DNA from: Vibrio mimicus CAIM 602
GTDB lineage: Bacteria > Pseudomonadota > Gammaproteobacteria > Enterobacterales > Vibrionaceae
Direction of reading: 5' to 3'
DNA length: 64,000 nucleotides
NCBI RefSeq assembly: GCF_000338875.1
Contig: NZ_AOMO01000088.1
Location: 62,001 to 126,000 of the forward strand
Under the pieces are notes generated by a model that did no database searches, was not told the origin of the DNA, and saw nothing but the letters and a program-made list of their open reading frames with translations. The first letter of the stretch is position 1. Each line of letters starts with the position of its first letter. Both the position numbers and the translations under genes were made by a program. This document shows, piece after piece, positions 1 to 64,000 of the stretch.

Positions 1-282
1 CACTTGCTCATAGATGTTATGCAGATCGGTAAAGGTTGACTGCTGCACTTCCAAAATTTGCTGAATACCCGGTGTGGTGGTCAGAATTTCCAGCACTTCG
101 GCATAGTACGTGTCGCTGTTTGCCGTCACTTCAATATGATCGCGACGATTGAATACCGCCACCCCTTGTGTGCGGGCTTTCACAATAATTCGAATATTGC
201 TTTCAAGGATCTTTGTGAAACGCTTACGTACCGATTCACTTTTCACAAAAATTTCCGGATGGGGTTTGACGATAAATTTCAT
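1..282 (-). CDS. thiI: ThiI, tRNA 4-thiouridine synthetase (N-terminal part, cut by window edge)
   Basis: The minus-strand frame opens at ATG 282 with MKFIVKPHPEIFVKSESV and runs off the left edge after 94 codons. This is the N-terminal ferredoxin-like and THUMP region of ThiI. By family knowledge ThiI adenylates tRNA and transfers sulfur to make 4-thiouridine at position 8, and also supplies sulfur for thiamine synthesis. The catalytic PP-loop and rhodanese parts lie outside the window. Its position next to pomAB and xseB-ispA-dxs is the normal Vibrio order. Confidence 0.93.
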   Translation of the reverse strand, partial: MKFIVKPHPEIFVKSESVRKRFTKILESNIRIIVKARTQGVAVFNRRDHIEVTANSDTYYAEVLEILTTTPGIQQILEVQQSTFTDLHNIYEQV

Positions 283-413
283 AAGCTTATTCGCAATCTA
301 GATGAACGATGTGGCGTTTGGCTTCAACCAGCACTGAAATATCAAGCCGTTTGGGGCATTCACGCTAAAGGGGCGGCATTATACACGATTCAGCCGGAGA
401 GAGAAAAGCCTGT

Positions 414-441
414 AAAAAAGGCAAGTCATTCGACTTGCCTT
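414..441 (-). terminator. Rho-independent terminator after pomB
   Basis: Read on the minus strand, an inverted repeat (AAGGCAAGTC / GACTTGCCTT) is followed by a run of T. It lies about 30 bases past the pomB stop, so it should end the pomA-pomB transcript before thiI. Confidence 0.85.
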
Positions 442-470
442 TGTGAATCACTTCTCACCTAAGAAGCTCG

Positions 471-1430
471 CTATTGGTTCGCGGGTGCACCAAGCGAAGG
501 CACTTCATCGCTGTACAGCGGATCACCTTGCAAAATACTGATTTCAACGCGGCGATTCAGCGCACGTTGTGCTTCGGTATCATTTGGACCAAGCGGTTGA
601 GTATCCGCCATGCCTCGTACCTGCAAACGTTGGTGATCAAACCCTTTAACTTTTTCCATCTCCTGCGCCACAGAAACTGCGCGCTGCGCGGAAAGATCCC
701 AGTTCGAGCGATAGAGCTCTGAATCCAGTTTTTGGTTATCCGTATGCCCTGTCACTCTTACTTTGCCGGGAATGTCTTTCACCAGATCAGCAATTTGACG
801 CACCAGTGGGCGGAATTTCGGTTGCAGGAATGCAGAACCTTCAGGGAAAGCCCCTTTCTCTCGGATCCGGATATCAATCTGCTGCCCCAAGTTTTCCACT
901 TCAATCGCGCCTTGTTCGATCTCTCGAGATAGGGCTTTTTTGATGCTTTCAGCTACCGTTTCCATCTGCTCAGACATGGCTTTGGCTTGCTGCTGTTGCA
1001 TTTCCGATTGAGTGTTTTGGTTATCTTGAGTCGAACTCTCTGCCGATTGACCGCCCGTTAACTTACCGGAATCGCGTTGATTACCACCAGCGCGATCAGA
1101 ATCCCCTTCTTGGAAATCAAGTGTCTGCTGGGTGATGTCAATCGTCTGCTGCATAATGACATCGATCGGCGTCGGCTCTGGGCGTCCTGGTCGAAACTCT
1201 TGCGCAATAATACTGGTACCCTTTGGAATATCTTTCACCTCCAAACGGTTTTGCACACCAAACGCAAACTTCATCGAACCCGCAATCTGCTTAAACTTCA
1301 GTACATCCATCTCTGAAAACGAGAGCAGAAGTACGAAGAAGCACATGAGAAGCGACATCAAATCGGCAAACGTCCCCAGCCAAGCCGGTAAGCCGGGAGG
1401 GGGGCATTTACATTGTTGTTCGTCATCCAT
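471..1430 (-). CDS. pomB: PomB, sodium-driven flagellar motor stator B subunit
   Basis: A 319-residue MotB/PomB-family protein. The N-terminus has a short cytoplasmic tail, then one membrane helix (about residues 18-40) carrying Asp23 in GTFADLMSLLMCFFV. This is the ion-binding aspartate of the family. A polar, low-complexity plug/linker follows (about 60-150). The C-terminal OmpA-like peptidoglycan-binding domain contains VTGHTDNQKLDSELYRSNW (about 225-245). With PomA it forms the stator that couples sodium inflow to rotation of the polar flagellum. It lies 11 bases downstream of pomA, so the two are cotranscribed. Confidence 0.96.
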   Translation of the reverse strand: MDDEQQCKCPPPGLPAWLGTFADLMSLLMCFFVLLLSFSEMDVLKFKQIAGSMKFAFGVQNRLEVKDIPKGTSIIAQEFRPGRPEPTPIDVIMQQTIDITQQTLDFQEGDSDRAGGNQRDSGKLTGGQSAESSTQDNQNTQSEMQQQQAKAMSEQMETVAESIKKALSREIEQGAIEVENLGQQIDIRIREKGAFPEGSAFLQPKFRPLVRQIADLVKDIPGKVRVTGHTDNQKLDSELYRSNWDLSAQRAVSVAQEMEKVKGFDHQRLQVRGMADTQPLGPNDTEAQRALNRRVEISILQGDPLYSDEVPSLGAPANQ

Positions 1431-1441
1431 AGTGGGCTCCG

Positions 1442-2206
1442 CTACTCTTTATCAACATCAAGAGCACGCTTACTCGCGTTGAGGTAGTTCTTCAAATAAC
1501 TATCGATAACCCTTGGGTTTTGGCCATCCTGAATGGCTAGAACACCATCCATAATGAGACGGCGGTTTAGTGTTTCCTGATCGCGACGTAGCGCGAGCTT
1601 GTCCGCAATCGGGAAGAAAATCATGTTAGAAAGTACCGCACCATAGAGAGTGGTCAACAGAGCTACCGCCATCGCAGGGCCGATTGATTTCGGGTCATCC
1701 ATGTTAGAAAGCATGGCTACCAGACCAACCAGTGTACCGATCATCCCCATCGCAGGTGCCACGTCACCAAAGGCGCGGAATACTTGGGTACCCTTACTAT
1801 GACGCTCATCAGTCAAGGCAATATCTTTTTGCAAGGTCGCGCGTACCACATCAGCATCATGGCCATCCACCAGCAGGTCGATGCCTTTTTGCATAAATGG
1901 ATTCGGGATTTCCATCTCTTCCAATGCCAAAAAGCCGCCTTTACGCGCCGCATCAGCCATTTCAACGATTTTTGCAATCAAATCTTCCGGTTCATCAGCC
2001 TTAAACATGAAGGCTTTGCTCGCAATTTTACCGGCACCAAAAAACTGCCCCATGGTGAACTTCATGAGTACAACGAAAACCGATCCCCCGACCACAATCA
2101 GGATCGAAACAACGTCAACGAACATCATCAAGCTGCCGCCCAGCACCATCGCCATAATAACGAAAGCTAAGCCACCAATAAGACCAATCAGCGTTGCTAA
2201 ATCCAC
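1442..2206 (-). CDS. pomA: PomA, sodium-driven flagellar motor stator A subunit
   Basis: A 254-residue MotA/ExbB-type inner-membrane protein with four predicted hydrophobic segments: two near the N-terminus (about 5-50) and two around 145-200 (GDVAPAMGMIGTLVGLVAML and the following helix). A large charged cytoplasmic loop lies between the pairs and should contact the rotor protein FliG. It is the first gene of the pomA-pomB operon. The short length and plain Vibrio-type sequence support PomA rather than the proton-type MotA. Confidence 0.96.
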   Translation of the reverse strand: MDLATLIGLIGGLAFVIMAMVLGGSLMMFVDVVSILIVVGGSVFVVLMKFTMGQFFGAGKIASKAFMFKADEPEDLIAKIVEMADAARKGGFLALEEMEIPNPFMQKGIDLLVDGHDADVVRATLQKDIALTDERHSKGTQVFRAFGDVAPAMGMIGTLVGLVAMLSNMDDPKSIGPAMAVALLTTLYGAVLSNMIFFPIADKLALRRDQETLNRRLIMDGVLAIQDGQNPRVIDSYLKNYLNASKRALDVDKE

Positions 2207-2520
2207 GAAGCACTCCTCAGGCTACACATTCGAGATAATGAAAAGCTTACCTTCATTATCGGCAACAGAATAAATTCTTTAATGAAATTGTCAGAATAGA
2301 CGGCGAAAGCCTCACTCAAGTGTATACGTAAAACAGGCCAAGATGCACCTGCACCGCGCAGAGTTTTTACCCTTCTATTTATAACTTTGTGGGCTTTTTT
2401 CCATTTCGTTATCCAACACGGTAAAAAAGCGTTCTATTTCTGACAAAATCGCTTGGTTAAATTTGACCAGCCAAGCCCCCTGAGGTAACTTTCGTGCATC
2501 TTAAGTAAGGCATACAGACT
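2207..2520. other. Divergent intergenic region between pomA and xseB
   Basis: This 314-base non-coding gap separates the leftward pomAB genes from the rightward xseB-ispA-dxs operon, so it should hold both promoters. It is AT-rich in the middle (around 2375-2400). I see no RNA gene, repeat or convincing operator. Confidence 0.6.
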
Positions 2521-2763
2521 ATGGCGAGTAAGAAACCAGAAAACATGACCTTTGAGTCAACGATCGAAGAGCTGGAACAGTTGGTTGAACAACTGGAAAG
2601 TGGCGATCTAGCACTGGACGAAGCACTGAGAAAATTTGAACGCGGCATATCGTTAGCCAGAGCAGGCCAGCTAAAGCTGGATGATGCAGAGCAACGAGTG
2701 CGCATTTTACTCAGTAATAGTGATGATGCTCCGCTGAGTGACTTTAACGACTTACCGGAGTAA
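2521..2763 (+). CDS. xseB: Exodeoxyribonuclease VII small subunit
   Basis: An 80-residue protein of the XseB family. The conserved core TIEELEQLVEQLESGDLALD (residues 14-33) and the following helix KFERGISLARAGQLKLDDAE are visible. It is a small helical-hairpin subunit that binds the large subunit XseA, and the complex degrades single-stranded DNA in the cytoplasm. It is the first gene of the xseB-ispA-dxs operon, 49 bases before ispA. This linkage is common in gammaproteobacteria. xseA is not in the window. Confidence 0.95.
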   Translation: MASKKPENMTFESTIEELEQLVEQLESGDLALDEALRKFERGISLARAGQLKLDDAEQRVRILLSNSDDAPLSDFNDLPE

Positions 2764-2812
2764 GCAACTCCCGGTAGCCATGGCCTGAATAACTGATAAA
2801 GACGAGTGCCCT

Positions 2813-3697
2813 ATGATTGAGGCGTTATCCTCATACCAACAGCGAAATAATCAGCAACTGGATCTGTGGCTGAACCGTATCCCTTTTCAAACTTTGCCTT
2901 TAATCGAGGCAATGCGCTATGGGCTACTTCTCGGCGGCAAGCGAGCTCGGCCATATTTGGTTTACATTACAGGTCAGATGCTCGGCTGTGAGCTAAGCGA
3001 ATTAGACACTCCTGCTTCTGCGGTTGAGTGCATTCACGCTTATTCACTGATCCATGACGACTTACCTGCGATGGATGATGATGAACTACGCCGCGGCAAA
3101 CCAACTTGTCACATCGAATTTGATGAAGCGACGGCCATTTTAACGGGTGATGCCTTACAAACTCTGGCGTTTACCATTTTGGCAGAAGGCACTCTTTCTC
3201 CTGCTGGCGAAACACAGCGCGTAGCCATGATTCAAGCCCTCGCTGAAGCGTCGGGCGCACAAGGCATGTGCCTTGGACAAGCGTTAGATCTGGCTGCGGA
3301 AAATCGCTTAGTTTCACTGGAAGAACTGGAAACCATTCATCGCAATAAAACTGGTGCTTTGATGCGCTGTGCGATCCGTTTAGGCGCACTGTCTGCAGGC
3401 GAAAAAGGCCGAGCTATTTTGCCGCATTTGGATCGCTACGCCGAAGCAGTTGGGCTCGCTTTTCAGGTACTAGATGACATTCTCGATATCATCAGCGATA
3501 CAGAAACCCTTGGTAAACCGCAAGGTTCTGACCAACAATTGAATAAAAGCACCTACCCTGCTCTCTTAGGCTTAGAAGGAGCACGGGAAAAAGCACATAC
3601 TCTGTTACAAGAAGCGCTTCTGGCATTAGAAGCAATTCCCTACAATACTGAGCATCTGGAAGAGTTCGCCCGATATGTCGTCGAGCGCAAGAACTAA
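2813..3697 (+). CDS. ispA: Farnesyl diphosphate synthase (geranyltranstransferase)
   Basis: A 294-residue trans-isoprenyl diphosphate synthase. The first aspartate-rich motif is in SLIHDDLPAMDDDELRRGK (about 79-97) and the second in FQVLDDILDI (about 217-226). Both bind magnesium-diphosphate. The enzyme condenses IPP with DMAPP and then with GPP to give farnesyl diphosphate, the precursor of undecaprenyl phosphate, quinones and other isoprenoids. The length matches E. coli IspA (299). It sits 19 bases upstream of dxs, so supply and use of IPP are in one operon. Confidence 0.96.
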   Translation: MIEALSSYQQRNNQQLDLWLNRIPFQTLPLIEAMRYGLLLGGKRARPYLVYITGQMLGCELSELDTPASAVECIHAYSLIHDDLPAMDDDELRRGKPTCHIEFDEATAILTGDALQTLAFTILAEGTLSPAGETQRVAMIQALAEASGAQGMCLGQALDLAAENRLVSLEELETIHRNKTGALMRCAIRLGALSAGEKGRAILPHLDRYAEAVGLAFQVLDDILDIISDTETLGKPQGSDQQLNKSTYPALLGLEGAREKAHTLLQEALLALEAIPYNTEHLEEFARYVVERKN

Positions 3698-3716
3698 ACA
3701 ATAAGCGCGCATACTT

Positions 3717-5597
3717 ATGACTCTTGATATTTCAAAATACCCAACACTGGCTCTGGCTAATACGCCAGACGAACTGCGCAGCCTTCCAAAAGAAGTGCTG
3801 CCTAAACTGTGTGACGAATTACGTACTTATTTGCTCAATTCAGTGAGTCAATCTAGTGGTCACTTGGCATCCGGCTTAGGCACCGTTGAGTTGACGGTTG
3901 CGCTGCATTACGTCTACCACACCCCTTTTGACCAATTGATTTGGGACGTGGGTCATCAAGCTTATCCACACAAAATTCTAACCGGTCGTCGTGATCAAAT
4001 GCCGACCATTCGCCAAAAAGACGGGTTACACCCTTTCCCTTGGCGTGAAGAAAGCGAATACGACACCCTATCTGTCGGCCATTCTTCAACCTCGATCAGT
4101 GCAGCGCTTGGTATGGCGATCTGCGCGGGTAAAGAGGGACAAGACCGTAAAGTGGTCAGTGTGATTGGTGATGGTGCGATTACTGCCGGTATGGCGTTTG
4201 AAGCAATGAACCATGCTGGTGATGTTCACCCTAATATGCTGGTGATTCTCAATGACAATGAGATGTCGATTTCAGAGAATGTGGGCGCACTGAACAATCA
4301 CTTAGCACAAGTGCTCTCTGGCAGCCTATACACCTCAATTCGTGAAGGTGGCAAAAAAGTGCTGTCTGGCATTCCACCGATCAAAGAGTTGGTTCGCCGC
4401 ACTGAAGAACATTTGAAGGGAATGGTTGTACCAGGCACTTTGTTTGAAGAGTTTGGCTTTAATTATATCGGTCCTATTGATGGCCATGACGTACTGGAAC
4501 TGATCAAAACCCTGAAAAACATGCGTGAGCTGAAAGGGCCACAGTTCCTCCACGTGATGACCAAAAAAGGCAAAGGCTATGCGCCAGCGGAGAAAGATCC
4601 GATTGGTTATCATGGCGTACCTAAATTTGACCCTAACCACCACAGCTTGCCAAAAAGCAACAACACGCAACCGACCTTCTCGAAAATCTTCGGCGATTTC
4701 CTGTGTGATATGGCTGCGCAAGATCCTAAGCTGATGGCGATTACACCTGCAATGCGTGAAGGGTCTGGCATGGTTCGTTTCTCAAAAGAGTACCCAAGCC
4801 AATACTTTGATGTGGCGATTGCTGAACAGCACGCGGTAACACTCGCGACAGGCATGGCGATTGCGGGCTATCACCCGATTGTGGCGATTTACTCCACCTT
4901 CTTGCAACGTGGTTACGATCAGCTGATCCACGATGTGGCGATCATGAACCTTCCGGTAATGTTTGCTATCGACCGCGCTGGAATTGTTGGTGCTGACGGC
5001 CAAACTCACCAAGGAGCGTTTGATTTGAGCTTTATGCGCTGCATTCCAAACATGCTGATCATGGCTCCGGCTGACGAAAACGAGTGCCGCCAAATGCTTT
5101 ACACTGGCCACCAGCATCAAGGCCCAAGTGCAGTACGTTACCCTCGCGGCAATGGTATGGGCGTTGCTTTAGAAAGTGGCTTTGCTGCATTAGAAATCGG
5201 CAAAGGCCGCTTAATGCGTGAAAGCACAGCCAATGCTGGTGAAAAAGTCGCGATTCTAAGTTTCGGTACTCTATTGTCTAACGCTTTAGAAGCGGCAGAG
5301 AAACTCAATGCGACTGTGGCCGACATGCGTTTTGTCAAACCACTGGATGAAGCACTCATCAAACAACTCGCACAAACTCATGATGTACTGGTGACATTGG
5401 AAGAGAACGCAATTGCAGGCGGTGCAGGAGCTGGCGTGATTGAGTTTATGATGAAAGAAAAACTCATTAAGCCAGTACTCAATCTTGGTTTGCCTGATGA
5501 ATTCGTTGTGCAAGGCTCACAAGAAGAGATGCATGCTGAGCTAGGGTTAGATGGTGCTGGTATCGAGCGCGCGATCCGCGACTATCTCGCCAAATAA
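3717..5597 (+). CDS. dxs: 1-deoxy-D-xylulose-5-phosphate synthase
   Basis: A 626-residue thiamine-diphosphate enzyme that makes DXP from pyruvate and glyceraldehyde 3-phosphate, the first step of the MEP isoprenoid route. The early [14 protein letters not shown] and the TPP/Mg motif [15 protein letters not shown] (about 151-165) are present. The transketolase pyrimidine domain follows, with [15 protein letters not shown] (about 368-382) and [10 protein letters not shown] (about 420-430), then the C-terminal transketolase domain. The length equals the family norm. It is the last gene of xseB-ispA-dxs and is followed by a strong terminator. Confidence 0.97.
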
Positions 5598-5644
5598 CGC
5601 TTGCGCCCTGCAACCCTAAGTTGCTTGGTATAAATCATAAAGAG

Positions 5645-5672
5645 AAAAAGCCTTCATGATGAAGGCTTTTTT
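5645..5672. terminator. Bidirectional terminator between dxs and truC
   Basis: The sequence AAAGCCTTCA-TGA-TGAAGGCTTTTTT forms a stable hairpin flanked by A and T runs, so it can end both the rightward dxs transcript and the leftward truC transcript. Confidence 0.88.
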
Positions 5673-5697
5673 ATTGGCTTATTGAGATTAGAAATGG

Positions 5698-6432
5698 CTA
5701 AGTGTTGATAAGCAGCGACTCTTGCCAACCAAACTCACTAAGCAATCCTCGCCACACTTCATCCAAGCCTGAGCGAATGACTAAAGGCTGCTGAGTGTAA
5801 GGGTGAACAAATCGTAACTCACTCGCATGCAGCATCAGACGTTGCGCAGAGAAGTGTTCACGAAACAGTCTGTTATGAACTCCATCGCCATGGGTAGTAT
5901 CACCCACAATCGGGTGACGCAGATGCGCCATGTGACGACGCAACTGATGTTTACGCCCAGTCTTCGGTTGCATCTCCATCAGGCAGTAACGCGTAGTGGC
6001 AAATTTTCCGGTCGAAATGGGCAGTTCCACTTTCGCCAGCGGGCGATAAGCCGTAATCGCCGACTGCGCCTCTTTATCTTGCTTGGCAAACTTATCTGCG
6101 ATTTTGTCCAACTCTTCTTTGAGTGGGTAATCGAGTACATCCGCTTCTTCAATCCAACCACGCACAATCGCATGGTAGGTTTTTTCCATTTCATGATTGG
6201 CGAACATCGGCATCACTTCAGAAGCGATTTGGCTAGAGAGCGCAAACACCAACACACCGGAAGTTGGGCGATCCAAACGATGCAACGGAAAAACGTGCTG
6301 ACCAATTTGATCTCGCAGGGTTTGCATCACAAATTGGGTTTCATGTTTGTCGAGCCATGAACGATGTACCAACATGCCTGCGGGTTTATTGACCGCCACC
6401 AAATATTCATCTTGATAAACAATTTCCAGCAT
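5698..6432 (-). CDS. truC: tRNA pseudouridine(65) synthase TruC
   Basis: A 244-residue RluA-family pseudouridine synthase. It starts MLEIVYQDEYLVAVNKPAG as TruC does, carries the catalytic-aspartate motif HRLDRPTSGVLVFAL (about 51-65), and later has the PKTGRKHQLRRHMAHLRHPI segment. TruC converts U65 to pseudouridine in the T-stem of some tRNAs. Its start codon directly follows the yqcC stop, so the two are cotranslated. The yqcC-truC pair is conserved in gammaproteobacteria, which separates this gene from the RluA/C/D paralogues. Confidence 0.93.
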   Translation of the reverse strand: MLEIVYQDEYLVAVNKPAGMLVHRSWLDKHETQFVMQTLRDQIGQHVFPLHRLDRPTSGVLVFALSSQIASEVMPMFANHEMEKTYHAIVRGWIEEADVLDYPLKEELDKIADKFAKQDKEAQSAITAYRPLAKVELPISTGKFATTRYCLMEMQPKTGRKHQLRRHMAHLRHPIVGDTTHGDGVHNRLFREHFSAQRLMLHASELRFVHPYTQQPLVIRSGLDEVWRGLLSEFGWQESLLINT

Positions 6433-6744
6433 TTATTGGCACACCTTGTCGATTTGCAGGATCACCGCGAGTACCGCTTGATGATTGGGTTGCGTTTTCC
6501 ACACTTCAGAAAAATAAGGCTCTAGCGCAAAACCACGTGGTACCGCATTTTGTGCGATCGCCTGTTTCATCTTGGGCAAAAAAATCCACTGTAACCACTC
6601 ATGAGGAAAGAGGGAATCAACAGCAAATGGCTCTTGGCTGGCGAGCGCTTGCGGTGCAGGAGGCGTCGTTTGCCACAATTGCGCATCACGCAATGTGGAT
6701 TCCAACTCATCGAGTAACTTCACCAATTCGGAGTTGAACAACAT
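6433..6744 (-). CDS. yqcC: YqcC family protein (DUF446)
   Basis: A 103-residue soluble protein resembling E. coli YqcC. The shared core is PFAVDSLFPHEWLQWIFLPKM (about 37-57) followed by an AxP-rich stretch and a helical C-terminus. The function of the family is not established. It is the upstream partner of truC with zero spacing, which suggests a role linked to tRNA modification, but that is inference. Confidence 0.88.
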   Translation of the reverse strand: MLFNSELVKLLDELESTLRDAQLWQTTPPAPQALASQEPFAVDSLFPHEWLQWIFLPKMKQAIAQNAVPRGFALEPYFSEVWKTQPNHQAVLAVILQIDKVCQ

Positions 6745-6832
6745 AATTCGTCCGGTTTATTTCTATGATGGCCTTGAAAAAGTGCCATAGAGTACCATTT
6801 ATTGGAGAAAGAAAGTTAGGATCAATTTCCGC

Positions 6833-7870
6833 ATGGACACTATTCGTACCCTCACAGCACTGCTTCAAAATAGCGGCTGCCAATACCAAATTTTTGATCT
6901 CGGTCGCCGAGTGCAACCGATGGATAGTCGCCAATTTGCCCAAGTTGAACAGGGCCAACAAGCGTACCCTTTTCCTGTCCAGCGTCATGCACAGTTAGCC
7001 ATTGTGTATTGGAATGAACAGCGTCAACCTTGGATCTGGATGCTCAAATTTGCCTTGGATGAACGTGGTTTATTGCAGCAAGCCGATGTGGGGCAATTTA
7101 TTCAATATTTGCTCGAAGCGATGGGCAGTCGACTCAATCAATCTTTGACTGAGGAGCAGCAACAGAAGCTCGCCAATAATCCCTATACTTTCAAACCCAG
7201 TGAAGACAAGCTCGCGATGCTACATAGCCAGATCCGCGCGCAGCTCTCTCTCTCTTGCAGCCAATATTACGAACACGCTCAGCACTATTTCTCTGGCGGT
7301 TTGGGCTGGGACAAGTGGCACACAGTGGGATTACAAGGCATTACCGATATTTGTGCCCGTTTAGAGCAAGAGCAAAATGGTGTGTTGATCCGCAAAGCAC
7401 TGACTCATTTACCTACTCAACCGCTCTACGCCGTGTTGGGTGCATTAGAGCATGTGAACTTACCGGAAAAACTCGCGGAACGCTTAAGTGAACTCGCTCG
7501 TGCCGAGATCAATGCCGACGATCCCGACCTATTTTTGCTCGCCGCTTTGCTGCGTGCCTTAGCTGGATCGCCATCAGATTTACTTGATGCTACATGCAAT
7601 TCCATTCTCGCCTCGCCTGCGCTTTGCCACCAAGAAGTGTTAATTGCACTCGCGGGGCGCAGTTGGATGAGCTTGCAGAATGCAGGACGTGCACAACGTT
7701 TCTTGATCCGTTTAGCGCAAACTCAAAATCAATCGTTATTTAACCAACTCTTTGCGGATGTGGTCATGTTACCTGCGCTGCGTGGAGTGATGCTGCCTTT
7801 GCTGCATGCCAGCCCCTCACCGGAATTGGCACACGCACTGGAACAGTTACAACAGATGACGCGAGGATAA
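6833..7870 (+). CDS. DUF3549 family protein
   Basis: A 345-residue protein of unknown function, divergent from yqcC. The N-terminal block MDTIRTLTALLQNSGCQYQI and the DLGRRVQPMD segment are typical of DUF3549. The C-terminal half is a run of helical segments rich in Leu and Ala with a repeat-like look. There is no signal peptide or membrane segment, so it is probably cytoplasmic. It is followed after only 3 bases by the DUF3301 gene. This pairing with yqcC-truC is usual in Vibrio. The ATG at 6833 is the most upstream plausible start. Confidence 0.8.
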   Translation: MDTIRTLTALLQNSGCQYQIFDLGRRVQPMDSRQFAQVEQGQQAYPFPVQRHAQLAIVYWNEQRQPWIWMLKFALDERGLLQQADVGQFIQYLLEAMGSRLNQSLTEEQQQKLANNPYTFKPSEDKLAMLHSQIRAQLSLSCSQYYEHAQHYFSGGLGWDKWHTVGLQGITDICARLEQEQNGVLIRKALTHLPTQPLYAVLGALEHVNLPEKLAERLSELARAEINADDPDLFLLAALLRALAGSPSDLLDATCNSILASPALCHQEVLIALAGRSWMSLQNAGRAQRFLIRLAQTQNQSLFNQLFADVVMLPALRGVMLPLLHASPSPELAHALEQLQQMTRG

Positions 7871-7873
7871 AGC

Positions 7874-8176
7874 ATGATTGGCGATTTACTCTTGATACTG
7901 GCGCTCTGTTTTGCCGGATTTCTGTTTTGGCAGCAGCGCCATCAAGCCGAAATCGCCAAACAAGCGATTCAGCGCCACTGCGATCAGCTTGATTTGCAAC
8001 TGCTCAACGTGGCATTCGGCCAGCATAAAGTGAGAACGCCTTCAGGAGGCTGGCGTTGGCACACCATTTATCTCTTTGAGTTTTCATCACTCGGGGATGA
8101 TTGTTATCAAGGCAAGTTAGAAATGCAGGGATTTAGAACAGTACGTTTTGCTCTGCCACCTCATCGGATGGGTTAA
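7874..8176 (+). CDS. DUF3301 family membrane-anchored protein
   Basis: A 100-residue protein with one N-terminal membrane helix (LLLILALCFAGFLFWQQ, about residues 4-21) and a short soluble domain ending in LYQ-type hydrophobic strands (RWHTIYLFEFSSLGDDCYQG). This matches the DUF3301 family, whose function is unknown. It is probably translationally coupled to the DUF3549 gene. Its last 44 bases overlap, tail to tail, the end of the oppositely transcribed acetyltransferase gene. Confidence 0.8.
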   Translation: MIGDLLLILALCFAGFLFWQQRHQAEIAKQAIQRHCDQLDLQLLNVAFGQHKVRTPSGGWRWHTIYLFEFSSLGDDCYQGKLEMQGFRTVRFALPPHRMG

Positions 8177-8666
8177 GTACATCGGCCGTCCAGACAAACT
8201 GGCTGCAAGGGCCAAAAAACTCATCAATATCGGCACGGTGCTCAAAGCCCAACTTTTGCAAAATGGCTCGTGCCGCTTCATGTTGGGCTTTTATGGTAGC
8301 AACCACTCGTTGCAAGCCAAAGCGTTGGCACACATTAGGGAAAAAAGCATTCAGTGCTTCACTGGCTAATCCTTGCCCCCAATACGCTTTATCAAATAAG
8401 AAGCCGAGTTCAGCGCGTCCTTCACTCTCAAATTCAATAAAGACATGTCCCATGTACTCGCGGTTATAGTTGTCGAGTACCGCCATGGCGTACAAAGAAG
8501 AATCATGCAACACCCGTTGAAAAAGCTGCTTGGCTGCAGCTACCGTGGTGGGACCGTTCATCTGCGAACGGTTTTTGGCGCAGTAATTGAGCACGAGAAA
8601 ATCAGACTCAAACGCCTCGGTATAAGGGATAAGTAGCGTTCTTCGCGTCGCTATGGTCACGGACAT
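8133..8666 (-). CDS. GNAT family N-acetyltransferase (RimJ/RimL-like)
   Basis: A 177-residue GNAT protein. It has the N-terminal RRTLLIPYTEAFESDFL strand-helix, the central ELGFLFDKAYWGQGLASEAL motif (about 101-120, the acetyl-CoA binding V/A motif with its Q/R-x-x-G-x-G/A type loop) and GLQRVVATIKAQHEAARAIL. This architecture is that of RimJ/RimL-type enzymes that acetylate protein N-termini or small amines. The substrate cannot be told from sequence. It converges on the DUF3301 gene and overlaps it by 44 bases. Confidence 0.85.
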   Translation of the reverse strand: MSVTIATRRTLLIPYTEAFESDFLVLNYCAKNRSQMNGPTTVAAAKQLFQRVLHDSSLYAMAVLDNYNREYMGHVFIEFESEGRAELGFLFDKAYWGQGLASEALNAFFPNVCQRFGLQRVVATIKAQHEAARAILQKLGFEHRADIDEFFGPCSQFVWTADVLNPSDEVAEQNVLF

Positions 8667-8694
8667 TCCTTGTAGAACAAAATCAATCGAAAGT

Positions 8695-8737
8695 GAAAAA
8701 GCGCCTTTCCCTATAAGAAAGGCGCTGTTTATTTTTC
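8695..8737. terminator. Hairpin terminator, probably bidirectional
   Basis: An AGCGCCTTTC / GAAAGGCGCT stem has A-rich and T-rich flanks on both sides. It lies between the GNAT gene and the Csr RNA and would insulate the acetyltransferase gene from upstream leftward read-through. Confidence 0.75.
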
Positions 8738-8910
8738 ACCTGAACTCAATCAAGTTATCTCATCCAAATACTTGGTAATGTGAGATATAGCCTGCTGACA
8801 TTGTTATATTAATTGTGTTTCTAGAGAACCCGTTGTGCGCTCATTTTATGGTTGGCAAACATTAGGTAAGCCTTGTTGACGCGGGTTCGAATACCCGAAA
8901 GGAAGATTAA

Positions 8911-9276
8911 GGAAAGCCCCGACAAAAGATGTCGGGGCTTAATCTTACTCGCAGCATCCGGCTACTTGAGCGTGCTCCTTGCATCATCCTTAACTGGCTG
9001 ATCCTTTCAGCGAACTCCGAGCATCGCCGTCCTAGCGGTGTCCTCTCATCCTGATGCCGAATATCCTATTCAGCCTTCATCACTTGTTCCTTGAGCGGTG
9101 TCCTTGCCATCGTCCTGATGGTGTTCCTTCTCACGTCCCTAGAGTGTCCTGAATCTTCCTTACAGCTCACGTCTCTGTGGGCTGACGCTATCCTTGGCGT
9201 TTCCTGCTTCCTGCTCGTGGCTATCCTCGCCACTTCTCATCCTGAGAATCACAGTCCCTAGGTCATTTCCTTCGAC
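8911..9276 (-). ncRNA. CsrB-family regulatory sRNA (CsrA sponge)
   Basis: On the minus strand this 366-nt stretch contains about 23 GGA triplets by hand count, many as CAGGA(T/C) or AAGGA in small hairpin loops. That is the signature of CsrB/CsrC RNAs that sequester the translational regulator CsrA. The predicted 5' end GTCGAAGGAAATGACC resembles the E. coli CsrB start, and the 3' part AAGTAGCCGGATGCTGCGA closely resembles the conserved CsrB tail. A GC-rich terminator hairpin (AAGCCCCGAC / GTCGGGGCTT, 8913-8940) ends it. The length is close to E. coli CsrB (369 nt). V. cholerae has three such RNAs (CsrB, CsrC, CsrD), and I cannot say which this is. Confidence 0.93.
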
Positions 9277-9283
9277 AAGAGAC

Positions 9284-9311
9284 AATTTACTCGTTTTGAT
9301 TTTTCATGCAA
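9284..9311 (-). promoter_or_regulatory. Promoter of the CsrB-family sRNA
   Basis: On the minus strand TTGCAT (-35) is separated by 16 bases from TAAATT (-10). Seven bases after the -10 comes GTCGA at 9276, matching the CsrB-like 5' end. Spacing and position support a sigma-70 promoter. Confidence 0.75.
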
Positions 9312-9434
9312 GCCACCAAGAATGGAAGAGCATCTAAAGCTTGCCATCAAAATTAAATAATCCATTAAGTTCAACAACATAAATCGATTACATTGATATT
9401 CCCGCATCATTTTACTGCCTTGTCTTACATAAGA

Positions 9435-9452
9435 TGTAAGCGATCTCTCACA
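9435..9452. promoter_or_regulatory. VarA/GacA/UvrY binding box upstream of the CsrB-family sRNA
   Basis: On the minus strand the 18-mer TGTGAGAGATCGCTTACA fits the GacA-box consensus TGTRAG-N6-CTTACA exactly. It is centred about 167 bases upstream of the predicted sRNA start, similar to the distal UvrY site of csrB in enterobacteria. In V. cholerae the VarS/VarA two-component system activates the Csr RNAs. A second palindrome, CTTACAT-AAG-ATGTAAG, overlaps its left side (9424-9440). Confidence 0.85.
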
Positions 9453-9519
9453 AACGATTACCCCTTTTGCTCGCCTAACTTTCTCAGTAAGATGAGGCAA
9501 ACCGTAAAAAGGAACCATT

Positions 9520-9819
9520 ATGCTGACCAAAGACGTATCTCAAGAGCTGGAAGAGATCCTCAATAGCCTCAGCCAACAAGGCAAAGAGCCTTCCGTAGCG
9601 CTCGTAAAAGCACGCTTAAAAACGCCTGTGCCTATGCCTGCCATTATCGCCACCATAAAGAGCTGGAAAAATACGCAGCGCATCCCAAAAGTGGAAGTCG
9701 CCGCCATAAATACCAATAACAACCTTGAGCAACGTATTGAAGTGTTAGAGCAGACTATTTTGCAACTTACTGCACGTATTGAAGCGCTCGAAGCCACTAC
9801 CAAAGGAACTCAACAATGA
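9520..9819 (+). CDS. Small hypothetical protein with a KfrA-like N-terminus and coiled-coil tail
   Basis: A 99-residue protein. Residues about 8-45 ([20 protein letters not shown], then [17 protein letters not shown]) have the look of a small winged-helix module like the N-terminal domain of KfrA-type proteins. Residues about 67-95 ([20 protein letters not shown]) form a leucine-heptad coiled coil. DNA binding is therefore conceivable but not shown. Its stop overlaps the yaiI start (ATGA at 9816), so the two are coupled. I do not recognise a named family. Confidence 0.7.
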
Positions 9820-10265
9820 AAATTTGGGTTGATGCCGATGCATGTCCGAAAGTGATCCGTGAAACGCTGATCCGCGCAGCCGAGCGCACTGGAGTTGAAT
9901 GTACTTTTGTGGCAAACCATCTCATCCCATTACCAAAACGAGACAATATTCGGGCGTTGCAAGTCTCTTCTGGGTTTGATATTGCCGACAACGAAATCGT
10001 AAGACGCACAGAAGCGGGCGATTTGGTGATCACCGCGGATATTCCCCTCGCCGATGAAGTGATCAGCAAAGGCGGTTTGGCGCTTAATCCACGCGGTGAG
10101 CTGTACACCAAAGAGACCATCAAAGCGCGCCTGAATATCCGTGATTTTATGGATACCATGCGCGCCAGCGGTATTCAAACTGGTGGCCCTGCCGCACTTT
10201 CGCAGACAGAACGCCGCGAGTTTGCCAATCATCTGGATCGGATTTTGGCTAAGCGTTCCGCTTGA
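9816..10265 (+). CDS. yaiI: YaiI/YqxD family protein (UPF0178, DUF188)
   Basis: A 149-residue protein nearly collinear with E. coli YaiI. It begins [20 protein letters not shown], with the acidic DADACP motif, then [20 protein letters not shown] and the C-terminal [20 protein letters not shown]. The fold is PIN/NYN-like, and a nuclease activity is suspected for the family but not established. It is coupled to the preceding small gene by a 4-base overlap and ends just before a bidirectional terminator. Confidence 0.9.
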
Positions 10266-10293
10266 TCCCCCACAGCCCGAAACCATGCGCGAT

Positions 10294-10323
10294 AAAAAAG
10301 CCTGCGATATTCGCAGGCTTTTT
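10294..10323. terminator. Bidirectional terminator between yaiI and the AbgT transporter gene
   Basis: An AAAAAAGCCTGCGA-TAT-TCGCAGGCTTTTT hairpin lies between two converging genes and can act on both strands. Confidence 0.88.
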
Positions 10324-10340
10324 CGTATTCAGAGAAAACT

Positions 10341-11927
10341 CTATGGTGTGTAGTACGTGGCTGCGCCAGGGCCAACTGGCAGACCTAACACAAATACCCA
10401 CACGTAGAACAGTAAACTCCAACCCACCATAAACACCACTGAATATGGCAACATGGTTGCGATCAGTGTACCGATACCAAGGTTTTTCATATAACGCGTC
10501 GCCACCGCCAGAATCAAGCCAAAGTAGCTCATCATCGGGGTAATGATGTTGGTCACTGAGTCACCGATACGGTATGCAGCTTGAATCACTTCTGGTGCGT
10601 AACCAACCAGCATCAGCATTGGTACGAAAATCGGTGCTGTTACTGCCCATTGTGCTGACGCAGAACCAATCATCAGGTTGATGTAACCACACATCAAAAT
10701 GAAGGCGAAGAACAGCATTGGGCCAGTCAGTCCGATGTCTTTCAGGAAATCTGCTCCTAATACCGCCAGCACTTGGCCAAACTTAGTCCAGTTAAAGAAA
10801 GCCACAAACTGTGCTGCAAAGAAGACAAGTACAATGTACACGCCCATTGAAGACATGGATTTGGACATCGCATCGATCACATCGCGATCGGTTTTCATCG
10901 TACCTACCACACGGCCATACACATAGCCTGGGATAGCAAAAAACACGAAAATAAACGCGACGATACTCTTTAAGAAAGGCGAACCAGAAACTTGGCCATC
11001 TGCACCACGCAAAATGCCATCGGTAGGTACAATCGTCCAAGCCAGCAAACCGCTCACAACCAATATCGCAATACCGGCATAAGCTAATGCTTTTTTCTCA
11101 AGTGACGTCAAAACGCCCATTTTATCTTGGCTTAGATCGTCACTGGCTTCTGCCACATCGTATTTGCCCAGTTTTGGCTCAACGATTTTTTCAGTAACGA
11201 AAGCACCTAAAATTGCAATCACAAAGGTAGATGCAGCCATAAAGTACCAGTTGACTTCAGGACCTACGCTGTAGGTTGGATCAATCATGCGTGCTGCTGT
11301 TTCGGTAATACCCGATAGCAGAGGATCAACCGTACCAATCAGCAAGTTAGCCGAGTAACCACCGGAAACACCCGCAAACGCAGCAGCCAGACCCGCTAAT
11401 GGGTGACGTCCTAACGAATGGAACAACATCGCTGCCAGTGGAATGAGTACGACGTAGCCTAATTCAGACGCGGTGTTAGAGATGATGCCTGCAAACACAA
11501 CAGTGAAAGTCACCATGCGCTGTGAAGCACCCATAACCAAACCACGCATCGCTGCTGAGAGCAAACCAGAGTGCTCAGCAATCGCCACCCCCAGCATCGC
11601 GACCAACACTGTTCCTAAAGGAGCAAAGCCGACAAAGTTTTTCACTAAGTTGGTCACGATCAGTTCCAGACCGTCCGCATTTAATAAGCTGACAACGTAG
11701 ATCATGCCATCTGCAGAGCGACCTTTCGCACCTTCCGGACGAGGGTCAACCACCGAGAGCTCAAAGTATCCAGCGATACCCGAGGCAACCAGCAGTACGA
11801 CACAGAAAATGGCAAATAAAGTGATGGGATGGGGTAATAAGTTCCCCAAATATTCGACACCATCTAGAAAACGGGTAAATAAAGGTTTCTTAGGTGCGTT
11901 TTGATTTATTGAAGCAGATGAACTCAT
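10341..11927 (-). CDS. AbgT family transporter (first copy)
   Basis: A 528-residue integral membrane protein of the AbgT (p-aminobenzoyl-glutamate transporter) family, with about 11-13 hydrophobic segments. Family landmarks include the N-terminal RFLDGVEYLGNLLPHPITLF, the re-entrant-loop motif GVSGGYSANLLIGTVDPLL (about 196-214), and the C-terminal GDSVTNIITPMMSYFGLIL. Characterised members either import p-aminobenzoyl-glutamate or export sulfonamides and other antimetabolites. The direction here is unknown. A paralogue lies at 23438-24997. It is monocistronic between two non-coding regions. Confidence 0.9.
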   Translation of the reverse strand: MSSSASINQNAPKKPLFTRFLDGVEYLGNLLPHPITLFAIFCVVLLVASGIAGYFELSVVDPRPEGAKGRSADGMIYVVSLLNADGLELIVTNLVKNFVGFAPLGTVLVAMLGVAIAEHSGLLSAAMRGLVMGASQRMVTFTVVFAGIISNTASELGYVVLIPLAAMLFHSLGRHPLAGLAAAFAGVSGGYSANLLIGTVDPLLSGITETAARMIDPTYSVGPEVNWYFMAASTFVIAILGAFVTEKIVEPKLGKYDVAEASDDLSQDKMGVLTSLEKKALAYAGIAILVVSGLLAWTIVPTDGILRGADGQVSGSPFLKSIVAFIFVFFAIPGYVYGRVVGTMKTDRDVIDAMSKSMSSMGVYIVLVFFAAQFVAFFNWTKFGQVLAVLGADFLKDIGLTGPMLFFAFILMCGYINLMIGSASAQWAVTAPIFVPMLMLVGYAPEVIQAAYRIGDSVTNIITPMMSYFGLILAVATRYMKNLGIGTLIATMLPYSVVFMVGWSLLFYVWVFVLGLPVGPGAATYYTP

Positions 11928-12150
11928 CTGTTCCCTCCTTGTCTTGATTCCTATGCATTTGTGACAAAAATGTCAAAAGCGCGCGAAGAGTACTCGACAA
12001 GAAAGGTAAATTAAAAAGCAAAGATGTTACAAAATTTGTCTAATTGAACAATATTTATCCGAAATTTAAAAAATAACCAGATGATCATATCAATGAACAA
12101 GCATCTGGTTAGAAAAATATCTCGCTACGAATCGTTTATCCAACAATCAA

Positions 12151-12276
12151 TTAACGCTGAACCGCTTTAAAACGAGGGTTAGATTTGCAGATCACATACA
12201 AACGGCCACGACGTTTGACAATTTGGCAATCTGGATGACGATTTTTTGCGCTTTTTAGTGAACTGAGAACTTTCAT
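12151..12276 (-). CDS. rpmJ2: Ribosomal protein L36, type B (zinc-independent paralogue)
   Basis: A 41-residue basic protein, [20 protein letters not shown] followed by [20 protein letters not shown], matching the YkgO/RpmJ2 form of bL36. The zinc-ribbon cysteine set of the standard L36 is not complete, which is the mark of the C-minus type that replaces zinc-binding L36 when zinc is scarce. Its ATG overlaps the TGA of rpmE2 (ATGA), so it is translationally coupled. The likely Zur box upstream of rpmE2 should control both. Confidence 0.93.
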
Positions 12277-12530
12277 TTGGATTCCTTAGCAAACTGGCCA
12301 AAACGACGAGCAAAGTTAGCAACGCGACCTTCTTTCTGTACCACGCGCTGTTTACCGGTATAAAACGGATGAGACTCAGAAGAAACTTCAATAGTGATAT
12401 AAGGGTAGGTCTTACCTTCCCACTCAATAGTGCGATCCGTTTGCAAAGTAGAACCTACAACAAAGTAGTGATCGACGGTCGTATCGTGGAACACCACTTT
12501 ACGATAATCAGGATGAATGCCTGCTTTCAT
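12273..12530 (-). CDS. rpmE2: Ribosomal protein L31, type B (zinc-independent paralogue)
   Basis: An 85-residue protein starting [20 protein letters not shown] and ending in [10 protein letters not shown], collinear with E. coli YkgM. The zinc-binding cysteines of type A L31 are absent. I chose ATG 12530 because the in-frame codons upstream are not conserved in YkgM and overlap the operator. The pair rpmE2-rpmJ2 lets the cell swap zinc-containing L31/L36 for zinc-free forms and recover zinc. Confidence 0.94.
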
Positions 12531-12549
12531 CTTAAAACTTAACCTCAAT

Positions 12550-12564
12550 TGTTATGTTATAACA
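12550..12564. promoter_or_regulatory. Putative Zur operator for rpmE2-rpmJ2
   Basis: TGTTATGTTATAACA is a near-perfect match to the gammaproteobacterial Zur core TGTTATA-N-TATAACA, with one mismatch. It lies 20 bases upstream of the rpmE2 start codon. Zur repression of ykgM-type genes is established in related bacteria. Its use here is inferred. Confidence 0.75.
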
Positions 12565-12662
12565 TATTAATTAATAATTATTCTCAAGGTTATTTGCAAG
12601 CGATTTTTACGCCTAGCTATGCTATTTTTGCGCTCTCAATACCCATGCTCACAGATAAAAAC

Positions 12663-13358
12663 ATGTATCTCATTGAACCAGTTGCCATTATTGAAAGTCC
12701 GTACCAAGAAAAATTTGCGGTACCACGACAGCCTCGTTTAGTGCCGAGCGCCACCGCTCGCCTCAAACTACTGGGTGAATGCAACTGCGCAGAGGCCATT
12801 CGCGGTATTGAGCAATTTAGCCATGTATGGCTGCTATTTTTGTTCGACCAAAACCTAGCCGCAGGTTGGAAACCCACTGTGCGTCCCCCTCGCCTCGGTG
12901 GTAATGAACGAGTGGGTGTTTTTGCCTCACGTGCCACCTTTCGTCCCAATGGCATAGGTATGTCAGCGGTTGAATTGCGTGGTGTGAGCAAAGAAGGCGA
13001 TCAGTATTATCTCGAACTCGGCAGCGTTGATTTAGTCAATGGCACACCAATTATTGATATCAAACCTTACATCCCCTACTCCGATTCGATTTCGAATGCG
13101 CAAGGCGGTTATGCAGAACAAGGGCCCGAACGCATTGCAGTAACATTTAGTGAACAAGCTCAGCAAACGCTAAACGCTCACCCAGAAGGGCGCATCCGCC
13201 GCGCAGTGATCAGTGAAGTGCTGGCACAAGATCCACGCCCGGCTTACAAAAAAAATAGTGCTGACGACAAGTTGTATGCTGTGAATTTGTACGATTGGAA
13301 CGTGAAATTTACTGTTACCAATGAAGCAATCGTTGTCAGCGCAATTGAACGCTTTTGA
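12663..13358 (+). CDS. trmO: tRNA (N6-threonylcarbamoyladenosine37-N6)-methyltransferase TrmO
   Basis: A 231-residue protein of the TsaA/YaeB (TrmO) family. It has IESPYQEKFAVPRQPRLVPS near the N-terminus, VRPPRLGGNERVGVFASRAT in the centre, and the C-terminal EVLAQDPRPAYKK block. TrmO methylates t6A37 to m6t6A37 in some tRNAs using SAM. I start it at ATG 12663 (MYLIEPVAIIESPY) because this aligns with the E. coli N-terminus. The frame stays open upstream to 12549, but that part overlaps the Zur region and looks non-coding. Confidence 0.92.
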   Translation: MYLIEPVAIIESPYQEKFAVPRQPRLVPSATARLKLLGECNCAEAIRGIEQFSHVWLLFLFDQNLAAGWKPTVRPPRLGGNERVGVFASRATFRPNGIGMSAVELRGVSKEGDQYYLELGSVDLVNGTPIIDIKPYIPYSDSISNAQGGYAEQGPERIAVTFSEQAQQTLNAHPEGRIRRAVISEVLAQDPRPAYKKNSADDKLYAVNLYDWNVKFTVTNEAIVVSAIERF

Positions 13359-13398
13359 CAAAACCATTTGGCTGATATTATTAGCGCCCAAATTCGCT

Positions 13399-13530
13399 TT
13401 ATATACCCAAACTACTTCGAGTGGCAGGTAGGCGGCAAGTGAGTGACCCCCCATGAGCATAGACAGACTATGTGATTGGGGTGAACGAACGCAGCCAACA
13501 CCGCTGCAACTTGAAGTAGGAAGGGGATAA
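13399..13530. repeat. ERIC-type intergenic repeat (full-length)
   Basis: A 130-base imperfect palindrome between trmO and proS. It begins with TATATACCC-AAACTACTTCGAGT and ends with CAACTTGAAGTAGGAAGGGG. The centre CTATGTGATTGGGGTGAACG closely resembles the ERIC core (AAGTGACTGGGGTGAGCG). ERIC elements are known in V. cholerae and Enterobacteriaceae as non-autonomous, MITE-like repeats. Confidence 0.88.
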
Positions 13531-13583
13531 CGTTACTCCTGTTAAAGCGATCCCTTAAACTTTGATGAAACGGATACCATAGA

Positions 13584-15299
13584 ATGCGTACCAGTAAATA
13601 TCTTCTTTCTACTCTGAAGGAGACTCCAAACGACGCAGAAGTCGTGAGCCATAAGCTCATGTTACGTGCAGGTATGATCCGTAAGCTGGCTTCAGGTCTT
13701 TATACTTGGCTGCCTACTGGTCTGCGTGTACTGCGTAAAGTCGAAAACATCGTTCGTCAAGAGATCGACAATGCAGGTGCAATCGAAACCTTGATGCCGG
13801 TTGTGCAGCCGTTTGAACTATGGGAAGAGACAGGCCGTTCAGAAAAAATGGGCCCTGAGCTACTTCGCTTTACTGACCGCCATGAACGTCCGTTTGTATT
13901 AAGCCCAACAGCAGAAGAAGTGATCACCGCTCTGGTGCGTAACGAAGTCAGCTCTTACAAGCAACTTCCACTGAACCTGTACCAAATCCAAACCAAATTC
14001 CGTGACGAACGTCGTCCACGTTTTGGTGTGATGCGTGCACGTGAATTCTCAATGATGGACGCTTACAGCTTCGACATCGACAAAGAAGGTCTGCAAAAGT
14101 CTTATGACGCAATGCACGCGGCTTACTGTAAAGCTTTCGATCGCATGGGTCTGGATTACCGTCCAGTACTGGCAGACAGCGGTGCGATTGGTGGTAACGG
14201 TTCACAAGAGTTCCACGTTCTAGCGGAAAGCGGCGAAGATCTGATCGTATTCTCTACCGAATCAGACTACGCAGCGAACATCGAAAAAGCAGAAGCACTG
14301 GCACCAGCAACTGAAGCGGCAGCGCCGACTCAGGAAATGACACTGGTCGATACACCAAACGCGAAAACTATCGCGGAATTGGTTGAACAACATGGTCTAC
14401 CAATCGAAAAAACAGTGAAAACGCTGTTTGTAAAAGCGTCTGATGCAATCGATGCGCCTATCGTTGCGCTGATCATCCGTGGTGATCACGAACTGAACGA
14501 AATCAAAGCAGAAAACCTGCCAGAAGTGGCATCGCCACTGGAAATGGCGGGCGAAGAAGAAATTCGTGCACTGATCGGTGCTGGCCCAGGTTCATTAGGT
14601 CCTGTTGGTCTGAAACTGCCATTCATTGTTGACCGTACCGTCGCAGTGATGAGCGATTTCGGTGCTGGCGCGAACATCGACGGTAAACACTACTTCGGTA
14701 TCAACTGGGGTCGTGACGTTGAACTCGGTAAAGTTGCAGACTTGCGTAACGTAGTAGAAGGCGATCCAAGCCCATGTGGTAAAGGTACGTTGATGCTAAA
14801 ACGTGGTATTGAAGTAGGTCACATCTTCCAACTTGGCACCAACTACTCTGCCAAAATGAACTGTGGTGTACTCGACTCGAACGGTAAAAACGTCATCCTT
14901 GAGATGGGTTGTTACGGCATCGGTGTTTCTCGCGTAGTGGCTGCGGCAATCGAACAGAACCATGACGATTACGGCATCATCTGGCCAGACGCGATTGCAC
15001 CTTTCCAAGTGGCTATCGTTCCAATGAACATGCACAAATCTGAGCGCGTTCAGGAAGCAGCTGAGAAGCTGTACGCAGAGTTGACTGCGGCAGGCATCGA
15101 AGTGCTGTTTGATGATCGTAAAGAGCGTCCGGGCGTGATGTTCTCTGATATGGAACTGATCGGCGTGCCACACACAGTCATCATTGGTGACCGCAGCATG
15201 GATGAAGGCCACTTCGAATACAAAAATCGCCGTAATGGTGAGAAAGAAGCAGTGGCGATGGAGTCCATCATCGACTTTATCCAAGCCAAACTGGCTTAA
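13584..15299 (+). CDS. proS: Prolyl-tRNA synthetase
   Basis: A 571-residue class II aminoacyl-tRNA synthetase of the bacterial type. Motif 1 is near residues 60-90. Motif 2 is in [20 protein letters not shown] (about 136-155). An INS editing domain (about 225-400) removes mischarged alanine. Motif 3 has [18 protein letters not shown] (about 440-457). The C-terminal anticodon-binding domain starts around 475. It charges tRNA-Pro in the cytoplasm. It is monocistronic between the ERIC repeat and a strong terminator. Confidence 0.97.
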
Positions 15300-15320
15300 T
15301 GCTTAGTCACATTCGCTTAC

Positions 15321-15346
15321 AAAGGCTGCCTTCTGGCAGCCTTTTT
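15321..15346 (+). terminator. Terminator after proS
   Basis: AAAGGCTGCC-TTCT-GGCAGCCTTTTTATT is a typical hairpin plus U-tract 21 bases past the proS stop. Confidence 0.9.
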
Positions 15347-15415
15347 ATTGTCTGTTATTAATATTAGATTCATTTTTCTCCACCTACACTGAGTCAAAAC
15401 CAGAGGAGATAGCCC

Positions 15416-16061
15416 ATGGATCTAAAATCATTACTCAATCAGGCACTGAGCTCAGACATTGTAAAAAAAAGGCAGTGAACAGCTGAAAACCTTAGGCCAA
15501 GATAAAAGCCAACTCGGTACTTTGGGAGCGGGAGCCTTGGGTGGCGGTCTGCTTGGCATGTTACTTGGCTCTAAAAAAAGCAAAAAATGGGGAAAAAGTG
15601 CTTTAAAAGTCGGTGGAGCAGCGGCGCTCGGTGCGCTCGCCTATAAGGTCTACAACGATTGGAATGCCAATCAAAAGGGGAATACAACACCAACACCTTT
15701 TGATGAAAACAACCCTCGCCATGAGTTGATCATTTTAAAAGCCATGATTGCCGCAGCTAAAGCGGATGGACATGTCGATGATCAGGAGATGGCGCGTATC
15801 CAACAAGCGATTGAAGAATTGGGCTCAGATAACCAAGTACAACAATTGGTTGAACAAGAGCTACGCAAGCCACTGGATCCCGCTGAAATTGCTCGATTTG
15901 CGCAAAATCCAGCCCAAGCCTCTGAACTGTATCTGGCTTCATTGCTGATCGCCGATGAACAGAACTTTATGGAAAAAGCCTATCTCAATGAACTTGCTAA
16001 ACAACTAGGCTTGGATGATCAATTGGTCGCACAACTGAATTTACAAGTCACTGGTCAGTAA
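15416..16061 (+). CDS. DUF533 / TerB-like (YebE-type) protein, frameshifted in this sequence
   Basis: The gene starts at ATG 15416, preceded by GAGGAGA, and reads MDLKSLLNQALSSDIVKK before an early stop just after eight A residues (15463-15470). With seven A the frame continues GSEQLKTLGQDKSQLGTLG into the long downstream frame, giving 214 residues. A glycine-rich hydrophobic stretch GAGALGGGLLGMLLG suggests a membrane-associated segment. The C-terminal domain (about 100-214), with MIAAAKADGHVDDQEMARI, is TerB-like as in E. coli YebE. Function is unknown. The extra A is probably a sequencing error, though poly-A slippage could also restore the frame. Confidence 0.85.
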
Positions 16062-16163
16062 TTGGTCAGTCATACGAGTTCCTTGAGCCAACGCAAGCTG
16101 CTGGTTTTGTATTTCACCGTTCTCTGTGTATATTGAGACCAGTTATCATTTGAGGACAAACCC

Positions 16164-16367
16164 ATGCGAGTTTACGACTGTTGTGAATTGGTACGAGAGC
16201 TTTACGCACAAATTGGTAGTGGTGATCAAGGCTATGTGCCTAAAGCCATCAGCTGCGCTGTACGTGCATTAAACGAGATTGCGGCTGATACCGCCCTACC
16301 ACTTGCAACACGAGAAAAAGCGGCGTTTGCGGCGGCCAATTTGCTGATTTCGGATTTTGAGGATTAA
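16164..16367 (+). CDS. yaeP: YaeP family protein (UPF0253)
   Basis: A 67-residue cytoplasmic protein collinear with E. coli YaeP. Shared segments are [20 protein letters not shown] (about 7-26), [20 protein letters not shown] and [10 protein letters not shown] near the C-terminus. The function is unknown. It is 5 bases upstream of the DUF4250 gene, so the two form a small operon. Confidence 0.92.
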
Positions 16368-16372
16368 TCACA

Positions 16373-16564
16373 ATGAATCTAGCTAATTTTGCCACTATGG
16401 ATCCCATCATGTTGATGAGCATCATTAACATGAAACTGCGTGACGACTTTAGTGGCGATCTGGATAAACTCGTCAGCTATTTCGATATTGATCGCAGCGC
16501 GTTGGAAGCCAAGTTAGCGAGCGCTGGCTTTGAGTTTTTACCGCAAGTCGGCCAATTCCGCTAA
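16373..16564 (+). CDS. DUF4250 domain protein
   Basis: A 63-residue protein, MNLANFATMDPIMLMSIINM followed by a short acidic helix and a C-terminal helix-turn-helix-like part (DIDRSALEAKLASAGFEFLP). The MDP-x-ML-x-S-x-x-N-x-KLRD pattern is typical of the DUF4250 family. No function is known. It is cotranscribed with yaeP. Confidence 0.82.
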   Translation: MNLANFATMDPIMLMSIINMKLRDDFSGDLDKLVSYFDIDRSALEAKLASAGFEFLPQVGQFR

Positions 16565-16613
16565 GCCAACAGGTATAGCAAAGCGCCCTTTATCAAATCA
16601 GTGCTGACAAAAC

Positions 16614-16645
16614 GAAAAAAGCGCAGAGAAACTCTGCGCTTTTTG
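16614..16645. terminator. Bidirectional terminator between the DUF4250 gene and purL
   Basis: AAAAAAGCGCAGAG-AAA-CTCTGCGCTTTTT forms a strong hairpin between convergent genes. Confidence 0.9.
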
Positions 16646-16667
16646 TTTGTCCTTAAGGTTAAATCAA

Positions 16668-19600
16668 TTAACCAAGGTATTTGCGAGCATTCTGGAACAT
16701 ACGCATCCAAGCACCGTTTTCGCCCCAGTTATCTGGGTGCCACGAGTTAGCTACAGTACGGAATACACGCTCAGGGTGCGGCATCATAATCGTCACACGG
16801 CCATCTTGGGTGGTTAAACCGGTAATCGCATTCGGTGAACCGTTCGGGTTGCTTGGGTAAGCTTGCGTTGGCTGACCAAAGTTATCCACGAAACGAATCG
16901 CCACTGTGCCAGATTGCTCAATCGCTGTTAAATGTTCTGCATTACGCACTTCCACACGACCTTCACCATGAGAAACCGCAATCGGCATTCTTGAACCTAC
17001 CATCTCGCTAAAGAATAGCGATGGTGACTTTTGCACTTCCACTAAACTAAAGCGTGCTTCAAAACGCTCAGATTCGTTACGGACAAAACGTGGCCACAAC
17101 TCAGCACCTGGGATCAAATCACGCAGGTTAGACAACATCTGACAGCCGTTACACACACCGAGTGACAAAGTATCTTTACGTTGGAAGAACTGTTCAAACT
17201 GCTCACGCGCTTGTGCATTAAACAGAATCGATTTCGCCCAACCTTCACCAGCACCCAGTACGTCACCGTAAGAGAAGCCACCACAAGCCACCAAACCTTG
17301 GTAAGCATCCAGCACCGTTTGTCCGGTCAGAATATCACTCATATGAATATCGACGGCATCAAAGCCAGCACGATCAAAGGCCGCTGCCATCTCAACGTGT
17401 GAGTTCACGCCTTGCTCACGCAAAATCGCCATTTTCGGACGCGCACCTTTTGCGATGTAAGGCGCAGCAACATCTGACAGCACATCATAGGTTAAGCTGG
17501 CATTCAAACCCGGGTCGCGGTTATCTTGCTTCGCCGCAAACTCTTGATCCGCACAGGCTGAGTTATCACGCAGCGCTTGCATCTTATGGGTCATTTCCGC
17601 CCAGATAGTACGCAGCTCAGTACGAGAGCGCTCAATCAAGACTTCTTCACCACGAGTGATCAGCAAGCGATCCGAAGCTTCTACTTCACCAATCACGTGT
17701 GTGCACGCTTCTAAGCCATGAGCAGCAAGCGTTGCCAGAACAGAATTCAGTTCATCATTTTTCACCTGAACAACAGCGCCAAGCTCCTCGTTGAACAGTG
17801 CCGCCAGTGCATCATCACCCAAGGTTTCAATATTAGCTTTGATACCGCAGTGACCCGCAAAGGCCATTTCCGCCAAAGTCACCAATAAACCACCGTCGCC
17901 TTTGTCGTGATAAGCCACCAGCTTGTCGTTACGCACAAGAGTTTGTAGCGCATCGAAGAAGCCTTTGAGCTGCGTCGCGTTATCAACGTCAGCCGGTTTA
18001 TCACCCAATTGTTTGTAAACTTGCGCTAATGCAGTTGCGCCAAGACGATTTTGACCATTGCCCAAATCAATTAAGACTAAGCTGCTATCACCAAGATCAG
18101 TGCGTAGTTGTGGGGTCACGGTCTTGCGAATGTCTTCCACACGCGCAAAGGCGGTGATGATCAGTGACAGCGGAGAAGTGACTTCTTTTTGCTCGCCATT
18201 TTCCTGCCACTTGGTTTTCATCGACATCGAATCTTTACCGACTGGGATAGTGATACCCAGTGCTGGACACAACTCTTCACCTACGGCCTTCACTGCTTCA
18301 TACAGACCGGCATCTTCACCCGGATGGCCCGCTGGAGACATCCAGTTCGCAGAGAGTTTAATGCGTTTCAGATCGCCAATATCGGTCGCCGCAATGTTGG
18401 TGATAGCTTCACCCACCGCTAAACGTGCTGATGCACCGAAGTCCAGCAGTGCAACCGGTGTACGCTCACCCATAGACATGGCTTCGCCGTGGTAAGAATC
18501 AAAACTCGCTGCCGTTACCGCGCAGTTAGCCACTGGGACTTGCCATGGGCCCACCATTTGATCTCGTGCGACTAAACCCGTGACTGAACGGTCACCAATG
18601 GTGATCAAGAAAGTTTTTTCTGCCACCGCAGGTAAACGCAGTACACGATCCACGGCTTCATTTAGCTCAATACCAGAACGCTCTAAGGCTGGGCTTGAAA
18701 CTTTCAGCGTGTTCGCATCACGATGCATCTTAGGCGGCTTGCCAAGCAGAATATCCATCGGCATATCGATTGGCGTGTTATCAAAGTGGCTGTCTTCCAG
18801 CGTTAAATGACGCTCTTCCGTCGCTTCACCAACCACAGCATAAGGTGCGCGTTCACGCTGGCAAATCGCATCAAACAGCGGCATATCTTCCGCAGCAACC
18901 GCCAACACATAACGCTCTTGTGATTCATTACACCAGATTTCCAGTGGGCTCATGCCCGGCTCATCATTCGGTACATTGCGCAGTTGGAATTTACCACCAC
19001 GATCACCGTCATTGACTAGCTCAGGCAGTGCGTTAGAGATACCGCCCGCGCCCACATCGTGAATAAAGGCAATCGGGTTTTTGTCACCAAGCTGCCAGCA
19101 GCGGTCGATCACTTCCTGACAGCGGCGCTCCATCTCTGGGTTTTCACGCTGCACGGAAGCAAAATCTAGATCTTCAGCAGACTGACCAGAAGCCATCGAA
19201 GAGGCAGCACCACCGCCCAGACCGATGTTCATCGCAGGGCCACCGAGTACGATCAGTTTTGCACCAACCGGGATCTCTTTCTTCTGAATATGCTCTGCAC
19301 GGATGTTACCCATACCGCCTGCGATCATGATTGGTTTGTGGTAGCCACGTACCTCTTCACCCGCATGTGAAGTCACTTTTTCTTCATAAGTACGAAAATA
19401 ACCTAGCAGGTTCGGACGACCAAATTCGTTGTTGAACGCAGCACCGCCCAATGGGCCTTCCAACATGATATCCAGCGCATTTACGATGCGGCTTGGCTTA
19501 CCAAAATTACTTTCCCATGGCTGTTCAAAGCCGGGAATACGTAAGTTAGATGTGGTAAAACCGACCAAGCCTGCTTTTGGCTTACCGCCAATACCAGTTG

Positions 19601-20561
19601 CGCCTTCATCACGGATTTCACCGCCTGAACCTGTCGATGCGCCTGGCCAAGGAGAAATCGCCGTTGGGTGGTTGTGCGTTTCCACTTTCATCAGAATGTG
19701 GGCATCTTCATGGTGATAGGTGTACTGACGGCTATCAGGATCAGGGAAGAAACGACCAACAGTCGAGCCAGTCATTACCGCGGCATTATCTTTATAAGCA
19801 GAAAGCACATAATCAGGAGTCTGTTCAAAGGTGTTTTTGATCATCTTGAACAGCGATTTATCTTGTTTAACCCCATCAATCGTCCAATCCGCGTTGAAGA
19901 TCTTGTGACGGCAGTGTTCTGAGTTCGCCTGTGCAAACATCATCAATTCAATGTCATTGGGATTGCGGCCAAGTTTAATGAAATTCTCAACCAAATAGTC
20001 GATTTCATCTTCCGCCAATGCCAGCCCAAGGGAAACGTTTGCCTCTTCAAGCGCACGGAGACCGCCTGCCAAGACATCAACCTGACTCATCGGTGCAGGC
20101 TCCGCCACACTAAACAGTTGCTGCGCGTCAGTCAGTTCCGCAAACACCACTTCCATCATGCGATCGTGTAGCAAGGCTTTTAGAGTGACAACTTGAGCTT
20201 CGGTAAGTGGCGTTTCTGTCTCAACATAATAAGCCGTACCACGCTCTAAGCGCTTGATGCTGCGCAGACCACAGTTGTGCGCAATATCCGTTGCTTTAGA
20301 AGACCAAGGTGAGATGGTTCCCGGGCGTGGCGTCACCAATAACAGTAAACCTTGCGGTTCATGTTCTTGGATCGTTGGACCGTAAGTGAGCAGTTTTTCG
20401 AGCTTTTCCAACTCTTGCGGATTGAGCTCCGCCTTGAGATCGGCAAAGTGCATAAACTCGGCGTAAATGCCTGTCACTGGGAGGTGTTGTTCACGACACG
20501 CGGTGAGGAGCTTGTTAACACGAAACTCTGAAAGAGCTGGGGAGCCACGCAAAATTCTCAT
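16668..20561 (-). CDS. purL: Phosphoribosylformylglycinamidine synthase (large single-chain type)
   Basis: A 1297-residue FGAM synthase that converts FGAR, glutamine and ATP to FGAM, the fourth step of de novo purine synthesis. The N-terminal PurS-like part is followed by a linker and two PurM-like ATP-binding halves (motifs such as [20 protein letters not shown], about 290-310, and [16 protein letters not shown]). The C-terminal class I glutaminase has the nucleophile Cys in [12 protein letters not shown] (about 1135) and the His/Glu pair in MPHPERVFR. Length equals the gammaproteobacterial enzyme. A PurR box lies upstream. Confidence 0.98.
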
Positions 20562-20869
20562 GTGCTTAGGTCTCTATGTCCAATTGATTGAGGTGTAATT
20601 GGCATAAACTCTTTGAAATACAGCACATTAAACTCTATTTGTTGAATGTATGCCGATTTCACCTCTCTAATGGCTGCGCATTATAGAGGAATTCTTTTTG
20701 TGACGTAACACCAAAAGCAACCGTTTGCGTCATTTTTTTCGTTAATTTTGAGTTACGACCCATTTGCACAAATCTTCGAGCAAAATGTCAGCTTAATCAG
20801 TGAGGACTTTGCCAAAACCAGCGCCTTTGATATAAAGGCATCTGTCTTAATGAGAGAAAACCCAAATTG
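20562..20869. other. Divergent control region between purL and mltF
   Basis: About 308 non-coding bases separate the two divergent genes. Apart from the PurR box I see only AT-rich promoter-like sequence around 20625-20700 and 20735-20765. No RNA gene or repeat is evident. Confidence 0.6.
20715..20730 (-). promoter_or_regulatory. PurR operator upstream of purL
   Basis: On the minus strand ACGCAAACGGTTGCTT closely matches the PurR consensus ACGCAAACGTTTTCGT. It is 154 bases upstream of the purL start. purL belongs to the PurR regulon in E. coli, and the site is inferred to act likewise here. Confidence 0.8.
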
Positions 20870-22450
20870 ATGACTTCTTTTGCATACAAATTCCGCGTTC
20901 GTTCGCTTTGCTTAGGCTTATTGAGCCTGCTTCTGGTCGGTTGCCAAATTGACTCTGAGCCAAAAAGTGAACTGGAAAAGATCCGTGAGCGTGGAGTTTT
21001 ACGTGTTGGTACTCTCAATAATCCACTTTCCTATTACATTGGTCCTGATGGCCCTACAGGTTTGGATTACGAGTTAGCGCGTGAATTTGCCAAAGAGCTT
21101 GGGGTAAAGCTGGAAATGAAGCCAGCATATCGCCTATCTAGCCTTTTCCCTGCCTTAAAAAATGGCGAAGTGGATATTATCGCCGCGGGGTTAAGCCAGT
21201 CCGAAGAGCGACTCAAAGGTTTCCGTGCCGGACCTGCTTATTATTACGTGTCACAACAAGTGGTATACAAGAAAGGTGAATGGCGACCGCGCAATTTCAA
21301 ACAGTTAGTTGAAAAGCAGCAAGCGTTATTAAAGGACAACCCAGATTTGGCCTTTTTCAGTGTGGTTGATGACTCGCATTTTGAGCACACATTGCAAGCA
21401 AAACAGCAGAAGCACCCGGATTTTCAGTTTCATGTCGACAGCAATTCGGATGTGAATGACCTGCTAAAAAAAGTATCACAAGGTGAGCTACTGTTCACAA
21501 TGGCGGATTCGGTGGAAGTGTCACTCTCTCAGCGGGTCTACCCTGATTTAGCCGCAGCATTTGAACTGACCGAAGACCAACCGATCTCATGGTTTATCCG
21601 TCGTGCAGATGATGAAAGCCTCTACGCCTTGATGATTGAGTTTTTTGGTAATCTCAAACAATCAGGCTATCTCACTTCTTTGGAAGAGAAATATATCGGA
21701 CATATCGGAACATTCGATTATGTGGATACACGTGCCTTTATCCGTGCACTAGATACTCGGTTACCTAAATGGACACCGCTGTTTCAAAAGTATTCAGCAG
21801 AGTTTGATTGGCGTTTAGTGGCCGCACTGGCTTATCAAGAATCGCATTGGAATCCGTATGCTAAGTCTCCCACAGGTGTACGTGGTTTGATGATGTTGAC
21901 CCTTCCTACTGCGCGCAGTGTCGGAGTCAGCGATCGTCTCGATCCCGATCAATCGATTCGAGGTGGCGTGGAATATCTACGTCGTATGATGGAGCGAGTA
22001 CCGGATTCCATCTCTGAACATGAGAAAATCTGGTTTGCCCTTGCCTCTTATAATGTGGGCTATGGCCATATGATGGATGCACGTCGTTTAACTAAGATGC
22101 AAGGCGCTGATCCGGATTCATGGGCCGATGTGAAAGATCGTTTACCTCAGTTACAACAGAAGAAATATTTTACTCAGACTCGCTATGGCTATGCGCGCGG
22201 TGATGAGGCTCGTAACTACGTAGAAAATATTCGCCGTTACTACCAAAGCATCATTGGTCATCTTGAGCAGCGTCAATTGACTGCTGGCGATGACAGTATC
22301 GAGGATCTCGCGGTAATCGAGCTTGATGAAGAAAGCTTAGGCGATGATATCAGCACTGACGATATTGATGAGGATGCGGTCAAACTGGAGTCCGAATCTC
22401 TCGAAAGCAGTGAATCGAGCGCTTTACCATCTGATGAGAATAAAAAATAG
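20870..22450 (+). CDS. mltF: Membrane-bound lytic murein transglycosylase F
   Basis: A 526-residue outer-membrane lipoprotein. The N-terminal signal ends in the lipobox LLVGC (Cys about 25). A periplasmic amino-acid-binding-like domain follows (about 45-270, with GVLRVGTLNNPLSYY). The C-terminal lytic transglycosylase domain has the catalytic glutamate in LAYQESHWNPYA (about 322-333) and SPTGVRGLMMLTLPTA. It cleaves peptidoglycan to give 1,6-anhydromuropeptides. I start at ATG 20870, since the codon before it is only a TTG. The last 80 residues are very acidic and Ser-rich. Confidence 0.95.
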   Translation: MTSFAYKFRVRSLCLGLLSLLLVGCQIDSEPKSELEKIRERGVLRVGTLNNPLSYYIGPDGPTGLDYELAREFAKELGVKLEMKPAYRLSSLFPALKNGEVDIIAAGLSQSEERLKGFRAGPAYYYVSQQVVYKKGEWRPRNFKQLVEKQQALLKDNPDLAFFSVVDDSHFEHTLQAKQQKHPDFQFHVDSNSDVNDLLKKVSQGELLFTMADSVEVSLSQRVYPDLAAAFELTEDQPISWFIRRADDESLYALMIEFFGNLKQSGYLTSLEEKYIGHIGTFDYVDTRAFIRALDTRLPKWTPLFQKYSAEFDWRLVAALAYQESHWNPYAKSPTGVRGLMMLTLPTARSVGVSDRLDPDQSIRGGVEYLRRMMERVPDSISEHEKIWFALASYNVGYGHMMDARRLTKMQGADPDSWADVKDRLPQLQQKKYFTQTRYGYARGDEARNYVENIRRYYQSIIGHLEQRQLTAGDDSIEDLAVIELDEESLGDDISTDDIDEDAVKLESESLESSESSALPSDENKK

Positions 22451-22626
22451 CCACTTGATTTTTGAGAAGAAAACACGTAAATCAATGTGTGAATGAAGTC
22501 GCTTTCCTGTTGTCAGAAACAGGTAACATTCGAATGCAATAATAAAGTGATTCATTCAAAAATTATTAGGCTCCCTGACTCTATCGAGCAGGGGTTTTAT
22601 GTCAGTAAGTAGTAGGAGGGTGTTTT

Positions 22627-22761
22627 ATGTTGAGACGTAAACGTCAATCAAAACTCCTGAACAAAACAGTATCAGCCAATCGTCGTCGCCGTATGTTGGC
22701 CAACAGTAAGAAAAAAGTGTTGGCTCGTCATCGTGCTTTCGTTCAGTTGGGCAACTCGTAA
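22627..22761 (+). CDS. 44-residue highly basic protein, faintly L34-like
   Basis: A short frame with a strong ribosome-binding site (AGGAGGG, six bases before ATG 22627). It encodes MLRRKRQSKLLNKTVSANRR, then RRMLANSKKKVLARHRAFVQ and LGNS. About 40 percent of residues are Lys or Arg, and there is no membrane segment. The stretch RRRRMLANSKKKVLARHRA resembles the C-terminal half of ribosomal protein L34 (pattern R-x-R-M-x5-x-K-V-x-x-x-R-A). That could be convergence in a basic peptide, or a nucleic-acid-binding role. I do not recognise a named family. It stands alone between mltF and tadA. Confidence 0.75.
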   Translation: MLRRKRQSKLLNKTVSANRRRRMLANSKKKVLARHRAFVQLGNS

Positions 22762-22803
22762 CACGTCGAATGGCAAACATCGTTGCTGATGTTTGCCAAA
22801 GAT

Positions 22804-23316
22804 CTACTGTTCATCTTTCCTTTCTGCATCCCGTTTCGCTTTGATTTCTTTCCGACGACGCTGAAAAAACGCTTGTAACTGAGCGCGGCACTCTTCTTCC
22901 AATAGCCCTTTCTCAACAGTGGCATAGTGGTAAGACGCTTGACTGTTAAACAGATCCATAACTGTCCCAGCAGCTCCTGCTTTTAAATCTGGTGCACCAT
23001 ACACAATCCGCTTAACCCGGCTATGCAAAAGAGCTCCTGCACACATGGGGCACGGTTCTAATGTTACATATAAGGTGGTATCGAGCAGACGATAGTTGCT
23101 GAGCACTTTTCCCGCTTTACGGATCACTTCAATCTCGGCATGCGCGGTCGCATCATGGTGCGTAATAGAACAATTCCAACCTTCAGCAATAATTTCACCA
23201 TCACGTACCAATACGGCACCGACAGGGACTTCTCCCAGCTCTTCAGCTTGAGCGGCTAACATGATGGCTCGACGCATAAATTGTTCGTCTTGAGCGGAAA
23301 AGAGAGACTCGGACAA
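22804..23316 (-). CDS. tadA: tRNA-specific adenosine deaminase TadA
   Basis: A 170-residue cytidine-deaminase-fold enzyme with the zinc ligands and catalytic Glu in HAEIEVIRKAG (His and Glu about residues 58-60) and the PCPMCAG motif (about 88-94). TadA deaminates A34 to inosine in tRNA-Arg(ACG). The frame has no ATG at its 5' end. The TTG at 23316 has a GGAG sequence eight bases upstream and fits the family length, so I prefer it to the TTG at 23340. The basic C-terminal tail (KRDAERKDEQ) is usual. Confidence 0.94.
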   Translation of the reverse strand: MSESLFSAQDEQFMRRAIMLAAQAEELGEVPVGAVLVRDGEIIAEGWNCSITHHDATAHAEIEVIRKAGKVLSNYRLLDTTLYVTLEPCPMCAGALLHSRVKRIVYGAPDLKAGAAGTVMDLFNSQASYHYATVEKGLLEEECRAQLQAFFQRRRKEIKAKRDAERKDEQ

Positions 23317-23387
23317 AACGACACTCCACAGATTATTCAAAACGGTGATTCTAACGGAGATTGCTGAGAAAACGAAAGCAAGACCAA

Positions 23388-23415
23388 GAAAAAGCCCACT
23401 CGTCTGAGTGGGCTA
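23388..23415 (-). terminator. Terminator after the second AbgT gene
   Basis: On the minus strand AGCCCACTC-AGAC-GAGTGGGCTTTTTC is a clear hairpin plus U-tract 23 bases past the stop. Confidence 0.85.
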
Positions 23416-23437
23416 TCAGCTTATCTGATTTTGTTAC

Positions 23438-24997
23438 CTACATGCTGTAGGTGTAAGGTGCTTGGATACCCAATGGAATACCCATCGCCCAATATGCCAG
23501 CAAGAATATTGACCAGCCAATCAGCATAGCAATTGAGTAAGGCATCATCATCGAAGCCAATGTACCAATACCCGTTGATTTCACATAGCGTTGGCAGTAC
23601 ACCACCACCAGAGGGAAGAACACCATCAATGGAGAAATGATGTTAGAAACCGAATCACCCACACGGTAAGCCGCTTGAGAAAGCTCTGGAGAGATACCGA
23701 CAGCCATCAGCATTGGCACTAGGATAGGACCAATCAATGCCCATTTTGCCGAAGCAGAACCCACGAGCAGGTTGACCATAGCCGTAAGCAAAATCATACC
23801 CACAATCGTAGCCTGACCTGGCAGGTTCATCGCTTTCAGACCTTCCGCACCATACAGTGCCAGCATAGTACCAATGTTCGATTGGCCAAAAGCAGAAAGG
23901 AACTGAGCACAGAAGAAAGACATCACGATGTAAGCACCCATAGTAGACATGGTGCCTGACATCGCTTTGATAACATCGTTACTGTCTTTAAATGTCCCAG
24001 CAATACGGCCGTAAACAATACCCGGAATGATAAATAGGATAAAAATCAGTGGCACAATTGATTTCATGATTGGCGCGGTAAATGCCGTGATCTGGCCATC
24101 TGGCGAGCGTAATGCTGAATTCTCAGGCCATACTGCTGCAATCAATAACGCAATGCCCACAACCATTGCCCAACCCGCATAGCGGAAAGCTTTTGATTCG
24201 ATTGCAGTAAAAGAGCCAAGATCTGGAGCAGATTCTGCATCTTCATCCACTTTTGTTGCTGCTAAGCGTGGTTCGATAATTTTATCCGTCACGTACCAAC
24301 CAATTGCAACAATCACGATAGATGAAAGACCAGTGAAGTAAATGTTGGCCAGAGGGTTAACTTGATACGACTGATCCAACACTTGCGCGGCAGTTTGAGT
24401 AAAACCCGCCAGAAGAGGATCGATGCCCGAGGGGATAAAGTTGGCTGAAAAGCCACCTGATACCCCAGCAAATGCAGCCGCAATACCCGCAAGAGGATGA
24501 CGCCCTGCTGCATGGAAAATGATACCGCCCAACGGAATAACCAGTACGTAGCCTGCATCCGCTGCAGTGTGCGAAACAATCGCGACCAGAATCAGCATAG
24601 GCGTCAGCAATTTTACTGGCGTAACATTAAGCATTTTTTTCAGGCCTGTAGTAATGAAGCCTGAAGAGTCCGCTACACCTACCCCCAGCATAGCAACAAG
24701 TACAATTCCGAGAGGCGCAAAACTGGTAAATGTGGTCACCATATTGGCAAGAAAATGAGCCAGTGATTCGCCGGTCAGTAGGTTTTTAATTTCTAAAGCT
24801 TGGCCCGTGCGCGGGTTAATCAAATCAAAGCTTAAGTTTGATAAGAGTGCAGAAGAAACCCAAACGATAACTAACGCCCAGAAGAATAGAATTGCAGGGT
24901 CTGGGATTTTGTTACCTGCCCGTTCAATAAAGTTTAAAAAGCGATCCATCCCACTTGGCTTAGCCGATGGTGCTTGATTGATAGATTGGTTACTCAT
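23438..24997 (-). CDS. AbgT family transporter (second copy)
   Basis: A 519-residue multi-pass membrane protein of the AbgT family, paralogous to the one at 10341-11927. It has the same landmarks: RFLNFIERAGNKIPDPAILF near the N-terminus, GVSGGFSANFIPSGIDPLL (about 185-203), and GDSVSNIISPLMVFFPLVV near the C-terminus. Around 11-13 hydrophobic segments are visible. The family covers p-aminobenzoyl-glutamate uptake and antimetabolite efflux, and I cannot say which applies. It is monocistronic with its own terminator. Confidence 0.9.
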   Translation of the reverse strand: MSNQSINQAPSAKPSGMDRFLNFIERAGNKIPDPAILFFWALVIVWVSSALLSNLSFDLINPRTGQALEIKNLLTGESLAHFLANMVTTFTSFAPLGIVLVAMLGVGVADSSGFITTGLKKMLNVTPVKLLTPMLILVAIVSHTAADAGYVLVIPLGGIIFHAAGRHPLAGIAAAFAGVSGGFSANFIPSGIDPLLAGFTQTAAQVLDQSYQVNPLANIYFTGLSSIVIVAIGWYVTDKIIEPRLAATKVDEDAESAPDLGSFTAIESKAFRYAGWAMVVGIALLIAAVWPENSALRSPDGQITAFTAPIMKSIVPLIFILFIIPGIVYGRIAGTFKDSNDVIKAMSGTMSTMGAYIVMSFFCAQFLSAFGQSNIGTMLALYGAEGLKAMNLPGQATIVGMILLTAMVNLLVGSASAKWALIGPILVPMLMAVGISPELSQAAYRVGDSVSNIISPLMVFFPLVVVYCQRYVKSTGIGTLASMMMPYSIAMLIGWSIFLLAYWAMGIPLGIQAPYTYSM

Positions 24998-25442
24998 AGT
25001 AAATTCCGTAATGTGATGTTGCTGCGTGAGACCTTATAAGCTTGGTCTTCTGTAGCCGTTTCGAATATCCGTGTGAGCTTGGTTAATCAGTCACAGTGAA
25101 ACGGCAATTTTTCACTTGGCATTGTATAGAAACGCCCTATCCAAAGCACAGAGTTCGTTCTTTTTTTTACATATTTAGAGACATATTTTGCAAAAATAGA
25201 AAACCAAAGACACACACTCGAAACATTAACGACAAATCAACATATACATTTAAGAAACGAATTTGCAAAAACTGAGATTACATGGATCGATGAACCTATG
25301 ATTTGCAGAGAGGAAGAAAGGGATGATGGAGAAGTAAAAAACCTTCCCCAAGATATCTAAGGAGTAAAGAATGGCGACCGATTTCCACCTAATAGTTTCT
25401 GTAAACTTAGACTCAATCGAGCAGAATAAGAAAGAGAGTTCG
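24998..25442. other. Non-coding gap between the second AbgT gene and the minor pilin genes
   Basis: This 445-base stretch is AT-rich, notably 25150-25300. It should contain the promoter of the transporter gene near its left side and the 3' end of the pilin transcript near its right side. No convincing gene, hairpin terminator or repeat was found. A short leftward frame at 25250-25456 has no ribosome-binding site and is not supported. Confidence 0.6.
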
Positions 25443-25856
25443 TTAATCGAACTCACTGTGTTTAGAGATCATGGTTTTCAGCTCAACAGACTGAGTTTCA
25501 CCATGGCGATCTTGCCATAAAGCTTCTATATGAACTGTCTTAAGTGCTCCCGACAGAGTTGCAGCTGGCACAGACCACGACAAGGTATACAAAGGATGTG
25601 AAACATCATTCCCAGAGACAATATTGGTATCAAAATTAGCCGCAGACATAGTAGGTAGAGCGGAAGAAGCCCCACGAGTACGAAACCATTCCAATTTCTG
25701 CTCGGCAAGGTTCAAAGCTTCGATACTGTGCATGGCGTAATCGGCACGTTGCTCAATGTACGCTTGCAATTTAACCAACCCAAGAGCCCCCACTCCAATC
25801 AGCACAAAAGAAATCATCACTTCAATTAAGCTAAAACCACGTTGCTTATTGCGCAT
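25443..25856 (-). CDS. Type IV minor pilin, PilV-like
   Basis: A 137-residue prepilin-like protein. The class III signal MRNKQRG is followed by FSLIEVMISFVLIGVGALGL, with cleavage expected after Gly7 and the conserved Glu at mature position 5. A helical stem and a small C-terminal domain follow (VELKTMISKHSEFD end). This is the PilV type of minor pilin. It is the last gene of a four-gene leftward cluster and overlaps the upstream PilX-like gene by 11 bases. Minor pilins of this locus are part of the chitin-induced DNA-uptake pilus in V. cholerae. Confidence 0.88.
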   Translation of the reverse strand: MRNKQRGFSLIEVMISFVLIGVGALGLVKLQAYIEQRADYAMHSIEALNLAEQKLEWFRTRGASSALPTMSAANFDTNIVSGNDVSHPLYTLSWSVPAATLSGALKTVHIEALWQDRHGETQSVELKTMISKHSEFD

Positions 25857-27183
25857 TCCAACTTCCTTCTTGCCATTTAGGAGGAAGAGAGCTATTTACA
25901 AACGACTTCATAATGTCGGAGTTAAATTTAAGATTAACTGAGTTTTTAAATAACGCACTCTGATTTCGAGCATCCAAAACCATGCCGCCTGTAAAGTTAA
26001 ATGAGCCTTCCATATACATTGTAGCTAAGGCTGCATCGCCATCTAAATATGTTCCATTTATTGCTTCGAGTCCAGTTTTAAAATCATTGGGTGTATGTTT
26101 TAGAGTACCGATTAATGCTGGGTCAAAAGCTGCATTACTCCACTGATCTTTTATCGGTGTATAAGTACTATTTACATGCACAAATACACCATTGACATTA
26201 ACAGTACTTCTCCCACCGACAATTCCATTATGTACAACAAGAAGGACTTTCATGCTTGGATGAGTAGTACTACTTAATAAATGAGCAAGATTCGTATCAA
26301 ACTCGCAGGGGCCATCAACCCAAATTGAATTACTTCCATTAGTTTTCAAACCAACTTGATTGATTTTCGTATAGCAGTCACTGCCTTTAGTTGTGGATAT
26401 TTTAGTGAAATTATTTTTCGGATCATCTCTCACTTGCTTCCAATCCGATACTTCTTTACCAAAAAAATCTTTAAATGGAGATAAATCTGTATCACGTTTT
26501 GCATCAAGCTCAACACCATTACTAATAACAGCCCCCTCTTTCCCTAAGTAATATCCTGATGCAGTTGCATTATTTGTAATAAAACCTGATCCACACTTTA
26601 CTCCATTTTTATAATTACTGCCTGGATTAACACCTGATGCATAGTCTAAATCACTGTTAGTAAAACCTCCGCCAAAATATGCTTTATCTCTGACAACCAT
26701 TGAAACGCACTCATAATACTCAGAATTATCATTTCGTCTTAATTCCCCCGGTTCAGGAGAAATTGTAACCGCAGCATTCACAACTAAATTTGATGCACTA
26801 CGAAGAGCCCCAGCCCCTCCTCCAGAAGCAGGAATAACAATATTTTTATTGAGCTTTGTATATCCTATTTCACTAATTATTTTTGTTGTAGGGTTCGAAG
26901 CTACCAATGAAACATAATCGAACTTTATGTTATGGGTCGCTATGTTACATTCTGGTATTAAAGATGCTGTAGGAATCGCACTATCGAGAATAGATTTAGT
27001 GTAAACACACTCCAACCCCCCCTCCGCCAGCCAATGTTCTTGCCTCGCTTTAACCTCATTCTGTGCACGCTTAATTTGATAAAATAAATTCTTATATGAA
27101 CCCAAAGTCACAACTAAAGCTATAGAAAGCAGTATAGAGGTAATCAGTAGAGTGGCTAAACCTTGTTGATATTTACGTATCAT
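25846..27183 (-). CDS. Type IV minor pilin, large PilX/GspK-like
   Basis: A 445-residue protein beginning MIRKYQQG-LATLLITSILLS, a prepilin signal and hydrophobic helix, but without the usual Glu at mature position 5. Loss of Glu5 is typical of GspK and PilX tip pilins. The long soluble part is unusually large for PilX and includes a Gly/Ala-rich turn (ASGGGAGALRSASN) and several cysteines. I start at ATG 27183, which overlaps the upstream stop as ATGA. The base composition is more AT-rich than the flanks, suggesting rapid divergence or transfer of the tip pilin. Confidence 0.82.
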   Translation of the reverse strand: MIRKYQQGLATLLITSILLSIALVVTLGSYKNLFYQIKRAQNEVKARQEHWLAEGGLECVYTKSILDSAIPTASLIPECNIATHNIKFDYVSLVASNPTTKIISEIGYTKLNKNIVIPASGGGAGALRSASNLVVNAAVTISPEPGELRRNDNSEYYECVSMVVRDKAYFGGGFTNSDLDYASGVNPGSNYKNGVKCGSGFITNNATASGYYLGKEGAVISNGVELDAKRDTDLSPFKDFFGKEVSDWKQVRDDPKNNFTKISTTKGSDCYTKINQVGLKTNGSNSIWVDGPCEFDTNLAHLLSSTTHPSMKVLLVVHNGIVGGRSTVNVNGVFVHVNSTYTPIKDQWSNAAFDPALIGTLKHTPNDFKTGLEAINGTYLDGDAALATMYMEGSFNFTGGMVLDARNQSALFKNSVNLKFNSDIMKSFVNSSLPPKWQEGSWNAQ

Positions 27184-27770
27184 TGCCAATTCCTTTGCTG
27201 AACTTGTAATGAAATTGCGTGAGAGATTGCTGGTTCATTTTTTAATTCAGCAGTCATCGATATAGAAATAAATGAACTTTCTATTGAAGATCCAGATAAT
27301 AATGCTCGACTAATATCAAATTGAGTCACTTTAATTTGCTTAGGATCAAATAGGTCGAAACATCCACTGGCAGCTGAAATAACATTTAAAGGTGATGTAG
27401 AATCCTTTTGGCAATATTCCAGCATATTATTATTTAGTTGATATACCGTATTGCTCGCAGCACTCGCTGTTTTTCGATAGACATAACCAATTTTATTGGG
27501 CTGATGGTAAAGAACATTTGGAGAACCAGAAAGCATCATAGAATTCGTAGCAATGCCATCAAAACCTGCTCGCTGAATATCCTCTTTCATCTGCTGCATC
27601 ACACTACTCATTTGCTGTAATAGCATAATTTCTTTACTACGCTGTGCGGCAGCTTTCTGGTTAGAAAGAAACACAGCCCCAACAATTCCCAGTGCTATTG
27701 CTCCTACCAAGGCTGCGATCATAAATTCAATGAGCGTATTACCTTGCTGTTTAGCACTTTTCAAAGCCAT
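27180..27770 (-). CDS. Type IV minor pilin, PilW-like
   Basis: A 196-residue prepilin. The N-terminus is MALKSAKQQG-NTLIEFMIAA, with cleavage after Gly10 and Glu at mature position 5, but Asn instead of the usual Phe at position 1. The rest fits PilW: a helical stem (LLQQMSSVMQQMKEDIQRAG) and a C-terminal beta-rich domain with a possible Cys pair. The chosen ATG 27770 has GAGG upstream, and the GTG 12 bases earlier is less likely. It overlaps both neighbours slightly and is cotranscribed with them. Confidence 0.85.
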   Translation of the reverse strand: MALKSAKQQGNTLIEFMIAALVGAIALGIVGAVFLSNQKAAAQRSKEIMLLQQMSSVMQQMKEDIQRAGFDGIATNSMMLSGSPNVLYHQPNKIGYVYRKTASAASNTVYQLNNNMLEYCQKDSTSPLNVISAASGCFDLFDPKQIKVTQFDISRALLSGSSIESSFISISMTAELKNEPAISHAISLQVQQRNWQ

Positions 27771-28263
27771 ATTTTGCCTCACTCTCAGTGCATACTTTTA
27801 TCCGTCCAGCTCGATTATGAACCGTAATTTTTATCGGATTCGTATCCGATTCAGATTGCTTAATCGCTATACTGCCCGCTTCTTGCGGATTCCCCATTAC
27901 ATGATCAAATTTCACGCTAGTTAAAGAGTTCGTACTCGACACCACCAAATTCCGATATCGATTACCTTGCAGTTCAGCAACCGTATTAGCTGTCGTAATT
28001 GCGGCAACATCAGATACACTCGCAAGCAATAACTTCCAATTCCCTGTAGATGATGGAAAGCCTTGGATGTGAACCCATAAGTCTTGGTTTCTCAACACTG
28101 ATTCAGATTTAGCTTGAATCAAAAAACCCTGTAATTCATTGGCTAAATTAGCCATTTTTGTTTGTTGGCTAACGTTTGAAAAACTCGGGGCGACAAAAAG
28201 CAGCAACGCTGTTAACACAGCAACTGTGATTAGAAGCTCCAGTAAGGTAAAGCCGCGATGCAT
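27751..28263 (-). CDS. Type IV minor pilin, FimT/FimU (GspH)-like
   Basis: A 170-residue prepilin. The signal is very short, MHRG, followed by FTLLELLITVAVLTALLLFV with Glu at mature position 5. The soluble domain (about 30-170) resembles GspH/FimT. I start at ATG 28263 because the 14 codons upstream are not prepilin-like. It is the first gene of the leftward minor-pilin set (FimT/U, PilW, PilX, PilV order). These proteins form the tip complex that primes pilus assembly, and FimT-type pilins bind DNA in some competent bacteria. Confidence 0.85.
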   Translation of the reverse strand: MHRGFTLLELLITVAVLTALLLFVAPSFSNVSQQTKMANLANELQGFLIQAKSESVLRNQDLWVHIQGFPSSTGNWKLLLASVSDVAAITTANTVAELQGNRYRNLVVSSTNSLTSVKFDHVMGNPQEAGSIAIKQSESDTNPIKITVHNRAGRIKVCTESEAKYGFEKC

Positions 28264-28359
28264 TTCCCAAAATCCTTTGCAAACAGTGAGATGATGGTGA
28301 ATCAACTTGCATAGATCCTAACAGCTAACAAAAATGGTGTTGTTTTATAAAGAGAAGTA

Positions 28360-28803
28360 ATGGAAATGATTCGAAAAATTTTCTGCAAGCCAAGCTGTAC
28401 TTGGCAACAAGGTATGACATTGATCGAATTAATGATCGCGGTTGTGATTGTGGGTGTATTAGCGGGCATCGCTTATCCTGCTTATACCAACTATGTCAAA
28501 GAGGGTCATCGTAAGCAGGCGATGGCGGATATGGCCAAAATTCAGCTCTACTTAGAAGAAAAATATAACAATGGTTATACAGCTACAGGCATCGTCGATG
28601 CGCAGAAGGTATGTAATACGTTTTGCAGCGTAGACAGCGATCGCTACAAGATTGTCGTCGAGACAACAGCCACTAGCTATGCGATTACAGCAACCCCGCA
28701 ATCCACCAAAGGACAGAATAGTGATAAATGCGGCGGTAATACCTACACATCCCTCACGTTAAATGAGAAAGGTACAACATCACCCAGCGCATGTTGGAAA
28801 TAA
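28360..28803 (+). CDS. Type IV minor pilin, PilE-like
   Basis: A 147-residue prepilin divergent from the other four. An 18-residue leader (MEMIRKIFCKPSCTWQQG) precedes MTLIELMIAVVIVGVLAGIA, with Glu at mature position 5. YPAYTNYVKEGHRKQAMADM and a C-terminal disulfide-type loop (two Cys about 120-147) are typical of PilE. The leader is longer than usual. It belongs to the same competence-pilus minor set. A terminator follows. Confidence 0.88.
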   Translation: MEMIRKIFCKPSCTWQQGMTLIELMIAVVIVGVLAGIAYPAYTNYVKEGHRKQAMADMAKIQLYLEEKYNNGYTATGIVDAQKVCNTFCSVDSDRYKIVVETTATSYAITATPQSTKGQNSDKCGGNTYTSLTLNEKGTTSPSACWK

Positions 28804-28845
28804 AAAATCCGTGTATAAAATCATCATTAAGTTATTTACTGAAAT

Positions 28846-28876
28846 AAGAAAAGACCAGCAAGCTGGTCTTTTCTTA
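28846..28876. terminator. Bidirectional terminator between the PilE-like gene and dnaJ
   Basis: AAGAAAAGACCAG-CAAG-CTGGTCTTTTCTT hairpin lies between convergent genes. Confidence 0.88.
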
Positions 28877-28897
28877 TTGTTACTGATTGAATTTTGA

Positions 28898-30043
28898 TTA
28901 ACTGGTTAGGTCATCAAAAAACTTCTTCACACCATTAAAGAAGCCTTCAGCTTTCGGTTTATGTTTAGTCGCCGCTTCGCCACCGCAAGACTCTTCAAAC
29001 TCTTTCAGCAGCTCTTTCTGGCGAGCACTCAAATTCACTGGTGTTTCTACAACAAGTTTAACAATCAGATCGCCCAGCGCTGCAGAGCGAACGCTTTTCA
29101 CACCCTTACCACGCATGCGGAACATGCGGCCAGTTTGGGTTTCAGCGGGCACTTTCAAGCTCACGCGACCATCCAGTGTTGGAACTTCCACTTCGCCGCC
29201 CAGAGCCGCCATCGCGAAGCTAACAGGCACTTCACAATACAAGTTATTGCCATCACGCTCAAAAATGTGGTGCTCTTTGACATGAACTTGTACGTACAAA
29301 TCACCTGCTGGTGCGCCCATTTCTCCGGCTTCACCTTCGCCAGCAAGACGAATGCGATCACCAGTATCCACGCCGGCTGGGATTTTCACATTGAGTGTCT
29401 TGGTCTTTTGCTTGCGACCTTGACCATGACAGACGTTGCAAGGGTCTTTGATGATCTTGCCTTTACCATGACAAGTTGGACAGGTTTGCTGCACCGCAAA
29501 GAAGCCCTGACGCATCTGGACTTGTCCATGACCATGACAGGTTCCACAAGTTTGTGCTGAAGTGCCTTTTTTCGCACCAGAACCATCACAAGCATCGCAG
29601 TGAACCAAAGTTGGGACTTCAATTTCTTTCGAACATCCACGAACCGCTTCTTCAAGGCTCAGTTCCATGTTGTAACGTAGGTCTGAGCCACGTTGTGCTC
29701 TTGGACCACCGCCACGGCGACCACCACCAAAGATGTCACCAAACACGTCACCAAAAATATCGCCAAAGTCAGCACCGCCACCGCCGAAGCCGCCGCCACC
29801 AAAACCACCAGCGCCTTGTTCAAACGCCGCATGCCCATATTGGTCATAAGCCGCTTTCTTCTGCGCATCGGTCAGAATTTCATACGCTTCTTTGACTTCT
29901 TTAAACTTTTCCGCTGCACCAGCATCACCCGAGTTGCGATCCGGGTGGTATTTCATCGCAAGGCGTTTGTATGCCTTTTTAATATCACGCTCGGAGGCGT
30001 CACGGCCTACGCCTAATACTTCGTAAAAATCACGTTTTGACAT
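28898..30043 (-). CDS. dnaJ: Chaperone protein DnaJ (Hsp40)
   Basis: A 381-residue type I J-protein. It starts [20 protein letters not shown] with the J domain (about 1-70) containing the HPD motif. A Gly/Phe-rich region (about 75-125) follows, then four zinc-finger repeats: [24 protein letters not shown] and CNVCHGQG (about 145-215). The C-terminal substrate-binding domains come last. It stimulates the DnaK ATPase and delivers substrates. I start at ATG 30043; the frame is open upstream to 30118 but that is not conserved. It lies downstream of dnaK on the same strand. Confidence 0.97.
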
Positions 30044-30211
30044 GTTCTCAGTCACCAATTTGTTACTGCCAACGGCTAAGCCGCTCGGTGGGTATCGATA
30101 TAGATAAGGGGGATCCAATTGCCTTTATCTGTAGCGACACGCTTCAAACAGACGGGCGTAAGAGTTTCCTCAAACGCCCGCTGCTTCAAAGTTCAATAAG
30201 AACTCAGCAAA

Positions 30212-30233
30212 CCGCACGCATTATTTCGTGCGG
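30212..30233 (-). terminator. Hairpin in the dnaK-dnaJ gap
   Basis: CCGCACG-(8 bases)-CGTGCGG forms a 7-bp stem about 10 bases past the dnaK stop, followed on the minus strand by only three T. It is probably a partial terminator or a 3'-end stabiliser that lowers dnaJ expression relative to dnaK. Confidence 0.55.
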
Positions 30234-30242
30234 TATGACTAA

Positions 30243-32170
<1,928 letters not shown>

Positions 32171-32194
32171 CTATGTTCGATTTGTATACCCCTA

Positions 32195-32222
32195 ATGTGG
32201 GGATGGAGAATCGGGTTTCAAC
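32195..32222 (-). promoter_or_regulatory. Sigma-32 heat-shock promoter of dnaK (proximal)
   Basis: On the minus strand GTTGAAA and CCCCACAT are separated by 13 bases, close to the sigma-32 consensus CTTGAAA-N(11-16)-CCCCATNT. It is about 45 bases upstream of the dnaK start codon. Confidence 0.8.
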
Positions 32223-32270
32223 CCCTACTCACAAACCAAAACGGGCTTGTTTGCTTCTCGTATGCCCCTT

Positions 32271-32298
32271 AAATAAGGTCTTCAAAAACCATTTCAAG
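32271..32298 (-). promoter_or_regulatory. Possible second sigma-32 promoter of dnaK (distal)
   Basis: CTTGAAA is followed after 13 bases by CCTTATTT. The -35 element is perfect and the -10 element is weaker. Tandem heat-shock promoters upstream of dnaK are also known in E. coli. Confidence 0.6.
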
Positions 32299-32340
32299 GG
32301 TAAAAGTGAAAAAATTTCAGATTTATTGTGTTTTGGGCAT

Positions 32341-32368
32341 AAAAAAGCGAAGCCAATTGACTTCGCTC
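32341..32368 (-). terminator. Terminator after grpE
   Basis: On the minus strand GCGAAGTC-AATT-GGCTTCGCTTTTTT is a hairpin plus U-tract 35 bases past the grpE stop. Confidence 0.85.
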
Positions 32369-32402
32369 TTCATTTTCAGATTTGATAATGGCTAAGAGAT
32401 GG

Positions 32403-33005
32403 TTATTTAGAAACCATTACCATCGCAGGACGCACCACTCGGCCATTCAATTCATAGCCTTTTTGCATAACAAACATCACTGTATTTGGCTCATGCTCGG
32501 CGCTTTCTTGAATCGACATGGCTTGGTGGAATTCTGGGTTGAACGCTTCACCGTGTGGGTTAATCTCTTTCAAGCCAAACTTCGCAATCGTATCAACGAA
32601 AGTTTTGTGCGTCAGTTCGACACCTTCCAATAGAGGCTTGATTGCTTCAACTTCGCTATCCGCGGCTTGAATCGCACGCTCAAGGTTATCAATCACTGGC
32701 AGCAGCTCTTCAGCAAAGCGACTCAGTGCGAATTTACGCGCTTTATCCACTTCTTGCTCGCTACGGCGACGCATGTTTTCTACTTCAGCACGCGCACGCA
32801 GCACATTGTCTTGCTGCTCTTTTACACGCTCTTCGCTGACGAGAAGTGCTGCTTCCAGCTGAGCAATTTTTGCTTCTTTCTCATCAAGCTCATCCGCAGC
32901 TTGGTTCCAGTCGATATCTGCATCTGTACCTACAACTTCAGCTTCTGTTTCAACCGCTTCTTGTTGCAGCTGCTCGTCTTTGTTTTTGATCTCTTCGTTG
33001 CTCAT
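32403..33005 (-). CDS. grpE: GrpE, nucleotide exchange factor for DnaK
   Basis: A 200-residue protein starting [20 protein letters not shown] at ATG 33005, which is preceded by GGAGATAT. The first 55 residues are acidic and disordered. A long coiled coil follows (about 60-105, [20 protein letters not shown]), then the beta-wing domain with the GrpE signature ([16 protein letters not shown]-type end, [18 protein letters not shown]). It releases ADP from DnaK. It has its own sigma-32 promoter and is cut off from dnaK by a terminator. Confidence 0.96.
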
Positions 33006-33103
33006 GATATCTCCAAAATTCACTTCATACTGGTCAGGAGAAATCGTCTAATCGTCGATTTCCCAACACAAAAATTCGCATAAAAGCACAACTTGCCCTT
33101 ATT

Positions 33104-33129
33104 ATGGGGACGATGAATTCTGATTCAAG
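33104..33129 (-). promoter_or_regulatory. Sigma-32 heat-shock promoter of grpE
   Basis: On the minus strand CTTGAAT-(13 bases)-CCCCATAA is a near-perfect sigma-32 promoter about 100 bases upstream of the grpE start. It lies back to back with the nadK start at 33151, so the two genes share this region. Confidence 0.85.
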
Positions 33130-33150
33130 CCTAAATCGGTTGGAAACCCT

Positions 33151-34035
33151 ATGAAAAAGCCATTCAACGTTCTTGCCATCATCGGCAAACCGCGAGATCA
33201 ACAAGCAATTCAAACGCATAAAGAAATTTATCATTGGCTGACTTCACTGGGTTATTCGGTGTTTATTGATGACCGTTTACGGGAAATTTTGACCGATTTA
33301 CCCGAAGAGCATTTTGCGAGTTTGATTGAACTAGGCAAAAAAGCCGATTTAGCCATCGTTGTCGGTGGTGATGGCAATATGCTTGGTGCGGCACGTGTAT
33401 TATCGCGTTTTGACATCTCAGTGATTGGGGTAAACCGCGGTAACTTAGGCTTTTTGACCGATTTAAACCCAGAAGATTTTCAACTCCGCTTACAAGAAGT
33501 TCTCAACGGCAACTATTTACAAGAAACCCGTTTTCTACTTGAAGCAGAAATTCATCGCCACGGACAAATCAAAAGCCATAATGCAGCCTTGAACGAAGCT
33601 GTGCTTCACCCCGGAAAAATCGCTCATATGATTGAATTTGAAGTTTATATTGATGATAACTTCGCTTTCTCTCAGCGCTCCGATGGCTTAATTGTTTCCA
33701 CCCCAACAGGTTCTACAGCTTATTCACTTTCCGGTGGCGGCCCTATCCTTTCGCCAAGCTTGAATGCGATCACCTTAGTTCCTATGTTTCCACATACACT
33801 CTCATGCCGGCCACTGGTGGTCGATGGAAATCGCCGCATTAAGCTTGTTGTATCCCCAGATAATCGCGGCACTCAAGAAGTCAGTTGTGATGGGCAAGTT
33901 TCACTCCCGGTATCTCCTGGTGATGAAATTCATATATATCAAAGCCCTAACGTGCTTAAACTGATTCATCCTGAGGATTACAGCTATTATCACGTGCTAC
34001 GAACAAAACTTGGATGGTCCAGCAAACTGTTTTGA
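33151..34035 (+). CDS. nadK: NAD kinase
   Basis: A 294-residue ATP-NAD kinase. The glycine-rich motif [19 protein letters not shown] (about 70-88, with catalytic Asp in GGDG), [13 protein letters not shown] and the [19 protein letters not shown] block (about 186-204) are all present. It phosphorylates NAD to NADP and is the only source of NADP. It is divergent from grpE, so the heat-shock promoter region also lies upstream of it. Length equals E. coli NadK (292). Confidence 0.97.
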
Positions 34036-34097
34036 TTTCGCTCACAGATTTCACTCATTGAGAGGAAAGGCCGCTAAAAAATTTACCTGTGTGACTT

Positions 34098-34139
34098 TAC
34101 TGTATAAAGAAACAGTATAAACTGTTTAAACATACAGTA
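34098..34139. promoter_or_regulatory. Two LexA (SOS) boxes upstream of recN
   Basis: Two 20-bp sites lie side by side: TACTGTATAAAGAAACAGTA (34098-34117) and AACTGTTTAAACATACAGTA (34120-34139). Both fit CTGT-N8-ACAG exactly. recN of E. coli also has multiple LexA sites, and this arrangement predicts tight SOS control. Confidence 0.93.
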
Positions 34140-34163
34140 TTGGTTAATCATACAGGTGCAAAC

Positions 34164-35828
34164 ATGCTGGCTCATTTGAGTATCAATAACTTCGCTATCG
34201 TAAAATCTCTGCAACTGGAATTATCAAAAGGGATGACCACCATCACTGGTGAGACTGGTGCAGGTAAATCCATCGCGATCGATGCTTTGGGTTTATGCCT
34301 AGGCGGACGAGCTGAAGCCAGTATGGTTCGTCAGGGTGAAGATAAAACTGAAGTCAGCGCGGCATTTCATCTAGATAACAATCTGCTTGCTAGCCGCTGG
34401 TTAGAAGATAATGAGCTACTCGAAGGTAAAGAGTGCATCCTGCGCCGTATCATCACCAAAGATGGGCGTTCAAAAGCTTTTATCAATGGCAGCCCTGTTC
34501 CGCTCTCTCAGCTCAAAACATTGGGACAACTCCTAATCAATGTTCATGGACAGCACGCGCACCAACAGCTGATGAAGCCGGAATATCAGCTCAGCATGCT
34601 TGATCAATATGCAGGTCATACAGACTTGCTCAAAGCCACGCGTCACGCCTACCAAAATTGGCGTCAAGCAAGCAATCTGCTCAAACAACTGCGTGACAAT
34701 AGCCAACAAAACCAAGCTCAGTTGCAGCTTTTGGAATACCAAATTAAAGAACTCAATGAATTAGCTCTCGGTGAAGAAGAATTTGTCGAGCTCGAACAGG
34801 AACACAAACGCTTAGCCAATAGCGGCGATCTAGCACTTAATTGCCAACGCGCTATTGAGTTGCTCAACGAAGGCGAAGAAGTAAACGCATTAGGTCTATT
34901 ACAAAGCGTTAGTCATACGCTGATCGATCTGGCTGAAATGGATAACAAGCTGACAACGCTCCCTTCTATGGTGGCAGAGGCACTGATTCAGCTTGAAGAA
35001 ACTTACCATGAACTGCGCAACTATCTGGATTCTATTGATGTCGATCCAGAACGTATGTCATATGTTGAAGAACGCTATTCCAGAGTCATGTCTCTGGCCC
35101 GTAAGCACCATGTACTTCCAGAAGAGCTGTATCAGCATCATCAAGCGCTGCTACAGCAGATCGCTCAGTTGGATTGTTCTGATGAAAAAATGTCAGCACT
35201 GGCGAGTGAAGTGGAAGTGCTCTACCAAACTTTCGTGACTGCTGCGGACAAGCTGCATAAATCACGCACTCGCTACGCGAAAGAGCTAGATAAGCTGATA
35301 AGCCAAAGTATGCATGAACTCAGCATGGAAAAAGCCCAATTCAAAATTGAGGTAATGCAAGATAACGCGCACTCTTCACCTTTAGGTTTTGATGCTGTGA
35401 CTTTCTTAGTATCTACTAACCCCGGACAACCACTGCAACCGATCGCCAAAGTCGCATCTGGTGGTGAACTATCACGTATGTCGTTGGCAATCCAAGTGAT
35501 CACTGCGCAGAAAGTCGATACTCCAAGCCTGATTTTTGATGAAGTCGACGTGGGTATTTCAGGTCCAACCGCTGCGGTTGTCGGTAAACTATTACGCAAA
35601 TTAGGTGAATCAACTCAAGTACTGTGTGTTACCCACTTACCGCAAGTTGCTGGTTGTGGACACCATCAACTGTTTGTCGCCAAACAAACCAAAGCAGGCA
35701 AAACTGAAACTCAAATGCTCAAATTGGATCAAGAACAGCGAATTGCTGAACTCGCACGCTTGCTTGGAGGCAGCCAAATTACCGAATCAACACTAGCCAA
35801 TGCAAAAGAGCTACTGATCGCAGCCTAA
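34164..35828 (+). CDS. recN: DNA repair protein RecN (SMC-like)
   Basis: A 554-residue SMC-family ATPase. It starts [20 protein letters not shown] with Walker A GETGAGKS (about 30-37). A long coiled-coil middle (about 150-400) follows, then the signature [15 protein letters not shown] (about 440-454) and Walker [14 protein letters not shown]. It acts early in double-strand break repair and holds DNA ends. I start at ATG 34164, since the open frame upstream overlaps the second LexA box. It is monocistronic. Confidence 0.96.
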
Positions 35829-35986
35829 TTTCATATTGCATCGCTGCATTTTTTGTTCAGCTTTGCAACCAAATTCAAAATTCACAGTCTCAATAGGCTC
35901 AGAGCACGATCGAGGTTTTTACATCTGCTCTGAGCTTGTTTATTATCAGCCAAGTTTTTAGCCCTGAGGGACAGAGAGTTTTAACA

Positions 35987-36346
35987 ATGCAGTTTACTAA
36001 GTGGTTCATCGCCCTTCCCCTTGCCGTCACCGCCTTATCCGGCTGCTCTTTATTAGAGCGTTTGGTGTATCGAATCGATATCAATCAGGGTAACTATGTC
36101 GATCAACAATCGGTTGATCAGCTCAAGTTTGGCATGAGTAAAGAACAAGTTCGTTTTGTTCTCGGCTCACCTATGCTGGTTGAAAATGGATATCCAGATA
36201 CTTGGTATTACATTTATCACCACACCCAAGGCCATAACGATCCCGTACAGAAAAACCTGATCGTGAAATTTAATGACGGTGGCAAACTTGTTAATGTCGC
36301 GGGAGATTTCCCTGCGGGAGACTCTTTCTTCGAAGGCGTCAACTAA
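35987..36346 (+). CDS. bamE: BamE (SmpA), outer-membrane assembly lipoprotein
   Basis: A 119-residue lipoprotein. The signal peptide [20 protein letters not shown] ends in the lipobox LSGC (Cys20). The SmpA/OmlA domain has the conserved [19 protein letters not shown] stretch (about 47-65) and DTWYYIYH. It belongs to the BAM complex that inserts outer-membrane barrels. I start at ATG 35987, since the upstream extension to 35936 has no signal-peptide character. The recN-bamE-ratBA-smpB neighbourhood is standard. Confidence 0.95.
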
Positions 36347-36364
36347 GCGCACTTTGCTGAGTTA

Positions 36365-36398
36365 AAAAAGAAAAGGCTTTAATCAGCCTTTTCTTTTT
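36365..36398 (+). terminator. Terminator after bamE
   Basis: AAAAAGAAAAGGCT-TTAATC-AGCCTTTTCTTTTT hairpin with U-tract. Confidence 0.85.
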
Positions 36399-36434
36399 GG
36401 TGCGTATTTTTCAAAGCAGGCTGTTTTGATAGTA

Positions 36435-36464
36435 ATAAAAAAGCCACCAACACAATGGTAGCCT
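36435..36464 (-). terminator. Terminator after ratB
   Basis: On the minus strand GGCTACCA-TTGTG-TTGGTGGCTTTTTTATT forms an imperfect hairpin followed by a T run, 35 bases past the ratB stop. Confidence 0.75.
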
Positions 36465-36498
36465 TTAGTAGGGTTAAAACACTTAAAGTTCCTTGACC

Positions 36499-36825
36499 TT
36501 ATTCTTCATCGGCCACATTAGCTTGAGCAGCCGCTGCTTTGGCTTGTTCCGCACGCTTACGGCGAATCTCTTTCGGGTCAGCCAATAGCGGACGATAAAT
36601 CTCAATCCGGTCTTTATCACGTACCTTTGCGTCCAACTTCACATTGCGACTAAAAATACCCACTTTATTGACTGCCTGATCAATCTCCGGGTACATCTGC
36701 AAAATGCCAGAAGTCCGAATGATCTCCTCAACTGTTGCGGATTGCTCGACGACCAACTTGAGCACACGCTGCTCATGCGGCAGTGCATACACTACCTCAA
36801 CCTGAATCATTTCACTGTTCATCAT
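36499..36825 (-). CDS. ratB: RatB / RnfH family protein (UPF0125)
   Basis: A 108-residue protein with a ubiquitin-like beta-grasp fold. Conserved segments are [20 protein letters not shown] (about 7-26), [20 protein letters not shown] and [20 protein letters not shown] (about 72-91). The biochemical role is unclear. The gene overlaps the ratA stop, and ratA-ratB is a conserved pair. The toxin-antitoxin reading of this pair in E. coli is disputed. Confidence 0.9.
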
Positions 36826-37259
36826 TACACTCCATACACCTGTTTTGCACGGCGGGTAAAGGCATTCACCATATTACTGGTCAATTCGTTAAAGATTTTT
36901 CCAAACGCTAACTCAATCATCTTGCTGGAAAACTCAAACTCTAGACGCAATTCAACTTTACAAGCAGCCTCGTCTAATGGCGTAAAAAACCATCCACCCC
37001 GCAGAGTTTTGAACGGCCCATCTACGAGACTCATACCAATAGAAGATCCAGGTATCAACTGGTTAGAGGTGGTAAAGGTTTTGCTGATCCCCGCTTTAGA
37101 TACATCTACTGATGCCACCATATGAGAATCACTTTGTTCTAGCACACGAGAACCCGAACAACCGGGCAAAAACTCAGGATAGCGCGCCACATCATTGACC
37201 AAATGAAACATCTGCTCTGCACTAAACGAGACCAAGGCAGAACGACTCACTTGTTTCAT
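36825..37259 (-). CDS. ratA: RatA, START-like (polyketide cyclase) family protein
   Basis: A 144-residue protein of the SRPBCC fold. Landmarks are [20 protein letters not shown] (about 17-36) and [18 protein letters not shown] (about 52-69). It is the homologue of E. coli RatA, which was reported to block 70S assembly, and of mitochondrial Coq10, which binds ubiquinone. Either role may apply. ATG 37259 has GGAG five bases upstream, so I prefer it to GTG 37265. It is followed by ratB with overlapping codons and is divergent from smpB. Confidence 0.92.
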
Positions 37260-37442
37260 TTTCACTCCTTACCACGACTCAAACAGCTTGGGAAAACGGA
37301 TTGTACTTTCATCCCCCCTGCACCTCAAGCCGTCAGTCACGCACAACACGATACAGCGCTTGAGTCACAGCGCAGATAACCGTATGCTACGGCAAACAAA
37401 AGCGTTTCCTAACCGCTGACCAAACCGTATAATGCGCCCACT

Positions 37443-37928
37443 ATGACGAAAAAAAAATCCAATACCAAAGCGGGTAGCAACACTATCGCGCTGAACAAAA
37501 AAGCTCGCCACGAATACTTCATCGAAGATGAATTTGAAGCTGGCATGGAGCTACAAGGCTGGGAAGTCAAATCACTTCGCCAAGGTAAAGCCAACATTGC
37601 AGAAAGCTACGTCTACATCAAAGATGGCGAAGCCTTCATTTCCGGTATGACCATCATTCCGTTGCAGCAAGCCTCCACCCACGTGGTAGCCAACCCTACC
37701 CGTATCCGTAAGCTGCTACTTTCACGCCGCGAGCTGGACAACCTGTTTGGCCGCATCAACCGTGAAGGGATGACGCTAACCGCATTGTCACTCTACTGGT
37801 CTCGGTCGTGGGTCAAAATCAAAATTGGCGTAGCGAAAGGTAAGAAACTACACGACAAACGTGAAGATCTTAAAGAAAAAGAGTGGCAACGCCAAAAAGA
37901 TCGAGTGATGAAGAGCGCATTGCGTTAA
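37443..37928 (+). CDS. smpB: SmpB, tmRNA-binding protein
   Basis: A 161-residue small beta-barrel RNA-binding protein. Core motifs are [20 protein letters not shown] (about 17-36), [20 protein letters not shown] and the basic C-terminal tail [20 protein letters not shown]. With tmRNA it rescues ribosomes stalled on messages lacking a stop codon. It lies directly upstream of ssrA, as is usual in Vibrio. Confidence 0.97.
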
Positions 37929-37996
37929 TAGTAACCACTTGAAAAATGGGAGCTAGACAGAAGCACGTATTCTGGTACTATGCACCCGTTACCTCT

Positions 37997-38363
37997 GGGG
38001 CTGATTCAGGATTCGACGGGAATTTTGCAGTCTGAGGTGCATGCCGAGGTGCGGTAGGCCTCGTTAACAAACCGCAAAAAAATAGTCGCAAACGACGAAA
38101 ACTACGCACTAGCAGCTTAATACCCTGCTTAGAGCCCTTCCTCCCTAGCTTCCGCTTGTAAGACGGGGAAATCAGGAAGGTCAAACCAAATCAAGCTGGC
38201 GTGGATTCCCCCACCTGAGGGATGAAGCGTAAGATTTAATTCAGGTTAGCCATTCGTTAGCGTGTCGGTTCGCAGGCGGTGGTGAAATTAAAGATCGACT
38301 AAGCATGTAGTACCAAAGATGAATGGTTTTCGGACGGGGGTTCAACTCCCCCCAGCTCCACCA
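37997..38363 (+). ncRNA. ssrA: Transfer-messenger RNA (tmRNA, SsrA)
   Basis: The RNA begins GGGGCTGATTCAGGATTCGA and ends GTTCAACTCCCCCCAGCTCC-ACCA, giving the tRNA-Ala-like acceptor and T arms. The tag reading frame at 38088-38120 reads GCA-AAC-GAC-GAA-AAC-TAC-GCA-CTA-GCA-GCT-TAA, that is ANDENYALAA, the typical gammaproteobacterial tag. The 3' end of ssrA is the attachment site of the VPI-1 pathogenicity island in toxigenic V. cholerae. Here the end is intact and no integrase follows. Confidence 0.98.
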
Positions 38364-38370
38364 AATCATT

Positions 38371-38398
38371 AAAAAAGACACCCTCGGGTGTCTTTTTT
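38371..38398 (+). terminator. Terminator after ssrA
   Basis: AAAAAAGACACCC-TC-GGGTGTCTTTTTT hairpin with U-tract, eight bases after the CCA end. Confidence 0.92.
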
Positions 38399-38469
38399 GT
38401 TATCTAGAGAACAATCGTCGACAACGTGACATTTATTGCTGTCGTTTTTATCGCTCTGGTGCTTGTTGG

Positions 38470-41400
38470 CTAGCGCTGCGCGATGGAATGCTTCTTAAAA
38501 TTCTCCGCCTGCTCTAGCACGTTCTTGTATACCTCATCATTTGCTACTGGTGGGAAACCAAAACGGTGTAGCAAAAGAATCAGATCGACTTTCAATTTGG
38601 CTTTGATGTCATCACGATTACTCCAATCTGGATATTGTGCGGTGTCATCTACCACGACCTTCATCTCCTTGGCTAACTCAAGCATTCGGTGATCGTCGTA
38701 AGTAAAATGATACTTCTCGCACATGTGCACCAAGATATCGAGGAACGCCTTCTCTTCCATATCGATACCGAACTCTTCAAACGAAGCCATTTCAGTTTTG
38801 ATGTCGTAGATCATGTCGGTCATCATCTGACTAAAGTTGTCGAACTCTTCACCATTGAGCACATCGTTTTCTTTGCGCTCGTTGTACTGGTCCACCAGCG
38901 CCTTGAAACGTTTTGAAAAATCGATCCCCTGCAACTGGTTCACCTTCTTAAAATCGCTGATGGCCTTTTCGAGCATCTTTTGCAACAGCTGCATCTTGGT
39001 GTTCGGCAGTTTGATTTTGTTGATGCGCTCCATGTACTCATCATCAAAAATGTCGATGGTTTCTGCTTGGTCATCGCCCAGAGTGAAGATTTCCTCTACT
39101 CCTTCGGCACGCAATGCCTCAGCAATCATTTCACGCACACGCTTATTCATCTGCGCTGTATCGGGGGCGTTACCTTTGGTCAGCTTGAACACGATTGAAC
39201 GCACCGCAATGTAGAAATGAATGCGTTCGCGTTCATCCTGTGTAATGTCCTCACTGCCTACGCAAATGTCGTACGCCGCTTTTAGGCGCTTCACTAAGCC
39301 CATAAAACGCAGCTCAATCTTCTTGGTTTGCAGCGCAAACTCGGCAGCTTGGTTTAAGCACTCCAACTGCTTAACCGGTTCGCCACTGAAGTAATCACGA
39401 CTGTCGAACGTGTGAAACATCTGCGCCAGCAAGTGAAGATGATTACGCACCTCAATCAATGACTGACGGATATCCTCAAAATTGGATTTATCCGCTTTGG
39501 AGTACATCGCCAGCGCCTGATTCATGCGTGATTTAATGCCGATGTAATCGACCACCAGCCCTTTGTCTTTCTCTTCAAATTTGCGGTTAACCCGTGAGAT
39601 GGTCTGGATCAGGTTGTGCTTTTGTAGCGGCTTGTCGATGTAGATCGTATCCAGCTCCGGCACATCAAAGCCGGTTAGCCACATATCGACCACGATGGCG
39701 ATTTTAAAATTCGATTTCGCGTTCTTAAACTGCTTATCCAGCTCCTTGCGGTAGTCCTTGGTCTTGAGCAAGGCGTACATCTCGGCTTTGTCATCTTGGC
39801 CGCGAGTCATCACCATATTGACCATCGGCAGCGGCATTAACTCTTCTTTGTCTTTCTCGGTTAGCTCGACGCCATCAATTGCCTGCTTTTCCTCGAACCA
39901 CTCAGAGCGCAGCACTTTCACGTTTTTGTAGAACTCATAGGCAATTTCACGGCTGGCACAGACAAACATCGCTTTGCCTTTAATCGTGGAGCCTTCCGCA
40001 ACACGCTTTTCATAGTGAGTCACAAAATCTTTGGCCAGCTCGGCAATGCGGTCAGGGTCACCCAAAATCGCGTTCATATTGGCCGAGGCTTTCTTACTCT
40101 CATCAATCTGGTGTTCGTTGGCCCCAAGCCGTTCGCATTCCTCGTAGTATTTTTCGATCTCTTCCAATTTACTGTTATCGAGAATCACCTTGGCCGCACG
40201 GCCTTCATACACAATGCGTACCGTAATGCCGTCATTGACTGCTTCAGTCATGGTATAGGTATCAATCTCAGGGCCGAACACATCCAACGTGGCGTCAATC
40301 GGCGTTCCGGTAAAACCCACATAGGTGGCATTGGGCAGAGAATCATGCAGGTACTTAGCAAAACCATAGGTTTTCTTGATGGTGCCTTTTTCCTGATCGA
40401 TGGTGATTTTCAGGTCGAGGTTAATCTGGCTGCGGTGCGCTTCATCGGAAATACAGACCACGTTGCAGCGGTCCGTCAGCAGTTTGATGTCTTCGGTAAA
40501 CTTGTGAATGGTGGTGAGGAACACACCGCCACTGGCGCGCCCTGCCAATTTATCACGCAGATCCTGACGGCTGGAGACAGGTTGAATGACGTCATCGCCA
40601 ATGTAGGCGGTGGCCTTACAAAACTGCTTGGAAAGCTGATCATCCAAGTCATTACGATCGGTGATCAGCACAATGGTTGGGCTTTCAAAATCGACCGACT
40701 TCATCAACAGGCGCGCCAGAAACTGCATGGTGTAGCTTTTGCCACAGCCCGTTGCGCCAAAATAAGTACCGCCTTTACCGCTGCCACCCATGTTGTTGCC
40801 GCTAGCATCTAACTCTTTGCGTTCTTTTTTGATGTTGTAGTAAAGCTTACGGGCGGCGTAATACTGCGGGTAACGGCAGCACAGCTTCTCCTCTTTTTTG
40901 CTGGTATCAGGGAAGAAGATGAAGTTTTTGATCACATCCAACAGGCGGGTTGGGTGAAATAGCCCTTGGAGCATAGTATAGAGAGCGTTGATGCCCTCTT
41001 TCTCAGTTGATTCATGGCCGGTGATTTTGCGCCATGCGTAGAAAAATTCGTAGGCGGAAAACACGTTGCCCATTTTATTGTTCACGCCATCACTGATGAT
41101 GCACAGCGCGTTGTAAACAAACAGCTTGGGAATATCGCGGCGGTAGCGGTTGTGTAACTGATCCCACGCATTATAGGTGGTGGCGGCTTCTTCACGTACC
41201 GCGGATTTAAACTCAAACACCACCAGCGGCAAACCGTTGACGTACAAAATCGCATCCGGTTTGCGCTTTTGCTGATCTATCCCTTCGATTTCTAGCTGAT
41301 TGACTAAACGGTAGCGGTTATTGTCAGCCTCGATAGTATGAATGCCATCAACAAACATTGCCGCCAGTTTTTGGGGCAGCGCCTCAATATCCAATAGTTG

Positions 41401-41742
41401 AATATGAAGATCTTTTTGCGTGTGATCCGCACGCTTGAAGTAGAAGCCATTACCCAGCCAATGACAGAAGGTTTTGTTGCTCTGGTACAGATCACTCGCG
41501 GGCAGGGTTTGCACTTGGCGGAGAATGGTTTCAATCTCGCCGCTCGTGATGCCGTCTGCCTTGTACTGCTCAGCAAGGTAATGGCGCAGGTCATCGAGGA
41601 TCAACACTTCCGCCTCATTCGCGCGCGGTACATCGCTGCCAACATAATGCGGGTACACCTGCTGGCCGGAGGTGGTGTGGTGCTCACCCAGTAAGCTGAT
41701 GATGGCCTGTTCCAGTTTTGCTTCTGTGAATGTATGGCTCAT
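38470..41742 (-). CDS. hsdR: Type I restriction endonuclease subunit R (HsdR)
   Basis: A 1090-residue HsdR. The N-terminal nuclease region has the PD-(D/E)xK motif KPDAILYVNGLPLVVFEFKS (about 162-181). The motor part has Walker A FGATGCGKSYTMQF (about 328-341), the DEAH box SDEAHRSQ (about 432-439), VGFTGTPID and the motif V-VI region DMWLTGFDVPELDTIYIDKP then QTISRVNRKF. The C-terminus is helical. It translocates DNA and cleaves unmethylated targets together with HsdM and HsdS. It is last in the leftward hsdM-hsdS-hsdR set, 70 bases after hsdS. Confidence 0.96.
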   Translation of the reverse strand: MSHTFTEAKLEQAIISLLGEHHTTSGQQVYPHYVGSDVPRANEAEVLILDDLRHYLAEQYKADGITSGEIETILRQVQTLPASDLYQSNKTFCHWLGNGFYFKRADHTQKDLHIQLLDIEALPQKLAAMFVDGIHTIEADNNRYRLVNQLEIEGIDQQKRKPDAILYVNGLPLVVFEFKSAVREEAATTYNAWDQLHNRYRRDIPKLFVYNALCIISDGVNNKMGNVFSAYEFFYAWRKITGHESTEKEGINALYTMLQGLFHPTRLLDVIKNFIFFPDTSKKEEKLCCRYPQYYAARKLYYNIKKERKELDASGNNMGGSGKGGTYFGATGCGKSYTMQFLARLLMKSVDFESPTIVLITDRNDLDDQLSKQFCKATAYIGDDVIQPVSSRQDLRDKLAGRASGGVFLTTIHKFTEDIKLLTDRCNVVCISDEAHRSQINLDLKITIDQEKGTIKKTYGFAKYLHDSLPNATYVGFTGTPIDATLDVFGPEIDTYTMTEAVNDGITVRIVYEGRAAKVILDNSKLEEIEKYYEECERLGANEHQIDESKKASANMNAILGDPDRIAELAKDFVTHYEKRVAEGSTIKGKAMFVCASREIAYEFYKNVKVLRSEWFEEKQAIDGVELTEKDKEELMPLPMVNMVMTRGQDDKAEMYALLKTKDYRKELDKQFKNAKSNFKIAIVVDMWLTGFDVPELDTIYIDKPLQKHNLIQTISRVNRKFEEKDKGLVVDYIGIKSRMNQALAMYSKADKSNFEDIRQSLIEVRNHLHLLAQMFHTFDSRDYFSGEPVKQLECLNQAAEFALQTKKIELRFMGLVKRLKAAYDICVGSEDITQDERERIHFYIAVRSIVFKLTKGNAPDTAQMNKRVREMIAEALRAEGVEEIFTLGDDQAETIDIFDDEYMERINKIKLPNTKMQLLQKMLEKAISDFKKVNQLQGIDFSKRFKALVDQYNERKENDVLNGEEFDNFSQMMTDMIYDIKTEMASFEEFGIDMEEKAFLDILVHMCEKYHFTYDDHRMLELAKEMKVVVDDTAQYPDWSNRDDIKAKLKVDLILLLHRFGFPPVANDEVYKNVLEQAENFKKHSIAQR

Positions 41743-41812
41743 GGCGTCCTATCTTTCTGGTTGTTCTGTTGGGTTACAACTCGCTGCTGGCGTTAAAAAC
41801 GGAAGGTGATAA

Positions 41813-43236
41813 TCACCTTTCGTTTTGTTGTTCTGCGCTGACGGCTTCCTGTTCGACTGCCAACTCGACTTCATCAAGGCGCAGTTCGCCAGAGATCAGT
41901 TTGGGGAGCAAGGTGTCGCGGAGTTTGGTTAGAGAATCCACTTCGTTGCGACTTGCGACCTTTTTATCAGCGAATGATTTAAAGGTCGCTTCAATATGGT
42001 TTGCGATAGTTAAAGGTGGCAATACTACTTGTTGTTCTGAAAGAATTTTTCTGCTCAGTTCCGTTTGTCCAGTACTGCCTTCGCCTAGACGCTCCACTCT
42101 ATTTTCAATTGAAAGCAACAATTGCCCAAAGGTATACATAGGCAGATGTCGCTGTTCACGCGAACTAGTGTGACGTGTGAATCAACTACTGTTGGCTCAG
42201 GTATATATGTCACTTGGGCCATTCGGCCTAGGGTTCCTACGCCTGTTGAGTTTACTAACACATCGCCTAGTTGAACTTCGCGGCCATCAACCTTCCTCAG
42301 TTCTGGGTTGTTTCTGCGGGCAAGGTCGTAGTTCACTTCATGGTTTCGTATACATTTCTGGTTGATAACTTTAATGCCACCTTCCTCAATGTACTTTGGT
42401 GATATTCCGCGGCGTAGTTCGACGCACATATCACCAAGCATTGTTACCTCCCACCCCTTCGGCACCCAGCCCAGCTCACTTTCTTCAAACGCATCAGGGA
42501 ACAGTTGGCGCACATCGTCCGGCAGTGGATTGAAGCCTTCACTTTCACGCACCGCTTGGCGCGCCTCGGCGCGGTGTTGCAGTTCGTCGGGGATTGGGTT
42601 GCCTGCATCCAGCGCGTTATCCATCACAGGGTCGAAATCGACGAACCATGACTTAAACAGCGCCTGCGCCATTTGCTCCAGCGTCTGGTTGATTTGGCGG
42701 TTTAGGGTGATTTTGTTGTCGAGACTCTCGAGTAGGTTTGCAATGCCAGTTTGAACACTTACTGGTGGTTTGGAAACCTCGAAATCCTCAATCATGCCCT
42801 TTGTAAGCGCATTTCTTGTAGCGCCCGCACTAGCAAGATTGAGCAGTAGTTTTTGTGTTTTAGGGCTGGCTAGCAGGTAACGCAAAAATCTCGCGTCAAA
42901 TTCTGCTGCATTAGGTCGGATTATTGCTACGTGCTGGTTAACTCGAGCAGGCAAAAAATCACTTGGTGCCAAGCAAACACGCGCAACAGAGTCTCCTGTA
43001 ATGTTGAGTAATACATCGTTCTTCTCTACTTCAACATTTTTGAGCTTCGTTGCTGCAATATCGTCGATATATACCAGACCACTTTCACTGAAGCCTTCGT
43101 TATAAATGTTTTGGCTGCGAATTAAGCAGACATCACCAAGATCCAGATAAACGCTGCTTCCACCTTTAGGTGTGGCACCACTACCAATTTTCTTGCAGTA
43201 ATCTCCCAGTTTAACGATCGGCCAATCACTCCCCAT
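41813..43236 (-). CDS. hsdS: Type I restriction-modification specificity subunit (HsdS), frameshifted in this sequence
   Basis: The gene starts at 43236 (MGSDWPIVKLGDYCKKIGSG) and overlaps the hsdM stop by 11 bases. The first target-recognition domain (about 5-165), the central conserved helix (LDNKITLNRQINQTLEQMAQ, about 172-191) and the start of the second recognition domain (GWEVTMLGDMCVELRRG) are visible. Around 42140 the frame breaks after RVNSDIC and resumes as MYTFGQLLLSIENRVERLG. One extra C restores a 474-residue protein, the normal HsdS size. The break may be a sequencing error; if real, recognition would be lost or altered. Confidence 0.9.
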
Positions 43237-44824
43237 AACCCAACGCCTCCATATTGGCGCGGATCGCTTTGTCGAGGGCTTCGGCCTCGTCCATTTGGCG
43301 ATACAGAGTCTGGGTCAGCTCAAGCATTTTGGTTTCAAACGCAATGCCGTCATCTTCCAAATCCGCTGCGCCCACATAGCGCCCCGGTGTCAGCACAAAG
43401 TCATTGGCTTTGATATCGCTAATGGTCGCCACCTTGCAGTAGCCTGCAACGTCTTCGTAATGCTCAACGCTGATTTCGTTGGCGTTGATGCGGCGGGCCA
43501 GTTCAGTTTCGTCACAGCGCCAAGCATGAAACGTGTCGGCAATCTTGGCTATATCGTCACGGGTCAGCTCTTTGTGTACACGGCTGACCATGGTGCCCAT
43601 TTCACGGGCGTCGATAAACAGGGTTTCACCGCTGCGATCACGGTAGCCATATTTGGGGTTGGCCTTCTTGTTTTTGGTCATAAACCACAGGCAAACCGGA
43701 ATTTGCGTGGTGTAGAACAACTGCCCCGGCAGGGCAATCATGCACTCGATGCGGTCATCCTCAATCAACTTTTGGCGGATTTCGCCTTCGCCACTGGTGT
43801 TGGAACTCATTGAGCCATTGGCCAGTACAAAGCCTGCGGTGCCGTCTTCAGAGAGTTTCGACAGCATGTGCAAAATCCACGCGTAGTTGGCGTTGCCTGT
43901 TGGCGGGGTGCGAAAGCCGTTAAAGCGCGGATCGTCGGTCAGCTCGGCATCATTACGCCAATCTTTGAGGTTAAACGGCGGGTTGGCCATGATGAAATCA
44001 GCTTTGAGATCAGGGTGCTGATCGGCAAAAAAGGTGTCCGCTGGGCGCTCGCCAAGGTTGCCCGTGAGACCACGGATCGCAAGGTTCATTTTCGCCAGTT
44101 TGAAGGTGGTGGTGGTCAGCTCCTGCCCGTAAATGGCGATGTCTTTACTCTTGCCCTGATGGCTTTCCACAAACTTTAAACTTTGCACGAACATACCGCC
44201 TGAGCCGCAGCATGGGTCGTAAATTTTGCCTTGGTAAGGTTCGAGCATTTCAGCCAGCAGAGTAACGACAGACTTTGGCGTGTAGAACTCGCCGCCACCT
44301 TTGCCTTCGGTTGCCGCAAAACGCCCAAGAAAGTATTCATAAACACGGCCGACTAAGTCTTCTTCAGTCATGTCGCATTCGTTGGCAAGCGTATCAATGT
44401 TTTCAATCGCATCAATCAGGGAGGCGAGCTTTTTAGTCTCCAGCCCCATGCGCGAGAAGTAGTTATCCGGCAGTGCGCCTTCAAGCGCTTTGTTTTTGCT
44501 TTCAATCGCTTTTAAGGCGCTGTCGATGATGAGGGCTATATCATCTTGCTTGGCGCGCGCTTTCACAAAGAACCAACGTGCATTGTCTTCAAGGAAAAAC
44601 ACGTTGTCTTGCTGGTAAAATTCCGGCATTTCAACAAATGCTTCCATCCCGCCTTCAATCAACTGTTGACGTTTGGCTTCAAATTTGTCGCTGATGAATT
44701 TGAGGAACACAAGGCTAAGTACCACGTGCTTGTATTCGGACGACTCGACACTGCCACGCAGTTGGGTTGCGGTATCCCACAGGGTTTCTTCAAAACCTTT
44801 CTTATTGGTTGGTGCTTTGGCCAT
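43226..44824 (-). CDS. hsdM: Type I restriction-modification methyltransferase subunit (HsdM)
   Basis: A 532-residue N6-adenine DNA methyltransferase. The N-terminal helical domain (MAKAPTNKKGFEETLWDTAT) is followed by the SAM-binding motif DPCCGSGGMFVQSL (about 202-215) and the catalytic NPPF motif in ADFIMANPPFNLKDW (about 273-287). I start at ATG 44824, since the upstream extension to 44884 covers the promoter. It methylates host sites together with HsdS and protects the chromosome. It is first of the hsd genes and has its own likely promoter. Confidence 0.95.
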   Translation of the reverse strand: MAKAPTNKKGFEETLWDTATQLRGSVESSEYKHVVLSLVFLKFISDKFEAKRQQLIEGGMEAFVEMPEFYQQDNVFFLEDNARWFFVKARAKQDDIALIIDSALKAIESKNKALEGALPDNYFSRMGLETKKLASLIDAIENIDTLANECDMTEEDLVGRVYEYFLGRFAATEGKGGGEFYTPKSVVTLLAEMLEPYQGKIYDPCCGSGGMFVQSLKFVESHQGKSKDIAIYGQELTTTTFKLAKMNLAIRGLTGNLGERPADTFFADQHPDLKADFIMANPPFNLKDWRNDAELTDDPRFNGFRTPPTGNANYAWILHMLSKLSEDGTAGFVLANGSMSSNTSGEGEIRQKLIEDDRIECMIALPGQLFYTTQIPVCLWFMTKNKKANPKYGYRDRSGETLFIDAREMGTMVSRVHKELTRDDIAKIADTFHAWRCDETELARRINANEISVEHYEDVAGYCKVATISDIKANDFVLTPGRYVGAADLEDDGIAFETKMLELTQTLYRQMDEAEALDKAIRANMEALGYGE

Positions 44825-44885
44825 AATTCTAATTTCTATACTACTTTTGGTGAGCTGTGCTGTTGTTTGCCACTCAGGAGGCACG

Positions 44886-44913
44886 ATTATATAGGAAGCT
44901 GATGCGGTGAAAA
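44886..44913 (-). promoter_or_regulatory. Likely sigma-70 promoter for hsdMSR
   Basis: On the minus strand TTTTCA is followed after 16 bases by a perfect TATAAT, ending 62 bases upstream of the hsdM ATG. It lies in the 147-base gap after the helicase gene, so the hsd genes need not depend on helicase read-through. Confidence 0.65.
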
Positions 44914-44971
44914 TGATTTGGCTGCGATTTTAGGCGATAACGCCTCAAAATGAACCACCGCAGCCAGCCGA

Positions 44972-47900
44972 TTAAGCGAGTGCTTCCTCTGGCGTATCAA
45001 CCACAGTGCTCTGGTAAAGCTCCGGTGTTTCTAGGAGTGCATTGGCTTGGCAGAAGTGATCCAACCCTGCCCAAATCTTCTTAGAACCGACGATATAAAC
45101 CTGTTTTTTCGCCCGAGTGACCGCCACATTCAGGATGTTGGCTTTGCTCGCAGCCCAGTAAGCGGAGCCTTTGGTCGATTCGGAAACCCCCAGCACAAAG
45201 ATCACGGCTTTTTCTTCTTTGCCTTGGAAAGTGTGCACGGTACCAATGCGGCCCTTGCTCCACTTTTTCACCTCTTCCTCTGAGATCCCTAGCTGCGTTA
45301 AATAATCCGGTAGAGCTTTGCGTACACCATCGGCGACTTTTCTAAATGGGGAGATGATGTACACATCCGGTAAGGTTTGAGTAGCTTGGTAATGGGCAAA
45401 CAACATCTTCGCCACACAGCGGCCTTGGTTAGGGACATAATGCTTGCCATCCGTTTCACCGGAAACATCAAGCCACGCACTTTGCCCCCAGACGTGGTGC
45501 GCGACGCCTTCCGGCGATTCATTACCGTGGAACATTTTTTCGTTATAAGCCACTTTATTGGCGATGCTGAACATGGGTTCATCACAACGGCGATGTACAC
45601 GCAGCGGGCTTCCCAACCACTCACCTTTGGCGATCATCTGCGTGCCGTAACGGTTGACTCGGTCGGCCAGCCTTTGCACTGAGGTTTTGGTCGGTGACCA
45701 TGTGCGCCACTCTTCTTCGCCCAGCATCTCTTTGGCAAACCCTTCCACAAATTCAGGTGGAATGGTGAAGACGGGTTCAATTTGCAGTGGATCGCCAACC
45801 ACAACCACTCGCTTAGCGCGATAAAATGCGCCAACGGCTTGTTGCGGTGAGGCTTGTCCAGCTTCATCCACAAATAACCAGCCAATATCTTCTTTGTCCA
45901 ATTTAGAGAACTGACGCGCCACCGAAGCAAAGGTGGATGAGACTACAGGAATAAACATAAACAGCCACTGCCACATCACCTTGCTTAATTTAGGATCAGC
46001 AATTTTATTGGCTAATACTCGATTGAGATGGTACAGCACACCACCATCCGAACTCGACAAGCTAAACTGATCATACATGCTGGCAATCCATACTTGATGA
46101 AGCTCTATCGCTTTCGTTGTGAGATCGGCTCGCTTCTGGTTTAGCTCCACTCCGTGACCAAAGGCGCTGCGCTGCATGTCCGCATTTTCTAAGTCGGCTA
46201 CGCCATCATCAAACGTGACATCGTGGTATTTGGATTGAAAATCTCGACACTGCTCAATCTGCCTTTCTAATTCCGATTTGAAGTTAGCGACTTTGCGTGT
46301 CATCAAGCTTTTTTCTTTACAGAAATGCACATAACGCGCGTGCATTTTGGTTACGCGTAACCTTGCGAACCAAAACTCTGGTAAGAAAAACAGTAAGTAA
46401 GGCAACTGTTTATTCTTCAAACGGCTAACAAATGTATCCAACTGAAGGCAGCGATACTCTAAGCGTGCCAGCTTTTGCTCATAATCCTGCAGGCAACGTT
46501 TCTTCGACTCAATGAACTGTAATTCTTTCAATTCAGTCAAACACTGTTTTAGCTCTTGTTCTGCTTGGATAAATTCTTGCTGAGCACTGCTAAAGGCTTT
46601 ATGAACGTCCACAGATTTATTGGCTTGTGCTTTTATGGACTCAAAAAGGGTTTGGTAACCTTCCGCACCGATCTCTACATCAAGATTTTCCGGTTTCAAA
46701 AAGAACAGGCTGTCATTAACGACTTTGCGATTCGTCTGATTACCAATCGCTGCCGCCATTACGCCCCAACAATCTTCTTTTGGTTTCAAGCTCTTAAGCT
46801 TTACCTTGCCTTGATTATTCTTGGGATAAACATGCTTTGTTGCTAATTTTTGGGCGGCGGTTTTAAAGAACTCGACACTTTGGTAACGCTCACCCAATGC
46901 CTTGGATTGAGGTAACTCTTTGGTGATATTTTCTACTGCGGTGTTATTGCTTGATACCACCACCATCTCGTATCCGGTCAATAGAGGATTTAACACCGGA
47001 ATGGTTACATTCTTATCTGCAATCTCCGTTTTCATGATAGAGGAGACCGAATCGGCAATCGAGCTGAGATTGGCAATGGCTCGCGCACGACACACCAAGT
47101 TATTGGCAATAATGTCGCGCAGCATGGTGGTTTTACCGGTTCCCGGAGGCCCATTTACCGAGTAAACACCTTGGTCGGTAAGCTCTTGGTAAAGCGTGTT
47201 GATCGCAAATTGCTGCATCAAGCTCATTGAATATTTATCTTCACCTAACCAACGACCTTTCGGGGTCATATCCAGTGATAGATGTTTGCGGATCAGCGAT
47301 TGCCCCTCTTTCGATAACAGATCGCTTTCCCGTTGTGGAACATCGCCAAGGTAAGCTGCCAACGCAGAATCTGCAGCAATTTCACCTTTGCGTAATTGTT
47401 CAATGACTCGCTCAATATCTCGAATATAGAAACTGTTTAGGATCGCTATCGTCGGCTTAGCAGAACTGCCACTCGCTTGAGGAAGTTCAGTAACGTCAGG
47501 TTGAGTGGTGTTTTCTTCCCTATATTTTTCAATATGCTGTGAAAGATCGGACAGATCGGGTAACGCACTCAAACTGTAATCAGGAAGTGCTGGTTTAGGC
47601 TCATTGGGTCGGTGCTTTTGGCGCACTAATTCAATCAGCATAAAAGGAATGGGTTTATCCGATGTGGGTTGAAAGTTTGCCCATTCTCCAATTAGCTTGG
47701 TAAATTCCAGCAGTTCATAGGTAGTCAATACATTGAGGTACTTACGCTCATGCTTGATGTTGTTCGCAACGATACAAACCTCTTTCAACTTCTCGCATAG
47801 CTCTTGGCTTTGGTTATCGAAGTCTCTGAGTTTTAACTCATGTAACTGCTTGTTTTGCGTTTTGCCAATCGCCCATGGAGCGGTTGAGATTTGTGTTTTC

Positions 47901-48283
47901 TCTAAATCAATCTTGCCATCTTGATCCACTTCAAGAATGACTGAACAAGTCCACCCCGAATCTGAATTTCGCTCATCGTTGTCTAATGCGTTTTCTGCAT
48001 CATTCGGAAAATACTGCTTACCCGCCTCAAAGATTTCTGAACGATGAAATAAGCCTAAGTAGACTTTATAGGTGTAACACTCGGTCGGTAAGTATTTCTC
48101 CGAGGCTCGACGAATATGGCTACGGTTTATCCACGGCAAACAATCCGGCACGCTTAACTCTTGCGGGGAATCGTAATGGATCGCCCCATTCCCTTTCTTC
48201 GAAATCTTTCCCAGATCTGCTGAATTAAAAAATTCTATTTTGTGCCAATACTCAAGAATATTAAGCGATTGATTTGGATTCAT
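44972..48283 (-). CDS. Large superfamily 1 (UPF1/DNA2-like) helicase, probable defence protein
   Basis: A 1103-residue protein. Residues 1-350 form an N-terminal region I do not recognise (start MNPNQSLNILEYWHKIEFFN). Walker A GPPGTGKT is at 378-385. A coiled-coil, Lys-rich insertion lies at about 540-680. Walker B is DEAGQ (805-809), motif III VVVGDPLQIEP (about 825-836), motif V GTVHTFQGKEEKAVIFVLGV (about 1014) and motif VI NVAVTRAKK (1052-1060). The order is that of AAA_11/AAA_12 helicases such as UPF1 and DNA2. No nuclease motif is evident. It lies just upstream of hsdMSR on the same strand, which suggests phage or plasmid defence. The exact role is unknown. Confidence 0.85.
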   Translation of the reverse strand: MNPNQSLNILEYWHKIEFFNSADLGKISKKGNGAIHYDSPQELSVPDCLPWINRSHIRRASEKYLPTECYTYKVYLGLFHRSEIFEAGKQYFPNDAENALDNDERNSDSGWTCSVILEVDQDGKIDLEKTQISTAPWAIGKTQNKQLHELKLRDFDNQSQELCEKLKEVCIVANNIKHERKYLNVLTTYELLEFTKLIGEWANFQPTSDKPIPFMLIELVRQKHRPNEPKPALPDYSLSALPDLSDLSQHIEKYREENTTQPDVTELPQASGSSAKPTIAILNSFYIRDIERVIEQLRKGEIAADSALAAYLGDVPQRESDLLSKEGQSLIRKHLSLDMTPKGRWLGEDKYSMSLMQQFAINTLYQELTDQGVYSVNGPPGTGKTTMLRDIIANNLVCRARAIANLSSIADSVSSIMKTEIADKNVTIPVLNPLLTGYEMVVVSSNNTAVENITKELPQSKALGERYQSVEFFKTAAQKLATKHVYPKNNQGKVKLKSLKPKEDCWGVMAAAIGNQTNRKVVNDSLFFLKPENLDVEIGAEGYQTLFESIKAQANKSVDVHKAFSSAQQEFIQAEQELKQCLTELKELQFIESKKRCLQDYEQKLARLEYRCLQLDTFVSRLKNKQLPYLLFFLPEFWFARLRVTKMHARYVHFCKEKSLMTRKVANFKSELERQIEQCRDFQSKYHDVTFDDGVADLENADMQRSAFGHGVELNQKRADLTTKAIELHQVWIASMYDQFSLSSSDGGVLYHLNRVLANKIADPKLSKVMWQWLFMFIPVVSSTFASVARQFSKLDKEDIGWLFVDEAGQASPQQAVGAFYRAKRVVVVGDPLQIEPVFTIPPEFVEGFAKEMLGEEEWRTWSPTKTSVQRLADRVNRYGTQMIAKGEWLGSPLRVHRRCDEPMFSIANKVAYNEKMFHGNESPEGVAHHVWGQSAWLDVSGETDGKHYVPNQGRCVAKMLFAHYQATQTLPDVYIISPFRKVADGVRKALPDYLTQLGISEEEVKKWSKGRIGTVHTFQGKEEKAVIFVLGVSESTKGSAYWAASKANILNVAVTRAKKQVYIVGSKKIWAGLDHFCQANALLETPELYQSTVVDTPEEALA

Positions 48284-48631
48284 TTTTAATGCCTAGCCTG
48301 ATCGTTATTTGGGTGAAAGCTTTTACCTGCCCGTGGGGGAGGTGATTAAATTAGGTTCTTACCTCACCTTGGGAAATCAGCTCTCACGGCCGTGATATAG
48401 GCGGCATTGTATTAAATAAGCAATTTTTTGCACTGAAATAACATTATTTTTGTTCAGTCATTAACAAAATAAAGGGAATGCTATTTGGTTATCAACCTGA
48501 TGAAAATATTGGATTGCCTCCTTAATCCCCCAACACCTGCTTACAATTAACCCAGCCAGCCGCCATCAATGAGCTTGAGTCAAACCGCTTCATTCGTATA
48601 CTGAGCGCTCAGTTAATAGGAAGTTGTTCGT
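48284..48631. other. Right flank of the accessory block, non-coding
   Basis: A 348-base gap upstream of the helicase (leftward) and the membrane-protein gene (rightward). It is AT-rich at 48405-48500, where the promoters probably lie. A perfect 12-bp palindrome CTGAGCGCTCAG sits at 48601-48612. I looked for a second copy of the ssrA 3' end that would mark an integration boundary and saw none. Confidence 0.6.
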
Positions 48632-49315
48632 ATGAAATCCAACCAAAGCTTATTCAGTAATGTGCTGATCAACATTGTTATCCCTGTGGTGATTTTGAGC
48701 AAAATGAGTGGCGAAGATAACCTAGGCCCAACGTGGGCATTGGTGGCGGCTTTAGCCTTCCCACTGCTGTTTGGTGTTTACAGTTTTATTCAAGAGCGCA
48801 AAGTTAACTTTTACTCAGCGCTGGGCATGGTAAGCGTGTTGCTCACCGGTGGCATTGGCTTGCTGCAACTCGACCCTGCTTATATTGCGATTAAAGAAGC
48901 CGCGATTCCGGGGCTGATTTTCGTGATTTTGGTAGTGGGTAACTTGATTGGTTATCCGCTAGTGCGCAAAATGCTGCTCAATGAAGATATTGTCGATCAC
49001 GACAAGCTGCACGGCGCGTTAAGCACGCCAGAGAAGAAGGCGGAATTTGAGCGTCGGGTGAATGTCAGCTCTTATCTGATTGCGTTTTCGTTTTTTGTTT
49101 CAGCCGTACTCAACTATGGTCTAGCGAAGTGGATTGTCAAAAGCCCTGCGGGCACTGAAGCCTTTAACGAAGAGATCGGTAAGATGACGGCGCTAAGTTT
49201 CCCGGTGATATCACTGCCGGTGACCATTTTGATGATGGGCGCGCTGTTCTATCTGTTTAGAAGCCTGTCTAGCATTACAGGTCATAAGATGGAAGATTTT
49301 CTGCGTAGCAAGTAA
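48632..49315 (+). CDS. Six-helix integral membrane protein, septation-protein-A-like
   Basis: A 227-residue hydrophobic protein with about six membrane helices (around residues 8-24, 33-53, 60-80, 88-110, 145-172 and 190-215). The pattern VVILSKMSG early and LVVGNLIGYPLVRKMLLNED in the middle is reminiscent of IspZ/YciB-like membrane proteins and of the conserved Vibrio hypothetical proteins often called VC0xxx-type membrane proteins. Substrate or role is unknown. A palindrome just upstream may be an operator. It is the first core gene right of the accessory block. Confidence 0.7.
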   Translation: MKSNQSLFSNVLINIVIPVVILSKMSGEDNLGPTWALVAALAFPLLFGVYSFIQERKVNFYSALGMVSVLLTGGIGLLQLDPAYIAIKEAAIPGLIFVILVVGNLIGYPLVRKMLLNEDIVDHDKLHGALSTPEKKAEFERRVNVSSYLIAFSFFVSAVLNYGLAKWIVKSPAGTEAFNEEIGKMTALSFPVISLPVTILMMGALFYLFRSLSSITGHKMEDFLRSK

Positions 49316-49341
49316 TCGCTTTACATCAATCTACCAAGATC

Positions 49342-49373
49342 AAAAAAGGGCTCAACTGAGCCCTTTTGTTTTA
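49342..49373. terminator. Bidirectional terminator between the membrane-protein gene and the flavoprotein gene
   Basis: AAAAAAGGGCTCA-ACT-GAGCCCTTTTGTTTTATT hairpin lies between convergent genes. Confidence 0.85.
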
Positions 49374-49382
49374 TTGCAAGTC

Positions 49383-50999
49383 TTATTCGCCTGCGAACTG
49401 CGCCACCATATCACGCGCGACCGCTTCCGCGACTTTGATGCCGTCAATCCCTGCCGACAAAATACCGCCCGCATAACCGGCACCTTCACCGGCTGGGTAG
49501 AAGCCTTTCAGGTTGATGCTTTGGAAATCTTTGCCGCGCTTGATGCACACCGGTGAAGAGGTACGCGTTTCTACGCCCGTTAGCAAACCATCTTCTGAGG
49601 CAAAGCCTTTGATTTGGCGATCAAACGCCGGAATCGCTTCACGAATCGCTTCAACCGCAAAGGCAGGCAGCGCTTTGGAAAGATCCGTCAGCTTGATACC
49701 CGGTGTGAAAGAAGGCTGCACGTCACCCAGTTCACTTGGGTTACGGCCTTTCAGGAAATCACCGATTTTCTGCGCTGGTGCATCGTAAGTTTCGCCGCCC
49801 AGTTTATAAGCATTAGCTTCCAGTTCACGTTGCAGACGAATGCCCGCCAGCGGATCGCCTGGGTAATCTTGCTCAGGCGAAATGCCGACTACAATGGCGC
49901 TGTTGGCATTACGCTCAGCACGCGAATATTGGCTCATGCCGTTGGTCACCACGCGGCCTTCTTCAGACGTTGCCGCCACTACCGTGCCACCCGGACACAT
50001 ACAGAAACTGTACACCGTGCGGCCATTTTTACAATGGTGTACCAGTTTGTAGTCTGCGGCTCCCAGAATTGGGTGGCCCGCACTTGGTCCAAAACGCGCT
50101 TCATCAATCATGGATTGCTTGTGCTCAATTCGGAAGCCGACCGAGAAAGGCTTGGCTTCCATGTACACGCCGCGATCGTGCAGCATCTCAAAGGTATCAC
50201 GCGCGCTGTGACCCACCGCGAGCACGACATAACGAGATTTGATCTCTTCACCGTTCGATAGCGTCACGCCAGTGATTTGACCATCTTGACTATGGATGTC
50301 ATCGACACGCGTGCTAAAGCGAATTTCGCCGCCCAGTTCGATGATTTTCGCGCGCATTTTTTCAATCATGGTCACCAGTTTAAAGGTACCGATGTGCGGC
50401 TTACTCACATACAAAATCTCTTCTGGCGCGCCCGCTTCAACAAACTCGGTGATCACTTTGCGGCCGTAGAAGTTGGGATCTTTCACTTGGCTGTACAGCT
50501 TACCATCAGAAAACGTACCTGCACCGCCTTCACCAAACTGCACGTTAGATTCGGTATTCAAAGTACGCTTACGCCAAAAGCCGAAAGTATCTTTGGTACG
50601 TTCACGCACTTCTTTACCGCGCTCAACAATGATCGGATTAAAGCCCATTTGTGCCAGCACTAAACCAGCAAACAGGCCACAAGGACCAAAACCAATCACC
50701 ACTGGGCGCTCAGGTAGGTTTTCAGGTGCTTTGGCGACAAATTTGTAGGACATATCCGGAGTTGGGCGCACATGCTGATCTTTGCTGAACTTGGCGAGCA
50801 GCTTTTCTGGGTTCGCCACTTCAACATCAACGGTGTAAATCAGTTGGATATCGTTTTTTTTACGAGCATCGTAGCCACGTCTAAACAGATTGAAAGAGAG
50901 GACTTGCTGAGCAGGAATTTTCAGCTTGGCAGCAATGGCATCAAGCAGCGCGCCTTCCTCATGGTTGAGGGGCAGCTTAAGTTCAGTTAAACGTATCAT
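49383..50999 (-). CDS. NAD(P)/FAD-dependent oxidoreductase
   Basis: A 538-residue flavoprotein. An N-terminal extension (about 1-95) precedes the dinucleotide-binding motif VIGFGPCGLFAGLVLAQMGF (about 100-119). VQFGEGGAGTFSDGKLYSQV (about 155-175), a C-type FAD motif (RYVVLAVGHSARDTFEML) and the C-terminal GFYPAGEGAGYAGGILSAGI (about 498-517) follow. This architecture is the COG2509 group of uncharacterised FAD-dependent dehydrogenases. The substrate is unknown. It is divergent from the ferredoxin gene, which could be a redox partner, but that is inference. Confidence 0.88.
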   Translation of the reverse strand: MIRLTELKLPLNHEEGALLDAIAAKLKIPAQQVLSFNLFRRGYDARKKNDIQLIYTVDVEVANPEKLLAKFSKDQHVRPTPDMSYKFVAKAPENLPERPVVIGFGPCGLFAGLVLAQMGFNPIIVERGKEVRERTKDTFGFWRKRTLNTESNVQFGEGGAGTFSDGKLYSQVKDPNFYGRKVITEFVEAGAPEEILYVSKPHIGTFKLVTMIEKMRAKIIELGGEIRFSTRVDDIHSQDGQITGVTLSNGEEIKSRYVVLAVGHSARDTFEMLHDRGVYMEAKPFSVGFRIEHKQSMIDEARFGPSAGHPILGAADYKLVHHCKNGRTVYSFCMCPGGTVVAATSEEGRVVTNGMSQYSRAERNANSAIVVGISPEQDYPGDPLAGIRLQRELEANAYKLGGETYDAPAQKIGDFLKGRNPSELGDVQPSFTPGIKLTDLSKALPAFAVEAIREAIPAFDRQIKGFASEDGLLTGVETRTSSPVCIKRGKDFQSINLKGFYPAGEGAGYAGGILSAGIDGIKVAEAVARDMVAQFAGE

Positions 51000-51237
51000 G
51001 GGATGTCTCGTGGGTCATGGGTGTCTTAGCCTCACCACTGGCGTGGCGGCTCACAATGGCGCGCATTTTACGAGAATTCGCTTTCTCTGTCATATTAAAA
51101 GCTCAGATCAGGCTGGAAATGGCAACCATCGAAACGGCTTGGGTTGAATTTTAGCGGCGGCGCAGTATCATCGCCGTTCTTGATTTTTGCGTACACTTTG
51201 TGTGTGCGAAACGGCTAACTAGATAGAGCGAATTGTC

Positions 51238-51561
51238 ATGGCTTTTGTCGTCACCGATAACTGTATCCAATGTAAATACACCGACTGTGTGGCGGTGTGC
51301 CCCGCGGACGCGTTCCATGAAGGGCCGAACTTTATGGTGATCAACCCTATCGAGTGCATCGACTGTGGGCTGTGTGTGCCGGAATGTACCGCGCAAGCCA
51401 TTTTTCAGGAAGACGAATTGGTGGGTGACCAACGGATTTTTATCGAGCTCAATGCTGAACTGGCCGAGCATTGGCCAAATCTGACTGAAGTGAAACCAGC
51501 AATGGAAGATGCCTCGAAGTGGGATGGCGTGCCGAACAAACTGGATATGTTGGAAAAGTAA
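51238..51561 (+). CDS. fdxA: Seven-iron ferredoxin (FdxA type)
   Basis: A 107-residue 3Fe-4S/4Fe-4S ferredoxin. Cluster ligands are in [14 protein letters not shown] (about 9-22) and [17 protein letters not shown] (about 40-56). The spacing CxxCx4CxxxCP in the first set gives a seven-iron type as in Azotobacter FdI. It carries electrons in the cytoplasm. A C-terminal helical extension (about 60-107) is usual. A 15-bp tandem repeat and a terminator follow. Confidence 0.93.
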
Positions 51562-51591
51562 AAACCAGCCGCGATCTTGAGCGCGCAATTC

Positions 51592-51653
51592 CTTGAGACA
51601 AAAAGCCTTGAAATAAAAAGCTTTGAGATAAAAAGCCTTGAGATGAAAAAAGC
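51592..51653. repeat. Four tandem copies of a 15-bp unit
   Basis: Units CTTGAGACAAAAAGC, CTTGAAATAAAAAGC, TTTGAGATAAAAAGC and CTTGAGATGAAAAAAGC follow one another directly between fdxA and its terminator. Unit length is 15 bp and the last is 17. Because 15 is divisible by 3, open frames appear on both strands, but no ribosome-binding site supports a gene. Confidence 0.9.
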
Positions 51654-51677
51654 GTCGGACAATCCGACGCTTTTTTG
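51646..51677. terminator. Bidirectional terminator after fdxA
   Basis: AAAAAAGCGTCGGA-CAA-TCCGACGCTTTTTTG forms a hairpin with A and T flanks, so it may serve fdxA and the leftward methyltransferase gene. Confidence 0.88.
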
Positions 51678-51684
51678 TTTTAGA

Positions 51685-51728
51685 TATATACCTTTCCTAC
51701 TTGGAATTGCCGCTTCAAGTAGGAAGGA
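51685..51728. repeat. ERIC remnant made of the two ends only
   Basis: TATATACC-TTTCCTACTTGGAATTG is joined directly to CGCTTCAAGTAGGAAGGAG. These match the left and right ends of the full ERIC copy at 13399-13530, but the central 90 bases are missing. The result is a short hairpin. Confidence 0.65.
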
Positions 51729-51738
51729 GACAAGTCGA

Positions 51739-52473
51739 TTAGCTGTGCTGACGGCGAATATTATCGAGAATGATCCCCGTTGCCATCGCAACATTGAGTG
51801 ACTCTGCGCCACCAAAGGCCGGAATGGTGATTTTGTCTGTCACGTACTGCGCAGCTTGCTCACGGATACCGTGTGATTCACTGCCCATCAGCAAAATTCC
51901 TTCTGCTTTAAATGCGGTTTTGTGCACACTCACCCCTTCCAAAAATGCACCATACACAGGTAAATTCGCTTTGGCTAAATAGTCGGGTAAATCCACTTGG
52001 CTCACTTGAACACGACCAAAACTGCCCATCGTAGCGCTGATGGTTTTCGGGTTGTAGGGGTCGGCGCAATCTTGGCTGGCGATGATATGTTGAATGCCAT
52101 ACCAATCTGCAAGACGAATAATCGTGCCCAAATTACCGGGATCGGAAACGCCATCTAACCCAATCATCAGCCCTTGTGCTTTAGGTACTTCGATGCGTGG
52201 AATCTCAACCACTGCAATCGCAGCGTTGTTGCTGACCAAGGTACTGACTTTGGTTAAATCATCCAACGCGGCTTCAGTACTCTCGTAACCAGCCAAAACG
52301 TTGGCGTGCTCAGCGAGAAACTCAGCGGTAGCAAAAATATTTTGAACCTTGAGAGTACTACTAGCAAGTTCTAGGACGTTTTTCTCACCCTGAACCAGAA
52401 ATAAGCCGTGCGCTTTGCGCTGTTTCTTCTGCCCTAAAGCGCGAATCAATTTGAGTTGGGTTTTCGAAATCAT
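51739..52473 (-). CDS. SpoU-family RNA 2'-O-methyltransferase
   Basis: A 244-residue SPOUT enzyme. The N-terminal substrate-binding part (MISKTQLKLIRALGQKKQRK, about 1-100) is followed by the SpoU methyltransferase domain, with GLDGVSDPGNLGTIIRLADW (about 115-135), LMGSESHGIREQAAQYV (about 200) and the knotted C-terminus IPAFGGAESLNVAMATGII. It is expected to use SAM to methylate a ribose in rRNA or tRNA. The target cannot be fixed from sequence. I start at ATG 52473. Confidence 0.88.
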   Translation of the reverse strand: MISKTQLKLIRALGQKKQRKAHGLFLVQGEKNVLELASSTLKVQNIFATAEFLAEHANVLAGYESTEAALDDLTKVSTLVSNNAAIAVVEIPRIEVPKAQGLMIGLDGVSDPGNLGTIIRLADWYGIQHIIASQDCADPYNPKTISATMGSFGRVQVSQVDLPDYLAKANLPVYGAFLEGVSVHKTAFKAEGILLMGSESHGIREQAAQYVTDKITIPAFGGAESLNVAMATGIILDNIRRQHS

Positions 52474-52609
52474 TGTGCTGTCCCAGATAAATGCCCGCGA
52501 ATTATAGTGCAAAGCCCCCATGAGCTAAAGGGGCGTGTGAGGGAGCAAGCAATGACAACTCATGGAAATAGCCTTACAGGGAGTTGCGAGATGACTTTCG
52601 TATGAATGG

Positions 52610-53008
52610 TTAAGGCTGAGCAAACTCACTCAAGGCTTGCAATGCCTGCTGCGCTTTTTCTTTTTGCACGAAAATATGGTCGTGATAATAACCCGCAATC
52701 ACATTGGCGCTAATACCATGCTCGGCAAGCTTAGCCGCAAAAGCCGCCGTCAGCCCTACCGCTTCCAAACTTGAATGCACGGTTAAGGTAATCAGGTTGA
52801 ACAAAGCACTACTTTCTAATCCCGCTTGCTGCGCCTTCTCAGCGGCTAATACCAAAGTGAGCCCTTCAGGTTCACGAAAAGTGGCGAGGGGATCTAAATG
52901 CAGATAATCACTCAATACACCATTTACGGTACAAAACACATAATCGCCCGCCACCAACTTTGGTGACATGGATTGCAATAGCAGATCTAAGTTTTTGATT
53001 CCTGACAT
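52610..53008 (-). CDS. ACT-domain regulatory protein
   Basis: A 132-residue protein with two ACT-like halves (about 1-60 and 64-130). FCTVNGVLSDYLHLDPLATFRE and the LTVHSSLEAVGLTAAFAAKL strand-helix are recognisable. Such stand-alone ACT proteins bind small ligands, usually amino acids, and act by contact with an enzyme or regulator. The partner is unknown. It lies just before the citrate lyase cluster, but with a 273-base gap and a terminator between. Confidence 0.78.
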   Translation of the reverse strand: MSGIKNLDLLLQSMSPKLVAGDYVFCTVNGVLSDYLHLDPLATFREPEGLTLVLAAEKAQQAGLESSALFNLITLTVHSSLEAVGLTAAFAAKLAEHGISANVIAGYYHDHIFVQKEKAQQALQALSEFAQP

Positions 53009-53196
53009 TCTTTATTCCTTTTTAATCGATACATTTCGTGCCGATACAATAAAAAGCGCTTCTCCATAAGTACATAGAATAATCTTAATTCGGAATAAGT
53101 TTAACTGATAATTTTCCTTTGATGCCTTACAGATAAAGAGTTCATACCAGCGTAATCTTCCACCCCAAAGCATTGATTAGCTCACGAAGACAGCTA

Positions 53197-53228
53197 GAAA
53201 ACCGCCCAGCCTTTTAAGCTGAGCGGTA
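53197..53228 (-). terminator. Terminator of the citCDEFXG operon
   Basis: On the minus strand ACCGCTCAGC-TTAAAA-GGCTGGGCGGTTTTC forms a hairpin 54 bases past the citG stop. Confidence 0.75.
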
Positions 53229-53281
53229 GATGAAAAATCGATATCCTGAGTGCTTGTGGTTGCAGGTAGGAAGGAAAATTA

Positions 53282-54222
53282 TCAGTGGCGCACTTTAAAT
53301 AGCTGCACTAATTCATGGATCAGCCAAGTTGCAGCCAATAAATCAGCGCTGCCGCCGGGGCTTAAGTGTTTTTCAATCAGAACATGATCAAGTGACGTGA
53401 GTGCTTGCTCAATTTCTTGATATAAGAAGCCACCTTTCGCCAACAGTTGTTGGGCTTGTCCTTGCACAAAACGTAGCCCTTCTAATCCACCGCGTGAAAC
53501 AAGATTGCTGTCGTTGTTGTTGGCCATCAGTACCAACAAGGTATGCCACAAGGCTTGTTCGGTACTTGCTCCTTGCGCCAAACAAGTTTGATACGCTGGC
53601 AGCGCATGTTGCGTCACCATAGCAAGGCCAGATGCAGCCTCACCTCGTGCTCCCGTAAAACCGTATTGGCGATATATGCGTTCACCCGCAGTTTCAGGTT
53701 CGCAATCACGCTTCGCTTTTAGCTCATCGATAACCAAAAACTGGCACGCTTGGCGAATGGTTTCACCAATATGCAGCGCATCAATTTTTAGCTGATTGGC
53801 TTTTAGCCACCCCACCGAGCCGCAAATAAGCCCCAAGATGAAAATCATCCCTTTGTGGTATTCACCCCTTTCGTGGCATTGAACATCGCTTGCTCGGCTT
53901 CAATGCCAATCGGGCGTAGCGATGTCAGTAACTGAGCCGCCGGATTTCCCGCACTCTCCCAACCAGCACTCACAAAAGAGTGCAGATAAGGCACAATCGC
54001 CTCGGCACTGACAATAAAAGTGTTGAGATCCATATCACGGTGCGCGCCATTATTGACGGTATCCACCAGACCCGGTTTAGGGGTGAGATGAACCTCTAAC
54101 ATCATGGCATGGTAAGCCAGATGCCCCACTAAACGGGGCAAGCTGAAGGTCTTTGAACCTGAAGAGGAAGAAGCTTGGCTGGGCAGTTCAAGCAAGAGAT
54201 CAAGCGCAGCAGGTATAGTCAT
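53282..54222 (-). CDS. citG: Triphosphoribosyl-dephospho-CoA synthase (CitG), frameshifted in this sequence
   Basis: CitG makes the prosthetic-group precursor of citrate lyase from ATP and dephospho-CoA. The first part starts at 54222 (MTIPAALDLLLELPSQASSS), has the family motif TPKPGLVDTVNNGAHRDMD (about 47-65), and stops at 53845 after GVNTTKG. The rest (MIFILGLICGSVGWLKANQL onward) is in another frame. The family has NTHKG here. One extra C in CCC gives ACC-CAC-AAA-GGG and a 313-residue protein. The two parts overlap as ATGA, so coupled translation of two fragments is possible, but an error is more likely. Confidence 0.9.
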
Positions 54223-54735
54223 GCGTCATCTCCTCAATTTTAGCCAATAAGGCTTCGACACTGTGCCGCCGTGAGCGAGCACAGATCACGGCATCTCGTT
54301 CACACAGCAGGCAGCGCCTTCTCGGCAACTGCGCACCTTGGCGCGAGATAATATGTCCATCGACATCAATCACATCCAGATCCATCAGTCGTCCCAGCGG
54401 GTGCTCGCGTTCAATCTTCATCATGCTTTTTTCAGCATGCTGGCCGACGGAGCCTGAATCACCAGAAACGCTTCCGGTCCGGTTTTTTCCACCAACAACT
54501 GACAAGCCACTTGCGGCCAACCCGTTTTCTGACACTGCTCTTGAATGGCACGAATACCTGCATCCATCACGGTTTGGCTGGCAGCGTTGAGCTTAAGCGA
54601 GCCCGGCATGTTAACCGTGAAAGAAACCAGAGGCAGTGAATGGCGTTTTAGCCACTCACCTTGTTGCCGAACCCGCACTTCTTTACGCAGAAGGAGCTGG
54701 TCCAGACTGACTGAAAGATCCGGATGGTGACTCAT
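54200..54735 (-). CDS. citX: Apo-citrate lyase phosphoribosyl-dephospho-CoA transferase (CitX), frameshifted in this sequence
   Basis: CitX attaches the prosthetic group to the acyl carrier subunit CitD. The first part starts at 54735 (MSHHPDLSVSLDQLLLRKEV) and stops at 54421 after MLKKA. The second part (MMKIEREHPLGRLMDLDVID, then RRRCLLCERDAVICA) is in the minus-1 frame. The break lies on six A in the message (54427-54432). Seven A, or a minus-1 slip on AAA-AAA-G, gives MLKK-S-MMKIE and a 178-residue protein that aligns without gaps to E. coli CitX. It may be an error or genuine recoding. Confidence 0.9.
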
Positions 54736-56261
54736 AGGCTTTTTACCTGCTTGATAACATCAATGATCGAACCGTCACGGTAGTGAACAAAGGCAACGGT
54801 CTTGTCTTCGAATTCCAGCGCTTGAGGTTTGCCAGTGAGCAACTCCGCACGCTGTTGCAACGCTTCAATATCAACCACTGGGAGTTGCGCCGCGATAAAG
54901 CGCTCCTTCAATTCAGGGCGGTTAGGGTTTACCGCGATACCTTGATCCGTCACCAGCACATCTATGGTCGCCCCCGGAGTGATGACGTTGGTGACTTTCT
55001 CGACCACTGTCGGAATACGGCCACGCACTAAAGGCGCAACAATCATCGACAAATTTGCCGCCGCAGCCGTGTCGCAGTGGCCGCCGGATGCGCCGCGAAT
55101 TACGCCATCAGAGCCGGTGATCACATTGACATTAAACTGGGTATCAATTTCCAGAGCGCTGAGGATCACCACATCCAGCCGATCCACCGCCGCACCTTTC
55201 GAGCTTGGGTTGGCGTACTCATTGGCGGAAATTTCGAGATGATGCGGATTGCGCGCTAAAGAGCCCGCCGCCACCGAATCGAAACACTGCACATCGAGCA
55301 AGTAATCAATCAGCCCCTGTTCATGCATTTCCACCATAGTCGCAGTGATACCACCGAGAGCAAAGGAGGCGCGGATGTCTTGGCGCAGCATCTTCTCTTT
55401 CAAAAAGCGCGCAACCGCGAGCGATGCGCCGCCCGAACCCGTCTGCATTGAAAAACCATCATAGAAATAGCCTGAATGTTCGATGACTTCTGCGGCGCGT
55501 TTGGCAATCAACAGTTCGCGTGGATTGGTGGTCATTCGCGTGGCATCACCACCGATTTTACTTGGATCGCCCACTTCGGCCACTTGCACGACTGCATCGA
55601 CGCGGTCTTGAGTAATGGAGGCTGGGAAATTCGGGAAACAGACGATCGCTTCAGTCAGCATCACCACTTTTTCAGCATGTTCGGCATCGACTTTGGCATA
55701 GCCGAGTGAGCCACAATTGGATTTGCCTTTAAAGCCATTAGCGTTGCCAAATTCATCACAGCAAGGTACGCCAATAAACGCCATGTCGATATACAGCTCA
55801 CCACTTTGGATTAGATGTACACGACCACCGTGGGAGTGAATATGTACAGGCTCATCCAATAAGCCATGGGAAATGCTGTCGGCCAGCGCTCCGCGGATAC
55901 CTGAGGTGTAAATCTTGCTCACCACGCCATTTTTGATGTGTTCAATCAAAGGCGAGTGACAAGAGGTGAGCGAGCTCGACGCCAGAGTAAGGTTTTTAAT
56001 GCCCAATTCGGCAATCACGTCCATCACTAGATTGACGGTTTTATCGCCGCCACGAAATGCATGGTGGAAAGAGATGGTCATACCATCTTTTAAGCCAAGA
56101 TCGACAATCGCTTCGCGGATCGAGCTTTTCACTTTGCGACTTTTTTTGGCTTGCTCATCGTACAAATGCGGCGTGATCGCGTGAGCTTGGGTATAAGGCG
56201 TCAACGCATAGCGTTCCACTTCCAGCACAGACAGAGGGTTATTTAATGTATTGATACTCAT
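54732..56261 (-). CDS. citF: Citrate lyase alpha subunit (citrate:acetyl-ACP transferase)
   Basis: A 509-residue CoA-transferase-like subunit. It starts MSINTLNNPLSVLEVERYAL at ATG 56261. Landmarks are GMTISFHHAFRGGDKTVNLV (about 78-97), FIGVPCCDEFGNANGFKGKS and the C-terminal VTDQGIAVNPNRPELKERF (about 447-465). It swaps the acetyl group on the CitD prosthetic group for citrate. It overlaps citX by 4 bases. Order citC-D-E-F-X-G is that of the classical operon. Confidence 0.96.
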   Translation of the reverse strand: MSINTLNNPLSVLEVERYALTPYTQAHAITPHLYDEQAKKSRKVKSSIREAIVDLGLKDGMTISFHHAFRGGDKTVNLVMDVIAELGIKNLTLASSSLTSCHSPLIEHIKNGVVSKIYTSGIRGALADSISHGLLDEPVHIHSHGGRVHLIQSGELYIDMAFIGVPCCDEFGNANGFKGKSNCGSLGYAKVDAEHAEKVVMLTEAIVCFPNFPASITQDRVDAVVQVAEVGDPSKIGGDATRMTTNPRELLIAKRAAEVIEHSGYFYDGFSMQTGSGGASLAVARFLKEKMLRQDIRASFALGGITATMVEMHEQGLIDYLLDVQCFDSVAAGSLARNPHHLEISANEYANPSSKGAAVDRLDVVILSALEIDTQFNVNVITGSDGVIRGASGGHCDTAAAANLSMIVAPLVRGRIPTVVEKVTNVITPGATIDVLVTDQGIAVNPNRPELKERFIAAQLPVVDIEALQQRAELLTGKPQALEFEDKTVAFVHYRDGSIIDVIKQVKSL

Positions 56262-56271
56262 GAGATGACCT

Positions 56272-57147
56272 TTAGTGTTTGATGCCGGATTCAGCACGTT
56301 GCAGTGTCCAACGCGCGCGTTCGATGATGGGTCCATCGACCATTTTGCCGTTGAGAGAGACTACGCCCAGCCCTTTCGCTGCCGCTTCTTCGGCGGCTTC
56401 GATAACCGCGATGGCGTGATCGACCTCTTTTTGCGTTGGGGCAAACACGTTATGCAGCAGGTCAATCTGGCGAGGGTTAATCAGTGACTTGCCATCAAAA
56501 CCGAGCTGCTTGATGTGCTCCGCTTCACGCAAAAAGCCTTCTTCGTTGTTGGCATCGGAATACACGGTATCAAACGCCATAATCCCGGCGGCACGCGCCG
56601 CTTGCAGAATGGAGCAGCGCGCAAACAGCAGTTCAATGCCTTCCGCAGAACGTTGAGTACGCAGATCGCGCACATAGTCTTCCGCACCAAGAGCAATCCC
56701 AATCAGACGGCGTGAGCTAAAGGCAATCTCAACCGCATTGTTGATCCCTTGTGCGGTTTCAATCGCGGCCAACATGCGAGTACTTCCGACTTCGCGCCCG
56801 CATTCACGCTCGATCTGCTCAATGACTTTTTCCATCTCAATCACATCGTTCGCGTTATCGGTTTTCGGCAAACGCACCACTTTGGCTCCACCGCGCACCA
56901 CGGCATTGAGATCTTTGATACCAAATTCAGAATCGAGAGGATTCACCCGCACCACTGTTTCAATCTCTTGATACATAGGGTGTTGCAGCGCATGAAACAC
57001 CAACATCCGCGCGGTGTCTTTTTCACGTAGCGCGACCGAATCTTCCAGATCGAACATGATGGAATCAGGTTGATAGATAAAGGTATTACTGAGCATGGCG
57101 GCATTCGCGCCCGGCACAAATAACATACTGCGACGAAGTTTGGTCAT
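56272..57147 (-). CDS. citE: Citrate lyase beta subunit (citryl-ACP lyase)
   Basis: A 291-residue HpcH/HpaI-type aldolase-fold protein. It starts [20 protein letters not shown] at ATG 57147, with [20 protein letters not shown] (about 34-53), [11 protein letters not shown], the conserved glutamate in [18 protein letters not shown] and [15 protein letters not shown]. It cleaves citryl-ACP to oxaloacetate and acetyl-ACP. It overlaps citD by 4 bases (ATGA), and its stop is 10 bases before citF. Confidence 0.96.
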
Positions 57148-57440
57148 GATAGTTGGCTCCACTCAATTTGCTGAACATCACAAGCACGCATCACCGCCGC
57201 TTGAACGCGCGCGCGGATCACACAATCCAGCGCGCCTTTGTCTTCGATGGTGATGAGGGCATCGTGAACTTCCATCGCTTCGAGGGTGTGCAGCACGACC
57301 TGACGAATCGCATGACCAAATTGCTGCTCCACGGTACTGTCTAACACCAGTTCAATACCGCCATAGTTATTGGGTTCAATCCGAACCTGAAGATCACTGG
57401 ATTCCAGTGTTCCCGCAAAGGCGGGATGGGCAATTTTCAT
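57144..57440 (-). CDS. citD: Citrate lyase gamma subunit (acyl carrier protein)
   Basis: A 98-residue acyl carrier protein. [20 protein letters not shown] holds the expected attachment serine, Ser14, in GTLESSD, as in Klebsiella Cit[21 protein letters not shown] follows. It carries the phosphoribosyl-dephospho-CoA group added by CitX. It is the second gene of the operon, 51 bases after citC. Confidence 0.95.
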
Positions 57441-57491
57441 GGGTACAACCTTGTTAATGAGTTATTGGATAAAACAGTGTCAGCACCGTGC

Positions 57492-58547
57492 TCATACGGC
57501 TAACCGTTGCGGGGGAGCCTGTAGCGCAAGTTCCACATAGTGCTGACAAAGGTAGGAATAGGTCGTTTTAGGCACTAAATCCGCAATCGCGGAAACACCA
57601 AAATGCTTGAGCAAATGACGTACACGAGAGGCTGAAATCGGCTGTGAGGCTTGCTGGCTACGTTCAATTTCCACCACGGTGATCGGAGAACTCTGTTCGC
57701 CCTCTTCTTCCAGCCAGCGACGCATCGCTTGGTTGTAGTGACGAGTCACCGTACAGATAGGTTCACTGCCTACAAAGCGGTGCGTGATACCGAGTGCTGG
57801 CGCAATCGAATGGCGGAATATACTTAAATCCAGCGCGGTATGGGATTGATTCACGACTTGCTGATCTTTAATAAAATAGCTGGGGAAAGTCGCGCGTGAA
57901 ATAATATAATCCGAACCAGAGTGAATGGTTAAATTCAATAAGTGCTTACTACCGGCCTTAATCATTGCCATACGATCTGAATAAGAAAAATCTTTATTTT
58001 CCGCTTTTACGACAAATAAATGCACCCAGTCACATTGTTCACAGGCTTGTTCAATTAAATATTGATGTCCTAATGTAAACGGATTGGCATTCATGACAAT
58101 ACTGCCAATTTTCTGGCCGGAGATTTTTAACAATTGTAATTGTCGACAATAAACCGATAGACGATTCGGACTATTTTCTAATAATGCAATATGAGGTTCA
58201 ACTTTATCGACCAAGAAAAAACCGCACTGTCGGAATAAATCAATATTCTCAGGCTTTGTAAAAAGAAATAATGAAAAGCGCCCCATTTCATAAGCAAAAT
58301 TGGTTAACTCGGTCATCAGCTTGAGCGCAAAACCTGTGCCTTGTAGCGCAGGAGAAACCGCTATTGATTTCAAAACATGTCCCGCAATCCCGCCACAGGC
58401 GATGATTTGGCTTGTGCCATACGCCACCACAAAATGCTCAACATCCTCATCAACCGTGAGCTGGTGCTGACAGAGGAACTCTTTGATCTGCAATAGCTTG
58501 GTTCTATTCTTGGTTGAAACTCGAGAGAAGGTATAAATATCCACCAT
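57492..58547 (-). CDS. citC: Citrate (pro-3S)-lyase ligase (CitC)
   Basis: A 351-residue enzyme that acetylates the citrate-lyase prosthetic group at the cost of ATP. A GNAT-like N-terminal domain (about 1-130, SIAVSPALQGTGFALKLMTE) precedes the nucleotidyltransferase domain with IVMNANPFTLGHQYLIEQAC (about 149-168) and the SASRVRHLLK motif (about 315). I start at ATG 58547 (MVDIYTFSRV), which matches E. coli CitC, not at GTG 58562. It is the first gene of the lyase operon. Confidence 0.94.
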   Translation of the reverse strand: MVDIYTFSRVSTKNRTKLLQIKEFLCQHQLTVDEDVEHFVVAYGTSQIIACGGIAGHVLKSIAVSPALQGTGFALKLMTELTNFAYEMGRFSLFLFTKPENIDLFRQCGFFLVDKVEPHIALLENSPNRLSVYCRQLQLLKISGQKIGSIVMNANPFTLGHQYLIEQACEQCDWVHLFVVKAENKDFSYSDRMAMIKAGSKHLLNLTIHSGSDYIISRATFPSYFIKDQQVVNQSHTALDLSIFRHSIAPALGITHRFVGSEPICTVTRHYNQAMRRWLEEEGEQSSPITVVEIERSQQASQPISASRVRHLLKHFGVSAIADLVPKTTYSYLCQHYVELALQAPPQRLAV

Positions 58548-58824
58548 GGTCGGCTTCCTCACCTATTTTTTTATGGCTTTATTATCTAAATTCAGCCGAA
58601 AAGGTTTAATGAGGACAATCACTTTATTCCCCGCCGTTAACGCTCTTTATGGTTTTAATGAATTTAATTCTTATCTCATTGATTTACTGGTTTATTTTAA
58701 ATTTAAATCATAAAAACCATTGAGATTTTAAAAGCCACTGGTTTGGATGACTATTTTCACAATTATCGATGAAGGTTTTATTTAATGTAGTAAAGGTCTT
58801 AATAACCTCATTGGACATGGAATT
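58548..58824. promoter_or_regulatory. Divergent control region between citC and citS
   Basis: A 277-base, very AT-rich region separates the lyase operon (left) from citS-oadGAB (right). In Klebsiella the response regulator CitB binds such a shared region and CRP adds control. AT-rich direct and inverted motifs (for example ATTTAAATCATAAA near 58695) are visible, but I cannot assign exact sites. Confidence 0.6.
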
Positions 58825-60171
58825 ATGAACGAGAAAACCCTACATTTAGATAAAAAGTCCGCACCTGTAGGTGGATTTAATCTAAGCCAAACAAAAGTAT
58901 TTGGCACCCCACTCCCTTTATTCTTATTTTTACTGGTAACCGTATTAGCCGCCCATTTTACCGACACTTTACCTAGCGGTTTAGTGGGTGGTTTTGCATT
59001 TATGTTTGTCGTTGGCGCGATATTTGGCGAAGTCGGTAAACGTCTGCCCATTTTTAATAAGTACATCGGTGGTGCACCAGTCATGATTTTCTTGGTCGCC
59101 GCTTGGTTCGTGCACATGGGCTGGCTCAGTGAACGTGAAATCAAAACCGTGACCGAAGTGATGGATAAGAGCAAATTCTTAGATCTGTTCATCGCGGTAT
59201 TGATTACAGGCTCGATCTTAGCGGTCAACCGTAAACTGCTGATCCGTTCTCTGGCGGGTTACATTCCTACTATCCTGGCCGCGGTTGCAGGTGCGGCGAT
59301 ATTTGGTATCGCTATCGGCCTCGTGTTTGGTATCTCTCCTGATCGCATCATGATGCTGTATGTACTGCCTATCATGGGCGGTGGTAATGGCGCGGGCGCA
59401 ATTCCACTTTCCGAAATTTATGAATCGGTGACGGGTGGCTCAAAAGAGCAGTACTACTCCATTGCGATTGCCATTCTGACCATCGCCAACATTGTTGCGA
59501 TTGTGGCTGCAGCGGTGATCAATATCATTGGTGAAAAAGTGCCTTCACTGACCGGTAATGGTGAGTTGGTACGCCGCACCCAGTTAGATGTGAGCGAAGA
59601 AGCGAAAAACCTGACGGTGACTCACCGTGAAATTGCCATCGGTTTAATGCTGGCCGCTTGCGTGTACACCTTCTCTTATGCGCTATCGAAAGAGATTTTG
59701 CCCGGTTTTGGCACCATTCAAATCCACACCTTTGCGTACATGGTGGTGATCATCGCCATCCTTAACGCCGCTGGCTTGTGTAGTGATGAAATCAAGGAAG
59801 GGGCTAAACGTCTGTCTAACTTCTTCTCGAAACAGATGCTGTGGTTACTGATGGTGGGTGTGGGTATCGCCTATACCGACCTAGCAGAAATCATCAACGC
59901 GCTGACTTTTGCTAACGTGATCATTGCTAGCGTTATTGTTCTTGGTGCCATTCTTGGTGCTGCTATCGGTGGCTGGGCAATGGGCTTCTACCCTGTTGAA
60001 GCTTCTATCACTGCGGGCCTGTGTATGGCTAACCGTGGTGGCTCTGGTGATTTGGAAGTTCTCGCAGCCTCTAACCGTATGAGCTTGCTCTCTTACGCAC
60101 AAATCTCTTCACGTCTGGGTGGCGGCATTGTACTAGTCATCGCCAGCGTAGTGTTCGGAATGTTTGTTTAA
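58825..60171 (+). CDS. citS: Citrate/sodium symporter (2-HCT family)
   Basis: A 448-residue transporter of the 2-hydroxycarboxylate family with about 11-13 membrane segments. The two characteristic GGxG-type re-entrant loops appear as MGGGNGAGAIPLSEIYES (about 183-200) and CMANRGGSGDLEVLAASNRM (about 398-417). It imports citrate with sodium ions under anaerobic conditions. It is the first gene of the rightward cluster, followed after 87 bases by oadG, with a hairpin between. Confidence 0.95.
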   Translation: MNEKTLHLDKKSAPVGGFNLSQTKVFGTPLPLFLFLLVTVLAAHFTDTLPSGLVGGFAFMFVVGAIFGEVGKRLPIFNKYIGGAPVMIFLVAAWFVHMGWLSEREIKTVTEVMDKSKFLDLFIAVLITGSILAVNRKLLIRSLAGYIPTILAAVAGAAIFGIAIGLVFGISPDRIMMLYVLPIMGGGNGAGAIPLSEIYESVTGGSKEQYYSIAIAILTIANIVAIVAAAVINIIGEKVPSLTGNGELVRRTQLDVSEEAKNLTVTHREIAIGLMLAACVYTFSYALSKEILPGFGTIQIHTFAYMVVIIAILNAAGLCSDEIKEGAKRLSNFFSKQMLWLLMVGVGIAYTDLAEIINALTFANVIIASVIVLGAILGAAIGGWAMGFYPVEASITAGLCMANRGGSGDLEVLAASNRMSLLSYAQISSRLGGGIVLVIASVVFGMFV

Positions 60172-60192
60172 CCCTTGCTCCTTGGGATTATT

Positions 60193-60219
60193 TGGCGCGC
60201 TTAGCGCGCCTCTTTTTTC
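60193..60219 (+). terminator. Terminator-like hairpin between citS and oadG
   Basis: GGCGCGC-TTA-GCGCGCC followed by TCTTTTTT has all features of an intrinsic terminator, yet lies inside what should be one operon. It may lower oadGAB expression relative to citS, or a separate promoter may follow. Confidence 0.75.
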
Positions 60220-60258
60220 TCTCCGTTTTCAACCCTGTTTTTATCACTGGAAGTGACC

Positions 60259-60528
60259 ATGCAATCAACTTCACTTTTCCTCGAAGGGATTAATTTGATG
60301 ACTCTGGGGATGGGCTTCGTGTTCATCTTTCTGATTTTCTTAGTGTTTACCACCCGCGCGATGTCGCAACTGATTGTGCGTTTTGCACCACCCGAAATGC
60401 CGGCCAAAACCACCAGTAAAAAAGCACCTGCCAATAAGGCTAAAACCAATCAAAACCAAGGTGAATTGCTGGCCGTGTTAACCGCCGCGGTCCATCACCA
60501 TAAAACACAACAAAAAGCATCCATTTAA
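60259..60528 (+). CDS. oadG: Oxaloacetate decarboxylase gamma subunit
   Basis: An 89-residue protein with one N-terminal membrane helix (LMTLGMGFVFIFLIFLVF, about 13-30) and a polar, Lys/Ala-rich cytoplasmic tail ending in a His-containing patch (AAVHHHKTQQK). That patch resembles the zinc-binding tail of Klebsiella OadG. It assembles the alpha and beta subunits of the sodium pump. ATG 60259 has GGAAG upstream and is preferred to GTG 60253. Confidence 0.92.
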   Translation: MQSTSLFLEGINLMTLGMGFVFIFLIFLVFTTRAMSQLIVRFAPPEMPAKTTSKKAPANKAKTNQNQGELLAVLTAAVHHHKTQQKASI

Positions 60529-60545
60529 TAAAGGAGAAATAAGAG

Positions 60546-62345
60546 ATGACTCAGGCGATCAAACGCGTTGGTGTAACGGATGTCGTATTACGCGATGCTC
60601 ACCAATCTCTTTTTGCTACCCGTTTACGTGTCGACGACATGTTGCCGATCGCGGAGCAATTAGATCAAATCGGTTATTGGTCTTTAGAATGCTGGGGAGG
60701 CGCGACCTTTGACAGCTGTATCCGCTTTTTAGGCGAAGATCCATGGCAACGCCTACGTTTGCTCAAGCAAGCGGTGCCCAATACGCCACTGCAAATGCTG
60801 CTGCGTGGACAAAACCTGCTCGGCTACCGCCACTATGCCGATGATGTGGTCGACACCTTTGTTGAGCGTGCCGTGAAAAATGGCATGGATGTGTTTCGTG
60901 TGTTTGATGCGATGAACGATGTACGCAACATGCAACAAGCTATTCAAGCCGTGAAAAAAATGGGCGCGCATGCACAAGGCACGCTCTGCTACACCACCAG
61001 CCCAGTACACAATTTACAAACTTGGGTCGATGTGGCGCAGCAACTGGCTGAGCTGGGTGTGGACTCAATTGCCCTCAAAGATATGGCAGGTATTTTGACT
61101 CCTTATGCCGCCGAAGAGTTGGTTTCGACCCTGAAAAAGCAAGTGGATGTAGAACTGCATCTGCACTGCCATTCAACGGCTGGCCTTGCGGATATGACCT
61201 TACTCAAAGCAATTGAAGCAGGGGTAGATCGGGTTGATACCGCCATTTCCAGCATGAGTGGGACTTATGGTCATCCGGCTACCGAATCTTTGGTTGCAAC
61301 TCTGCAAGGCACGGGTTACGACACAGGATTAGATATTGCCAAGCTCGAAAATATCGCGGCTTACTTCCGCGATGTGCGCAAAAAATACCACACCTTTGAA
61401 GGCATGATGAAAGGCAGTGATGCTCGTATTTTGGTGGCTCAGGTTCCCGGCGGCATGCTGACCAACATGGAAAGCCAACTGAAGCAACAAAACGCGCTAG
61501 ATAAACTCGATTTAGTGCTCGAAGAGATCCCACGAGTACGTGAAGAACTGGGCTTTTTGCCACTGGTCACCCCTACTTCGCAAATCGTCGGTACACAAGC
61601 AGTGATCAACGTCGTCATGGGTGAACGTTACAAAACCATCACCAAAGAAACCAGCGGTGTGCTGAAAGGAGAATATGGTAAAACACCTGCGCCCGTTAAC
61701 GCAGAACTGCAAGCACGCGTATTAGCTAGTGATACCCCAATTACTTGCAGACCGGCTGACTTGCTCGCAGCGGAAATGCCTACCCTGCAAGATCGCGTAT
61801 TGCAGCAAGCGAAAGAACAACACATCACGCTCGCCGAAAACGCTATTGATGATGTACTGACCATAGCACTGTTCGATCAAGTGGGTTGGAAATTCTTAGC
61901 CAACCGCGATAACCCTGAAGCGTTTGAGCCAGCGCCACAAGCGGCAAGTATGGCCAACACTCCTAAAGCACCCGCAGAAAAAAGCAAAGTACAACCAGAG
62001 GAAAGTAACGGTGTGTACACCATTACGGTGAACAATCAAAGCTATGTGGTGAAGGTGGATGAAGGCGGCGACCTGACGCATGTTGCTCCCGCACCATCAG
62101 CCAATAACGCACCAACACCCAATACAGCAGAAGGTGAAAACCTCGCTGCACCTCTCTCTGGCAACATCTGGAAAATTCATGCTGCCGCGGGCGATGAAGT
62201 GGCTGAAGGCGATGTACTGCTGATCCTTGAAGCGATGAAGATGGAAACCGAAATCCGCGCGCCACGTGCCGGGGTGATCAGTGCGATTGAAGTCAATGAA
62301 GGCGATGCCGTGCAAGTCGGCGATGCCTTGTTGGTACTGGCGTAA
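60546..62345 (+). CDS. oadA: Oxaloacetate decarboxylase alpha subunit (biotin-containing)
   Basis: A 599-residue protein. The carboxyltransferase domain (about 1-300) begins with [16 protein letters not shown] and has the metal-site [14 protein letters not shown] (about 207-220). A connecting region and Pro/Ala-rich linker (about 465-530) follow. The biotinyl domain has EAMKMET with the biotin lysine at 565. It moves the carboxyl group of oxaloacetate to biotin, and OadB then releases it with sodium export. It lies between oadG and oadB. Confidence 0.97.
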
Positions 62346-62360
62346 TCAGAGGCGGAAATA

Positions 62361-63662
62361 ATGGAAAATATTTTAGCCATGGTGCGTGATTTTGGCTTGT
62401 TCCACTTACAGTGGGGGCAGGCCATCATGATCCTTGTCGGGTTAGTGCTGCTCTATCTCGCCATCGTCAAACGCTTTGAGCCTTTGCTGCTGGTGCCGAT
62501 TGGTTTTGGTGGCATTTTATCCAACCTGCCTGATGCTGGCCTTGCTATGTCGGCGGTAGAGAATGCCTTGTATGCGGCCAAACCTGAAGTGATGGCAGCC
62601 TTTTCGGATGTATTGCAACTCAGCTCTTACATGCCAGAGGACATCAAACAGGCATTGAGCCGTGCAACACCGCTGCAGATGACCACCTTGCATTTGCTTG
62701 CCGAGCAATACCAGTACAGTGATGGCATGCTCTATCTGTTTTACAGCATTGCGATTGCCTCTGGTGCAGGCCCGTTAATCATCTTTATGGGTGTAGGCGC
62801 GATGACCGATTTTGGTCCTCTACTCGCCAACCCCAAAACGCTACTGCTCGGTGCAGCGGCTCAGTTTGGTATTTTCACCACCGTACTGGGCGCATTGGCA
62901 TTAAGCAGTTTAGGGGTGATGGATTTTAGCGTGGCGCAAGCGGCAGCAATTGGCATCATAGGTGGCGCTGATGGCCCAACCGCCATTTACGTATCGAGCA
63001 TGCTCGCGCCGGAATTGTTGGGTGCCATTGCCGTTGCGGCTTACTCCTACATGGCGTTAGTCCCTATGATTCAACCGCCGATCATGCGCGCGTTGACCAC
63101 GCAAGAAGAACGCAAAATTCAGATGCAGCAACTGCGTCAGGTGCACAAGCTGGAAAAAATCGGCTTCCCGCTCCTACTGCTGATTTTGATCGCACTTCTG
63201 CTGCCTTCGGCAACACCGCTGCTAGGCATGTTCTGCTTTGGTAACTTGATGCGTGAATGTGGCGTGGTGGAGCGTTTATCCGACACTGCACAAAACGCAC
63301 TAATCAACATAGTGACCATTTTCCTTGGCTTGTCAGTGGGTTCCAAACTGATGGCGGATAAATTCCTGCAACCCCAAACCATCGGTATTTTGGTGCTAGG
63401 CATTGTCGCTTTCTGTGTTGGTACGGCGGCAGGGGTGTTAATGGCGAAGCTGATGAACCGCTTCTCCACCACCAAGCTCAATCCTCTGATTGGTTCAGCA
63501 GGTGTTTCCGCCGTTCCCATGGCCGCACGGGTATCGAACAAGGTCGGGTTAGAAGCCAACGCACAGAACTTTTTGTTGATGCATGCCATGGGGCCTAACG
63601 TCGCAGGAGTGATCGGCTCTGCGGTCGCCGCTGGGGTAATGATCAAATATGTGATGGGCTAA
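62361..63662 (+). CDS. oadB: Oxaloacetate decarboxylase beta subunit (sodium pump)
   Basis: A 433-residue membrane protein with about nine helices. Conserved segments are [15 protein letters not shown] (about 53-67), the ion-pathway region [20 protein letters not shown] (about 197-216, with the key aspartate in GGADGPTAI) and the C-terminal [20 protein letters not shown]. It decarboxylates carboxybiotin and pumps sodium out of the cell. It is the last gene of the pump operon. Confidence 0.97.
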
Positions 63663-63732
63663 ACATAAATGGTTGGGGTTTCTTAGACCCCAATCAATAA
63701 GCCCCGTTAATAGCAAGGATAGACTCGCCGGC

Positions 63733-64000
63733 ATGAAAATATCACTAGCGCAATTTTTACATACCAAGGTCTGCCAGACTCTTTCATTTCAGCAAAGGGT
63801 CGGAGCACTTCTGGTCGCTATGGTAGTGATCCAGCTTTCTCTGGTCGCCGGCTTTTTTCATCAAACATTAAGTGAAACGTTAGAAGATCAGATCAGCACC
63901 AAGGCATTAATTCAAGCCCGCGAGATTGCGACCGATCCCAACATCATCAAGCTGATCCAAGAAAATAGCCTCAACGAAGTACAGACCAAGATCGACCGGC
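63733..64000 (+). CDS. citA: CitA, citrate sensor histidine kinase (N-terminal part, cut by window edge)
   Basis: The frame opens at ATG 63733 with MKISLAQFLHTKVCQTLSFQ and continues to the right edge for 89 codons. A membrane helix (about 24-43, ALLVAMVVIQLSLVAGFF) precedes the start of a periplasmic domain, with ISTKALIQAREIATDPNIIK typical of CitA/DcuS-type sensors. With CitB it should switch on the cit and oad genes when citrate is present. The kinase domain is outside the window. Confidence 0.88.
   Translation, partial: MKISLAQFLHTKVCQTLSFQQRVGALLVAMVVIQLSLVAGFFHQTLSETLEDQISTKALIQAREIATDPNIIKLIQENSLNEVQTKIDR

What the first reader, a model, noticed from the sequence alone, without database searches (positions are those of the whole stretch)
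38364..48631. VPI-1 integration locus (next to ssrA) holds a helicase plus type I restriction-modification cassette instead
Seen: ssrA has an intact 3' end and is followed by hsdR, hsdS, hsdM and a large SF1 helicase, all leftward, then core genes. There is no integrase, transposase or TCP gene. Known: in toxigenic V. cholerae the 41-kb VPI-1 island integrates at this ssrA site. Inference: this is a non-toxigenic lineage whose site carries a defence cassette, which may compete with VPI-1 for the same hotspot.
Basis: partly seen in the sequence, partly recalled or inferred. Interest (0 to 1): 0.75.

Follow-up and report, generated by a model that had tools for sequence, protein, structure and literature searches.

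The report
Restriction cassette beside vacant VPI-1 site
In this relative of the cholera bacterium, the chromosomal spot where a well-known virulence island can insert is empty, and just beyond it lies a neighbouring spot whose DNA-restriction genes differ from species to species, here a damaged type I system plus an unusual helicase.

Summary
In detail: ssrA is intact and is followed by leftward hsdR, hsdS, hsdM and an SF1 helicase; no integrase, transposase or pilus gene was seen. Missed: hsdS is frameshifted near 42,140. In G149 an island of the VPI-1 integration type sits inside the ssrA 3' end, and the terminator that follows ssrA in the window lies beyond it; after that comes a second slot, bounded by a VC0807-family gene. 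The window's cassette fills the second slot and its attB is vacant, so it does not replace VPI-1. Both slots are filled in G149 and G211. All five closest genomes, window included, carry restriction genes in slot 2: type I plus helicase, type IV PLD-helicase, McrBC-like, or a mosaic; an outgroup's slot is nearly empty. The helicase is Upf1-like and stands beside type I genes in 8 of 18 closest foreign loci and in two other Vibrio, overlapping hsdS by ATGA in five halomonads. It resembles Mokosh MkoC but lacks its nuclease. Known kind, new variant.

The parts
37997..38363 (+). ssrA (tmRNA), tag ANDENYALAA; its 3' end (38338-38363) is the VPI-1-type attB
   Evidence: single copy of the 3' end; second copies in G149, G211 and G049
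38364..38370 (+). AATCATT, att-adjacent bases, identical in G091 and at the distal att of G149
38371..38398 (+). ssrA terminator; in G149 the same terminator lies beyond the island, after the distal att copy
38401..48526 (.). slot 2 (restriction-exchange slot), 10.1 kb here; no nucleotide match to the slots of the six comparison genomes
38470..41742 (-). hsdR, 1090 aa (HSDR_N, SWI2/SNF2, T1RH-like_C)
41813..42139 (-). detached C-terminal part of hsdS in a shifted frame (108 aa)
42085..43236 (-). hsdS, truncated by a frameshift near 42,140 (383 aa)
43226..44884 (-). hsdM, 552 aa from GTG (an ATG 20 codons inside, at 44824, is also possible); overlaps hsdS by 11 bases
44972..48283 (-). Upf1-like SF1 helicase, 1103 aa, with two long helices (560-624, 635-678) and an N-terminal part for which no solved relative was found
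48632..49315 (+). VC0807-family membrane protein (NF041646), outer border of slot 2
49383..50999 (-). neighbouring gene (FAD-dependent oxidoreductase by eye, not scanned), 98-99.6% identical in G091, G092, G149 and G211 over the length fetched

Best explanation
The locus has two adjacent insertion slots. Slot 1 is the integrase target in the ssrA 3' end, used by VPI-1-type islands; it is vacant here. Slot 2 lies between the ssrA terminator and the VC0807-family gene. No integrase match and no ssrA-end copy marks its far side, and its contents differ from genome to genome, most likely swapped by homologous recombination through the conserved smpB-ssrA and VC0807 flanks after DNA uptake (inferred). 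In the window, slot 2 carries a type I restriction-modification operon preceded by a Upf1-like helicase. Shown: borders, vacancy of attB, contents, the hsdS frameshift, and recurrence of helicase plus type I genes elsewhere. Inferred: the helicase is an accessory defence ATPase that translocates on nucleic acid and backs up, or works with, HsdR; because hsdS is broken, restriction and modification are probably both lost or altered, while the helicase frame is intact.
For: Gap between ssrA and the VC0807-family gene: G000 10.3, G091 5.2, G092 4.0, G149 33.8, G211 6.8, G032 23.2, G049 2.9 kb. Distal att copy plus terminator beyond the ssrA-proximal module in G149, G211 and G049. Right-flank homology starts within window 48520-48531 in G091, G092, G149, G211 and G032, and at 48570 in the more distant G049. 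Two GIVchS12 primers match G149 exactly; both published 'within VC0816' primers match G211 with one mismatch each, beside its integrase remnant and left of its distal att (PMC5109276 passages). PMC6458141 (passages): a non-toxigenic O139 strain keeps VC_0809-VC_0816 while lacking VC_0817-VC_0848. Slot 2 contents. G091 is a mosaic: bases 1-1518 match the G149 type (95%), 1359-5017 the G211 type (94%), meeting in a 160-base stretch shared by all of them. Helicase with type I genes.
Against: One genome per species only, so swapping is seen between species, not between strains. The terminator beside slot 2 has two alleles: the window's stands in G091 and at G149's distal att; another one stands in G092, G032 and at the distal att of G211 and G049, and a near copy of it stands next to G149's ssrA on the island side, so the left border has itself been reshuffled. 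G032 has 23 kb of other genes (ORF inspection only) and no second att was found there. Recombination inside the slot is shown only for G091. The window's cassette ends hold no trace of how it came. Helicase function was not tested; 10 of 18 close foreign loci lack type I genes. The frameshift could be an assembly error (120-contig draft).
Confidence: 0.75

Rival explanations
1. One reading: the cassette occupies the VPI-1 site itself and competes with VPI-1.
For: Same neighbourhood; the four closest other genomes lack the cassette.
Against: The attB and its terminator are undisturbed; slot 1 and slot 2 are filled together in G149 and G211.
Confidence: 0.06
2. The cassette came in as an ssrA island with an integrase and later lost integrase and one att.
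For: In G051, G045 and G040 an intact 412-416 aa integrase next to ssrA is followed by type I genes; in G051 also by a related helicase. The six HsdR genes found within 25 kb downstream of ssrA all point towards ssrA.
Against: No second att in the window; the cassette starts beyond the terminator that in G149 marks the outer side of the island; sister genomes also have contents without integrase there.
Confidence: 0.17
3. The helicase is a self-standing defence gene that merely shares the slot with a type I system.
For: 10 of 18 close foreign loci have no type I gene in the stretch fetched (some are cut by contig ends); Photorhabdus L058 has the helicase (95%) and the two following genes (95, 93%) of L057 without the hsd genes; 16 of 18 Vibrio genomes with an HsdR at least 70% identical lack it.
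Against: Type I genes beside it are on the same strand in the cases; ATGA overlap of hsdS and helicase in five of five halomonad type I loci; partners from different HsdR families; the association is denser in this subfamily, 8 of 18 against 3 of 62.
Confidence: 0.45

Closest known systems
GIVchS12 / VPI-1-type ssrA islands (PMC5109276, passages)
   Same: Same chromosomal neighbourhood; ssrA 3' end as att; defence cargo (CRISPR-Cas) in GIVchS12
   Different: Window has no integrase, no att pair, and its cassette lies outside the island boundaries
Type I restriction-modification of VPI-2 with embedded tgvAB (PMC11411939, passages)
   Same: Type I hsd operon in a Vibrio variable region carrying extra defence genes
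   Different: Other island (VPI-2); the extra genes there are GmrSD-like type IV subunits, here a Upf1-like helicase
Mokosh (MkoC / MkoA) helicases
   Same: PADLOC MkoC profile matches residues 348-1070 at 3.6e-74; SF1 helicase core
   Different: No PLD nuclease domain, no kinase domain by Pfam; the match ends at profile position 946 of 1136 and the protein has only 33 residues beyond it
Upf1 / Sen1 / Senataxin / Ighmbp2 / Aquarius / Dna2 helicases
   Same: Nearest solved folds (Foldseek 1.6e-14; VIA Z 14.6-16.9)
   Different: Identity 10-19%; coronavirus nsp13 and UvrD rows score nearly as high (Z 13.8-16.6, fewer aligned residues); the window protein has its own N-terminal part and long helices

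Membership tests
Type I restriction-modification system | HsdR with nuclease and SNF2-like translocase domains | tested here: met
   HSDR_N, SWI2_SNF2, T1RH-like_C above Pfam cut-offs; TIGR00348 above cut-off
Type I restriction-modification system | HsdM N6-adenine methyltransferase | tested here: met
   N6_Mtase and HsdM_N above Pfam cut-offs; TIGR00497 below its cut-off
Type I restriction-modification system | intact HsdS with two recognition domains and conserved C-terminal region | tested here: not met
   frameshift near 42,140; pieces in two frames. So: a type I locus, probably defective, not a shown active system
VPI-1-type ssrA integrative island | integrase next to ssrA | tested here: not met
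   no integrase at the site; best own-genome match to the G149 integrase is 42% on another contig
VPI-1-type ssrA integrative island | att repeats at both ends | tested here: not met
   single copy in the window
VPI-1-type ssrA integrative island | TCP cluster | tested here: inconclusive
   none seen in the interval; the genome search for TcpA gave 0 of 7 but was silent in all 14 controls
Mokosh type II (MkoC) | COG1112-like SF1 helicase core | tested here: met
   PDLC03924, 348-1070
Mokosh type II (MkoC) | C-terminal PLD nuclease in the same protein | tested here: not met
   no PLD hit, no room in sequence or model. The defining features of Mokosh are recalled, not taken from a call
Mokosh type I (MkoA/MkoB) | kinase domain and separate PLD gene | tested here: not met
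   no kinase or PLD hit among the six ORFs scanned; defining features recalled

The most novel reading that the evidence does not exclude
Two linked claims: (a) the cholera clade has a dedicated exchange slot for restriction systems, without its own integrase, directly beside the VPI-1 attB, so that island entry and restriction barrier are neighbours and can be exchanged together by one recombination event across ssrA; (b) a family of Upf1-like helicases is a recurrent modular partner of several different type I restriction systems and forms with them an unrecognised two-layer defence.
Probability: 0.35. Interest if true: 0.62.

Novelty: new variant of a known kind. Interest (0 to 1): 0.45.

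Why it matters
It corrects the map of a medically important integration site: beyond ssrA lie two slots, not one, and a restriction cassette there says nothing about room for VPI-1. A restriction slot beside the island entry site makes it testable whether local restriction type affects which lineages acquire islands. The helicase is a candidate accessory of type I restriction with no assigned function.

Tried and rejected
Competition with VPI-1 for one site: rejected because G149 and G211 fill both slots. Mokosh membership: rejected, no PLD or kinase domain in the window protein; the MkoC match also stops short in five further helicases. Hna (listed): set aside, described as a superfamily II helicase-nuclease (PMC12445080 passages). 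Repeats at the cassette ends: only weak two-copy matches. Promoter and terminator scan: counts no higher than in shuffles. N-terminal part alone: Foldseek gave nothing below E 9; a missing match does not show a new fold. Plasmid and phage search for the helicase: 3 of 621 matching plasmid records (all Vibrio) cover 80% or more of it, 33-34% identical; two of these three contexts were read and list no type I genes, in an incomplete gene table; 3 phage records hold partial matches. Literature on the VC0808-VC0816 stretch or on a type I-linked Upf1-like helicase: searches listed no description of either as stated here, apart from PMC6458141 (passages). Passages of PMC12839542, PMC1489950 and PMC8609355 gave nothing that bears on it. 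Naming the window's species: not achieved; the one genome-contig scan went to the helicase and may leave out the window's own records.

Interrupted genes in slot 2: three of five closest genomes (G000 hsdS; G091 type IV in 293+653 aa pieces; G149 McrC-like in 513+302 aa pieces); sequencing errors were not excluded.

Full report
Check of the observation. ARAGORN places ssrA at 37997-38363 with a complete 3' end. The ORF list and the Pfam, NCBIfam and PADLOC scans confirm hsdR (38470-41742), hsdM (43226-44884) and a 1103-aa SF1 helicase (44972-48283), all leftward, then a VC0807-family membrane protein (48632-49315, +). hsdS is in two frames. The first 383 residues end at 42085 and the C-terminal part continues in the frame 42139-41813; PADLOC profile PDLC03086 runs 3-352 in one piece and 364-456 in the other, and four of five HsdS relatives align across both frames, the fifth only in the first. 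Since HsdS is needed for both restriction and modification (PMC11411939, passages), the type I system is probably inactive or altered, unless the assembly is wrong here.

The site. ssrA was found in 224 of 227 genomes of the genus and a VC0807-family gene in 149 of 227. I compared positions by eye; one search lists places for only part of the genomes. Among those listed, the two genes lie within 34 kb of each other in seven: G000 (window), G091, G092, G149, G211, G032 and G049. For G103, whose ssrA place was not listed, the stretch left of the gene holds no tmRNA. The gaps are 10.3, 5.2, 4.0, 33.8, 6.8, 23.2 and 2.9 kb. ssrA identity to the window is 98-100% in all but G049 (95%), and the VC0807-family protein is 98% identical in G091, G092, G149 and G211. 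I call G000 and these four the cholera clade; that label is inferred, since no call names them. In 10.9-11.5 kb of near flank the window is 94.0, 93.9, 92.4 and 90.7% identical to G091, G092, G149 and G211.

Two slots. BLASTN of the window's 37.9-49.4 kb against the six others shows a second copy of the ssrA 3' end in G149, G211 and G049, at the far side of the ssrA-proximal module. In G149 that copy is followed by the very terminator that follows ssrA in the window (AATCATTAAAAAAGACACCCTC...); the terminator now next to G149's ssrA is another allele. Taking G149's island out in thought gives the window's sequence up to the end of the terminator. The picture is not wholly tidy: the window's terminator allele also stands in G091, but G092, G032 and the distal copies of G211 and G049 have the other allele, like the one beside G149's integrase. 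The G149 island has a 412-aa integrase, CRISPR-like repeats in ORF translations and T6SS-like genes (ORF inspection; not scanned by family). Of four published GIVchS12 primers, ML126 and ML130 match it exactly, ML127 and ML131 not within 3 mismatches; G149 therefore carries a GIVchS12-like island. Both primers described as 'within VC0816' match G211 with one mismatch each, beside a 123-aa integrase remnant followed by a HipA-like and an HTH gene and then by the distal att, and match none of the other loci or the window. Labbate et al. place VPI-1 and GIVchS12 between VC0816 and VC0848 (PMC5109276, passages); PMC8357300 (passages) reports a version of GIVchS12 at this site in 7 of 22 V. paracholerae strains. 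PMC6458141 (passages) reports a non-toxigenic O139 strain with VC_0809-VC_0816 but without VC_0817-VC_0848. Thus the ssrA-proximal slot takes integrase islands, and a separate slot lies beyond the terminator. The window's attB is vacant and its cassette is in the second slot.

Contents of slot 2. Homology to the right flank starts within window 48520-48531 in five genomes and at 48570 in G049. Lengths: G000 10126, G091 5017, G092 3810, G211 3808, G149 4448, G049 341, G032 23028 bases (for G032 no second att was found, so its number may include slot 1). G092 and G211 carry a 1046-aa PLD-DEAD-DUF3427 protein, the G092 copy matching PADLOC type IV restriction at 1e-226, the two copies 95% identical; G149 an MrcB_N AAA protein and a DUF2357-PDDEXK_7 protein in two pieces (McrBC-like); G091 the type IV enzyme in two pieces plus a 5'-truncated McrC-like gene. 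In all five cholera-clade genomes these genes point towards ssrA. G091 is a mosaic: its first 1518 bases match G149 (95%) and bases 1359-5017 match G211 (94%), with a 160-base stretch shared by G149, G092 and G211 at the seam. That is direct evidence of recombination inside the slot. G049 is nearly empty. G032 holds other genes by ORF inspection only. The window's cassette has no nucleotide match to the other six slots at E 1e-8 on either strand. Three of the five clade members have an interrupted gene in the slot.

Type I genes near ssrA in the genus. Of 73 HsdR matches at E 1e-60 or better in 66 of 227 genomes (two matches are pieces of one gene in G033), six lie within 25 kb downstream of ssrA (G000, G130, G073, G199, G045, G040), read by eye; this is a lower bound, as not all ssrA places are listed. 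Leaving out the window, 5 of 72 against 0.375 expected gives p = 4.5e-5 by Poisson with an assumed 4.8-Mb genome. All six point towards ssrA. G045, G040 and, with a more distant HsdR, G051 have an intact 412-416 aa integrase beside ssrA; G073 has integrase fragments; in G130 and G199 none was matched. So type I systems are also cargo of ssrA islands elsewhere, which leaves a decayed-island origin of the window's cassette possible.

The helicase. In the genus, relatives of 58% or more occur in 3 of 227 genomes, the window's included: G000, G127, G196. In G127 and G196 the order is hsdM-hsdS-hsdR-helicase, in the window helicase-hsdM-hsdS-hsdR. Neither of those two loci has ssrA within the 20 kb fetched. 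Of 18 genus genomes with an HsdR of 70% identity or more, 2 have the helicase. A genome-contig scan gave 80 loci, the best of 152. Among the 18 closest (42-47%) 8 have type I genes beside it, on its strand; among the other 62, 3 do (Fisher p = 1.7e-4; one of the 62, L091, gave no helicase ORF in the script, several loci are cut by contig ends, and several loci per genus make the rows dependent). The HsdR partners differ in kind: EcoEI_R_C type in the three foreign ones scanned (Photorhabdus L057, halomonad L063, Vibrio intestinalis L105), T1RH-like in the window. In all five halomonad loci with type I genes (L063, L065, L066, L069, L073) the hsdS stop overlaps an in-frame helicase ATG in ATGA; in L063 and L066 the ORF caller had chosen an earlier start. 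On a tree of 37 chosen helicases the type I label needs 8 changes, at least 7 forced by well-supported branches; shuffled labels need 12.6 on average and reach as few in 6 of 500. The association is thus recurrent and modular, neither single-origin nor obligatory.

Structure. The AlphaFold2 model has mean pLDDT 88.9. Nearest solved folds are Senataxin, Upf1, Sen1, Aquarius, Ighmbp2 and Dna2 (Foldseek 1.6e-14 downwards; VIA Z 14.6-16.9 with about 450-515 aligned residues); coronavirus nsp13 ties in Z with 350-360 aligned residues. PDB profile hits are led by Upf1 and Smubp-2. Residues 560-624 and 635-678 are predicted as two long helices. The N-terminal 345 residues alone (pLDDT 86.8) gave no match below E 9. 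The PADLOC MkoC profile is matched by the window protein and by five of five helicases of other loci scanned, and stops about 185-190 positions before its end in each.

Mechanism, most likely. The hsd genes would label and cut foreign DNA if HsdS were whole; with the frame broken, neither function is expected in this strain. The helicase probably acts on phage or plasmid nucleic acid as an ATP-driven translocase, either backing up HsdR or acting alone; the genomic coupling favours some cooperation but does not show it. TgvAB inside the VPI-2 type I operon (PMC11411939, passages) is a precedent for extra defence genes within a type I locus.

What is new. Restriction systems in Vibrio islands, GIVchS12 and the separability of VC_0809-0816 from VPI-1 are in print. 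[quoted passage not shown] I found no description, in the searches, of the second slot as an exchange site for restriction systems or of this helicase as a type I partner. I rate it a new variant of a known kind.

Noticed in passing
window 41813-43236; L037 (G091); L040 (G149): hsdS is frameshifted; three of five cholera-clade slot-2 systems contain an interrupted gene.
   Followed up: partly
window about 21000-28900: Identity to sister genomes falls to 75-87% with a gap at 26-27 kb, against 93-96% at 30-32 kb: another variable stretch left of the locus.
   Followed up: no
window 54000-63000: No match in the 19 kb fetched to the right of the slot in G149, while G091, G092 and G211 match.
   Followed up: no
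L045 (G051), 1103-18185: ssrA island with intact integrase, a 1048-aa DEAD helicase, two HsdM, HsdS, HsdR and a Upf1-like helicase; T6SS-like genes follow in L054 (ORF inspection).
   Followed up: partly
L063:3919-4989 and L065:5219-6412: Halomonad type I operons with the helicase also carry a Fic protein (L063) or an AbiEii-like AAA ATPase and a 178-aa gene (L065) between hsdR and hsdM.
   Followed up: no
L051:12927-13811 and 13935-15062: Genes after the G127 helicase match PADLOC candidate PDC-S14 and HNH restriction models.
   Followed up: no
L046:1248-4766 (G055): A 1172-aa helicase distantly related to the window's (22.7%) stands directly beyond ssrA.
   Followed up: no
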